Source: Termitomyces sp. T153 (Eukaryota > Basidiomycota > Agaricomycetes > Agaricales > Lyophyllaceae). From it: a stretch of 64,000 nucleotides of DNA. The notes under the pieces are model-generated. The model saw only the letters and a list, made by a program, of their open reading frames with translations. It had not been told where the DNA came from and did not search any database. Shown here in pieces: positions 1 to 64,000 of the stretch. A program made the position numbers and the translations under genes. The stretch spans positions 109,554-173,553 of the forward strand of contig JACKQL020000097.1 in NCBI GenBank assembly GCA_018296165.2, in the 5' to 3' direction. The first letter of the stretch is position 1, and each line of letters begins with the position of its first letter.

Positions 1-561
1 AAGGGTGAATACGACAAACACTAATGAATAGAACTGGGATGATAACCTCAAAGATTTGTTTGAAGAATCCTACAGCTTCCCCAATGGTCTCAAACGAAGG
101 GAAGTCGACATTCAACAAGAACGGCATCACGATAAATGCTATGTGGGAGCCTTCGGGTGGATTGATGACTTCTAAGATCGGTACACAGTGGTTTCGCGGA
201 TTGGACGAGAACGTTTGAGAGGAGAGATGGTTGATCATAGGAATCTCATCTTGGTGTATATTAATGTCAAGTCGTTTCAGTACTACGAGAGAACCATCGG
301 TACGGGTGGCATCCAGAATTTGGTGATGCTGCTCAAGGAACAATGTGTCAGTGAATTCACCTGTGAAGTGGAAGCAGTGCGTACGCGTAGAGGAAGCGCA
401 TCTTCACAGTCTAACCAGTCTTTGGACGTATTGATCCATGACGGTATCCAGTCTGGCTCGTATCGCTTCCTAAGGGTGTAGCCATGGTCTTTGAGGAATT
501 TGTAATGGTCACGCCAGAAAATTTCTCCTGGAGAAAGTTTTGTTGGGTCGTAGTCCTTCAT
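1..561 (-). CDS. Kinase-like protein, N-terminal part (cut by window edge)
   Basis: The frame starts at 561 and reads into a family of protein-kinase-like proteins common in Agaricomycetes. The N-terminal hallmark FWRDHYKFLKDHGYTL followed by PDWIPSW is clear. Exon 1 is 385-561. A 56-nt intron (329-384, GTACGC..GAGCAG) precedes exon 2 (47-328), which gives LDATRTDGSLVVLKR with the likely ATP-binding lysine, then NPRNHCVPILEV and FETIGEAV. A donor (GTTATC) follows QIFE at 46, and the catalytic half lies outside the window. The intron positions match those of the complete paralogue at 3807-5128, so the two are tandem duplicates with another gene between them. The true substrate is unknown. The family assignment rests on sequence pattern memory. 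Confidence 0.8.
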
Positions 562-899
562 TATGGGCGAGGAAACAGTGATTCGTAATTGCTTCTAATC
601 ATTGCTTGAAGTAAGAACTATTTACCAAGAAAGTACAATAGCTGTCGATATATGGGTATGTACAATCATGATTCTTAACATTGAATTGACGGTGATTATA
701 TAAGACTCGGCCGCCGAGATCTAGATTGTTGATTTCCCTCCTAGCTACGTTCTTTGAACCGTTAGATCCTTTAGAGATGCAATCGTTGTATTAACGACCA
801 TTGTTCCTTGTTAGTACTCGAATTTCCCCGCATATGGGTTATAAAAAGTGTACTAGATCACAAGTATCTCATCCTCACTGTCTATCGCTCCATACACAC
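562..899. other. Intergenic, divergent upstream region
   Basis: This stretch lies between the minus-strand kinase-like gene and the possible plus-strand gene at 900. I see AT-rich sequence with no clear coding or RNA signal. Confidence 0.4.
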
Positions 900-1513
900 A
901 TGGACTTCGCCACTATCGTTGGCGGCTTTGAAATTGCATCCGCAGTTGGCACCTATGCTGGTGTAGTACAGAATCTGGACAAGAACAACAGTCGATTTTG
1001 CCAAGTCACTGCTTCCCTCTCTAATACCAAGTCCAATCTAAACCTGGCATTCGAGGGGCTCCGAAAATTCGCTGAAATTTTAACGGAAGATGAATGTAAT
1101 GACTTCAAGAATCAGTGTACTATGTAATTGAGCCGCTCATGATATGGAGTGATACATTGGCTTATGATATTTCTAGTGTCGCAAATAAACTCATGATATA
1201 TCAAAAGACCCCGATTCCCAAGAAGAAAAAGTTCTTTCGGCAGACTCAACAATACAAGGATCACCTTGCAGAAATTCAACAATTGGAAAACACAGTTTCT
1301 GATTTACTTATGGATTTTAATGTAGGCTACACACGAGCTTTCAAATCATTCTCCGAGGTACCAGCCAGTATTGATCAGTTTCAATGTTAACAGCAAACTT
1401 CCTCGAATGCCGCTATCAATATGGCCCAGTTCAAACGAGCCGAACAAGTCAATCGTGAAGCTCGTGAAGCAAGGAGAAACTTTTTGAAGACATTCGTTAT
1501 TGGACAACAATAA
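900..1513 (+). CDS. Small hypothetical helical protein, possibly broken
   Basis: Coding-like sequence starts at ATG 900 (MDFATIVGGFEIASAVGTYA) and continues in three blocks: 900-1114, about 1150-1318 or 1354, and 1394-1513, which ends in KTFVIGQQ. The first junction needs a change of frame. A 35-nt GT..AG intron (1115-1149) would do it, but that is very short, so a one-base indel is the alternative. The second junction has an in-frame TAA at 1388-1390. Introns of 36 or 72 nt ending at AACAG (1393) would remove it. The predicted protein is rich in helices, with a basic KKKKFF patch. I do not recognise a family. It may be a decaying gene rather than a functional one. Confidence 0.4.
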
Positions 1514-3806
1514 AATAACTTGATGTGTCTGCCGTTCCTGATTGTACGCTGGCTTTCCTGCATTGACGGCGTAATACTCAACCGAATGCACGTTCACAGT
1601 GTCTGGCATTAAAATATGTGCGTTCCAATATTGATACTTCGATCTAGCTGACAATACTCAACCTTAGCTAATATTATGGTACAAGAGACACCATCTACCA
1701 GTGAAAGTGGCATGAGTTAAGACTTTTATGCTTGATCTTTGGCCATACAAACCTGTTGACAATTTTGCTTACCAGCACAAGAATCTATCCAACGAGACCC
1801 GTTTTCAGACGAAGCATCTGCTGCATGGGCAGAGCACAAACCCCTCAAAAGGCAGGCCTAGGGGAATAACTTACGCGTTGAGTTTTCACGTCATCTTTCA
1901 TATATGTTACCGAGGACGATACCTTGAATGTTAGAAACAATATACTCACAGATGCTTTGGTTCACATGCCTGACTTTTTGTGAATCTAGTTTAAACAAGG
2001 AGATACTTGTCGAGATAGTCGTTTAGTAGAGGAGAGACAAAAAGCTACAGAAGTCAAGATCACATATGCTGTGCAGAAATCCTACTTGCTCGGTTGCTCT
2101 AACAGCTTGTCTAGCTGGAATGAAAGAAGGTTGTTAGAAGAGACTCTCAGCTTGTCGTGGCGGTGGCGTCGGTTACTTCCCGGTTACTCAAGCCCAGATT
2201 CCTTCCCTTTGTCATTTTCTATTACCCTATCTTTACTCACTGGTGCGATCATCGTCGATCGTACCTATATAGTTTTTCTCAGCCACCGCCGCGCTGGCGG
2301 TTTATCGTAGTGACTCAATTTCAAAGTCCCTCAGTTCTTTTCCAAAGACTGAGGGATTACTTACCTCGTACTACAAAGGTGCAAAAAGCAGTTCTGACTG
2401 GGGACCAATCGCAAAGAAACGTGTCAAAAATATGAAATTCAGCCTGAAGAGATCGGGAGCAGATGTCTCTAGAGGGACAAACAAAGGTCAAGGCAGGGGA
2501 GTTAATTTCGGCATATAGATTATCAGATAAAACTATCCCTTATCTTTCTTTTGCAGCTTCAAAAATTGACAACCTCCTTTCTGACGTACATATTTGCTAC
2601 TCCGTAGAGTTCTTGTGTGCTCTATCGAAATTTTCGCAAAGAGTTGATTCACATTTATATCACGAACGCTTACCACATAGATGTTTCGGAATCTCATTTA
2701 CCTTTCGCTCCTGCAGGCCCCCTCTTGTACCTGTACCCCCTGCGGCGCCTACCGAGCTTCCCGCTGCTCCAGTAAGGCAACATGTTTGTCCCGCCGATTG
2801 TTTGTACAGATGTAACTCGAAGCCTAAGTAAGTTTGAAACTTGATGATACGTCATCGACGGTCTGCCGCTTCGCTTGTCCTTTCGCGTCGCTTCCCCGTG
2901 GACGCGGCGGTGATCTCAGCCATTAACACCCATGACTTCAATGCAATGCTGTAGACCTTCACAAGATCGACCCGACAAATCGCGATTAAGCGACGGCCCT
3001 CAATGGAACTACAAGCCAGTTCGAGGGTAGCCATCATCGCGCGGCTGAGGAGTACAAGACCCCTTCACCGCCCTCATCCACTGCAGAACTATGATATCCT
3101 TTCCTTTCGTGTTGACAATAAGGCGGTGACGGAGTATTCTACAAGACACGCGGAGTTACCAGCAGGAGACAACTCGGTAGGAACATTACTGTTTCATTGC
3201 TTGCGTTGAGTCTAAGAGGATATCGACGTGTTGTTGAATTGGCGTGTTGTCAAATTCGAGATCCTCTGTTTATCCTTACAATAAAATCAGCTGTTATCGT
3301 ACTCTCCCGTGTCCTGGGAAAGAGTGGCTTATTTGATAAGTGCCTACAAACGCCTACCTGAAGGTAGATAGATATCATACTACACCGACAAACTCACATC
3401 AGTTAGGTTTGACAGCGAGAAATAAAAATAAATTGGTAGTATAATTCTATTGATCTCGTCCTAACACAGTTGGAGTGCAAGATTTCGTTAAAGAAACGTG
3501 TCATGAACCGATCCGACAGCGGAATAGCGAAAAAGACTTGTCAGTGGACCAGACCTGGAGCCAACCGTGTTTTTATGGTCAACGCTCACAAGAGCAAAAG
3601 GCCTGAGGACAGGTCGATCAAATCTCACCGATGATATTCCGTTACGGATGGAAAGTATGCATTTACTGGATATGGACGAACAAACAGGATACGCGATTCC
3701 GAGCTCCAACTACCAGATCTCACATGTACTTATGACAGTCAAACACGGAAACGGAAACGGACGAATGAAAATATCAACGACTCGGAAATGTACTACGTCA
3801 TGCTCG
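1514..3806. other. Non-coding or unrecognised 2.3 kb
   Basis: Several open frames exist here, the longest at 2463-2831 (122 codons). None shows family similarity, codon pattern or splice signals that convince me. I see no RNA gene or transposon end. Confidence 0.4.
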
Positions 3807-5128
3807 TCATACATTGGGTACGGCTGGTATCTCCCTTAGTCTGCGAGTCCATTGTTTTGTCCAATGCACAAAGGTTTTGAACCTACTAAGGTTCCTACCA
3901 ACTTCAACAACTGGTGAGCGCAATGTTTTGTCGTCCAGCCCCTTGACGATAGTCTCAAAGCGCGCGACAACTTCAGACATAGACGGTCTCTTCTTGGGAT
4001 CAGAGTTTATCATGTCGTCGACGAGTTCTCTCATAAATCCTAATCCTTGCTTCGGTTTTACGAGATCATCCCCACCCTAAGTTGGATTTAGTTAGCGACA
4101 GAGCCCAAACAACCAAGGACAGGATGCACACATCAAGATAGAACCCACTGATGAAGTTGCCTATACAGTAGACATCCACGGCAAAAGGGTCACAAGGTGG
4201 CATGTCAGGGAGAGAAAACTCTGGAACTGACTTGTCTCCGCCCCAAGGAGGATGTCTGAGATGAGGCGCATCTTCAGAAAGACATATCTCCGACAGATCA
4301 AAATCTATAAGGTAATATTTGACTGGCTTCATAGTACGGGAGGTTCGTCTTGATACCGGTCCTCGGTAGTCATATCTCATATATAGATTGGACGGATGTG
4401 GTGGAAACTTGAACAACGGCAATGTGTTTGCCATAAAATTGTTGAACTTGCAGTCACTTCATAGTGATGTAAGTAGAAATGGTTGTAAGATGGCACTCTA
4501 CCTTACCCATGAACGACATTGTTGACATGCATGAACTCCAGACCCTATAAGCAGGTTAACTGAAATCTATAACGATTTGACGAGATAAAACACCTCAAAA
4601 ATTTGTCTGAAGAAGTCAACCACCTCGCCAATTGTTTGAAACGGTGGATGATGCGTATTCAATAGATATGGCATTACAATGAACGCTGACTGAGAACCTT
4701 CTGGTGGATCTATAACTTCAATGACGGGGACGCAATGGTTCTTTGGATGCGTTGCTAACGCTCCGAAGGAAAAAAACTTGCTAACTGGAATTTCATACTT
4801 ATTGGTGTTAGTCTTGATTTCTTTCAGGACGACGAGAGATCCGTCATCGCGAGTTGCATCAAGGACTTGACCATGCTTTAGAAAAAGACATCATTGCGAG
4901 ACCACGCTCAGAGATGACATTGCGTACCTCAATGTATAGTCCATCTTCGCAGTGCAACCACTTTTTCGAAGGGTTCTTTTCCCAAGACGGCACCCAATCA
5001 GGGTGATACCGGTCTCGCAGCGTGTAACCGTGCGCCTTGAGGAAATCGTAATGATCGCGCCAAAAGGTCTCCGTCGAGGAGAGTATGCTAGGCGCAAAAT
5101 TATCGTCAGGTGCGCTGCCAGTCATCAA
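3807..5128 (-). CDS. Kinase-like protein (Agaricomycete family), complete
   Basis: Five exons can be read: 4928-5128, 4594-4875, 4507-4544, 4132-4456 and 3807-4076. The introns are 49-55 nt and phases agree throughout. The product is about 370 residues. It begins with FWRDHYDFLKAHGYTL and PDWVPSW, has GSLVVLKE (likely ATP-binding Lys), a catalytic loop HGDCKFNN (HRD-like, with the Asp and the +5 Asn kept), then YYLIDFDLS where kinases have DFG, WGGDKSVPEF, DVYCIGNF and a C-terminal DPKKRPSMSEVVARF. DFD in place of DFG may weaken Mg-ATP binding, so activity is uncertain. The family is known from many mushroom genomes as kinase-like proteins of unknown substrate. The paralogue at 1-561 shares the intron positions visible in it. 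Confidence 0.85.
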
Positions 5129-5768
5129 GACGTTGGAGGATGAAAAATGTCCTGATAGTTTGGACTGCTTCCGATGGCTTGTGTGGCAGGAACAACGGAG
5201 GTAGATATCAGAATAGTAGCATAGTAACAGCGCCGTCGCCGGTTAAACGTTCTACCTGCAACCCCAGAGAGACAATAATAATGATGGAGGTTGCAAAGTA
5301 GTCACTACTTGTGAAGTTCAACGTCACGCGTCAAACAGGTTGAATCAGGCTACCTTCCCCCTCAGGCTGATTTCGTGGATGCTTTTATTCTCAACGGAGC
5401 TTTTCGACACAAATATGACTACCACGAAGAGACAAGTGATACACCCTTTTCAGACTTTGTCGTGTGGTCTTATACACCTGAGATGGAAACTTTGTTCCTG
5501 CGAATGATTTAAAGCTGATATCGATGTGGGAGTCATTTCATCAACAACTTGAATTCTCTCAGTACTCACAGCATATCTTCCAATGTCTGGTCTTGAAATT
5601 GCCGTCGGTATATCGACCATGGGTGCTTTCATGTCTGAGGTCTCCCATGAACTTGCGAGAAACAAGTCATCCAAAATTCGACCGCCTCTAGCTCATGCCA
5701 AACAGCAAGTATCCTAAGCTTTAGATACCTTTGATAGTGTTGAGATCGGACTTAACCGACTACTACGT
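5129..5768. other. Intergenic, ends at transposon target site
   Basis: Upstream region of the kinase-like gene. I see no supported gene. Its right end is the 8-bp target duplication ATGTTGCG at 5769-5776. Confidence 0.4.
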
Positions 5769-5975
5769 ATGTTGCGAGGCCCTGGGAAGCTCCCCTATAG
5801 GTCTGTCCAAAATTTACCCCCAAAATGGGCTTCATGTACGCTATAAATCTGACTCTTTTGGGCTCCAAATACGCTATTCTGGACTAAGGTTCCTTTCACG
5901 TGATTCTTGATGACATGTGACCACTTAACACACTTAAGACAGCACTGATCGGGCTGACTGCCTGCAGCTCATAAA

Positions 5976-7613
5976 TTGGTCGTGGGGAGTTCCTCTTCCC
6001 TTCAGTGGTACCAATCAAAGTATCAAGTCACTTTCAACAGCGGCCACCAGGAATTTCTTGCTGCTCTTTGTGGCAAGACTGGAGATGATGTACCCCAGTT
6101 GAGATATTCTACAGATCCTGAGGGCAAGCCCACTTCTGTTGGATACTTTCTAGCCTAACTCTTTCCAGGTGTGCATGCATTCAAAGCACCTGTTATTTTG
6201 ACTGTGGGACCTCCTCCCAAAGCTCATGATTTGCATGGCCATGTCATCTTCAGCAATGAAAGGCTTGAGAAGAATAAAACTTTATTTGGTGTTTCACAAT
6301 GATGCTCAGCAGCAACCACTGTCAAGGGTCAGAAGAAGCCCTGTCAGGCTGATCAACCTATTATTGTCTCTGAGTCTTCCCCTCTGAGAGGTCTCAAGCT
6401 CAGGAGGAAGACTTGCAGCCAAAAGGCTGATAATAAGGAGGATGAAATTCAAGCTTCTCCCCAGGCTTCAACTTCTACAATGGCAAAATCATCTTGTCCA
6501 CCTAAAAAGAACATCAGCTGGAGGACTGTAAAGTGGGCCCTTCTCTTTAAGGAACTTCATAATTCAATGATGAATGGCAAAGACCCAATCACTCTGCATC
6601 TGAATCCTTGTCTAATTCAACAGGCATCAGCACCTTCAAATAATGAATCCTCATTAACAATTAAACTTCCTGCTTCAGTCCCTGTTGTTTCTCCTGCTGG
6701 CTCTCTTGCAACTAAGTGCAGTGGATACTTGACTCTGTTTAGTGGCACTCCTCCCACCTGCAAGAAGCCCAGGCCCATGATTGAAAACACTCAGAAGCTG
6801 CCTGACTCCATCTCACCTCTGACTAATGTTTCTCCTTTGCCCACTCCAATGCTGGCACCTCCAGTCCTTATTTCATCACTGCCTTCCACACCCACACCAG
6901 TGCCTCCAGTACCAACACTGGTACTTCCAGCACTGTCAGTGCAAGCACCAGCACCAGTGCCCCTAGTACTGCCAGTGACAGCTCAGGTAGCTTCAACACT
7001 GGCATTGGTACCTTCACCAGCACCATTGGCAAAAGCATCTCCAATGACAATGGCATCTCCAGCACCATCAGTGCCCATTCCAGACTCAGTACTTCTAGTA
7101 CAAAAGCCAACACCTGCACCTGCACTAGTATCTCCTGTACCTGCACCAGCACCTCTCATGTCTGCAGGTACATCTGATGAGACACCCTTATTTGCATCCA
7201 AACTCTCAATGTCTGCACTCATGAATCCTGTGATGCCAGTACTCCCATCCATACTTGTAACAACACCAACTGCATCTGTGTCCACATTTTCATCTCCAAT
7301 GCTCATGCCCATGCCCACACCTCTTGCCAACACAGTCAAACAAACTTCTTTATCCATGCCTCCATTAGAACTTACACCTGCACTGCCAGCACCCCATGTG
7401 CTAACTGTGACCTTGAGCACTTGTCCAAACTGGCAGGGTGGTGCTTTTAATGCACAAATCAATATTAGTTTCAAGCCACCTTTGCTATATCTAGGAGCAA
7501 GCTTGGTACAATCCTCCACCTGTCCCATACAGCAGTCAGCCCAGTCCTGTGCTGAAATATCACAGAGAGCAACAATATGCTCCCCTCTACCAGCCTTCCT
7601 GGGAGAATGTTGA
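5976..7613 (+). pseudogene. Broken Pro/Ser/Thr/Ala-rich reading frame inside the transposon
   Basis: A single frame runs from about 5976 to 7613, interrupted only by TAA at 6156-6158 and TGA at 6300-6302. The last 377 codons, from ATG 6480, are open. The first part (SSSLQWYQSKYQVTFNSGH) looks globular. From about codon 60 of the last part onward the product is low-complexity, with repeated PxP, AP and SP motifs and VLP/VPP periodicity, and no recognisable domain. The lack of CG means Arg codons are almost all AGA/AGG, and the two stops fit C-to-T change (CAA to TAA, CGA to TGA). I read it as an element-encoded gene inactivated by CpG decay. Its original function is unknown. Confidence 0.5.
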
Positions 7614-8349
7614 TTGCTAGTGAGAGCACACCCTATATCCACTGCCTCCCCATGCTGGTGCCTCCCAGTACCCATCCCATGCCTTCTATGGCCCTAATTT
7701 GTCTTACTATTGTGACACATTAATTTTGGAGCCTAATAATCATTGGCAAAACACAAATGTCAGGATGTATACCTACAGCCTTATATGCATGCATCTGGCA
7801 CATCTTCTGGTCCTTTGCCCTATATACCATCCTCAAACTACCCAGGGCAGTGACGTAGCACCCCTTCCATTCCTCCCACTGCTATTTCACCCATTCTGGG
7901 CAAATTGAGCTCTCATTCTTCAGGATAGCCAAGTGATACTGAGGGGGGGAATTATCAATCTTAAAGCAGTATCCAGTAGTCTTAGTCTATTTTGTGATAT
8001 CTGGATTTTTGGACAATTGTTCTTGCTATCATGTACTTATAACATTTGGCTCATGGACAGTAGGTCATTTGATTCTTGAACTTCTTTGTCATTCATATGT
8101 TGTCTACTGTGATCTGTTTGTATCCATAAATGATTGGCCTAGTTCAGCATAAGCAGTGCCAACTTCTCTGGAGGTTATTACCCAGTCCAGTTGCCTGAAC
8201 TCTCATTCAGATGGTACCATGTAGAGTCACTGCTCCTGAGGTTAAGGATTTGACAACCTTGTGGGCTACTTCTCAATTGATACCACTATTGCCCACCTAA
8301 GACAGCACTGATTTGGGCTGACTAATGGGCCTTGGAGGCAGGTGGAGGC

Positions 8350-8536
8350 ATGACCATAAACTTCCAAAATATTGTTGGAGGCATGAGTGCCATACATCAA
8401 TGGAATATTGGAGGTCACATGGAAAACTTCCAAAATGGACACCATCATAAACTTGCAAAATATTGTGGGAGGTGTGAGTGCCAGACATCAATGGAATATT
8501 GGAGGTCACACAGAATACTTTCAAAATGGACACTGT
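8350..8536. repeat. Two-copy tandem repeat, period about 92 bp
   Basis: The block beginning with AAACTTCCAAAATATTG (8357) recurs at 8449 as AAACTTGCAAAATATTG. Both contain TGAGTGCCA and CATCAATGGAATATTGGAGG in the same order. The copies differ by a few substitutions. Confidence 0.85.
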
Positions 8537-9207
8537 AAGATCTATTGCTGATATGGATTTGGGTGGGACACCTTCAAAGCTTACAACCTCTCAAGGCCTA
8601 TTATTGTCTACAAGAATAATAGGCTTTGTTGGCTTCATGTGATCATGAAATCCATTGCCAACAGTGACCTAACATGCACAAACAATAACTTGAGAGATGG
8701 AATTCTCCTATGCTACTTGTCCTACTTCCTAGCAGGAATATGTATCATCAATTCAGGAAGCTTTTTTGCTATGTCTCTGCATGTCAAAGCTGTCCATCAA
8801 GCATTTGGACCCTCCTTCAATGTAAATTTTGCTTTTAAGCTGACCCTCTTGTCCCAACAGCTCAAAGATGCATGGACCCGGATGATATAGGAATGAGTCA
8901 GTATGTGCATATGTGTGTAAGTGATACTGTCCATGACTGCATGAAAAGAGTCAAGCAGACAGTGTCCAAAGCAAATGGCAGTGGGGCTTAATGGCGTATG
9001 ATTGCAGGCTTAACCACCACATCAAATTGTCCATATGGTCGTAAAATACACTATCAAAAGGACAAAGGGCTCAAAATTTTTCCACTGTGTGGGTGAAAAG
9101 TGCCTAGAATATGCTATACTTGGACTGAGATTTGGCCATTTTTGAGGTTTGAAATATGCTATTTTTGGGAGAGACATATAAGCGAGCTTCCTGGGGCCTA
9201 TGTTGCG

Positions 9208-10962
9208 CCAGCCATCATTTTCCTTTTATATCACTATTACCTTATTTATCCATTCCGCCTTTGCTCACTGGTTAAACACCCTATCCCATACAATTGGGTA
9301 TTTACCAGTCTTTTGTTAAACCTTATTTTATTCCCTAGAAATAACTATGATACACAAAAGTCCCCTCAGCTGTCTACGCCACATCAAGTGACACTGAGGG
9401 TACGTCTATCTACTTACATTACTCATACATGACTAGATTACTTACTATTCACCTGTAGAACTTACTCTGTATTTCTACAGGTAATATATTAGCTGTCTAT
9501 GCTACGTTGAGTGACACTGAGGAACTTACTACAGATAGACATCAAGAAATGCTCGATCGGACTATCTTCAACCGCTTCTATGACAAATGTCAAAGGTTTG
9601 GAATTTCTTCACATAAACACTTGGTGATGACTTTCAATCAATAGGCTTGAGAAACATATCAATGAACAACTAACGGAAAGCTTGGAGACGAGAAATATCA
9701 TCACCAAGACCATCTAATACCCTGGAAAGGTCAAACAGGCTCGCCAACTACAAGACGAGAAAGTTGAGCAACCAGAAGTACTTAGCGCGTTTGGATTCAG
9801 GTCTGGTTTCAATGGTGTAGAACTTGACTAAAACCCATTCTTATCAACTCGAAGCATGATTTGAGGGCGGCCCAGCAGTACTTTAGAGCTAGAAGACACA
9901 TTTCTTTGTGAAGATGACTCGCAAATAACCTACGGCTTCAGGAGCTTGAGAATAGGATAGAAGCGGTCTGTGTCGCAGATGAATAAATCATCACTTCTTC
10001 GACCGCCTTCGCCGAGCGCTTCAGGTGGCAAAGATGATAGTCATCAGGCGTTAGGATCTGCATTTTTATAGGTATCGACGACCTAGATAGATCTACCTAG
10101 ATGTCCCGTCATTCAAGCTTGAGAGCGCTGCGCGCAATGAAGTATGGGGCAGTGTCAGCCTGAGCTTATAGTATTCCAGAAGTTTGCCCATCAACATGTT
10201 GTCCGATCTGCATCAAATTAATCCAAAATACACTAGTGCTTTGAGGTTGCAAAATATATGGACTCTATTCGATGTCGTTCGCATGGACTCACGGAAGGGT
10301 CTCCAAGTCGAGCAGAGGTTTGAGCAAAGATAGTGAGAGATCTAAAATCCATCTTTGGCATCTGATACAAACCCTGACCAAATATAAGTACTCCCGGGGT
10401 CAATACAGAGACGCCAACAGTGTGGCATGTCATAGACCCCCCTTCATCGATGTGAACGTTTCAATCAAGAACTCGAGATAGCAACATACAACCCGAGTGT
10501 GCGGCGTCTGCGGTGATGAGACAGTAGTAGGAATGAGACCGTCACTGGAGTCCATACGAGGACGCTCACGAGATTGTAATTGACCTGAAGTATAAGTATC
10601 CAGATGTGGCCTTGCTCTATGAGATGTTTTCCCAAACATGTTTCCATGCCACCAGGGTAAACCATGACTTCTCCTCAGAATATCCTAGTATCCAGATACT
10701 TGTATTCCCAAGATCGGTATGCCATGAGCAGGATGGATAATTGATTGACGAGGCTAATTACGTCCATTGAGCCAGAACAAGTATTCGTGAAAACACAGTT
10801 TAATTGATTAGCTTACTATCAATTCCCTCACTTTTCGAATTTCACTTTGTCAGAAATAATTAGAAAGAAATTCGGTTTCATTTGAAGTTGCTATCGAGAG
10901 GTGTACGCATACAGAAAGGGTATACGTGGAAACGTAGAGCACAATATTAGTAAAATAATCAA
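9208..10962. other. Unassigned region right of the transposon
   Basis: No gene supported. Two similar blocks containing GCTGTCTAYGCYAC and GTGACACTGAGG lie at about 9369-9402 and 9490-9522, suggesting a short degenerate repeat. The rest (9540-10960) has only short frames on both strands without family similarity. Confidence 0.4.
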
Positions 10963-11883
10963 CTATGCAACTCTAGATAATGATATATATGACGGACCAG
11001 CGTCAAGCTGAAAAACCGAGTGCAGCTCGGGGCTCAAAGTCTGAGTCGACTTCCTTTCTCTTCCTTTCTCCGCTGAAAGTCTCGCGACCTCCTCCTGCAA
11101 CTGCTCAGATATGAAGGTAGCGGTAGGCTGCTTTACACGAAGGAGCAGAGAGGCCTCTCGTTTATGACCCTTTTTGTTTACTCGCAGCGGGATAGAGATG
11201 CCTAAGATAGTCAAATGAAGTACACGAGTATACGATCATCTACGTACTCTCGTCCTTTGCATTTGCTTGCATTTCGAGCAGACTGTTGATTGTATATGAT
11301 GCCGAGGTGGCGACGGTGTTCGCGAAGCGTTTGACTACTTGTAATGGTGTATGTAATTCCACACTGAAGGTAACCTGGTCATTTCCAAAGACCGGGCCTA
11401 TCCTGGATAAGATATTGGAAGGTGTAGCGAATAGCAGGACAAGAAACATACTGTGATGTGTTCTCACTCCAGTAGTAGCTTGCAGATGGATTTGTGCGAT
11501 ATTGTTCGTATTTTTGGCTTCTGTTGCTGCAGGATGCACGCACGATACGCCTGGTGCGTAGATCGGCAGGTGGCGGTTCTGGGAGACCATGCGCCGATAG
11601 AACTGTAGGACATCACTGAGCAGAAAAAAAACAGATCGACAATATACCCACTGAAAAATTGGATATTTTTTGATGTGAATGACACAGATTCATTGCTGAG
11701 CGTTCTGATTTGAAGTTGTTCTTGCATAGATGAAAGACAAATATCTACGTACGACCCGAATGGTGAGGATGGGTGTGATACCAGTGGTAAAGACATGGTA
11801 TCTGAAGATTCAGTCGTTATGGCAAGGAATCTGTCGCGAGGTGTAGGAAAGAGGTATGGGAGAGTAGCGGAGGCCATGGGCAT
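10963..11883 (-). CDS. Uncharacterised protein with three probable introns
   Basis: A consistent coding path starts at ATG 11883 (MPMASATLPYLFPTPRDRF). It passes a 32-nt GTATAT..CTCAG intron to DVLQFYRRMVSQNRHLPIYA, then a GTATGT..GATAG intron of 54 nt to SPVFGNDQVTFSVELHTPLQ, and a GTACGT..TTAG intron of 46 nt. It ends with a lysine-rich block (RVNKKGHKREASLLLRVKQP), a helical segment (SEQLQEEVARLSAEKGRER) and FQLDAGPSYISLSRVA. Phases agree at all three junctions. The product is about 260 residues. I recognise no domain, signal peptide or membrane span. The first intron is shorter than usual for these fungi, so exon 1 is the least certain part. Confidence 0.5.
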
Positions 11884-12480
11884 TGTATATGTACAAGGCC
11901 TTATAGGAAAAATGCTGTTGAGAGTATATGGGTATTAATCACCACATGTCCACACGCAGATCCTGGACCATCGGCCCGTTGTTAGTGCCTCGCCTTACAC
12001 AGCACCTTCCTCCTTTTGAACGGACAATGCCAAGTACACATGCCAACCTCGGTTTCTTATCAGCTATCGGTGACGTGCCCAGCGAGCGAATTTTGACGTC
12101 GTCTATTGTACACACATTGCCATTGAATGATAGGGCCAGTGAATAATAGGACCAGTGAATTGGCCATTGGCAGGGATAAAGCATGAGTTGAGAAGGGGAC
12201 TCGAGACTATCAATGAGCATAATATGGGAACAAAGAAGTATTGGGATGACAGATTCAGAAGGCCTGTTTTTGTCTGTGGAATCTTAATTCCGAGAGTCTG
12301 AGAGCAGAAGAAATCCGAAAAACACAAGGATTGGAGACCGTAGAACCACGTGACTGCCATCACAACGTACTGTCGACAAACCTCTTGGTCTCTGCTCCTC
12401 CCCCAGCTGCGCCTGGCGCTTCTGACAACGACGCGTCACACACAAGTACTCTAGTATCTCTTTAAATATCTTCTTTTGCT
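11884..12480. other. Divergent intergenic region
   Basis: Separates the uncharacterised minus-strand gene from the lectin gene. A TTTAAATAT element lies about 15-20 bases upstream of the lectin ATG. Short frames here have no support. Confidence 0.4.
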
Positions 12481-14284
12481 ATGCTATCACGCTTCGTGAG
12501 CGTGTTTTCGGTGTCCGTCATCGTGTTTGGCTCTCTCAGTGGATTCGTACATGCAGCAGTAGAAGAAACGGACAAGCTACGAATTGGGAACGAGACCATT
12601 GACAGGGTACGTATAGCAATCACTGATCTGGTTGAATATCTTCTGCGGGCGCGGCGACGACACAGGATCTGGAACTATGGCTTTGCAACTATGGCTTTGC
12701 AGTTGGATCTTCGTTTCGCTGTCATATCCCTCCGTGCTTGCTACGAATACTGATATATGTTGTTCTAGACTGTGCAGCTACGTACACATTCAATATACGC
12801 GCCTTATATTGACCAAGACTTACAAAATCGGTGAGCATCCATTCTTATTTATCTTCATGAAACATCTTATGATTGTTCCAATCACTCCTGAAAGATGGTG
12901 GGATTTTGGCGCTGACGCCTATGTGGTGTGTTCATCTTGTGATGTACCTGTCATTTGTGAATGTGAATATTTTTGCAGAACACCAACAAACACATCCGCT
13001 TAACCCAAAACCGGCCATCCCAAATGGTAAGCAGCCTGCCTAACACGCTTATCCCTTTTCACAATTCACATTTATCAGGGATGGCTATGGTCACGCCTTG
13101 CACTCACCGCCGTTAATTTTGTCGTTGAAGTTGAGTTCAAAGTATGTTGTATCATCACGGACATATATACCTCCAACTGATGTGATCGCTCAGGTTTCTG
13201 GCGATTCGAGTCACCTATTCGGTGATGGCCTCGCTATCTGGTTGACGAGGGAACGGAAAATTGAGGGACCTGTTTTTGGTAATAAAGGTGTGGTCCCAAG
13301 TACAAATGTATCAGGTTCATAGCTCATGATCTACGTAAGATAATTTTGAAGGTCTGGGTATCTTTCTGGATACGTGAGTCTTTATTGCGTTAATCTTAGT
13401 CCGGTGCACGAATTGTTCACCATTTCTAGGTATGCAAATGGTCGCCACTCCTACTCTTTCCCGCACATCACAGCTATGCTTGGTGATGGCAAGACGCCTT
13501 ACGACCAGGACAATGATGGAGATGCAAACAGCATTGGCGCCTGTTCCGTATGCTATATCACTTCCAGCTCCCTGCCTCTAACCGCAGTCTGAATATATTG
13601 CCATCTAGGCCAACTTCCGCCGAACAAATGTCGCCACAAAACTCAAAGTCGCATACATCAAAGGCAAATTCCTTGATGTGAGCAGATCGGCCTTTTTGCC
13701 CTGATATCATGTTAAGCGCGAATCTATCATCTAGGTTAAGCTTCAACACAAAGCTTGTTCGTACCCTTCTTGAATTAATAGATATCATTATTTGACTGCT
13801 CACCCTCACAGGGGATGAGTGGACAGACTGTTTTCACGTCAAGAACATTACTCTCCCCTTGAACCCCTTCCTCGGGTTCACAGCCATGACAGGAGATGTG
13901 TCGGACGCACACGAGTATGCCTTTGCTCCCTCCACCTTTGCTATCCCAAAAATCTAATCAAGGATCTTTTAATTTTCACATAGTATCATAACAGTGACCA
14001 CCTACTCCGCCATCCTCATACCTCCAGAACCAACAAAACAAAAGAAAAGCATATTCAGTAGTAGTTCTTCATCCTCCGGTTTCGGCTCCTGGTTCGGTTT
14101 CTTCTTTAAGCTTCTCCTCTTCATAGGTGTATGTGTAGGTGGGTACCATGGCTACCAAGAGTACCAAAGACGGCAGCGTGCATACGGAGGAGGGAACTTC
14201 GGACTTGGAGGCATAGGCCGCGGTGGTGGTGGATTTGGTGGATTCGGAGGTGGATCATACTCAGGAAATAAGCGGGCTTTTTAA
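12481..14284 (+). CDS. L-type lectin cargo receptor (VIP36/ERGIC-53/Emp47 type)
   Basis: Twelve exons join in phase: 12481-12606, 12769-12830, 12895-12925, 12979-13026, 13079-13141, 13194-13287, 13340-13373, 13430-13547, 13609-13677, 13735-13756, 13812-13914 and 13984-14284. The product is 356 residues. Order: N-terminal signal peptide, then the lectin fold with RTHSIYAPYIDQDLQNR, WWDFGADAYVNTNKHIRLT, the carbohydrate/Ca-site segments GDGLAIWLTRER and FLDTYANGRH, and DNDGDANSIGAC. A membrane span (WFGFFFKLLLFIGVCVGGY) is followed by a short cytosolic, glycine-rich tail ending NKRAF. Members of this family cycle between ER and Golgi carrying N-glycosylated proteins. The tail lacks an obvious KKxx signal; the last Phe may serve ER exit. 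Family assignment is firm; which orthologue is not. Confidence 0.93.
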
Positions 14285-14808
14285 TAATGCTGTAGTATAT
14301 CGACCCATTATCATTTCTGTCCTTTGGATATAACTCTCAGAAAAATCAATCCATCTACCGTAACTGGATATATCAAACGTCTCTTCTGTGATATGACCGA
14401 GGGTGTTGATACAGGGTACTTGGTAAGGTATCTACTTGCAGGATAATGGGAAAGGCTATTGCTACTGACTACACTACTATGTATGTAATACTAACTACTT
14501 ATGCTACCTACTAATGCTACGTAAAATGAGAATAAGATGTGGAGTAAGACTACGGAGAGTTGGTGTGCACTTAAGTGGCCTACCGTGGATAGACAGAAAA
14601 CACATGTGGTGACCAAGGAGTTGGCTGGTAGGTAATGAAGAGGCAAAAAAAACCGCATACATGCGGGATGAAGTGAACGACTACTACTACTACGAAAGAT
14701 CCAGGTGCAAGAGATGAGGAGAGAAGAGGAAAGCAGAGTACAACGAGTATGAGTCACATAAGGGAGACGAAGAGTGATAAGAAATTTGCCGGCATCCACG
14801 GAGCACAT
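14285..14808. other. Convergent 3' intergenic region
   Basis: Lies between the 3' ends of the lectin gene (+) and the transportin gene (-). The open frames here are in 3' flanking sequence and show no similarity. Confidence 0.5.
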
Positions 14809-17800
14809 TTAAACGCCGAACCGCGAAGCGAGCCGTTCCTGGATAGCAGGAGGGAACGACGCCGTCTGGGCAGCCCATGCTGTTGGATCATGCTGCTGGA
14901 ACCCCTGAAGGAGTGTCTGGAACATGCTGAAAAGTTCAGGAGAAGGCGTGTTCCAACGGACAACCGAGTTGCAGAACCAAAGCAGGCTCTATTGTAGAGA
15001 GCAATGGTCAATATCTGGCAACGTCGGAGGGGGATAGATACATGCCTTGGAAATACCGGCAGGATTGGTTTGAACAAGGGTACAGAATCCACGGAAAGCA
15101 GAATCCTTCTCTTCGTTATCTCGGATTTCGTACAAAGCTTGACACCACGCCTGGGCGAATTCGGGTAGATGTGGGGCGACAAGGGCCGGGTGCATCAGGC
15201 CTATGCGTCCTATTGACACAGCAGCATTCTCGTGAAGACTGCGAGGTGCTTTTGGGTGCAAAAGTATAGGGATCAGACGCGCGATTAGAGGGTTAACCCA
15301 CTGCTGGAATTCGTGATCATCTGCAAGAGAAACGGTGATCAATTGTGAATGGCAAGGAAGTATTGACGATTCATACCACGTCCGTAGCGAAGCGCCACTT
15401 CGCCAACAGACCAGGCAGCATTGTTGGAAGCAGAGATAAACTCAAGCTTGGGTTCCGGATCGAGCTGAAGAATCAACTCTGCCATAATACCAGGCATATG
15501 TCCACGCAACAAGCTAAAGCATCCCATTGCTAGATCACCAACAAGGGCATACGCAGACTGTCGTACAGGTGCCTGAGGATGCTTGAGGCATACAGTAAGA
15601 AGATTCAGCAAATTCGGCTGGCTGATCTGTATCAATGGCTCGAGTTGTGGTCCGAGACCTTGCGTGAGACCAGAGAGAAGATCGAGGGCGACGACAAGAA
15701 AAGACTTGTCGGGCTCGTCAAGCTCGGGATTTTGCTGATACCGCTGATACTGCAGGAGGGAGTTGTGAACGATATTGTTGCATCGCTCAAACACAGGACT
15801 AGCGTATGGAAGGAAAGCTTGACCCATTGCGATGGTGACAGAGGCAAGACACTTAAGGTTGGTCAACCCCAGGCGCAGTAATCACAAAAGTCAGCCCACC
15901 TCGAGTAAAGGAATCAAATTCTCGTCGTCATCCTTCAATTTACCCCACTTGGCGGTCAAAGGAGGCATTAAAATATCGACAAAGCGAGGATCCTGCAAAG
16001 CCCTCCCTACAGCGTCGGCCAAGGTACCAACAGCATCGTACAGAATCAGCATATTCTTGTGCTGGTAAAGGTCGAATGCAAATACAAGGTTACGAAGGAC
16101 GGGCTCGAGATATGGAGTGAGCAGAGGCCCAGCGTCCTCTTCAAGCGTAGCAAAGGCGCTGCAACCAGCTTCTTGAACTCGCTTGTTGTTGTCCAAAACC
16201 ATTCGAAGAAGCTGAGAACATTTCAGTGTAAACGAAGCAGAATTGACGACTTTACTTACACCTTCCATAGTAGGAATAAAATATTGATTCTTGTGCTCTT
16301 CGGAAATGTCCTGAGTGGTCCAGCTAGCGTACCGTCCAAGTGTCCAGCAGGTGATAGACCTCACAAGGGGCTGTATCCCAGTTAGCTAGCGCTAATGTAG
16401 TCAAATCGGAGCTCTTACCTTGGGATCGTTGAGAGTGTTGATAAGATAAGGAACGAGAGTAGAGAGATGGGGCTCGATCGCCTCGATGCAGCCTAAAATG
16501 AATGTTTGGTAACTTTTTCGAAACACAAGATCAGGTATACCTTCAGCCATGGCTCCTAAAGCAAGAATTCCACTCTCCCTCTGCAGCCAATCACTACTCC
16601 AAAGTTTATCCTTCAAAGGAGCCAGGAGAACATTCAAGAGGTCCGCGCCAAATCTCACAGCGAGAACGTCGAGAGCAGCAGCGGCGCACTTCCTCAAGTT
16701 CCACTCCGTCGACATTTCGTCGGCAAAGTCGTCATCATCACCATCGTAATCATCATCATCATCAGAATCAATCTGCTCTTCACCGTAGGCACCGATGCGT
16801 GGTTTGGGAGGTGCGTCGCCACCTTCAGAGGGATCACGTTCGAGGCCATGGGTCTTCCCTCCATAATGGCGGGGCTTGATGTCCTGTTCCTTATCAGGAA
16901 CGGCAGCATCTTCTGCATCTCCTTCCAGCCATAACAGATCGTCTTCTCCATACACCATACAATCTAGTAAGACTGGTGCCACCTTCCCAAGTAATGGATG
17001 GAGATAGGCCGCCAAATCGGCATCCTCAGCGAACGTGAGCCAGAACTCACACGCCTCCAAAGCCACGTTTTCGTTCTTGTCCTTTGTCGAGTATAACATG
17101 TACTCCGCAACATTGGGCATTTCTGGCATGAGTTTCTCTGGGCGTGCTGCCAGAAGAAGTACTAGGGCTTGGCATACATGTCGGCGGACAGAGGGGTCGT
17201 CGTCGGAGGCACATTTAAAAAGACAAGCTATGAAGCTATCGATGTGCACAAAAAGCGACTGACAGTTGATCGGGACAAAATATGACAGGCACGCCACAGC
17301 GTGCGAGCGCATCTTAGCCGAGGGGTGTTCAGTCAGACTAAGGAATTTGGGGATCATATAATCCAGCGGACGGGTACCACCGATCTCAACATCCATCTTG
17401 CGGGGGTAGTCCTCACAGGCCTTTTCTAGAGCGTTGAAGGCTGCCTATGACAGAATGAGAATTTTGCCAAAGACAAAGTAGAACTAGAATCAAAAAAGCG
17501 TGGTGGCAGCTTATGTGAAAGAGATTTGGCTGCCGAACACGCGTGTGACAGCTTGGGCAATCACTTCCCTGTGCGGCTTGTTCGATGAACTGTCAAAAAG
17601 ACTTACCTCTTGCTTGTCCAGATCAGTCGAATCCAACGCGCCCACTAACAGCTGGAGACACTCTGGCCAGTTTCCGGGCTCCAAAACACCAAGGAATACC
17701 ACAATATCCTGGCTGGCTGCGTTACGAATCATGATCGAGGTATCATTGAACGCCTCGAGAACTGCCGCCTTGACAAATTGAGCCACCTCGGGGGGTGATG

Positions 17801-18101
17801 ACAAGATCAAACGCGAGTTATTCTTGAGCAGATAACCTGCTATCGTTCGGATGCGATCCTCTTCCTGCGTCATGCTGCTGAGGATGTAGGCGAGATAGGC
17901 GATGTACTCTGGTGCGCGCGTAAACTGGTTTAGTTTCTACAAGGAATCAAACGACATCAACAATTCACAAAATTTGGATTAGCGTATCGGGACACAAACT
18001 TGAGTGATTGAGCGCTGTACAGCGGTGTTCATGTCGGTAGAGTCATGGATGGTTTGTAAGATTTCCTGGAGACCAGCGGGTTGGGGTGTCCAGGAGGTCA
18101 T
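14809..18101 (-). CDS. KAP104: Transportin / karyopherin beta-2 (Kap104 type)
   Basis: The start at 18101 gives MTSWTPQPAGLQEILQTIHD. Exons read as 18000-18101, 17607-17936, 16541-17444, 16419-16492, then from 16370 on through further exons to the stop at 14809-14811 (..IQERLASRFGV). Most introns are about 48-65 nt; the second is 162 nt. The product is about 900 residues of HEAT repeats, with hallmarks TIAGYLLKNNSRLIL, DKQEAAFNALEKACEDYP, an acidic loop (DSDDDDDYDGDDDD), LRKCAAAALDVLAVRFG, and PLVRSITCWTLGRY. This importin carries PY-NLS cargoes such as hnRNP proteins into the nucleus and releases them on Ran-GTP; the acidic loop acts in that release. Length and motif order match the family. 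The odd point is the longer second intron. Confidence 0.95.
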
Positions 18102-18573
18102 TTTGACGTACAAAACGCGTTAAACAAGAAAAAAAAAGGGCGTCTACGAGAGAAAACAGAGAACCTGGCTGTCGGTGAAAGAGAGTTGACTTGGTGGACT
18201 CGAGATATCTTCACCTAGATTTCTTTGTATGTCCATATTTGTGTCACCATCTAGTCACAGATGTGACCCTCACATAATCTGATCGATCTGTGTGGTCTTC
18301 TGGAAGCCCGCCAAGGCCGCATGGCTTAGACCTGCTAAAAATGAACAGTTGGCGATCCTTTCTGCCATCGAATACACCGCGGTTTGTGTTTGATAGGACC
18401 TTGTCACATCACACAACTACCGAATGGATTAGGTATTGGTTAAAATTTGACAGCTCTAGTCATCGTGATAGAATGGCTGGGTCACTTGTCCATCTAAGGA
18501 AAGGACTGATCTATTGATCTCCACCCCAGATGTGGGAAATATGAGACTCAATAGTAGCCCCCCTTACGTCCAT
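18102..18573. other. Intergenic between transportin and FSH hydrolase genes
   Basis: Transportin upstream region on the right strand sense, and 3' flank of the hydrolase gene. No other gene is seen. Confidence 0.5.
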
Positions 18574-19845
18574 TCACAGCTTCAATAAGCCTCCAGGGCC
18601 ATCTGTAGCTGCTGGGGTCGTCGTTCCAGAACTGGGAACGGAACATCCAGCCATACTTGGGGAAGGGAGATCGGCAGAAGGCTCTAGCATGTAGGCATGC
18701 AAGAATTTCAGCCACTGTTTCTTTGATGGCACAAAGTGACCTAGGTAAATTGGGAATTGAGATGCCAACTGCATTGAAAGAAATCAACACAATACAGCGT
18801 ACCTCCATCGTGATACTCAACGCGCCCTTTTGTCGAAGCAGCGACTAGACTTTGTGATCTCTCTTCAGTCACAATTATGTCTGTCTTCCCAATCACATGC
18901 AACGTAGGTGTTGCATATTGATTATCGAATAAAGGATCACAGAAGGGGTCGCGAAGCCGAAACCCTGACACTGCAATACAAAACTGGCTGACGACACGTG
19001 AGATCCCATTCAGCAATCACTGTATGTAGTGACTAACAAGGGCGGATGTGGAGGCTGATTGTCGATCAGGAATGGAGGAGCATAATGATACGGCTTTTCC
19101 AACTGCGGAGGGTCCAGTGAGTATCAGGCAAAAGTATCCGAGCAAAAGAAACAAACAGCGTACCAGAGAAGCTAGTAGGGCGGCAAACGCGGCACCTTGA
19201 CTGATCAACACCAGATTAGTTCAAATGGAAGCCATTCTCATCTCCCAGATTGAATGCGAACCTAAAGCCCAAAACGCCCTAGTATCAGAACCAATACACC
19301 GTCGTTAAGTTAATCTTCCAATTCCGGAGCGGGTTGCCCGAACAAACTCACATCAAATCTGCGGGTCTTCATCACATCACGAATTAAAGCTAACGACTCG
19401 CTCAGGCCATAGGAGAGTGTCTTGTCTGGATAAAACTTCCACCAGGCTCGTGGCGTAAGGGTGGGATCAGCAGCAGCATTCGTTGCCTCAAGAGCGCCCA
19501 AAGCAGTACTTGAACCGGGAAGGTCGGCAGGTTGCAGAACATGAGGTGCATCGATGAACACTGGATAAAAAATATGGAATGAATTTCGTCAAACATCATG
19601 ATTGAGGGTGACATGACAGTTCATACCAAGTTCGATGCTGTTTTCGCACTGTCTTCTGAGTGCACCAAGCTATGGAGCAAAACGTATGAGCTGCGAGTAT
19701 CACTACAACAAGACACTTGAGACGCACCCGTTTGCTGAAGATTGAAGCGTTTTGGGAGTAACTGACTAAGGTTTAGCAAGTTGGATGTGGTTCCGTGGAA
19801 ATGCAAATACCCATGTAAGACGAGTACGGTCCGTTTGGCAGCCAT
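18574..19845 (-). CDS. FSH-type serine hydrolase (OVCA2/FSH1 family)
   Basis: Start ATG 19845 gives MAAKRTVLVLHG, the first strand and oxyanion segment of an alpha/beta hydrolase. Introns of 45-73 nt separate LGALRRQCENSIEL, VFIDAPHVLQPADL, a WWKFYPD segment, GVLGFSQGAAFAALLAS (nucleophile Ser in GFSQG), DPFCDPLFDNQYATPTLHVIGKTD (acid region) and GGHFVPSKKQWLKF (catalytic His). All three members of the triad are therefore present. The product is about 280 residues, and it ends with a Pro/Ser-rich tail after LEPSADLPS. The family hydrolyses esters or thioesters and may act in small-molecule metabolism. The natural substrate is unknown. Confidence 0.9.
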
Positions 19846-20168
19846 CAAGAGTATTCGATAGATTAACGGCAAAGAAGAATACGGTGTTGACCAGCAACAG
19901 TGTCAAGTGATTCTTCTCTTATGGGAGAGAGAATTCTTCGAGCCAAGAGTGCCCAAGACCAGGAGGGAAGCTGAAGACCGCTACTATCGGCTAGCATAGT
20001 TGCCGGATCTATAGATAATCTTATCCGGACGAAATTTTGGTCGCAACTTCTCATCTTTATGTAAAGTTCATTATATAGTTCTGTACCCTGGGTATATAGA
20101 TGGTTATATCCGTGGACAGCGCAATAAGTATAATATGTAGAAGACCTCCGTGCATATGGCCCACAAGT
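19846..20168. other. Short intergenic region
   Basis: Between the hydrolase start and the stop of the carrier gene, both minus strand. No other gene seen. Confidence 0.5.
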
Positions 20169-21397
20169 CTACTCGGAAAACCCATCGTCTTCCCCTGTCG
20201 TCGAGAACTTCTCCATCACATTACTCACTCGCTCGTATACAGCAAAGACGATGGCCTGTCCAGGGGCAACACGGAGGACACGAGGAGTGATACCCTTATA
20301 AAATGACCTGAAGCCCTCCTGTTTCCACATATCCGAAGCGATGGCGAATATACGCTGGAATGCTGACACACCAGGCGCAGCGGTGGCCTTTTGAAGACCT
20401 GTGATGATAGTGACAGAACGTTAGAGTGTTAAACAGAAGAACGAAGCACCACGAACGAGTTTTTATTGTGTCAATTGGCGCATTCGAGAAAGGTCCCATG
20501 GCTCCAGAGATCAGGCCGATGAACATATGCTGGTAGGAAGGGAGTTCGGCCAAATCTGGTTGGAGCCGATGTGCCAATTTTTTAAGCTCTTGATAAGCAG
20601 TGAAATTTGCACCTGAAGACGACAGAACCATGAATAATGGTGAATTGACAAGGATTACCTATCGTACCCTGATTCGTAGCTTGTCGTAGTGCAGTCAATG
20701 ATACGCCACGATATAGGGTCGCAAATCCTTCTTCCCGAATGATGGTATATACCGCATGACCCGCATTACGGTATCGAGGTGAATCAAGAGGATCGGCTAG
20801 AGAATGTTGTTGTGCTTGCAATCTTATCTTGACCACCTCCATAGGATTGACGACCAAAACAGCTTCTGTCGTACCAGCACCCAATCCAGCTGATACCCGA
20901 AGTCAATCAGTCGCCGGAGGAGATATCGAAAGGATGCTTACCAAGGAAGATGCCGCCGACACTGGTCTTCCCCGTCTTTTTGTCTGCAAGCCACCCTTTG
21001 TACGCCTCGAAACTCGCGAACCGGATGGCCATCTTTGGCACGATACCCGACAAAACGGCCCCGAGACCTTTGTAGAGTGCGAGAGGCGTTTCTCGTCTCA
21101 CGATGTAGGCTGCAGTACCGAAAACTCCCCTAGGCTTGGTCTACGCGACCTTTAGCCAGCGATGCGCCGATTAAAAAAATATACTCACTCCTGGAGCCCG
21201 TCCGGACTTGGAGAGCTGCATACGCACTTTGATTGTATCGAGTGGTTGACATACTAGCTACGCGAAAAAAAGTTCCCGTCGGATTAAGGATATGATAGGA
21301 GCCGGGAAGTACTCACTGCTTCGCATGCTCCAGCAATGCCTCCAGCAGTGATATGAGTCGCGAAACCGACAGGTTTTTTGTTAGAAGAGCGAGACAT
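20169..21397 (-). CDS. SFC1: Mitochondrial succinate/fumarate carrier (Sfc1/Acr1 type)
   Basis: The start at 21397 reads MSRSSNKKPVGFATHITAGG. Several short introns split a mitochondrial carrier with three repeats: QPLDTIKVRMQLSKSG, NPMEVVKIRLQAQQ and APIDTIKTR, each with the PxD/ExxK/R signature. Highly specific Sfc1 segments are also present: ALYKGLGAVLSGIVPKMAIR, EAVLVVNPMEVVKIRLQAQQ, LTALRQATNQGANFT, GLISGAMGPFSNAPIDTIKT and ITPRVLRVAPGQAIVFAVYE. This inner-membrane carrier exchanges cytosolic succinate for mitochondrial fumarate, which links the glyoxylate cycle to gluconeogenesis on acetate or ethanol. Length is about 320 residues, as expected. No odd substitutions noticed. Confidence 0.95.
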
Positions 21398-22271
21398 GTC
21401 AAAGACTGCTGCGGGATGGTTTGATCGTTACGGAGGCCAAAAGTAGACGAAACGGGGAGCGGGAGTAACAGTGTATTTAAACATTTGAAGCCGTAGAGAG
21501 GAGCCATTGAATAACACGTGAATGCCATCTGGAACATAACCGGATTTGCGACGATGACCCGATGACCGCCTCGAGCGTTCCCGCTCAGCCATGAAGTAAT
21601 TCACATTGCTGGATCCCGCTCTTCTTTCACGACACGACGCCTGTGGCAGGGAAATTGTGCATGTAGTCTCCACAACGACATATATAAAGACTGCGACGGT
21701 ACAGGGTCATTTGTCAAACCCGGAACAGTCCACTCGGCGCCCGTCGGCTTGCTTGCCCGATCTAGATTTCCGACGCTTGCAATTTCTTCTCACCGACTTG
21801 CTTTCCTTCGATGTTGGAATTTGTTAATCAATGAGGCTCGCCAAACCTTTCAAAGAGAGCACACCACAGAAGCAAAGCTATGTAAATGGTGACAACAGCA
21901 CCTTGGTGGTAAGACTTCCACTAAATTGGTGATCGTAAACGTGCTCCAATGCCCTTTTACGAGTTACAAGGTCCATGACCAGGGATGGCTCAGGGTCCAA
22001 TATGCAGGTGGTATATAATGGAGATGATTTATGATCAGGTGAAGAGTATATCTATCAGATAAGGAGCAGAGGGAAATGATCTGATGATTAAGGTACACAG
22101 AAGAACCCTCTAGAACCACAAAGGGTAGCTACATTTACAAATCTGATATAATGAGTTCTACCACCACAGATATAAACACAGGCTTTTTTTTCTTTGACCA
22201 TGAGATTCCCCCACTTTCACCCACCTTCCACCTAAGACATTTTCCCTCTTCAAGTTCCCCCTGTTTCCAAT
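21398..22271. other. Divergent promoter region, carrier / homeodomain gene
   Basis: 874 bp between two outward-facing genes. It should hold both promoters. A TATATAAAG lies at about 21680-21688. I see no additional gene. Confidence 0.5.
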
Positions 22272-23202
22272 ATGCAAGCCGGGCCATCTAATGCAGCTCC
22301 GCTTCCGGCCGTCCATACTTCACAAATCAAGAAGCGCCGAATTCCCCAGGCCGGAGTCGCCATTATGGAAGGTGAATCACCGAGTCACCCCGGGTATCAT
22401 CAGGACCTTATTTTCGCATTTCAGCATGGTTAAATCAACATGGCTCAAATCCCACAAAAGAGGATCGTAATGTTATGCTATCCAATATAAGGGTTGGTTC
22501 TCGATACCACGTGCAAAAAAGGAGGCTTTGTCTCACATTCAGTAAATGAACAGCTTATTTCCGGAGGAGAAACTTATGACGACAAAGGCATCTATGAATG
22601 GTTTCGGCGTCGACGAACCGCAAATAATCCTTGTGAGGCACCTTGTCTTACTTTTAACTGGCCTGACTGAAGTAGCTGCAGATCCGTCTCTGTCTCCGAA
22701 AGCCATCAAATATCTCAATATCCTGGTTATCTCTAACCCCTTTCCCTTGCCTGATCTTATCGCAACATGGGCGGAGTTGCTTCATGCAAATGTAAATGAC
22801 GTAACAAAATGGCTTGCCGAACACCGTTCTCCTGTCCGACACTTACCAACACCTGTCTCAACATCTCCTGAACCTGCGTCTGAATACCAATACCAATGGG
22901 CTATCAAAGCCGACCCTACTAATTCGCCTATAATCCCTTCACCCAGCTTCTGCTCAACACATGTGAGTTTTTTTTACAGGTTCTTCGTACAATCTTCTTA
23001 AACTACTTATAAACTTCAGGCTCCAGAATCCCATGGACTTTCGGACCAGCAGCTAATTGACGCTATATCAGAAGCGTCACGCCTCAACAATACTGTCACG
23101 ACCATACCGACAACCCTCAAAGAGTTTGAATCAATGTTCGAGCCTTATCGCGCCCGTATGGAAACCATCATACAGCAAAACGAAGCCTATTTGCAGCCGT
23201 AG
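22272..23202 (+). CDS. Homeodomain-like protein (possible double homeodomain)
   Basis: Five exons join in phase: 22272-22371, 22425-22496, 22543-22632, 22673-22962 and 23020-23202, giving 244 residues. The second donor (GTTCTC) is weak and the third intron is only 40 nt. The joined exons contain a 60-residue segment from KKRRIPQAGVAIMEAWLNQH through GSNPTKEDRN to GIYEWFRRRR. Length, helix pattern and the WF pair fit a homeodomain. The usual Asn-51 is Arg (W-F-R-R-R-R). A second stretch, SPKAIKYLNILVISNPF..NVNDVTKWLAEHRS, has Leu-16-like and W-x-x-x-x-R spacing and may be a degenerate second homeodomain. The tail is short and helical, ending YRARMETIIQQNEAYLQP. Probably a nuclear DNA-binding protein. 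A link to mating-type loci is not shown. Confidence 0.65.
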
Positions 23203-23438
23203 AAATGTCGATTACGTATATTGCAAGACTCTGTAAGTCTTACATCATCAGTGTTTGAGTGGCTAGACCCTAATCCTTTTTAGTGTTCACTTACTGCTTT
23301 TTAGCTTTCTTTGCCACATTTCTTTGCAGCCTGCATTTGTACCATCATTACTAACATATACCACCGACAAATTCACGCACATTATACATTAAGATTACAA
23401 CCGTAAACCATATAATATGTAACAAGGTATCAAAAGAG

Positions 23439-26400
23439 CTACAGACGCCAATCTTTGAAGAATTCGTAGTCCTTTTGGACAAAAGCAATCATGAAATCTG
23501 CAACAGAACCGCCTTCAGCATCAGGATCACCTTCAGCTTCAAATTCCTCGTTTGGCACAATTTCACTGGTGCTTTGTGATAGAGGAATAGGTCCCTCAGG
23601 TACTTCTTGGTTTTCCAAGGGTTCACTTGCTTCACCCTCAAAATCTGCTTCATCAGCACCCTGCATTGCAACCTCCTCCGTCGCTGCGACCGCTGCCGCA
23701 CGGACATCTTCTGTATCCTCGAACTCTTCCAAAGCTTTCGATAGTGCACTTTGGTCATTGAAGAGAGAACGCCAATCGAATTCCCCCTTTTGGATGACAA
23801 GATCATCCAAAGATCGCTTCTGATTGGCTTTCCGAAGTAAAGCTTCTTCAACTGTGTGCTGAGACACAAAACGATATATATGAACGTCACGAATTTGACC
23901 AATGCGGTGTGCTCTGCAGACACCTTGTCAGTATTGGACAGGAGACAATTTAAAAAAAATCATACCGATCCTCGCACTGTTTGTCCATTTGCGGATTGAA
24001 ATCGCTGTCGTAGAACACAACAGTGTCCGCGCCAGTGAGGCTAGAGATAAAATAAGTTAAGGGTTCTTAGATGTAATAGAACATGTCTCACTTGATACCC
24101 ACACCCCCTGACCTGGATGAAGCAATGAAACAAAATATCCGTGGGTCAGCGTTGAAGCGTTCTGTGATGTATTGGCGATCCTCTATCTTCGTAGCGCCGT
24201 CAAGTCGAAGATAAAGGTACCCATGAAAGTTGAGGTAAATCTCCAAAATATCGAGGACTTTTGTCATCTGAGTGAAGATGAGGATACGATGACCACCGGC
24301 CTTTTTCTCTCGTAAAAGGCGACTTAATTCTTGAAGTTTCCCGCAGTCATATTGAAGAAGCAATGGATCCGGAAACGCAATCTGTAACTTCACAGCGACC
24401 TTGTGCAACACCTCATCAAAAGTGATCGGTAAGTCTGCTATTATAGTTTTGTATCCAGGGAGCGCGAAGCGCGGTAAATCGAGTGCAACGACGGCAGGAG
24501 TCACAAAAGCAAACTTCTCGATGATACTGGCCATGTCCTCAGCACGCTCGATGTAGGATTTGACCATCGAATTTACGACGCGTGGAGACTCCCAATTTGG
24601 ACAGCAGCCTTCAAAGGAAGAATTGGGAAATATTGGCTCATAGAATTTTGCAACGGTTGCAAGCTCCTCCGACCCATAGATAGGTTCCGGTTTGCAGCGA
24701 AGACGGTTAACATAACCGATGTGGGACCAATGAGCAATTCTCCTTGCACGTTCCATATAGGCAGAGTACTTTCGAAAACCAGCTATTGTTCTAAGATCTT
24801 TTGGAGGTGGTTCTCCAGGACTTTCTGAGGCAAAAGGTAGGAGAGCAGTGGCATCCAGAAGATGTCTCGTAGTCGCAGCAATCAGCGAAACACCTTGGTC
24901 ATTGATGAACTTCAATGCGAGGAGGCGGAGGTTCAAACATTCATCCGGATCTTGTAACAGGCGACGCCGAAGTAGAAGCTCTTTGATCTCGAAATCCGCC
25001 AGAGCCGAGCGCTCCATGGCGAAAGAGGTAACGATTGACCGTACTTCAAAAAGATCTGGATGGTTGCAGACTTTGCGGAGTTGCATGAGGATATTGGCAA
25101 TTTTCTGATATATGCCGGATTGTAAAGCATCACGAGTTTGGGCGCGTGTCATGAACTCATCGTAGAGAAATCGCTGACGCTTTGACAGGGGACAGATAAC
25201 GAGATGCTCATACTTGCTGGGCAGTTCCTTTTCAACGTCGCGTTTCAGTCGTCTTAGAAGGTAGGGGCGCAAAACGGTATGCAACTTGGCAACGCGCTGC
25301 ATAGTGTCATCGTCATCAGCATTTCCCATCTCAATTGCCTTTTCAACGGGATCTGATTGGACGTAAGAAAGAAATCAACGACAAGAATAGGAGGCTTACT
25401 CGAAAACCAATCCCCAAAATCCTTTAAACTCGCAAAACTTGCACCCGACATCAGAAATTGCAGTAACGCCCAGAGCTCCGTGAGATTGTTTTGGAGGGGT
25501 GTTCCGGTCAGGAGGAGACGTCTGAAGGAACGAAACATGAGAAGGATATTCCACCGTTGGGATTTGAAATTCTTGATCATATGGGCTTCGTCAAGGATCA
25601 AATAATACCAAGCTTTCCTTTTGAAGATATGTGCATCCCGACTGGCGAGAGTGTAAGAAGTGATGCAGACGTTGAAGTGATATTTGTCGTTCCAGCCTTG
25701 CCGAAGCTCTTTGCGACGCTTCTGGCTACCATGATAACTCAGAACCCTGAACCCGGGAAGAAATTTTTTGAGTTCCATCTCCCAGTTCAACAACACACTC
25801 GTTGGTACAATCTGTTCAACAAGAATGCTCAGAGTAACGTACCAAACAGATACGCATGACCTACAATGAGGTGCGGCCCCCATATACCCCTATCGCAAGC
25901 GAGATGTGCCAATAAGGCGATCGTTTGGATTGTTTTTCTGAGAGTCAAGAATGAGATAATTATATGCGGCAATAGAGAATGAGACAAACCCCAGCCCCAT
26001 TTCATCGGCAAGAATCCCATTCAAGTTGTTAGTGTGAAGGCTTGCAAGCCACTCTAATCCAGATTGTTGGTATGGTCGAAGATTTCCTCTCAATAATAGA
26101 GGCGGGAGAATTCTAGCATCAGCACTCCAATTGACAGGAGCTACTGCAAAGGGCTTCAAGTACTCCGGTAAGGCAGTTTCATCTTCCTTTTCTGTGTTCA
26201 TTGTGTTTTCGTCGTCAAACGCTTCGCCCGAACCCTGCTCATTCTCTAACAAATCGGCAGCCACCGAGTATACAGCACTTTGAATTTGAGAGTCGTTGTC
26301 CTCGTCAGCCGACACATCTGTTCGGTGTAAGCTGTCAGAAATGATGCGAGGACTTGAATGATTAGGCGAAAGCAGAGTGTTGGCATTTGGCTGTGTAACT

Positions 26401-29009
26401 ATTCCATCTGGGAGGTTGGAACGGTCATCACCAACACTTTGAGTATGAACATAGGGCTGCGGAGAACAAACATCTCTGATGGGTTGAGAGAACGGAGTAT
26501 CGGCAGGTAATGCGGTAGATGTAGATGACTGATGACCATCATAGTTTTCAGTGTCTTCCTCGACAGAATCTGGCTCAAGAATAGGGTTGTCTGACAATAT
26601 TGACAAGGGAATGGGGACAGAAATGGATGGCGATAGGGAAGGATGACGCAGGGATTCCGCTTTGATTGACCCAGAAGACGGCAGGGACATCGACCTCGTC
26701 GGTGCTGCTAAAATGTCTCGTTCCGAGCCTGCGGCCGAATGAATATTGAGAGTAAGGGGACGTAAAGGGTGTGATGAAGAATTCAAGGGCTCCGGAGTCA
26801 GCAAGTCTCTGATCGCAGCGACTGGTAACCCGTTAGGCGTTTCATTACCGAGGACAGAGGGAAAGTGAGGTTCCTCGATCTCGCTCGGAAGTATTTTAGT
26901 CATAGATCGAGGAGTGCCAAGCAACGCTCGGGTTTCAACATCTTCTGCATCGGAGTCCTCAAGATCCTCGACACGAGATGACGCCTCGCCGATATCACTT
27001 CCTACAGAGCTCTTGAGCGCTTCATCCTCTCTTGCTTCATCCTGCTCGTCATTGGTGTCATCGCGTTCTTCGATGCCCTCTCCTTGAACCTCCTCTTCGG
27101 AGCTCGAGATGTCACCTTCGTTCTCTTCCTCTTCCTCATCGGACCCCCAAACTCCACCTGCAAGAGACATACTACTTGAACGGCTACGAGGAAGCTCGCC
27201 TCGTGTTAAGTCGCTTTGCTGAGTCTCCAAAAGTTGTCCACTTTGATCCAGAATGGCGTCTAGATGTTCACGACCACGACGAACCTCGTCGGCTTCTTGT
27301 TTGAGCCGCTCCTGCTCTCGAATATGCTACCAGTGTACCTACGTCAGTTTCAGGCTCCAGCAAGGGGGAAAAGTAAGCTCACAAAGACAGCCTTTTTCCA
27401 CTCATCCGTGACCATACGAATCGTGGCTTTTGCCAAGGCTCGCAATCTGCGTTCTTCCTGGATCTTGAGCCTCTCTTTCATTGCTTCTTGACCATCCCAA
27501 TATCCCCGGATAGCCTTCGCCCACTGACTAGCAATCTGTTGCCCCGATGACTTTCTTCTCCAAGATTGGCCAATATGACATGCGGCTTCAACGACATGGT
27601 CCCAAGGATCGTTTGACTGTCGTGGTGGGGCCAGAGACTTCCCCATATTCTCTTCGTTAAATTGGAATAATTCGTTGAAGATTGGCAGGAAGCCGCCGTT
27701 TTTCTGAAGTCTTTCTGCGCGTTCTAAGACTGACACGTCTACTTGCACTTGATGTTCTAAAGTGCTCTCCTTCACATCGTGGCCATTGAGAGTGAAGTAC
27801 GACCTTAGGAAGGTGTCCACAGAGGAGTTATATTCCACTGGTGGAGGTCGCTGTTTGGGATTAGTAATGGGAGGCGCAGGTCTACGTACGAGGAGCTTGA
27901 CACGTTTAATGTTCAGCCTCGGAAGGGCTGGAGGTGCAGAAATAGACGTCGGTTCGTGTCCTGAATGGCTGGGCAGCTTTGGAGAAGGCAAAGACGACTT
28001 TACCTGAAACCAATCAGCGAGTGGACATCCCAGATGACGAAAAAATTACCACTTCAACAGGCTTATCCGCATCAGTGGCCTTTTCATTGTACGATCTAAG
28101 CCTTCCACTTCTGCGGCTTTCGACGGAAATAGACTCGCGACCCTTGTTCTCAGCCAACTTGCGTTTCTTCGTTGGCCTGCTTGTGACGAGGTCGTCATTG
28201 TGAGGTTGCCTACGAACAACGATGACAGAAATGCTTTCTTCTGTTGGGGATGGATCATCATCGAAAATGCTAGCGTTAGCACGCTCAGGAAGGCGTTCTG
28301 CCGTACGTTCCTTCAAACCACTGGATTTTGCAGCTTCCTGTAGTATAGTAGCGTTCGTCGAAGCTCCAGCTCTAGTTTGCCTCTTAGTTCGAGAAGGAAC
28401 GGATGCAGGAGTTGGAAAGGGTGCCGAAATCGAAGATGTCTTCAAAAGTTGTTCCTGTTCTGTGCGACTACGCCGGGTTGAGCGCGAAGAACCAGCAGCT
28501 GCTTTGTCAACGAGATTGTAGAGAGAGGTTTTATACTGAGAAATAGTCCATAAACATTCTACATTTATCTTCCACAGAATGACATACATTCTGAAAGACT
28601 TTCGAGTTGTCCGTCTTGGCTTCCTGTAGAGTTTATTCAGTGTGTACATAACAGGATTGAATGTTAGAACATACTTTGGGATTGAAGCTGACCATGTTAA
28701 TGAAGTGATCCATATGGAACATCTCTCGAACCTTGGAACTCCCATGAGAGAGATACAGGTTAACGACAAGGGTACGAAACATACCAGTGTGTCATGGCGG
28801 TCCACCACCGTTTGAAGCTGCTTTTGCTTCTGAGAAATCAGGTCTTCCCTCTCTGCTTCAAAGACCTCCTGCACTACAGTAACTTTCTGAGAACCGCCCT
28901 GCTTTGCTTTGCCTCGGGGCCTGCCTTGCTTATTCCTGTCGCCTCCAGTCACAAATCCACATCCCTTTGTTTCTTGACCCTTGCTACTCCGTATCCCATT
29001 CGCCGACAT
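23439..29009 (-). CDS. SWR1: SWR1-type chromatin remodelling ATPase
   Basis: The frame starts at 29009 (MSANGIRSSKGQETKG) and ends at 23439 (..FFKDWRL). It is split by short introns. Order: basic N-terminus with NLS-like PTKKRKL; an HSA domain around 27400-27900 (SWRRKSSGQQIASQWAKAI); a long acidic region near 26900-27200 (DEEEEENEGD, SSSEEEVQGEG); helicase lobe 1 with LRPYQQSGLEWLASLH, DEMGLGKT (after a 51-nt intron), VPTSVLLNWEMELKKFLPGF, DEAHMIKNF and TGTPLQNNLTELW; RLKRDVEKELPSKYEH; and lobe 2 with ILIFTQMTKVLDILE, SRSGGVGIKLTGADTVV and AHRIGQIRDVHIYRF. A long insert separates the lobes, typical of INO80/SWR1 enzymes. The HSA and insert order favour Swr1, which exchanges H2A for H2A.Z in nucleosomes. 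Confidence 0.93.
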
Positions 29010-29626
29010 ACAGGCAAATTCCGGCTGTCTGGTTCAAGCTGGCGAGGGCGGTGCGCGTTACCAATAGAGTCCGACAAGTCAAATTGGGACTGACGGCCTC
29101 AATCTCCTGAGATCCGAGATGGTTTGGTAAGATTCTTCAACGCAAGTAAAGCTAGAAACGAGCTCAGAACGATGAAATGATCCCAGACAACGGTCGGAAC
29201 GCGCGCCCTGGTGGATGAAGCGTAAGTATTGATTTTGTGTAGCATTATTTTTTGCAAGTGTGATGCGTGTTTGGTTGACAAATAGGGTTTTTGAAACGAC
29301 AATCACGGTGGCCCAGCATTGATGCCGGGTACGATATATATCGATATAAGCATACATACAAGTGTACAAGGTATCGGCGACGACCAGCTCGCAATAGTGA
29401 ACCAAGGGTAAAATACAGGTAGCCCGAGGGTATAGTAAAGATACGTAGTAACGTTGCGTCGCAGCATCTGGTCATTCTATCAACCACCTTCCAATCGTAT
29501 CCGAGAGTCGTGCAAGCGCAGATATAGATGTGCAACGTTATTATTGGTATTTTCGTCGTGATGACTGAGCTGTCATGATTTTTCGTAGGACCCCGCTTGG
29601 ACCCTGCAGGTCCTGCTGTGTCGCGT
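29010..29626. other. Intergenic, SWR1 upstream / PKA 3' flank
   Basis: 617 bp between two minus-strand genes. Frames present here are 3' flank of the kinase gene in other frames. Nothing else is seen. Confidence 0.45.
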
Positions 29627-31127
<1,501 letters not shown>

Positions 31128-32503
31128 GGAAGGAACGCGGCTGAAACCAACGCAGAGAGAAAGAATCAAGAAAAGGAGAATACGAGAGATATTGGCAGAA
31201 AATGTTCCTCAAAGGAAAGCGATCTCATAGAAGATCCTATCATTGTTCGTTTAGCATATCTGAATTTGGTTGACAACAAACAAATTGCCTCGAGGCCAAC
31301 TTGGAACAAGGTCGCAATTACGCTAGCCTTATTTCCAGGATTCGATAGATACCAGGTGCCTGTTTCACCCCAGTCACCTCGACCCTAAGGTTGTTATCTG
31401 TGTACCCGCTGTCATCTGGGAGAATCTACTACGTACGGTAGTACTTCCAAACAACTAGTGTATCACAGTCGTCGATGTTCGCAACGGTGTAATACTTAAC
31501 AGCGCTCAGCGCTCAGCCTTAATCCTATGAGCTTGCCGTTATTTCCCAAACAAATGGGAGGTTCACCCAAAAGTCAATAAATATCTTCAACCCCATTCTG
31601 GTCCTGAGTTAGAAATCATAATTATAACAGAACACTTGGGGGACCCACAGTACCTGGTGTCAGATTGAGGTTTTATTTTCTCATACTCATACCTTGTGCA
31701 AGGTCGTAACTATTTGACAGAAAATCAGGTCACAGAACTGACGCAGGAGCCTGTTGGTAAAATTTGAGTAAAATTTGGTACTTTAGTAGTTTTCCCCATC
31801 GTTAGCTGTGTCTTGTCACAGGCCTACGTTGGGCTGGTGGTTTGGAAACTCAGCCGTATGTGTTGTCAATTGACACGTTATTATCACTGGCATGCCTGAA
31901 ATCGATTTACGATATTCAGTGAAAATGGATGGTATTCAATTCCAATTAGCAGAGCGGCTTCTTCCAAGATTGCAGCAGCAGCGAGGATTAAAGTAACCCT
32001 TGTTCTTTCCTTTTTATACGCACTACTGGCTTTCAGTTCTAGTGAATACTCGTGGGATATGTGACGAAGCAACACTAGATCTCTGATGCTGCGCCACATT
32101 TTGTACTCCAGCATTTGACCTTCATAGAATGTCTGGGCAGAGTAAACTCTCTCTGAGAGTTTGGAGGATCAGGAGATGTACTTCAGTTATAACCAAACGT
32201 GCAGAGTTCATAATCTTCGGCGCTTATGATCGTTGCAATAGATGATTACAGATGTAGGTGTCTCATCGTTAAGTCAGATGCAGGGGGTTCGGCGGTCTGA
32301 CCCCTCACTGTCAAGTCCATCAATCGGTCATGTAATAGTATACAGTATATTTGTTGAACCTCGGCAATATTTACAGAAAATCATGACTCCCAATATCCTT
32401 TGTGGTTGTGTGAACCCAACCTTCTCTGATGCGAGACACCCTTCCTATCGAGAACCCCAATTGTCAATGCACTCGAAAAAACTCCTCCCACGCTGATATA
32501 CAA
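31128..32503. other. Intergenic 1.4 kb upstream of the PKA gene
   Basis: No supported gene. A 76-codon frame at 31884-32114 (-) has no recognised similarity. The sequence probably holds the PKA promoter and the 3' flank of the SET gene. Confidence 0.4.
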
Positions 32504-34344
32504 CTATCCAGGATGGATGATTCGCCGATCACGAATGTTAGCGCTTCTCTCGTCAGTTGCATGTTTATCGGCGTATTCTTTAGATAAGCACATTGCGTGA
32601 GTAAAGAATTTGCACAGAAGGAGGGTGCTCACGTCTAGAACCTCGTTCAGGTCACCAGATCCTAAAAGAAGCTTCTTTTCCAGCTGGGATTTCCGCGCAG
32701 AACACAGACTGACTATCGAGCGAGCAACAGCAAGTATGACATCCATTTCTGAGTTTTTTGGCAGCTGTTCAATGTTTTCTACATTCACCCCCTCCAGGGC
32801 GAGCTGATACTCCAGTAATACTCTGAGCTCGGCCGTGGCAGGGCCGATTTGTTCTTCCACGCTACCCCGATCACCGCGCAGACACAGAGGCAGAGCAAGC
32901 AGCGCCCAGAGTTGGTGAGAGACTTTTCCGTCACTATCAAGACAAAACAAGCTGTTCTCGTTACCTTCATGAAAATAGATCAGACTGGATTCGGGTAAAC
33001 GCATGCATATTCCATCTCGACCAACACTGTGAACCACTGCCATCCAATGTGCTTCCATTTGAGACAGGTTTGGATATAAAGCACCAGAGCGATCCGTGCA
33101 AAACATGAGAACCTCACTCAAATCCCAATAAATATGATCATTGTCGTTAACATCAAGGGTAAACCCATATCGAGCCAGGAGCTGTGCGTTCGAGAGACCT
33201 TCGCCATAGGTATTAAAAACTTCTTCGCCAGGCATGATTTCAGCATTGGACACCATCTCGTAGTACGAATCATAATCTACGAGTGCATTAGACTGTGTTG
33301 GATCGATTTTGCCAGCGTAAAGCATGGACTGATTGATTACTTCGTAGGCATCGTGAGGACATTCGTGGAGAGATCCGCATTGTGAACAAACATCGAATTC
33401 AGTCTGTGAGGAAATTGAGTGCACCCGATAAAGTAAGATCTCGAGAAGGTACCTCGAGATGTACATGATTATCATGGGAATGATTAAAACTGTATGTACT
33501 GAACTCAAAGCTACCACGGAGATGGATGGACTGAACTTACGAATCGGCAATAGGAACCATAGATAGACCATGATAACCATCCACTAGAAATGCTCTTGAA
33601 GAAACAAGGCTATATGCGTGATAGAAACCTTCCAACGATATTGTGGTTGCAGGAACATAAGTTCGATTGTTGAAGTAGCGAAGGAGGAGCGGCTCCGCAA
33701 CCGTGTTAAAGTAGCCATCCTGAGTATTCAGGATCAACCAGATATCTTCCGAAAGGAGGCACTTACAATATCTTCCAGTTTGACACTTGAATCTGAAGTG
33801 AGTCTTCGGCCTATTTCAGTGTCCTCGAGCCATTGCAGCCCTTTCTTTCCATCATTGGTGTGATTTACATTCAAAAAATCTTGGGCCCAAAAGAGGGGAA
33901 TGGGAATTGGTTTACGTGGAAGAGACTGTATGTATCCGAACCAACGCGACGTTTCGCCATTCAGTCTGAGAGATCTTTTGGTCAGAACGTTGCAACAGGT
34001 TGTTTTGTTCGGTAGCCTTACATCTCGACGTACAATGCAAGCGTAAGAGAAAGCAACGCAGGGGGGCCAGAAAGAACCGGTTCAATTTCTTTGGACAGGG
34101 AGCATGATCTCACAGATATCACAGAGTCTCTGTGAATAAGAACCACTGATGGTTGGTAAGTCACATAATGAACTAACGAGTGCGTATGTGGCTTACGGCA
34201 AGTATGTGCGGGGATATGCTTGTCTTTTGCATAGACTGCGATACAGTTTTCTTCATTAGATCGTATTTCCAACCGAGGGTCTATCCAAATGTCGTTCTCT
34301 GTGCACCATCGCACTAGAGTTGACACCGCTGAAGCAAGAGCCAT
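32504..34344 (-). CDS. SET-domain lysine methyltransferase (SETD3/RuBisCO LSMT-like class)
   Basis: Start ATG 34344 gives MALASAVSTLVRWCTEND. The exons continue through FWAQDFL, the cysteine cluster and the C-terminal helical region to the stop at 32504. After two short introns the key SET segment reads VPIADSFNHSHDNHVHLE (the NH motif that binds AdoMet), followed by VCSQCGSLHECPHD, a CxxC..C..H cluster specific to this fungal subgroup, and EEVFNTYGEGLSNAQLLARYG, the second AdoMet/Tyr motif. The product is about 490 residues. Members methylate non-histone or ribosomal proteins; the target here is unknown. The COX14-like gene starts 65 bp away in the opposite direction, so they share a promoter. 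Confidence 0.88.
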
Positions 34345-34409
34345 GCAACGGCAAGTTCCGTGATGACATCGCATTCGCCAAAATTTACATTTTCCGCGGA
34401 TACTTTCTC

Positions 34410-34815
34410 ATGCCACGGCTATCGGTGCTCGACATCTTTCATAGAGGAGTGGTCTACTCTCTTGTGGGTCTTTCAATCTGGGGAATTGCGATGAGCGTTG
34501 CTGTGCATCGAGACACCATCCAGCGTGGCAAAGGTTAGTCCCTTTCAAATCGACACGGAGTTCTTCCCTTCCGCTTACCCCTTAAATCAACACAGAGGTA
34601 TGAGGGCTTCTTGTAGAACACGGGATTCAATCACATACGACGTCTTAGTATATGGCTAAGAGAGAACTCGTTGCCCAACTGGATAAAGTTGTACGTTTTT
34701 GCATTGTATGATCACGGTGATACTGTTCTTGGTTCTGATCGTCAATCAGGAAGAGGAGAAGGAAATCTCTCTCGCGGAAGCTGCACAGGCTGCCTTGCCT
34801 AGTCGTCGTGTTTAG
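34410..34815 (+). CDS. COX14-like cytochrome oxidase assembly protein
   Basis: Exon 1 (34410-34533) encodes MPRLSVLDIFHRGVVYSLVG and the rest of a single membrane span, then VHRDTIQRGK. Exons 34649-34687 (YMAKRELVAQLDK) and 34750-34815 (EEEKEISLAEAAQAALPSRR) finish a 76-residue protein. Joining exon 1 directly to 34649 gives a stop codon. Inserting the dinucleotide AG at 34596-34597, which is flanked by CACAG and GTATGA, restores the frame as GKEYMAKRE. This suggests a 2-nt microexon. The short, single-span, basic-ended protein fits the COX14 family of mitochondrial inner-membrane complex IV assembly factors; the assignment rests on size and pattern. It is divergent from the SET gene at 34344. 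Confidence 0.65.
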
Positions 34816-35139
34816 GATGTGACTGAATGGTTGGTTTGCTTTGCATATCACATCTTTAAGAACTATGACAAGTGGCTAGCTAGTACGCATTGCGATTGCC
34901 TAAAGGAATTTCCAAAGTTTTGTTTGAACAACGAATTTCAAACAAAAGTTGACCGAACATGAACATATCAATACAAGAATTACTACACCCTATGCTATGG
35001 GATAACTATGGCTACACTGGGTATCGAATCATCGAATAGAAAATGGACCTTGCTCAGAACTATGTCCACAGGCATCTTGGGATAATGTTTAGGTTGCAAT
35101 TAAGAACCTTCCCATCTGCCGTGAACTGTGCTCATTGAT
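34816..35139. other. Convergent 3' intergenic region
   Basis: 324 bp between the ends of the COX14-like (+) and GNAT (-) genes. No coding signal. Confidence 0.5.
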
Positions 35140-36315
35140 TCACCAGTGCCCGAGATTAACTTTTTCCCTATCGAATCCTAATTCAAGCCAAGGGTCAATA
35201 CCTTGTACTTTCTGGCTGTCTTCGGCGAGTCCAACGAAGCCAACATGATCGTATACACGAGCTGCTTTGTTGTTGTTTCCAACATAGAGAACAACGCTCT
35301 CTTTGCAGTTGGGCCCAGTGAGTAAACTAACAGTAAAGTGGTCAATTCTCTCAAACTAGAGGCAACTAAGCAGTAAGCTTACTGTTCGCAAACTTTGTGA
35401 ACAAGGCGTTTTGCGTAGCCGTTGCGCAACCATCTCTCCTTCGTATGGACCTTTGTGATTGCTGCGACGCGATCGCTATTGCGAGTGAAAGCGACGATTG
35501 ATGCTATCTCCTTTTCTCCTCCGAGTTTTTTCGCTTCATGGACCCAAACTTGCCCCTTTTCAACCAAGTTGATTGCTTCCTGCTGCGCTCGAGCCTCAGT
35601 TAGGGTGAACGGTTCCTGCAGATCGTAAGTTTCTGCCCTATGATCGTCAATGAGAAATTAGACGCACCGAGGTACTTGCAAAGCGGTAGCAAAGTTCTCC
35701 AACCTCTTCTATGTCTTCGTGCACCGCAGGTCGCAAGACGTATTTTTGGGACTCGTCGACCGAAGAGTACCGCAAAGTTTTAATTGTGCAATAGCTGATT
35801 TTGGCAGCGTAATACTCATGGTTATCAGCTAAGCCGACGCCAGTGTGTGGCGTCCATTCTTCTGCGAATATACGAGTGACAGGTTGAACCGAGAAGATTG
35901 AGAAGACCCTGGAAGTAGGTACGGTTGCAGCCAATGCTACGACCAGATGCCGGATACAAGGTCGAATGTAGTCGTCGACCAGATGGTCGAAGGGGAGAGG
36001 GGTGAAAATAAAAACTGGGTGCGGACCCAGGGGGCCATCCGTCACAGATAAGATGAACTCGATCTCCGAGTTGGTACTGCAAATAATCCACCAATCAGAG
36101 GATGCGGCACTGTTGGATTTTTCTTTGGCTTCGAGGGCCTGTGGCAGAATTACATTCGCAGCACGGGGGTTATCTTGAAGCACTTTCCAAACCGCTGGGG
36201 GGAATTTTCTCGGATCAGAGATGCGTTGAATGGATATATCTGAAGGCAAGAAAGGCATCAAGAACGAAGAACGTCGAAACGGAGAATAGGTTGAAGATAG
36301 TGAGGAGAGTTCCAC
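35140..36315 (-). CDS. GNAT-family N-acetyltransferase
   Basis: Start ATG 36315 (MELSSLSSTYSPFRRSSF); a start at 36261 (MPFLPSDISIQ) is also possible. The protein reads through an N-terminal region ending in LRPAVHEDIEEVGELCYRFA, EPFTLTEARAQQEAINLVEK after an intron, the acetyl-CoA motif A (ITKVHTKERWLRNGYAKRLV, with RxxGxA), and motif B YVGNNNKAARVYDHVGFVGL. It ends REKVNLGHW at 35140. The product is about 360 residues, with the GNAT fold in the C-terminal half; the N-terminal half may be a degenerate second GNAT lobe. Such proteins are common in basidiomycetes, with unknown acceptors. Cytosolic by lack of signals. Confidence 0.85.
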
Positions 36316-39079
36316 CAGAGGCTCGTTTATATATCGCGAGCCTCAGATGGTGTGTATCTTGCCTATGAAACAGAGATGCGTTTCTATCCCCGGAACGCAT
36401 GAGCTGTTCGAGCTAATTTACCGCCGCTTGCAAGATCAGTCCGAAAAGCATCCCTTAGCACCGGATGGTAATAATGATACATCACGACTGATATCCCTCT
36501 CTGTGGCTCAACCCGACTTCCATTCTCTTTTATCAACACTGCACCTCGTGCCCCATAGCAGTCAGGATAAGATGAAAATTTCGTACCCAAGTCTAGGGTG
36601 CTCTACCGGTGACTAAAGAAAGAATCATTGATTTCTAGAGTAATATCCAATGGATATTAGTAATGCGATGTGAGACTCCGACGACCTGAGCGAGCACAGC
36701 TGACGATTGATGTTAGACATGTATTTGAGCGCGCGCTGCATTTGTATCAAACCGTGCCACACTGCGGCAGAGAACATTGGTTCATCAGTTCGGTCATACA
36801 ATCAAAATGTTTCTTCCAGAGATTGTCTGGATGTTGAGTATCATTACAGACCTCCTGTCACCTGCGAATGGTTGTCGGGTCATTTCAAGTTGATACATCG
36901 ACCCATGACGGATCAATGACTCACCCCGGATCACTCCAAGGAGTAGCTAGCAACCACAACTCATTAAGCGTTCCGATCACTTATTCAGTGTAAATCCGCA
37001 TCTCGGCTTGATTTTACTGCTTTATTAAGTCCTTGAATTCTCAATTTGACCATAATATGCAATGCATTGCGAGTTTTCAGACGTTTTCTTAATTCCTGGC
37101 TTCTCGTATTTCGCAAACCTCGGACCCGGCCCACCAATGAGTATGGGTCCGACTGCTGTTGATCATGCAAATAACATGCTATATGAGTTCTCTGCATCTC
37201 CGTTCACGAAGTCAGTGTGCATCGCCTCTAAAAGTACTAGATGAACGATCAAGAATCCTGCTTCGGCTGGACCCACACTCCACGAGCCCCGTCTTCTTCA
37301 TGGTCAATGCACTCCGAAATAATATGCAGCTGGCCTAGAAGGCTTCATGATGTACTATCCACAAAACAGTCAGATGAATTCTGGGAGTGAGAATATAGTA
37401 ACACAGACAGATACTAATTGCAGGCAACCGCTCGAGGGACTGATTAGCCCCTGATTATTATGACAGAGATGATTGTCATGTCTGCTGAAAATTTCAGCGT
37501 TAGAATCTAGGAAACGTGGATACGATCATCACTTGATTCTGCAGGAACCCGCCTCACAGAATCGTTACTTTTGTAAAAGCAAGAAACGTGTTTTGCCTCT
37601 GTCAGTATTCGACACGATCAAATGTCCGGTGGTTTGTGCCTGTTATTAGAAGAGATACTAGTTCACAGCAACTCTCTCGTGCGGAAGGGGCCTGAAATAT
37701 TATATTTCAACGAAACATGTAGTCGACGAAGGCGAAGGGATCATATTCAACGTCACCTGGAATTACGTTTTATTTTTGTCAAATATTGATGGGAGGCCAC
37801 GATGATTATGATATCAACAGCATCCGGGCGCCGCATTCTTGATTTCAGTTTGTCACGGTGAGAAACTTAGAGTCGGGAAACACTGTCCCCTTTGCATGAC
37901 TATACTTACACTTCAAGGTAGAGTGGAGCATGTCACATGTGTAGATGGCCATTTGATGCCCATGAAGCCTCGAACAACGCGAGGTAATTCCCCGAATGGC
38001 GACCATGATTCATAGCACTGTCATCTGATGTAATGGTCCCTGTGTGAAGTATCGCACTGCCACCATTCCACTAGTACTGACACACAAAGATCGCAAAATT
38101 GCGAGGGCGGACAGCATAATACAAAGGTTTTAGCAACCAAGGCTTGGATGAAACCAAGCATTACAAGTAACTCTTAGACAGTTACGGTTTCACTCTAGTA
38201 CCTTGATCGTAAATCCGAACTTGCAAATCTTCTGCAGAAGAGATTGTAATCAGCAATAAGACACCAGAAGAGCCTCGAGTAATCTCACTGGATCTCATAT
38301 TTGTGCTACACAATAGAGGTGCTAAGACCAGTGAGCTAGTGGGAACTTTTGAATTGTGCGCGCCCGCAGGTCATTTGTATGTCTTCCGACAAGATCGTTG
38401 CGTATGGTACTAGCATCATACGCCAAATATCATATCAAGAAGAAGAACACAGCGACGGATATCCACGGCATATGTTCGCCCATGTCTTCAAGGGGATGGA
38501 GGAAGACAAACAACAAACTTTTGAACGTAGTGTTCTGGTTATGGATCGATATGATCGACGATCAGCGCGCGCCGGTATCACACTCAGATCGATCTATGTT
38601 ATGTTCGAGCGATCTCCATGATTTAAAAGTTTGCTATGCGCAGTATGGTTACCAACATCGACAATCAATCATCTCGACATCCCAGCAACGGCTAACGATG
38701 GCCTAGTATTGATCTCCAGACTCAAGTGAAGCTTGCAGTAGACGGCAGTTTGGCAAATCCTAGATGGGGCTCCTTATGCAAACAGGGTGCTACTTACATA
38801 ACTCCGTCAATGAGATGGGGTTACTTTGAGTCTAGCCTCTGTAAGTTGTCTGTGCTCGGAGAATCATTTTGATTCTGTCTTACTGTGACTCCTGGAACTT
38901 GAATGCAGAGCATTTGCATATATCCAAGAGGTTGCCATAAATCGGGCGTCGGACGGGCCATCGAGGGGATGCCGAAAAACGGGCGGACGAGCGTGCCAGT
39001 GAGCTTTGACATCGTGAGTTTTGGGAATGCAGACCACTCAATTTTCAGTTTACTATGATTATGGCGTCGATCTGCGTAT
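36316..39079. other. Gene-poor 2.8 kb
   Basis: No supported coding region, RNA or transposon terminus found. Frames of up to 116 codons (38356-38706) show no similarity and no splice logic. May be relict sequence or long regulatory DNA. Confidence 0.4.
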
Positions 39080-39089
39080 ATGAAGTCGA

Positions 39090-40480
39090 TGTGATCGAAG
39101 AACAATGGCGCTCGACCATAGTACGCTCCTGTAAACTCAATACCGTAGAATAAGTTAGAGTCGAATTGAGACTAGGTGATAGGCTTTTAATCACACTTGC
39201 GTAAATTAAATTCGATCTATAATCAGTTGTTCTGCGGACTGCAGTGCAATAGCTCAAATGCGCTCGAAACAGGAAGCCTATCTATTCATGGTAATACTTT
39301 TGCACAATATCAAGTTAGAGACTGAATAGTGAACTATGAAACCAGCTGATATCAACTATGGCAGCGCTCCCGCCAGACACACAAAAGATACACTCAAAGG
39401 TAATCAATTGTTAGAATCATAATAGCAAGGCACGGATAATTTAGAAATCGCAGATATCAGGAGTGAGTGGGGGACGACATGACTGGGTCGACATCATCGT
39501 CCTATACACATCATCCAAGTCCTATTGCGATCTTCACACCTACATAGTAGAAAACTGCGGCTGGATGTCGAAAAAATTTCGAAAAATGCGATGAATCGAT
39601 CGAGATTACCAACACTCCTAAACCACAAAAGATGGTGGGAAACAAATCGCAATAGACGAGTCGCCGTTCGTATACGTTGATGCAGCTCTTATGGGCGTTG
39701 GTGTGGGATTGACAGTCTGATATACTATTTGAATGAACGTACCTTTCGAGGGTGGGACTGGGTCGTGAGACAGTTGTGGTAGTAGGGTAGGAGGTTCATC
39801 TCATCCAGAAATCTCGAATGGAAGGTGCGCTTGGAAGAACAACGACCCTCGACCGACCCACCGCACAACCGTGCTCGAAAGACTTTTATGTAGCTATAGA
39901 CACGCTCTTGTAAACCAAATATCGTAGAACTTGAAATAGTATCAGAACTAATTAATTGTTCGTCAAACATTGCAGTGCTATAGCTCAAGTGCGCTCAAAA
40001 CAGGGACGGTAGGCCCCATTTATTCATGTAAAATTTTTAAGTCAGATATCAGAGACCAAATAAAGCAGTGAGCTATGAAACCAACCTAATCTTAACTATG
40101 GCAGCGCTCCTGCCAGGCACGAAGGATAAACTAAAAGGTAGTCAATTTTTAGATGAACTTAAGTTGACAAGGCGTGGCCAATTCAGGGAATGGCGCAGAT
40201 AAGCAAGTGGGCGACATGAGTGGGTCGACGTCCAAGTCATATCGCGATCTGTACACCTACATAGACTGGATGTCATAAGGATTTGACTGGCAAATGTAAT
40301 GGGTTGACCAGACACACCATCCAAATAATATCGCGATCTGCTACATCAACAACTACGGATAGGTGTCGAAAGAACAATGAATCGATTGAGAATGCCAACC
40401 ACTCCATAGAAACAATTAAGTATTATTTAAATGGACAGGGTTTTCGAAATGGGAGGTCGTAGGACAGTTGGGTAGCTGGT
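39090..40480. repeat. Diverged tandem duplication, two units of about 735 bp
   Basis: Landmarks recur in the same order with an offset of 732-738 bp: GCAGTGCAATAGCTCAA (39242) and GCAGTGCTATAGCTCAA (39974); AACTATGGCAGCGCTCC (39353 and 40095); GGGTCGAC (39484 and 40220). Further shared blocks (GATTACCAACACTCC / GAATGCCAACCACTCC; GACAGTTG) lie farther along with small indels. Each unit contains a minus-strand frame beginning MSYxTA and including LQER. No clear function. The duplicated block ends next to the 3' end of the protease gene. Confidence 0.75.
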
Positions 40481-40556
40481 AATCAATTGCACATTATAGT
40501 ACACAAAAAGTAGCAAATATTGGGATAGATGTAACATGACATTAAGCTACTCTATA

Positions 40557-42187
<1,631 letters not shown>

Positions 42188-42816
42188 GGTGGGGAAAGGA
42201 GAACTTGAAAGTTCCCCCCCACCTGCCTTGATAAGGGGTTGTATTTATCCGTGTTTGCTCACCGCGCCCGCCACCTCGGGGTCCGTAATTCCGCAATGCA
42301 TGTTCAGAAGCACGATTCATCCAGAGAAAGAGCCGATTGAGGGCTGTGCAGTGTACGTAGCTTCAGCCTGCAGGCAGCCTCAGCCCAGCTCGCTAACTTG
42401 AGGAACGCGCTATCAGTTGACACGTATCGCTCGAAGCTTATATTTCAAATAACGTTACGGCCGCGACCTTCTGAGCTGCGTACTTGCAAGTCACAATCGG
42501 GAATCTTCCGTGTCCACTGATACACATGACATGGTTTATCATTGCAATCTTAGTCGAACCTGAGCCATCAGCTGGGCTGACGCATGCGTAACCTTAAGGG
42601 TACCCAAAAATGGATGACGGCACAAGAAAGATGATAAGCGCATATTTTTAATTCGAAATCGTCCAATCACATAGAATCATTGGCAAAGTGATAACTGCAT
42701 TGGATAATCATAACTAGAAAAATTTTTAAAGGTTATACAACACCAGGCATTTGCTGACATTCAATGCCTCGTCTAAAAGACGAGCATCAAAATATCAACA
42801 AAAACAAGGAAGGAAT
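42188..42816. other. Protease promoter / U2 3' flank
   Basis: 629 bp between the protease start and the U2 gene 3' end. AT-rich toward 42650-42790. No gene seen. Confidence 0.45.
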
Positions 42817-43003
42817 CCCCCGACGACACAAGCCAAAAGTGCAACAGCAAGGTCATCACGTCCCCGTGTTGCAAGCAGAGCACGAGGAGCAGGGGCGACA
42901 AAAATTAGATAACCAATAATGGAGGCGGTGCCTCCATAATAGTGGTTAAACTATTAAGAACAGATACTACACTTGATCTAAGCCAAAAGGCCAGAGTGGT
43001 AAG
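42817..43003 (-). ncRNA. U2: U2 spliceosomal snRNA
   Basis: On the minus strand the sequence reads GGCCTTTTGGCTTAGATCAA (ending at 42992 on the plus axis), then GTGTAGTATCTGTTCTTAAT. This contains the conserved U2 5' region: the U6-pairing segment and the branch-point recognition sequence GTAGTA. Next come GGAGGC/GCCTCC stem halves, a Sm site (TAATTTTTG, about 42898-42906), and a stem CCTCGTG/CACGGGG. Last is a loop with TTGCA, which resembles the SL IV site for U2B''. The 5' end is placed about 11 nt before GGCC by comparison with other U2 RNAs; the 3' end is approximate. It pairs with the intron branch site during splicing, fitting this intron-rich genome. Confidence 0.92.
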
Positions 43004-43025
43004 GAAACTAGGCGCTTGGTGGGCG

Positions 43026-43034
43026 CCTTATATA
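43026..43034 (-). promoter_or_regulatory. TATA-like element of the U2 snRNA gene
   Basis: CCTTATATA (plus strand) reads TATATAAGG on the minus strand, about 25-30 bp before the inferred U2 5' end at 43003. The spacing fits a polymerase II TATA box. Only 175 bp separate U2 from the cyclase-family gene on the other strand. Confidence 0.5.
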
Positions 43035-43178
43035 CCCGTCGGCAAAGCGCACGGACCATCCGCAGTTGATGTGATCACGAGAAATGGAATCTTGGCCGCC
43101 TATCCACACGACTTGAACTTCCTACACGATAGATCCGTACATACCTTACATACCACAGAAAACAAGCCCCAGAAATCC

Positions 43179-43856
43179 ATGGACCCAAACACAATACTCG
43201 ATCTCTCTCACAAACTCGACTCCAACGTCCACATCTACCCAGGTGATCCCGCATTCACCTGTCGCCCCTATGCCACAGTAACAAACGACGGCTACAGTGT
43301 TCACACAATTTCACTTGGTTCCCACACAGGCACCCACATCGACGCTCCATCTCACTTCTTCGCCGGCACAACAACGATCGATCAGATCCCTCTTTCCTCC
43401 CTCTTCGCGCCTCTCGTCGTCGTCGATCTAACGCAACGAAATCTCAAAGACCGACAAATAATAACATGGGAAGATATCTCGTCTTATACAGAGCTCATGC
43501 GCCCGGGTGTGATCTTAATTATCCGTACAGGCTGGTCAGCTTACTGGGGTACACCAAAATACTACAATCACCCATTTCTTGAAAGAGAAGCCTCTCGAAA
43601 AATCATTGAGCGAGGTATACGGATCATTGGTGTGGACACCTTGAGTCCAGATGAGACCGAATACCAGGGCACTGGCGGTCTCCACGGATTCGGGGCACAT
43701 CAAGAAATCTTGGGCGCTGGTGCCTTGATTGTCGAAAATTTGACAAACCTCGATCAACTCGCTGGGCACACGCATATCGGTCTCGTACCCTTAAACTTGG
43801 AAGGATGTGACGGTTCTCCTATAAGAGCTTTCGCTTGGAAAGCAGAACAACAATAG
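43179..43856 (+). CDS. Cyclase-family / kynurenine formamidase-like metal hydrolase
   Basis: The frame is open from 42942, but ATG 43179 (MDPNTILDLSHKLDSNVHIY) is chosen because the upstream part overlaps U2 RNA. The product is 225 residues without introns. It shows the metal-binding motif SHTGTHIDAPSHF, the family start ILDLSHKL..IYPGDP, RTGWSAYWG, and IIGVDTLSPDE followed by LHGFGAHQEILGAGALIVEN. This fold (KynB / cyclase 2 superfamily) hydrolyses N-formylkynurenine in some bacteria; fungal homologues of this length are common and largely uncharacterised. So the activity is inferred from the metal site only. Cytosolic by lack of signals. Confidence 0.88.
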   Translation: MDPNTILDLSHKLDSNVHIYPGDPAFTCRPYATVTNDGYSVHTISLGSHTGTHIDAPSHFFAGTTTIDQIPLSSLFAPLVVVDLTQRNLKDRQIITWEDISSYTELMRPGVILIIRTGWSAYWGTPKYYNHPFLEREASRKIIERGIRIIGVDTLSPDETEYQGTGGLHGFGAHQEILGAGALIVENLTNLDQLAGHTHIGLVPLNLEGCDGSPIRAFAWKAEQQ

Positions 43857-44021
43857 ATAACATTGAAAAGCGTGGGTTATCATCGACATGGTGTATGTAC
43901 TAAAGAAATTATGTGGGGTGCTGTCAAATAAATCAGCGTCAAAGCATGAGAATGATGGAGGTCTATGAGTCAAAGTCGTCCGAGGTATAACATTATAGCC
44001 TAAAATATTCATATGTTGTCG

Positions 44022-46835
44022 TTAGTATCGTGATCTCTCAACGAGTGCGATGGCATCAGCAACACTTTCCCGAAACGCGTCAGCGCCGAGAAGGTCAACG
44101 ATGCCAGCCTTTGAAAAGGTTTCGCGAGGTCGTGGTGATAAGTGCGTGATGAATAGCCCTACGCCCCGGTTCTGCAACCACATCATTAAAGACGCTCTTA
44201 GTAACACAGGTGAAAGAGATTCAAACCTTGTACTCTTCAAGAAGCTCAAACATAATTTGCGCAGCTCTACAGTATAAAGTGAGAATGATTCGTCAAAAAA
44301 ACAGTTAAAACCCTCACGAGGCGTCAATGGTCTCCATATCCGCCAAATGGAATACAAGTACAGACGCTTGTTGTCTGCGTGGGGCTTCAGAAGGATGGCT
44401 CTTCTGCACGCCGTACAATTCCAGTCGGCGAAGACGTTCTATAATCGAGATTAATCATCATAGCGACAGGCATTCAAGTTATATATACCCTTGAGCTGAG
44501 CGGTGTTGGCTGTTTGACAAGTTCTCAGTATCTGAAAAGAATTCAAGAAGATGATGTACATACCGAAATCAAGGTTTTCGCGTATACGGACGATGAGAGT
44601 CCCATCCGACCTCTCCTCTGCTTCAGGATTCTCGTTGATTGGTTTCCATCGATCGGTGCCCGGAATACGTCCCTGAGAAAAAAGTTCGGCATCATGACAG
44701 GACAACAAGCAACGAAACCTTACAAGAATCGTCATACGAGCCCTCGACGACCGATGCACAACGAGTAGCAAGGAAACTATCAAACTGACGACAACTCCAA
44801 CCTCTACGTTCCAGATGATGGAGAAAAAAAAGGTGAGTGCCATCAGAGCTAGGTCAACCCATGCACTCATCCTACAGTGGATCGAGGTTAGATGCCTCAC
44901 AGCGAACAAGGCAACAGACCACGTACCTCCAATAATACGTAACATCCTCAGGAATCTCGAGCATAAGTGAGAATACGACCAAGCAGATACTGTAGGGTAC
45001 TCAATCATCAGCAACATGAGGATGTCAAAAGGCGTACATGGATGCCAAGACGCATTTCGGAAGGAAGTATAGGTACGGCAAGAGGAAGAACGTCGTAAGG
45101 AGAATGACGACAGAGCAGGTTAGTGATCCCATTTGCGTTCTTCCTCCTACGTCGCCGTTTATTCGAGATCTACAAACGCCAAAGCTCAGAACTCCACTGA
45201 AGATAAAAGCCGAAAACACTGACCGGGTAATCGAGCCGTATGCTGGCAAGGTACCAGGAATGAATGATCCAGCCACATTGGCAACACCCAAAGCCACAAG
45301 TTCACGATTTGGGCTGATGGAATGCCCGAAGCGTGCAGCGTTTTGCTTAGCTGCGACGATACTATCCAGGAAACCAACAACGGAGATCATCCTATTGAAC
45401 AAACATGTCAGAATGGACCAAGAGATAATTCACAGATCAGAGCCTACACTGCCGTAGAAGTAGTCCGTCTGAGGTACTTGAGGGTGGATGACTGCAGAGG
45501 AATTTGCAAGAAAGAATGTCCAGCATTGATAGATACTGAACCAAGAATGTCGACTCCGTCGTTGTCCCATCGGAATTCCGCACTCAAGACTGAAATTTCT
45601 CGTCATGAGACAAATCGAGAACTAAACCAGCAACTTGACTCACAAGTTGACACAATGACCACAATCAATACTTCTGGCACACGGTAGATGAACCAGTATT
45701 TCTTGAATGAGTTCTTGATATTTCGGAGTACCAACAAAACACCCAAGGCAGAGAAGCTGATCATCGTAGTAACGGGATTGAGCTTGGTAAATGCGTTCTC
45801 CAGTAAGAAGAGTATTTTCTCGATCGTAGTTTCTGGCTTGACTATTTTTTGGAGCGCTACAAGGCCGAACATTGGAATCATTTGTTCGCTGAAGGAATAT
45901 CAACTTCCCATATTCTTGCCATTACAAAAATCAACATACACCAAAATCACGACCGCGACTGCACTGATGAATCCTCGCAAAAGTGCACGGCTAAGAACGA
46001 CATCGATGAAACCTAATCGGAAGAAGCCTAGCAGGAATGTAATCAGACCAACCTACATGGTGACTCATGAGCGATGAAATTGATCACAGAAGCTAAGTAC
46101 TTACTTGAAAGGTGATAATCGTTGATACGGCAATCCCCAATGCCTCCGAAGCACCATCTTCTCCATGAGTATCAAAACGGATATCACTGATGGCCTGCCC
46201 AACCAGCAGACTCAATGCTGCCTCAGGGGCTACATTCAGTTGACGGGAAGTTCCCAGGAATGCGTATACAATAGCGGGAAAGGCTGACGAGAACTAGAAG
46301 AGCACGATGGGCCACAAAGGAATATATGTCATAAGGGACAGATGTTCAACTTACCAGACCGGCGAGAGGACTGATCTTGGCCAGGGAAGTAGCATAACTG
46401 ATAGACTGTGGAATCAGAATACTAGCCACTGTCAAACCTGCGAGTAAATCGCCGCCGATGCTTTGAGAATCGTCAGGGTCAAAACCTGCACGATTTCGGA
46501 TCAGACTACGTACAATGTCGTGGAGTAGCTTGGGATCCACGCAAAGGATGGAATGTAGTACTTGACTCGTTTCACTAACGTCGATTGATTTAAGTCTCTC
46601 TTGCTGAATTCTGCGTTGGAGAATGAATAAGCGCTGGGTGAATCACACAGACAGAGCGAAAGAATGATTCACCCAAAACAGAAGACCGGTCGCTGCTATA
46701 CTCATCATCCCTTGCAGTGACCCTGTCGAGCAAGGGTGTTCGTTCCTCGTGTCTACTGCGGTCCAAATCCATGAAAGAGCTCGCAGAGGAGCTGGGTTGG
46801 GTATAGTTGGGGTCGTGAGATATCAGAGGAGGCAT
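44022..46835 (-). CDS. SulP/SLC26-type anion transporter with STAS domain
   Basis: The start at 46835 gives MPPLISHDPNYTQPSSSASS, a polar cytosolic N-terminus with ERTPLLDRV. The membrane domain follows after introns: DLLAGLTVASILIPQSISYA (the sulfate-transporter signature region), PLAGLFSSAFPAIVYAFLGTSRQLNVAPEAALSLLVG, RALLRGFISAVAVVILV, NRELVALGVANVAGSFIPG and ITRSVFSAF. The C-terminus is a STAS domain, with VFHLADMETIDAS near 44320-44380 and a final LGADAFRESVADAIALVERS ending at 44022. The product is about 750 residues. Such proteins move sulfate or other anions across the plasma or vacuolar membrane. Substrate is not deducible from sequence alone. Many introns; exon ends were not all resolved. 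Confidence 0.9.
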
Positions 46836-47640
46836 GAAGTCTTGAAATAGCAGGCTTTCCCAATTGGCCAGCGGCTAGAAAACTGGACTGGCCGGGAATA
46901 ACAAAATGTAAAATGTCCAAGACAGGCAAACGGAGCTGGCAGTTCGTTTGATGTCAAAGCGAACTTTGTCCAAATATAGATCCTGATATATCTGTTTATG
47001 TATTAGGCGGAGACTGTAACGAAGTATATAGCTGTAGATCCGGCCCGACCGTCGTCCTCATAGAATATCCCTTCCCATTTTTTAACTTAGAGATTGAGCA
47101 TCCGCCATACGCCCACACTAGGACGATATTCGAATTTCGCGTTCCTTCGTAAAATGTTTGCTGAATCGCCAAACAAGTGTCCAGACTATTATCGCCCAAA
47201 ATGAAGACAAGTCATGAGAGGAATCTAACATAGGCCAAATTACATACAAATCGGCTAGAGGGAAAGCGCTATGATAAGCAAGTGACTCCTAATTTGGCGA
47301 GACTCTTTCCTAGCTGTAATGGACCCATGGGGATTGATCCCCAACTTCAGAGAGTGTCGACATCGACACGCGTAACTATACCCGGATAAGAGATGTGAGC
47401 AATTCTCTTCGGAAATATGTTTCCGAACGAGATGAACTTTTTCGAAACACGGACGGAATTTTCAGGAATAATAAATACATGTCCCACGTGGTCGCGCTCA
47501 TTGATTGAAAAAAATTATAGATAACTAAAAAAAACTCTTGCACAACGTATTCTGCATCTTATACACCGTAAAAATAGTATACAGGACCATAAGTGTTGAT
47601 ATCAGCAATGGGCACTCCTACTTCTAGATGACACGAAAAA
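46836..47640. other. Transporter upstream region
   Basis: No gene seen. CG dinucleotides are still frequent here (for example 47010-47120), in contrast to the sequence after about 47915. Confidence 0.4.
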
Positions 47641-49563
47641 CCTTTCAATCAAAGATCAAAACATGTCATGGAGGCAACAAACCTTTTCCACAAGTAATGG
47701 CAAAAGCATGAACTCAATGAAGAGTATCAGGGGTAGTTTGGAGAGCTGAAGGCAAAGCAACTACTTTCTGAATAGAGAAAGGAGATCAGCTATGGTCACT
47801 TGAGATAACTAGAGAGGTTACCATAACAGGAATCAGGATTGAAGAAAGGAGGCCTTGCAGAAATCCAAACCTCAAAGGTCTTTACATGATAACAACTGAC
47901 TAAGACACACTCGTCAAGAACAAGTCCAGAAGCTTGCTGCCAAAAGGTATCTGGATCATTGTAAGACATCTCTGCTCTAAATCCAAATTTACAGGAAGAT
48001 ACAGATCACTTAGCACATGAAGAGATGTCTGGTCAAAGAAGACAAGGCAAGGGTTATGAGGTGGAGGTTCAATGTGTCTGTGAGGGCACTAGTGGGTTCA
48101 CAGACATAAGAACATTGATGTCAAGACTAAAGCATCACAGTCAACACTGAAACATTGTACACAAGTTCATGCTTCTAATTCTAATAATATTGTATTGTAT
48201 GGCAAGAAAACTTGGATGTATAATGGCCAATGTAGTGTCCTGCATGTGATTCTACTCTTCAGCTTCTGACTCCCTTCACAGCCTTTTGAATTGGCTGGCA
48301 CCCTTGCAGAGATGCCAGTGGGGATGTGGCTGGTATGTTCATGCTTTTTCTGCTTTGACATGCCAGATTGTAATATTTCTGTTATGGGTCATGCAGCTTA
48401 TGGTTCACACTCCATAAATCAAAACCAATTGATTCTGTCTACAAAGTATGAAGTAAGGTACTGCCTTACATAATTACAATAATAGTATTTGATAGGTAGT
48501 GTCATGTGATGCTACCACATAATAATAATAATACACTGCTGGCAGCCAATAGATTTTCCTGAGAAAATACTTAAAAAGAAACCTGTTATGCCATTTCCAA
48601 ACAGTATACCTTCAATGGAAAAAGGCTCTAAACAATGGGAGAAGCCTTTTTCCAAAGGAAAATTATGTCAAAGAAATGGCATGACAGGTTTTTTTTTTCC
48701 ATTTTTCTAATGGAGACATGTTCCAGTGCCAGCAGTGAATAATAATAGGATAATTATTATACAGTAAGTAATAGGCTAGGTAATGGGCACTCTGTTACAT
48801 ACTCTCCTTTTGAGTCTGTCAATGGACTCATGACTGACCAACAACAAGAAGCAAGAGGGTGGGATACAGCATGCCACTCAAGAGTATACACTGGGACCCT
48901 AGCATGGATCCCTACATCAAAAGTGGCATAGGATTGAACAGTCATGCTTGATAAGATGGACATAGTAAGATTCCAGCACACTGCCCAACTGTAACAGTTG
49001 GTTATGGATGAGCCTCAGTCTCCAGTCCCAAGTGCATATGACCCAATTCTATAGTGGAAAAGGTGACTACACACAGTGGTAAGAACAAAGACTAGGGGGG
49101 TGGCTGTGCTACTAAGTCCAAAATAGGCCAGAGGGCCCAGTCCATTACATACCCCCCTTCAGATTGTGTCCACAATCTTGAGCAGTGAACACAATCTCAA
49201 CCAGAAAGAAAAAAACACTAGTGTCATGTTCATAGTTTGCTGAGTTGTATTGTCCTCCACTCCATAGTCACTTCATCCTCCCCTCCCATGCACCCTCCAA
49301 AATTTTGTCCCAGGTTCCATCCATATCCCTCTCTCTCTCAGAAAAAAAAAGCAAGTATCAAGAGGGAAGATCCATGAGATAAGGTAAGCAGTGGGTGGGT
49401 GGATGAATAAAGAGTGACCAACCACAGAAAGCATATTGAAAGGAACATCCACATTCCCAGAACATGGATGGGGGAAAAGCAGAGTGGAAAGTGGCAGTGA
49501 CCAGCCACTGAACATGTCAATCCTTGAGCAAACAGACAAAAGTCTGAAATTATGCAGAGGCCT
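47641..49563. other. CG-free repeat remnants left of the retroelement nest
   Basis: I find no CG dinucleotide between about 47915 and 49928, although both C and G are common. Two segments contain GTTACATACTCTCC / ATTACATACCCCCC followed by GTC..CAATC/CAATG (48790-48840 and 49140-49190), suggesting a repeated terminal region of an old element. No open frame has recognisable domains. A MITE lies inside. Confidence 0.5.
48534..48737. mobile_element. Fold-back MITE, about 204 bp
   Basis: The left end CACTGCTGGCA (48534) is matched by TGCCAGCAGTG at the right end (48727-48737). Inner arms also pair: AAACCTGTTATGCCATTTCC near 48581 against GGAAATGGCATGACAGGTTT near 48674-48693. The centre AAAGGCTCTAAACAATGGGAGAAGCCTTT forms the loop. 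The flanks are AATAATAATA on both sides, so the exact target duplication cannot be resolved. No coding capacity. It is a non-autonomous DNA element able to form a long hairpin. Confidence 0.8.
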
Positions 49564-49825
49564 TGTCAGGTTCTGCTGACCACAGGGGCTCAGCTACACT
49601 GGGCAAGTTCTTACTAGGCAGATGCAATGTCCTACACTGATAACCTGGCATTTAGGGAAGGTCTGGGACTTCAGATACTTGTAAGGATAAGCAAGGGAGA
49701 GGAGTCTAAACAAGTCCAGAGTAGTCCAGGGAAGTCTAAGACAAGGTACAGAGAAGGTTTGGACTTGAAGGGGTGTCAGGCACAAGTCCAGAAGCAAGTA
49801 TTGGAAGTGCAGGGCAAACAGAGGC
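49564..49825 (-). repeat. Partial LTR, inverted (fragment A)
   Basis: Starts TGTCAGGTTCTGCTGA, matching the reverse complement of the Gypsy LTR end (TGTCAGGTTCCGCTGA). It can be followed for about 260 bp until it stops at CAGAGGC. It belongs to the same family as the elements to the right and is CG-free. Confidence 0.75.
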
Positions 49826-49910
49826 TGTCAGGTTCTGCTGACCACAGGGGCTCAGCTACACTGGGTGAGTCATTACTAGGTGGACATGATTCCCTGCACT
49901 GACAGCTGGG
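49826..49910 (-). repeat. Partial LTR, inverted (fragment B)
   Basis: Again starts TGTCAGGTTCTGCTGA and is truncated after about 85 bp, immediately before a third LTR start at 49911. With fragment A it forms a head-to-tail stack of LTR pieces. Confidence 0.7.
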
Positions 49911-50859
49911 TGTCAGGTTCTGCTGATGACGGAGGCTCAGCTACACTGGCAAGTCCTTACTAGGTGGACGCAATGTCCTGCACTTATAACCAAGCATCTG
50001 GTATTGGTGCAGAGGGACTTGCGAGGGGGAGCTAGGGGGCGGTTCAAGCAAGTCCGGAGTGGCTCGGGGGCATCTAAGACCAAGTATACTAGTCGTTGAA
50101 CCTGGATGGGTGCCGGAGCAAGTTCATGGGCATGCAATTAGAATGCGGGGTAAGCGGAGGCTTTGTGGTTGCTGGGGGTGGAGCTGGAGTTTGACGGGAG
50201 ATTGCCAAGACATGAGGTGTTCCTGGGCCAAGCAGGAGTGAGGTCCAGGGTTGTTGTAAGAATGTTCGGGTCATAGCATGCATGTGGAGTTCGTACTGTT
50301 GTTGGAGACGAAAGGAACTTAGGAAGACAAAGGAACTATACACAGTCAAGACAAGGCAGAGACAAGGCAAGATGAGACAGAGAACAGAGATAGATTCAAA
50401 ACTAAAAACAGAGATAGTGATGAGACAAAAGATAAGACATAGGAAACCGGTAAATGCAATATCAAGACTAAAGTACTAGGGGTTCCTCTACGACTTATAT
50501 ACCTACTACTGGGCGGCTCCAGAGGGCAGAGGATATGGCGGCGGCTTGACAGAACTGCATGGAGTCAACAGTTGTTGGGTGCAATCTTGGAATGGGCCGC
50601 AGTGACATTCTGATGGGATCAGTTGGAAAGCAGATTGTTCCGGGGTTGGGGAAAGCCTTGAGAGTCCAGGGGAAATCAGAGGATGCATCAACTGCTGCGG
50701 AGAAGGTGTCGGAGTTGATCAAGGAGCTGTTGGGGTCTGCCAAGGAAGTCTTGGAGTTGCCCAAAGTGGCGCAGAGGGTGGGCGAGGGTTGGGGAGTTTG
50801 GCAGAGCATTGAAGGGGTGGCTGGGGGTGGTGTTGGGGTCTAGGGAGCGGGTCATGACA
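49911..50859 (-). repeat. Complete old LTR (949 bp), inverted, 3' LTR of the older element
   Basis: Runs from TGTCAGG (49911) to CATGACA (50859), the same terminal pair as the young LTRs read in reverse. TATA (CTTATATA) and the self-primer complement AATATCAAGACT (about 50459-50470) are kept. Many CG sites of the young LTR are TG or CA here. The polypurine tract side (CACCCCTCCTTCAGCG) follows at 50860, so this is the 3' LTR of a minus-strand element. Confidence 0.85.
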
Positions 50860-50997
50860 TCACCCCTCCTTCAGCGTCGAGACCCTCGAGATGCAGAGTA
50901 CAGTTTGGGGATTGGTGGGGCATGGGAATTGAAGTTGAGCAATATTGATCAGACCACAGTAGCGGCAGCAGCATGGGGAATGAAGTCGAAGCATGGC
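50860..50997 (-). mobile_element. Older Gypsy copy, internal segment left of the nested insertion
   Basis: This is the reverse-complement counterpart of the young element between its accessory gene and polypurine tract (60690-60829): it shares ACCCTCGAGATGC and CAATATTGATCA. It is interrupted at 50997 by the young element and resumes at 61817. Together 138 bp here and 75 bp beyond equal the 213-214 bp separating the accessory ATG and LTR in the young copy. Confidence 0.85.
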
Positions 50998-51995
50998 TGT
51001 CATGACCCGCTCCCTAGATCCCTAGACACTGCCCCCAACCCCTCCCGATTTCCCGCCTAACTCCCTGGAACCCCGCCCACACTTTCGACGCCCACACTGG
51101 GCAACTCCGACGCTTCTCTGGCAAACCCCGACAGCAACTCCCTACCCATAGCCATCAACACCCCTTGAGACCTTCCCCCACCGTTCCTGGCCACGTCATA
51201 CGTCCCCGACCCCCTACCCTAGCTCACCCGACCCGTCCCGGAGTGCCACGACGTCCCCGGAGGGGCCGCGCCCCCAACTGATCCCATCAGAATACCGCCG
51301 CGGCCCGACCTTGGATTGTACCCGACACCCATCGACTCAGCACAGCTCCGTTGACCCCCGCCATCATATCCGCCGCCCTCAGAGGCACCCAGTAGTCGGT
51401 ATATAAGTCATAGAATAACTCCTCAAACCTTAGTCTTGATATTACATTTTACCGGTTTCCTATGTTTCGTCTCTTGTATCATCTCTATTTCTGTTTCTAG
51501 GCCTCGAATCTATCTTTTCTCAGTCTCGTCTCGTCTCCGTCTTGTCTCGACTGTACATATTTCCTTTGTTCCTCTGAAAGTTCCCTTGCTCCCTACGTCA
51601 GTACGAACTCCGCGCACACGCCACGACCTGAACATTCTTAACGACAACCCCGGACCTCGCTACCCGCTCGGCCCCGGAACCCCCCAAGCCCCGGTAATCC
51701 CCTGTCCAACCCGACCCCGCCCCCCAACAGCCGAGAAGCCTCCGCCTACCCCGCAATCTACTTGTGCGCCCACTAACTAGCTCTGACACCCGCCCTGGGT
51801 CAACGACCAGTAACTCCGGTCTTAGACCCCTCTGAATTACTCAGGACTTATTCGGGCCGCTATCCCTAGGGACCCCTCGCAAGCTTTCCCCACCTCCGCT
51901 CCAACTCCGGCGCCTGGTTATAAGCGCAGGACATCGCGTCCGCCTAGTAAGGACTCGCCAGTGTACTGAGCCCCCATCATCAGCGGAACCTGACA
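50998..51995 (+). repeat. 5' LTR (998 bp)
   Basis: Begins TGTCATGACCCGCTCC and ends GCGGAACCTGACA. It is 11 bp longer than the 3' LTR because of extra GTCTC-like units near 51525-51545. In the first 430 bp I count 15 differences between the two LTRs, all transitions, 14 of which exchange CG with TG or CA. Confidence 0.95.
51400..51407 (+). promoter_or_regulatory. TATA box of the retrotransposon
   Basis: TATATAAG lies 32 bp upstream of AGTCTTGATATTA (51432-51444), the segment complementary to the primer-binding site. Spacing fits transcription start at that segment, as a self-priming element needs. The 3' LTR has the same pair at 61232 and 61264. Confidence 0.7.
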
Positions 51996-52008
51996 TAATA
52001 TCAAGACT
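51996..52008 (+). other. Primer-binding site, self-priming (Tf1/sushi type)
   Basis: TAATATCAAGACT directly follows the 5' LTR. It is the exact reverse complement of 13 bases inside the LTR (51432-51444), just downstream of a TATA box. It does not match a usual tRNA 3' end (no TGG start). This is the layout of Tf1-like elements, whose mRNA 5' end folds back to prime reverse transcription. Confidence 0.85.
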
Positions 52009-52027
52009 CCCCCTTACCCCGTTCTCG

Positions 52028-54538
52028 ATGTCTGCGTTTAACCCCACGTACAACCCAGTCGGTTACCCAACCAACGCCTACGGCCAGCCCATATTGGAAA
52101 ATTCCTACGCCCCATTCTACCCGGGCCCCTTCGCGGACCAATACGTACCCCGTCACTGGACCCCTGACCCCAACCAGGTGTTCTATGCCCCCTCCATCAG
52201 CCAGGGAATACCCCCGGGCTGGCGCCGCCCTCCCGCATTCCACGCCGATGGCAACAACCCCCGTATCAACCCCGGAGGATACTCCGCAGCACCCCCCAAC
52301 CCCGCCTACCTTCCCCCCGCCCATTACTATGCGTATCCAATCCCCGCTGCAGCCCCAGCCCCTCTGGAAGCTACGGATAACTATTCCCCACCCCACCCAC
52401 CATTCGCCGTTCAAACCCCTCCTTCCCCCAGGCAGCAGAGGATCGAAGCCTACGCCCAGCAACGCGACGAAGTTCTCCGCTTCCTCCGCCTGTCCCCTGC
52501 GGAATTCGCAAGGCGTACCCGCACCTTCCTTACCAGCCTAGGCTACCCCGACACCTCCGCAACTCCGGAGGTCTGGGCGGACCGACTCCTCGACTTCCAC
52601 GAACGCTACCTGCAAGGGAACCTCCCGGAGAATACGCAAGGCACCCTGGGCCTCGACGAGAACTTACGGAACGAGCTCCGCGCCTTGGTCGAAGAAATCC
52701 ACACTAGCCCGAACCCCCGCCCCTTCGAAGATCCCCTGGACCCCGCCCGCTCCTTCCACGTGCAACGCGAGGAACCCGTCGGGACACGAAACGAAGCCCC
52801 ATCTTCCGTTCCCCGCCAGCAGGAAGAACTCAACGCGGCCTCCAGCATCTTGAGGAATCTCAACCCCGCGGGGGGGCTGTTCGACCAACCCGCCGCCCAC
52901 ACCCTGGCCCTCTCCGCCCGGCCCCGGGCCAGCTCGGTGCCCAGCGCCTTCCGAACCTGGGATCAACCCGCCATCCCCGAAATCCGCTCCCAACGACCGT
53001 CCCTACGCGTCGACGACGACAACCGGACCCTCTCCTATATCGACGAGCCGGGCAACCCCGTCGACGAACACCCCCCGCGCAACGGGCCCCAACGAGACCG
53101 ACCCCCCCATTTCGACCTCCGCGCCCCTCGTAGCAACGCCCCTCCGCCCCGTCCCAACGCCCCAGTCCCCCCGCGACAGCCCCTGGGCCCCGGGGCGCCC
53201 CGACCCCCTCTGTCCGCCAACCCCTTTCGTCCCCCGCCCACCCCGATGCCTAACCCCCCCAACGACATCAACTATTTCGGACCCCCGAATCCCGGAGGAC
53301 CCTCTCCCCCTCGATGGGCCCCAGGACCCGCCCCGGGTAGTGTAGGTCAAAACCCCGGTGGGGGACCACCCAATGGCGGACCCCCAGGAGGATGGGGCCC
53401 GGCGATGGACAACTTCCCCCCCCAGCGCGGAAACGGAAACAACTACTACTACTACTACAACGCCGGACCCCCACCCCGAACTCAAAATTTGCAGGACGAC
53501 ACCCGCGACGCACTGGCCCGGGAAGGAAAGCTCGACATCCAGAAGCCCGAACCCTTCACCGGCCGCGACCCCCGGAAGTGGCGAATCTTCCTGACCCAGT
53601 GCTTAACTATGTTTCAAGCTAAGCCCATCACTTTTCAGCTTGAGAGCTCACGAGTAGCCTTCGCCACATCATACTTACAGGGCATCGCTTTCGACCACTA
53701 CACCGCGCTACTCCGGTTCGACCCAAACAATCCCGTACTCTCCCATTGGCTCGCTTTCACTCAAGAGTTCTCGAGTAAGTTTGGCGTCTTTGACACCGTA
53801 GCAGAGGCGGAGGAAAATCTCTTCAACCTCCGAATGCGCGACAACGAACGCTTCACGACCTTCATCGTACGGTTCGAACGAGAGGCCTACGAGACCGGCT
53901 GGAATTACAACGCCCTCCGGTTCGCCCTCCGTCGTGCCCTGCCCCAACGGATCAAGGACGTCCTTCGCCTCGCGCCCAAACAAACCACCTACGACGGGTA
54001 CAAGGCGCTCGTTACCCAGGTCGACCAACGTTATTGGGAAGATCGCAGCGAAAACACGGCGCCCCGGACCTCGTGGAATACTTCCGGTAACACCAACTGG
54101 CAGACCGGAGCAACCAATGGCATCCGACCCTCCATCCCCGCTAGCCCTGCTAACCCCGCACCCCGCTTCCCCCCGGGCCGAGGAGTCCCCAACACAAATC
54201 GGCCCCCGGGACAGCGACCACCCGCCCAGCTCAACGCCGCCGACCTCCACGACACCCCAGTACCTCCGGATACCAATCCCGACGACCGCGACGACATCCC
54301 GGACCCCGCCGACGATCAGGAAGCCCTATGCGCAAACAGGATCCAGGACAGTCAGTGGATTGACGTGCCGGAAGAAACGCAGGAGAAACGACGGAAGGAG
54401 GGCGCGTGCATCCTATGTGGTGAGCAGGGACATTTTATTCGCAATTGCCCTAAACGACAGGTGATGGGACGCGCCGTGTGGACGATCGACGGAGAAGACT
54501 GTAACTACCAGTTCACGGAAAACAAGTCGGCGGTTTAG
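52028..54538 (+). CDS. gag: Gag capsid/nucleocapsid protein
   Basis: 836 residues from the first ATG after the PBS. The first 480 residues are proline- and asparagine-rich, with tyrosine repeats (NYYYYYN) and few predicted folds. A capsid-like helical domain follows ([20 protein letters not shown] .. [20 protein letters not shown]), the Ty3/Gypsy retrotrans_gag pattern. A zinc knuckle [14 protein letters not shown] (C-x2-C-x4-H-x4-C) lies about 40 residues before the end. The stop is TAG at 54536. The pol frame, one base back, opens at 54505, giving a 31-nt overlap. The N-terminal proline-rich extension is long for this family. The frame is intact, consistent with recent activity. Confidence 0.95.
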
Positions 54539-54609
54539 GTCTGGAAGACGCACTAGACCGCGGACCACATCCCGACGTCTTCTCCGCCCCAGCCACACTT
54601 CTCCGCGCA

Positions 54610-57600
54610 ATGATGCTCGCCCCGGACAACCCCCCAGCACACCTCCCCTCCCACTCCTCCACAAACCTCCTCCTCCGCACCACTCTCCCCTTCACCGACA
54701 AGCCCATCCCCACACTAGTCGACAGCGGTGCCACCGATAACTTTGTTGACGAATCCCTGGCAGCGCTTGCCCCACAACCCCTCCGCCGTCTCCCCGCCCC
54801 GATCCCCCTCAAACTCTTTGACGGAGACTCTACCCCAGCGGGAGACATCACTCATTGCCTAGAAACGACCCTGACCTTCGCCGACGGACAACGGCAAGAA
54901 CTCCGGCTACTCGTCACAAAATTACACCCCTCCGCCCCCGTCGTCTTAGGGTTCTCATGGCTCCGCTCCACCAACCCCCGCATCGATTGGCCCAGTCTCA
55001 CCCTACGCCTCGACCGGGACAACCCCGCCGATTCCGGGCTGGTACCCTTCCATGTCCCACCCCCCTCCGAGAGCTCCGAGGCCACGATCAACCAATCCCG
55101 GACCCCGCCGCAACTTCGCTCTAGATCTGCGCGATCATTCGTCATCTATGTCCGACTTGGCGGCTCGCTCAAGGAGCTTCCCGCCCTCGTAGACAGCGGC
55201 GCCTCCGGTGTCTTCGTCAGCAATCAACTCGACCTCCAACGCAACAACCTCGACAAACCCCTCGAGCTCCAACTCTTCGATGGGAGCCCCGCCACGACAA
55301 GAATCACGCAGTACCATGACGACACCCTCACCCTTGACAACGACCTGCAGTTCCAGGCCCGACTCCTCGTTACCCAACTACCCCCGTCGACCCCGATCGT
55401 GCTCGGACTCCCGTGGCTGCGAGACGTCAACCCCGACATCAACTGGAAGAACCTTACCATGCAATTCCCCGGCCCCGAAGCAAGGTTAGCAGCCGCCATC
55501 CACCTCCGCTTCCAGCCTATCCCGGACCCCGACGCCACCCCGGATCCGACTGCTACATCCACAGGACCCGACCCCGTCGACTCCGGAAACCTCGACATTA
55601 AAATCATCGGCGCCGTCCCCTTCGCGCGCCTCCTACGAGAAGGCACCCCCGCCTTCCAGTTGCAAGTCACGCCGGCCCTACCGGAGAAATACCTCCGCGC
55701 AGGGACTATCACGCCAGAAAGGAAGACGGAGGAACAGATCCTATCCGAAGTAGTTCCCCCGGAGTATCATGAATTCGCTGACGTGTTCTCCGAAGGAAGT
55801 GCCAAGGAACTCCCTCCGCACCGCTCCTACGACCACCAGATCGACCTCAAAGAAGGCACCTCACCCCCGTTTGGCAAGATCTACAACATGTCCGAAATCG
55901 AGCTCCGGGCCCTGAAGGAATACCTCGACGACATGCTCGGCAAAGGTTTCATACGTCCCTCGATCTCCGCGGCTGGCGCCCCGGTTCTGTTCGCCAAGAA
56001 AAAAGACGGATCCCTCCGACTCTGTGTGGATTATCGGGGACTCAACAAAGTCACCAAGAAGAACCGGTACCCCCTCCCCTTAATCGGAGACCTTGTTGAT
56101 CGCCTTCGCAGCGCCAAGATTTACACGAAAATCGACCTTCGTTCCGGCTACAACAATGTCCGGATCGCTCCGGGGCATGAATGGAAGACCGCCTTTCGCA
56201 CCCGCTACGGCCTCTTTGAGTATCTCGTAATGCCCTTCGGAATGACTAACTCCCCCGCCACCTTCCAGTACTTCATGAACGACATCTTCCACGACATGAA
56301 CGACGTCTTTGTCATCGTGTATTTGGACGATATCCTGATCTACTCGAATTTGCCAGCGGAGCATTCGGAGCACGTCCGCCGTGTCCTGGAACGGCTCCGA
56401 GAATATCACCTTCATGCTAAACCCAAAAAGTGCTCATTCCACACAGCGGAAGTCGAATATCTCAGGGTCATCGTCACTCCCGACGGTGTGCGCATGGATC
56501 CCGCCAAGGTCGACGCGATACTCAACTGGCCCTCCCCGCGGAACGTCAAGGAGGTACAGTCATTCTTGGGGTTTGCTAACTTCTATCGCCGCTTCATCGA
56601 CAACTACTCCGGAATTACCAAGCCCCTCAACCGGCTCACAAGGAAGGACACCCCTTGGGATTGGGACAGCAAGTGCCAGAGCGTATTCCTCCTCCTGAAG
56701 AAGGCCTTCACCTCCGCTCCGGTCCTCCGCCATTTCGACCCCTCCCTACCGATCGTGCTCGAATGTGACGCCTCCGACTACGCTATCGCCGGGATACTCT
56801 CCCAGTCGAACTCGGAGGGCAAGGATCTCCGCCCCGTCGCATTCTACACCCGATCAATGATCCCCGCGGAACTCAACTACGACATTTACGACAAGGAACT
56901 CCTCGCAATCGTCGAAGCCTTCCGTCAGTGGCGGGCCTACCTCGAGGGGTCCCCGCACCGCATCCAAGTCTACTCCGACCACAACAACCTGCAATATTTC
57001 ACGACCACGAAACAGCCCAGCCGCCGCCAGGCTCGATGGTCCGAAACCCTTTCGGAGTACGATTTTACCATTCACTACCGCCCCGGGCGACTCGGCGCAA
57101 AGCCCGACGCCCTCACTCGAAGACCCGACGTGTATCCGAAGAAATCGTTCGAAACCGAACGAAATGCATTTAACCATCGAGTGGTAATCCCACCTGAACA
57201 TCTACATGCCGTGCTGATTTTAAACGAAGAAGGAATCCTCCAGCAAATCAGGAATTCACCCCCGGACCCCTTCTTCAACCAGCACGACCCCCGCAACAAC
57301 CCCGACGAGTCGAGCGTAGACAACCCCTTTTCGCTATCCCCGGACCACCGCCTGCTGCTCCGAAGTGGACGAATCTACGCCCCGGACCACAAGTCCATTC
57401 GCCTCGACATACTCCGGCAGCACCACGATCACAAGCTCCGGGGGCACCCAGGAATTCGTAAGACCCTTCAACTCATCTCCCGGACTTATTTTTGGCCAGG
57501 AATGAAGAAGGACGTCACGCGATACGTGAGGGCCTGCGAGCCCTGCCTACGGGCCAAAGTCCCCCGCCATCGCCCCCACGGACTACTGAAACCCCTCCCC

Positions 57601-58608
57601 GTTGGTCGCCGCCCCTGGTCCTCGATATCGATGGATCATATCGTCGAACTCCCCGATTCCGAAGGTTTCGACGCAATCCTCGTCGTCGTCTGCCGCCTTA
57701 CCAAGCAAGCCCTCTTTATTCCCTGCCACACCACTGACACCGCCCCGGATTTCGCCAAACTATTTTTAGAACACGTATTCTCCAAACACGGGCTTCCCGA
57801 CGACATCGTCTCCGACCGTGGGCCCCTATTCGTGTCTCATTTCTGGAAATCGCTGTGCAAGGCGCTCGAGATCAAGACCAGCCTCTCTACCGCCTATCAC
57901 CCGGAAACCGACGGGCAAACCGAGCGCGTAAACCAGATGTTAGAACAGTACCTTCGCCTCTACGTTAACTATTTACAGAACGACTGGCGCGCGGAGCTCC
58001 CCCTCGCCGAATTCACCTACAACAACACGCCTCATTCCACCACCGGAGTTTCCCCCTTTTACGCCAACAAGGGCTACAATCCCCGACTCACACTGTCCCT
58101 CAAGGACATCCCCTCCCACGTTGCCCACGAAGTCGCCGAGGACCTCCGGTCCCTCCACCAATTCCTCCGGGACGAGATTGACACCGCCAACCAAGCCTAC
58201 TCCAAGCATGCCAACGCCCGCCGCCAGCCGACCCCCGACTGGCCCCCCGGCACCTTGGTCTGGCTCGACCGACGAAATCTTAAGACCCGGAGGCCCTCTA
58301 TCAAACTCGACCACAAACGCCTCGGTCCATTCAAGATCCTCCGGAAGGTCTCCACCCACGCTTACAAACTCGACCTGCCTCCGGGTCTAAAGGGCCTCCA
58401 CCCTGTATTCCACGTTCGACTCCTTGAAAGGCACGCTCCAGACCCCTTCCCCGGCCAACGCCCCAGCCGACCGCCCCCCGTCGAAGTCGAGGACGAGTAC
58501 CACTACGAGGTCGACGAGATCCTCGACTCCCGGGTAGTTCGCGGCCGACTCCAGTACTTGGTCCGATGGAAGGGCTACGGGCCTGAGGACGATACGTGGG
58601 AGCCCTGA
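54610..58608 (+). CDS. pol: Pol polyprotein: two protease-like domains, RT, RNase H, integrase, chromodomain
   Basis: The frame is open from 54505 and its first ATG is at 54610 (1332 residues). Protease-like domain 1: [15 protein letters not shown] (residues 37-50) to VVLGFSWLR. Domain 2: [15 protein letters not shown] (194-208) to [31 protein letters not shown] and [11 protein letters not shown] (YLDD at 571-574). RNase [18 protein letters not shown]. Integrase: zinc finger [12 protein letters not shown], then [20 protein letters not shown] and [12 protein letters not shown] (D-D-E). GPY/F-like [10 protein letters not shown]. Chromodomain [20 protein letters not shown] ends at TGA after TWEP. 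Expression probably needs -1 frameshifting from gag. Confidence 0.95.
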
Positions 58609-58919
58609 AGGAACCTCGACAGAGCCCCCGACGAAATCCGGGACTTCCACCGACGGAATCCCGCCAAGCCCCAGAACCCCCGGGACTGACCCAACACAGA
58701 TGGCAATAGTGGGCGTAACCCCCGCCTCTGGGTTCACCAGGGATTCAACTCCCACCAATACTCTCCTACGTGTTTCCGCTTGTTCCTCTCCTCGCTCTAT
58801 CTGAAACTCCCCACACTCAGCGGAAGGCCCAACGACTGTATAAGAACAAGTAGTGTACACGTATATACTCGAACAAGAAAGGGGCACGGAACAAGTCGGC
58901 AACGGGGTCCGAATTCCCC
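58609..58919 (+). other. Spacer between pol and the antisense gene
   Basis: After the pol TGA (58606-58608) the frame stays open for about 26 more codons (RNLDRAPDEIRDFHRRN.. to TGA near 58687), which look like the missing final helix of the chromodomain. The rest contains no frame of note and is the 3' meeting point of two convergent transcripts. Confidence 0.6.
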
Positions 58920-60615
58920 TCACCCTCCCTCCTCCTCCGACCCTAACCCCGCTACCCTTCCCACCATGAACACCTCCAACTGCGCCACTACCGCCGCCAG
59001 AACCTCGGGTTGCCCGGGGAGCGGTTCCCCCACGTCCGTCGCTATCTCCCACCACGCCCCGGGGTCTGCCGTCGCCCTCCGCCGATGCCCTGCCAACAGA
59101 CGCCCCATCTGCGTTACCCCTTGGCCCAACTCCGGCGGAAGGTCCCCGGGCATCCTCGCCAACCCATCGTGAATGGACCCCAGCGCTGCCGACGCCCCGT
59201 CGAGAAGGATGCGATGCTCCCGGGCCCAGTCTGTGGAACCCGAGTCAACGCTAGGGAAAAGAAGGCGGGACAACCACTCACGAAGCACTCCTCGCCGGCC
59301 CGAGGCCGCCTCGTTGGCGAGCCACTCCTCCCGCCGTCGCGCCCTCTCCGCCGCCGCCCGGACTTCCCCAGCGCCGGAATCCTGCCGAGTCTCCCGTGCC
59401 CCTGGGTCCCCTGCCTGCTGCGCCGCCACTTCCGCCGCTTCCGCCCGCGCCTGCAAATGCACTGTCCGCACCTCCAACTCCTGCAGACGCGATAATCGCT
59501 CCGTGGCAGTCCCGACGGCGACGTCCTTGTCCTTCCGCGCCAGGTCCCGTTCCCTCCGAACCCCGTCTAACTCCCGTCGAGCCCCGTCCCTCTCCTCCCG
59601 TACCCCCTGAATCTCCCCCTCGCGTGCGACCAACAACCGTTCCAAGCCCTCTACCCGACGCCGCAGATAGGCCTCCGCAACCGACCACGACCCGTCCGCG
59701 GACTGCTCAACGGGGACTCCGGACGTAGGGGAATACCCCGCGGAACCGGGGGGGCCCCCCATTACCTGCTCGCCCCGCGCCCGCTTACTGGGACCCGCCT
59801 CGGGTGAAGGGGACGCCCTCCGTTTCCCCTTCTCCTGCCTGGCAGGGGCCCCCTCCTTCCGCCCACCCCGCGGAGGGCCCACCTTCATGACAGACGCGCT
59901 AACCCGTTCCCCCTCCCCAGCCCCGGAGCCCCTCCCCGACACCCTGCCCTTCCGTCCCTCCTCCAGCTGTGCTGCGACCCAACCCTGATCCCACCCTTGC
60001 TCCGCCGCGACGCAAACGGCCTGCCAACTCAGGGTGACGGAACACTTCTCGTGCCGCGAACGGCACGGAAGGCACACCGACATGTCCCGCCGCACCCCCG
60101 ATGCCAGTTCCTCAAACTCACACTGCTCCCCTTGTCGGGTACAAGATGCACACTGCAAGGGCATGTTGGTCCGGGAGACATGAAGCTAAGTGGCCACTCA
60201 CCGGGGCCGCCGCCTGACACCACTCGAGGGTGGGGGGACCCCTCGCCCGACCCACCGCCTCGGCAAACTGCTCCGGCGTCACCTCTGCCTGCACCACCCT
60301 CGAACCCTCTGGAACAAGTCAAACCACCCCCGGGCGAATGCCAGGCTTGGAACGCGTAGAAGTAACCACGCCCGCCGGGGGCTGCGTCGCATCCGCACCA
60401 GACGGTGGCCCTGAGGGACCAGCCACGGCTGCGGACAACTCTGTGAGGGGACAATCAGTGTTCTGGGATACATAGAACGGGCCGCACTCACGACTACGGT
60501 ACATCGCCTCGACCCGACGGCGATCTCGGCAACCCTCTGAATCTTTGGAGGACGACGGCTGGGAAGGCGGGGACAGCGACCTAGATGCTGTGGGAGAATA
60601 AGCTGAAGAAGACAT
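58920..60615 (-). CDS. Antisense accessory gene: Zn2Cys6-like, coiled-coil protein (one premature TGA)
   Basis: Start ATG 60615 (MSSSAYSPTASRSLSPPSQP). Exons 60492-60615, 60202-60440 and 58920-60152 are joined by introns of 51 and 49 nt with good GTGAGT donors. An in-frame TGA (60319-60321, codon 82) breaks exon 2. The older copy has TGC there. The rest would give 531 codons. Exon 3 opens with C-x2-C-x6-C-x15-C-x2-C-x6-C (CASCTRQGEQC .. CLPCRSRHEKC), the fungal Zn2Cys6 layout with a long linker. Next is a basic Ser/Pro-rich region (KGKRRASPSPEAGPSKRARG), a long coiled coil (GLERLLVAREGEIQGVREER..), and a final helical domain (HRILLDGASAALGSIHDGLA). Likely nuclear and DNA- or chromatin-associated; function is unknown. 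Confidence 0.8.
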
Positions 60616-60817
60616 CGCAACAAGCTGGCGGACTCCTGGGTGCGTCCACCCCTTTTTAATGAATCAAGAAGGGGCCCCTGACGAATGGCGGCCGCACCTC
60701 AACTTCCTTCCCCACGCTGCCGCCGCTCACTGCGGTTTGATCAATATTGATCAACTTCGATTCCCACGCCCTACCGATGCCCGACTCGCTCCCCGCATCT
60801 CGAGGGTCTCGACGCTG

Positions 60818-60826
60818 AAGGGGGGG
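60818..60826 (+). other. Polypurine tract
   Basis: AAGGGGGGG, followed by TGA and the 3' LTR start at 60830. Position and composition fit the plus-strand primer of a retrotransposon. Confidence 0.7.
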
Positions 60827-60829
60827 TGA

Positions 60830-61816
60830 TGTCACGACCCGCTCCCTAGATCCCTAGACACTGCCCCCAACCCCTCCCGATTTCCCGCCTAACTCCCCGG
60901 AACCCCGCCCACACTTTCGACGCCCACACTGGGCAACTCCGACGCTTCTCCGGCAAACCCCGACGGCAACTCCCTATCCGTAGCCATCAACACCCCTTGA
61001 GACCTTCCCCCACCGTTCCTGGCCACGTCATACGTCCCCGACCCCCTACCCTAGCTCACCCGACCCGTCCCGGAGTGCCACGACGTCCCTGGAGGGGCCG
61101 CGCCCCCAACTGATCCCATCAGAATACTGCTGCAGCCTGACCTTGGATTGTACCCGACACCCGTCGACTCAGCACAGCTCCGTCGACCCCCGCCATCATA
61201 TCCGCCGCCCTCGGAGGCACCCAGTAGTCGGTATATAAGTCATAGAATAACTCCTCGAACCTTAGTCTTGATATTACATTTTACCGGTTTCCTATGTTTC
61301 GTCTCGTGTATCATCTCTATTTCTGTTTCTAGGCCTCGAATCTATCTTTTCTCAGTCTCGTCTCATCTCGACTGTACATATTTCCTTTGTTCCTCTGAAA
61401 GTTCCCTTGCTCCCTACGTCAGTACGAACTCCGCGCACGCGCCACAACCTGAACATTCTTAACGACAACCCTGGACCTCGCTACCCGCTCGGCCCCGGAA
61501 CCCACCAAGCCCCGGTAATCCCCTGTCCAACCCGACCCCGCCCCCCAACAGCCGAGAAGCCTCTGCCTACCCCGCAATCTACTTGTGCGCCCACTAACTA
61601 GCTCTGACACCCGCCCTGGGTCAACGACCAGTAACTCCGGTCTTAGACCCCTCTGAATTACTCAGGACTTATTCGGGCCGCTATCCCTAGGGACCCCTCG
61701 CAAGCTTTCCCCACCTCTGCTCCAACTCCGGCGCCTGGTTATAAGCGCAGGACATCGCGTCCGCCTAGTAAGGACTCGCCAGTGTACTGAGCCCCCGTCG
61801 TCAGCGGAACCTGACA
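60830..61816 (+). repeat. 3' LTR (987 bp)
   Basis: Begins TGTCACGACCCGCTCC, ends GCGGAACCTGACA, and matches the 5' LTR over its length apart from transitions and the 11-bp length change. Confidence 0.95.
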
Positions 61817-61891
61817 TGGCCGCCGCTCAGGGGGTTCTTTCCTAGTCATTGAAAAGAATCAGACATACTCTGGGGTTCCCAAACTTTTCCA

Positions 61892-63582
61892 ATGTCATCT
61901 TCCACGTATTCTCCAGCAGCGTCCCCCTTCCCATCGGCACATACCTCGACTTCTTCCTTGGAGGACTCTGAGGGTTGGCAAGACCATAGGCGGGTGCAAG
62001 CAATGTACCGTAGTCATAAGTACCGTCTCTTGCTCGTCGTGGCCAGAGTGCTTGAATATGTCCCATCAGAGTTGTTGGCGGCAGTGGCGGGCCCCTCGGG
62101 GCCTATGTCAGGGGAGGTTCCAGCACAGTCAGCAGGGGAAATGGTCCTCGCTTCTCACTCCAGGTCTGGTATGGTCCCCAGAGTGGTCTGCCCTGTCCCT
62201 ATGGGGTCAAGAGTCACACAGGTGGACATGACGCCGGAGTACTTTGCAGAGGCCATGGGGCAAGCAAGAGGTCCCCCAATGTTGGAGTGGTGTCAGGCAG
62301 TGGCCCTGGTGCGTCATTGGCATGTTCCTTCCCTATTGAACTAACCCATGTTTCTAGTGCGCGTCCTGTACCTGGCAGGGTGAACAGTGCAAGTTTGAGG
62401 AGCCCATGCCGGGAGTGTGGCGGAACACGTCAGTGTGTCTCCTGTATCACTTGCAGCATGAGAAGTGCTCTGTCACTCTGAGTTGGCATGCTGCTTGCAT
62501 TGCGGCAGAACAGGGGTGGGATCGCAAGTGGGTTGCAACGCAGATGGAGGAGGGCGGAGGGGTAGGGTCTCAGGGAGGGGTTCCAGGGTAGAGGGGGGAG
62601 TTGGTGCGGGGCGGCCCCCAATGAAGATTGGGCCCCTGTGGGGTGGGCAGAGGGAGAGGGCCCCTGCAATGCATGACAAGGGTAAATGGAGGGCGTCCCC
62701 CTTGCCAGAGGTGGGGCCTAGCAAGTGGGCATGGGGGGAGCTGGCGATGGTGGGCTCTCCTGGTCCTACAGTGTATTCCCTGACTTCTGGGACCTTGGTT
62801 GAGCCGTCTGTGGGAGGGTTGTGGTCGATTGTTGAGGCTTTCCTGTGGCATTGGGCGGAGGAGTTGGAGAGGTTGTTGGCCACATGTGGGGAGGAAGTCC
62901 ATAGGGTGGGGGAGGAGAGGGATGGGTTTTGGAGGGAACTGGACAAGGCTCAGAAGGAATGGGACTTGGTGCATAGGGATAAAGATATCACTGTGGAGAC
63001 TGCCACAGAGCGGCTGTTGCAGCTTCAAGAGCTGTGAGCATGCATGAGGCAGTTGGAGGTGCAGGCAGAGGTGGCGGGGCAATGATTGGAGGGGTCAGGG
63101 ATGCAGGGAACTCAGCGGGGGCCCAGTGCAGAGGTGACCCAAGTGATGGCAGAGAGGGCACGGTGGTGGGAAGAGTGGCTTGCCAACGAGGCAGCCTCGG
63201 GGTGGCAGGGAGTGCTCCATAAGTGCCCTCTTCATCTCTCATTTACTACGAGCTGACATTCGATTCCATAGACTGGGCCAGGGAGCATCACATCCTCCTT
63301 GACAGAGCATCAGTGGCGCTGGGGTCCATTCACAATGGGCTGGCAAGGATGCCCAGGGATCTCCCACTGGAGTTGGGGCAGGGGGTCATGCAGATGGGGC
63401 GTCTGCTGGTGGGACATCAGCGGAGGGCAATGGCGGACCCTGGGGCATGGTGGGAGGTGGCGGTGGATGTGGCAGAGCCACTCCCGGGGCATCCCAGAGT
63501 CCTGGCAATGGTAGTAGCGCAGCTGGAGGTGGATCTGGTGGGAAGGATAGCAGAGGTAGATTCAGGGGGGGAGGGGGAGTAG
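61892..63582 (+). pseudogene. Decayed copy of the accessory Zn2Cys6-like gene
   Basis: Homologous to the antisense gene of the young element over its whole length. It starts MSSSTYSPAASPFPSAHTST; the same two introns are seen, with donors near 62020 and acceptor before TGCGCGTCC near 62361. The coding block MTPEYFAEAMGQARGPPMLE and CASCTWQGEQC agree. The second cysteine half has lost one Cys (CLLY in place of CLPC). Downstream stops occur, e.g. TGA after LLQLQEL (63036-63038), and the frame resumes to AEVDSGGEGE at 63582. In this copy codon 82 is TGC, not TGA. Losses fit CpG decay (CGG to TGG, CGC to CAC, TGC to TAT). Confidence 0.85.
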
Positions 63583-63890
63583 GGGCTTTCTGGATTCCGG
63601 TGTCTCATTGCCCCGCGCTCCCTTATCCCTATATTTTGTATTTGTAGCCTTGTTAACATTGGACTCCCTGCACTTCTGCTGAGCATGAGAAATTTTCAGA
63701 ATGAGTGAGGGGCAAAGTAAGTGAAAACATATAGAGGAGTACTCGTGGGAGTTGAATCCCTGATAAATCTAGAGGCAGGGGTTACACCCACTGATGCCAT
63801 CTGCACTTGCTAGTCCTGGAGGTCCCGGGGCTTGGTGGGGTGTTGTTGATGGAAGTTCTAGAGTTTGTTGGGGGCTCCGTTGAGGTTTTT

Positions 63891-64000
63891 TCAGGGCTCT
63901 CATGTGTTGTCCTCAGGTCCATAGCCCTTCCAGCAGACCAAGTACTGGGGTTGTCCGCGGACCAAGCGGGAGTCAAGGATCTGATCCTTGATTGGCAGTG
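63891..64000 (-). pseudogene. 3' end of decayed pol (chromodomain) of the older copy
   Basis: Minus-strand frame reads [20 protein letters not shown], then GYGPEDNT, a stop where the young copy has Trp (TGG to TGA), then EP and TGA. The final TGA after EP is at the same codon as in the young element, so it predates the split of the two copies. Continues beyond the window. Confidence 0.8.

Follow-up and report, generated by a model that had tools for sequence, protein, structure and literature searches.

A predicted three-intron antisense gene of Termitomyces Gypsy retrotransposons, conserved between two element families, may encode a trans-acting DNA-binding protein

How a gene with introns can be kept, on the opposite strand, by an element that moves through an RNA intermediate, and what its product might do, is the question raised by the last 13 kb of the window (the whole 64,000-nt stretch of DNA analysed here), which contain a Ty3/Gypsy element. 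Its LTRs, at 50998..51995 (5', plus strand, with the ends TGTCA..TGACA read directly) and 60830..61816 (3', plus strand), are 96.4% identical over 999 aligned columns, and TGGC, read directly on both flanks (50994-50997 and 61817-61820), represents a 4-bp target duplication. Inside the LTR pair, on the plus strand, are gag (52028..54538; 836 aa; Pfam Retrotrans_gag, 3.3e-07) and pol (54610..58608; 1332 aa), in which Pfam recognises protease, RT, RNase H, integrase, and a C-terminal chromodomain, the content of a chromovirus-type Ty3/Gypsy element. A purine tract resembling a PPT (60817..60829, plus strand; read directly) adjoins the 3' LTR, and the same tract is present in L080 and L081, two elements of the family named C below. 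The young element is inserted within an older, inverted element of a family named B (window 49911-50997 and 61817-64000); the insertion point is in the spacer that separates the older element's antisense gene from its 3' LTR.

The antisense gene (60615-58920, minus strand) is located in the interval from pol to the 3' LTR, exactly where the original prediction had placed it. It consists of four exons and three predicted introns. Exon 1 (60492..60615), with the ATG at 60615, is the same exon as in full-length Termitomyces models (e.g., P0004, P0012, and P0017). It is followed by intron 1 (60441..60491; 51 nt, GTGAGT..CAG), whose GTGAGT..CAG is found in 44 of 50 copies of family A, the family of the young element, and whose sites are co-located in most B and C rows; by exon 2 (60202..60440); and by intron 2 (60153..60201; 49 nt, GTGAGT..CAG), present in all 50 copies with a length of 49 or 50 nt. 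Exon 3 (59282..60152) encodes most of a cysteine module, a basic stretch, and a long helix, and after intron 3 (59231..59281; 51 nt, GTGAGT..CAG) exon 4 (58920..59230) adds a conserved C-terminal helical domain and the stop. The spliced product has 514 residues and is equal in length to the Termitomyces model P0004. The two introns described originally (60491-60441 and 60201-60153) are right, but the third (59281-59231) had been missed. Its interval is free of stops in 49 of the 50 family A copies and therefore resembles coding sequence there. An in-frame stop occurs in it in 7/7 copies of B and 8/8 copies of C, and it is spliced at the same junction in 11 of 17 aligned database models, from several families, the others (e.g., P0003) reading through. 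A two-intron gene model was rejected in favour of three.

In the window copy, exon 2 is interrupted by an in-frame TGA (60321-60319, codon 82), and the whole spliced protein cannot be made from it. Besides the window's copy, the 50 copies of family A include the 48 that follow it in the ranking of exon-3 matches and one ranked slightly lower, a choice biased toward a good exon 3. The four-exon frame of 514 residues is open, with GT-AG at all introns, in 31 of them; in the remaining 19, there are stops, a deletion, or splice sites that have been lost. The donors lost in this family are GT to AT changes (five at intron 1 and four at intron 3), which would fit CpG decay. Stops at codons 30, 42, 127, and 128 recur in several copies between L029 and L048, by shared ancestry or by repeated decay. 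In the alignment of A, B, and C, the splice sites are found in the same places. Two other explanations of the open frame were considered. The possibility that it is open by chance in GC-rich DNA is rejected by the stop counts per frame: in the 27 closest copies, exon 3 has on average 0.04 stops in the gene frame and 2.9-5.2 in the other five frames, and exon 4 has 0.04 in the gene frame, with two other frames nearly as open (0.07 and 0.22). A plus-strand protein was rejected as well: one plus-strand frame shares wobble sites with the gene and shows a similar ratio of nonsynonymous to synonymous variants (N:S), 47:57 in exon 3, but its mean number of stops is 3.1 for exon 3 (0.2 for exon 4), and it leaves the splice sites and the cysteines unexplained.

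If the gene is part of the element, it should travel with pol. The exon-3 protein matches at least 101 places in the genome (72.4 Mb, 307 contigs). The gene was found downstream of 81 of the 103 pol-end matches listed, 81 times in antisense and never in sense orientation, and in 71 of these 81 pairs, the distance from pol is 300-339 nt. Three of the 22 pol matches without a listed gene were read, and all three carry it, so that it is present at 84 of 84 pol places resolved among the 103. In the opposite direction, antisense pol is listed for 78 of the 101 gene places listed; three of the other 23 were read and all have pol, the remaining 20 being left out of the count. The check for host genes away from Gypsy elements, named beforehand as one that could overturn the idea, thus favours an element gene, and copies of a host gene are disfavoured by this regular pol partner. 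In most copies, the gene is antisense between pol and the 3' LTR, which is the position of an aORF-3R. All protein relatives among the matches listed are from Termitomyces, with identity up to 96% over the matched part, and none is from outside the genus; two of the protein searches scored about 8000 candidates, and one gave the best 120 of 133 matches. Within these 120 database models, 13 from named Termitomyces strains (P0011, P0023, P0026, P0043, P0044, P0068, P0074, P0089, P0090, P0098, P0100, P0105, and P0111) extend into reverse-complement pol, which reveals the same neighbourhood in those strains. The viral and prokaryote contigs searched contain no homologue. The number of exon-3 matches, the antisense arrangement beside pol, and the shared splice sites support the earlier view that the gene belongs to the element family by inheritance and not by chance capture. 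The persistence of its introns would follow from its orientation, because the genomic RNA is the opposite strand and has no introns there.

Selection was assessed on 50 copies of family A, 7 of B, and 8 of C. Within A, variants found in a single copy are distributed over the codon positions as 56/48/68, with N:S of 101:65 and six stops, and variants found in more than five copies as 28/32/75, with N:S of 61:74 (Fisher p 0.0076 for shared vs single-copy N:S). A check on dN/dS among copies had likewise been named beforehand as one that could overturn the idea, and its outcome is favourable: shared variants are biased toward synonymous changes, and single-copy variants are not. In the 3' end of pol, used as a positive control, N:S goes from 32:13 for single-copy to 8:26 for shared variants (p 3.6e-5), and constraint on the antisense gene in A is weaker than on pol. 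Fixed or nearly fixed differences between A and B are distributed as 53/48/119 with N:S of 97:121, compared with 169:47 and 157:47 in the shifted frames, and the pattern is unchanged when CpG transitions are removed (46/40/101). The divergence amounts to 0.18, 0.19, and 0.42 at the three codon positions and to 0.43-0.57 of sites in the introns, which diverge like third codon positions. These substitution patterns indicate that purifying selection has acted on the gene between A and B, and protein-level conservation, a further mark of an aORF-3R, holds within A and between A and B. The comparisons with family C, made on poorer alignment and old copies, give no third-position excess for A vs C (93/75/89; N:S of 166:89, close to the shifted-frame controls of 163:81 and 171:70) and no clear excess for B vs C (81/53/87; N:S of 140:78).

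Families B and C show in what company the gene is carried. The older inverted element holds a degraded copy of it (61892..63582, plus strand), which had been described as the same gene with the same introns. It is indeed a relative with the same layout, but it represents another family (72% DNA identity to the young copy over 1671 columns) and is a pseudogene with stops and with AT instead of GT at donors 1 and 3. Family C contains the genes resembling P0118 (103 candidates scored). At the six C loci brought in, no pol match was found within 1.5 kb of the gene. Two C elements, L080 and L081, were examined closely; in each, the LTR pair is flanked by an exact 5-bp duplication (CTAGG in L080 and AGCTT in L081) and the antisense gene is in its usual place, and neither has gag or pol between the LTRs, the gag/pol matches in L081 (6682-8073) being at and beyond the right LTR, whose end is 6732. 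Their LTR ends and the spacer beside the 3' LTR are related to those of A (74% over about 190 nt), as is the start of the internal part in L081. Both elements contain a long proline-rich internal stretch in which no gene was recognised (L080, 1146-3940; L081, 394-3760). One more locus of C, L079, has undergone rearrangement. LARDs and similar non-autonomous LTR elements consist of LTRs, target duplications, and a long internal part without gag-pol. L080 and L081, each with an LTR pair and a target duplication and without gag-pol, have this layout, but they keep the antisense gene. It seems, then, that family C consists of non-autonomous elements that retain the antisense gene without gag or pol, and such carriers separate the gene from gag-pol.

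The most characteristic part of the predicted protein is an eight-cysteine module, W-C-x5-C-x2-C-x6-C-x15-C-x2-C-x3-H-x2-C-x9-C (60012..60222, minus strand; codons 115-168), which is split by intron 2. Each of its cysteines is kept in 50/50 copies of A, in 6 or 7 of 7 copies of B, and in 7 or 8 of 8 copies of C, and one histidine is conserved beside them. The module is followed by EQGW and WV motifs, the basic stretch, the long helix, and the C-terminal helical domain. Both the basic stretch, read directly, and the coiled coil had been anticipated; the latter corresponds to a long coiled-coil-like helix (residues 281-330 of P0004, AF2 pLDDT above 90), and the C-terminal domain reaches 66-83 at 381-460. 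For the cysteine module, pLDDT is about 40 when the full protein is modelled and about 55 when the fragment is modelled alone, so these models are weak for its fold; Foldseek gave no match at E <= 0.001 from them, and nothing usable came from the structure and PDB sequence searches.

The six-cysteine motif with a linker of 15 was reported correctly with respect to its order, C-x2-C-x6-C-x15-C-x2-C-x6-C, but not six cysteines only are conserved, eight and a histidine are. Its assignment to Zn2Cys6 is not supported. In Zn2Cys6 proteins, the spacing is C-x2-C-x6-C-x5-12-C-x2-C-x6-8-C, and basic residues are typically found in the first loop. The module shares with fungal regulators of this type (Zn_clus, PF00172) the order of two CxxC-x6-C halves and a coil in the same protein, but differs in the linker of 15 residues and in the two further conserved cysteines, and it carries its basic residues, read directly, in the second loop. 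The window protein scores 13.3 bits and P0004 11.1 against a Pfam cut-off of 21; in a comparison of PF00172 with 30 members, 13 match at E <= 0.5 (best 0.0052). The 21 genomic places above the cut-off include none of the listed copies of the antisense gene. Zinc may be bound by the conserved cysteines, and the product is likely a cysteine-rich nuclear protein that has a coiled coil and binds DNA.

The region above the gene is conserved as well. A TATA-like ATTAAAAAGG (60651..60660, minus strand) lies 36-45 nt upstream of the antisense ATG, and ATTAAAAGG or ATTGAAAAGG is found about 40 nt above the ATG in aligned copies of the three families (one of A, three of B, and two of C); a fourth B row, L063, has another sequence where the box is expected. 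Toward the 3' LTR follows a perfect 18-bp palindrome (60737..60754), part of the putative antisense promoter, which is present in 47 of 50 copies. The genome contains 144 exact sites of it, compared with 0 for the reversed-string control, and 37 of the first 50 of these sites adjoin a listed gene. Its core, AATATTGATCA, is also found in the B copies read and in the C copy L080 and is not intact in L081; the perfect 18-bp form is that of family A. It may be that the palindrome is conserved only because it lacks CpG. On the basis of the conserved TATA-like block and the palindrome, we propose an antisense promoter belonging to the gene itself and a product, likely dimeric, that would bind the DNA of the element.

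The function of antisense additional genes of LTR elements is not known, according to a review (PMC7264820). For the gene described here, the likeliest role of the product would be that of a trans-acting DNA-binding regulator. The eight cysteines and the histidine, the long helix, the conserved upstream block, and the retention of the gene in C elements without gag-pol are the points in favour of it. It is proposed that antisense transcription would start from the promoter between the ATG and the 3' LTR and that the three introns would be spliced out of the transcript. The module of the protein would bind zinc, the long helix would serve dimerisation, and the basic stretch would serve nuclear entry. 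The protein might then bind near the AATATTGATCA palindrome and act in trans, by activation or anti-silencing, so that the elements stay transcribed. We regard as evenly balanced the full proposition that the antisense three-intron gene of this Gypsy family, under purifying selection in A/B, encodes a trans-acting DNA-binding protein which keeps the elements transcribed. A wider form of the proposition, which we consider rather unlikely, is that the gene provides an anti-silencing or activator protein shared by a community of retrotransposons, the autonomous A and B and the gag-pol-less C. All three carry the gene and the upstream block, and in this wider form a regulator, not the replication machinery, would be the one gene that all keep. 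The anti-silencing ORFs of VANDAL elements, which are plant DNA transposons, follow a comparable principle as far as it is outlined in PMC11728184, namely an element-coded factor proposed to shield its family from silencing; the likeness is one of analogy only, as both the class of the element and the protein are different.

Among retrotransposons, closer counterparts have been described. The original prediction knew of no fungal case, but in Botrytis cinerea the element Boty (BcGypsy1) carries brtn, an antisense gene (Zhao et al., 2011, as reported in PMC7264820, PMC8365987, and PMC4227169). Boty resembles the element in the window in being a fungal Gypsy element whose gag-pol includes a chromodomain and in having its extra gene in antisense, after pol and before the 3' LTR. 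In the passages of these sources that concern brtn, introns, a cysteine module, and a non-autonomous carrier are not mentioned, and the comparison is one of descriptions, made without the brtn sequence. In plants, antisense aORFs are known from the Gypsy elements Grande (gene23), RIRE2, Retand, and PvRetro13, with the same position and orientation and present in most family copies; some of their proteins are nuclear, and gene23 has its own antisense promoter (PMC7264820). By description, their proteins differ, having transposase-28 or SMC domains, and the sections concerned describe neither introns nor a cysteine module (PMC7264820). In these accounts, three features of the present gene are not mentioned for the plant and Boty cases, namely introns at three conserved positions, the module of eight cysteines, and a carrier devoid of gag-pol, and, on the same basis, a measure of selection on a fungal antisense additional gene is newly provided here. 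No paper on this particular antisense gene was found in the open-licence literature. The open frames in 31 of 50 copies, the measured selection, the three introns, and the gag-pol-less carriers make the question of function testable, the introns being a simple marker of real antisense expression.

Of the other explanations, the one that survives best, though we consider it rather unlikely, is that the protein is an accessory of transposition, acting in nuclear import of the pre-integration complex or, together with the chromodomain, in the choice of integration sites, and not a regulator of transcription. A basic stretch and a long helix would suit such a protein, and similar nuclear functions have been suggested for plant antisense ORFs (PMC7264820). 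However, the antisense orientation and the promoter-like block of its own would separate the gene from gag-pol expression, a chromodomain is already present in pol, and the C elements carry the gene without gag-pol. These points weaken the accessory role without being decisive. It is improbable, and more so than an accessory role, that the antisense transcript rather than the protein matters, by pairing with the genomic RNA to form dsRNA and small RNAs that damp transposition. Such a transcript would be complementary to the sense genomic RNA along its whole length, and a role of this kind has been proposed for the antisense aORFs of plants (PMC7264820); an effect of RNA only would not, however, predict constraint at the protein level with free introns, cysteines kept in three families, or a four-exon frame that stays open in 31 of 50 copies.

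Two explanations are weaker still. We strongly doubt that it is a hitchhiking passenger, captured once and of no benefit to the element: the constraint below that of pol and the C path without third-position excess would be expected of a passenger, but the purifying selection on the A-B path, the presence at every resolved pol place (84 of 84, among 103), and the lack of homologues outside Termitomyces among the protein matches listed speak against it. Equally hard to credit is an origin by capture of a genuine Zn2Cys6 transcription factor of the host, for which the six cysteines in the right order and the weak PF00172 matches could be cited, since the bits shown are below the cut-off, the linker, the two extra cysteines, and the loop bearing the basic residues do not fit, and none of the 21 places that pass is a listed copy.

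Some observations concern the surroundings of the element. Ten contigs start (C10, C112, C289, and C241) or end (C136, C121, C62, C170, C246, and C180) close to the outer edge of the element's 3' LTR, at a distance of about 40 bases or less. The idea of telomere targeting, suggested by contigs that terminate at the LTR edge, was rejected, as no telomere repeat is found in the last 120 bases of these ten ends; they are probably assembly breaks at a recent repeat. Elsewhere in the window, pieces of an SNF2-type chromatin remodeller with an HSA domain (24088-29009, minus strand) probably represent a single host gene split by introns, and pieces of a subtilase (40939-41769, minus strand), a putative cyclase (42942-43856, plus strand), and a HEAT-repeat gene (16401-17396, minus strand) were recognised. 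Two direct repeats of 88 nt, 90% identical and 91 nt apart from start to start, are located at 8355-8533.
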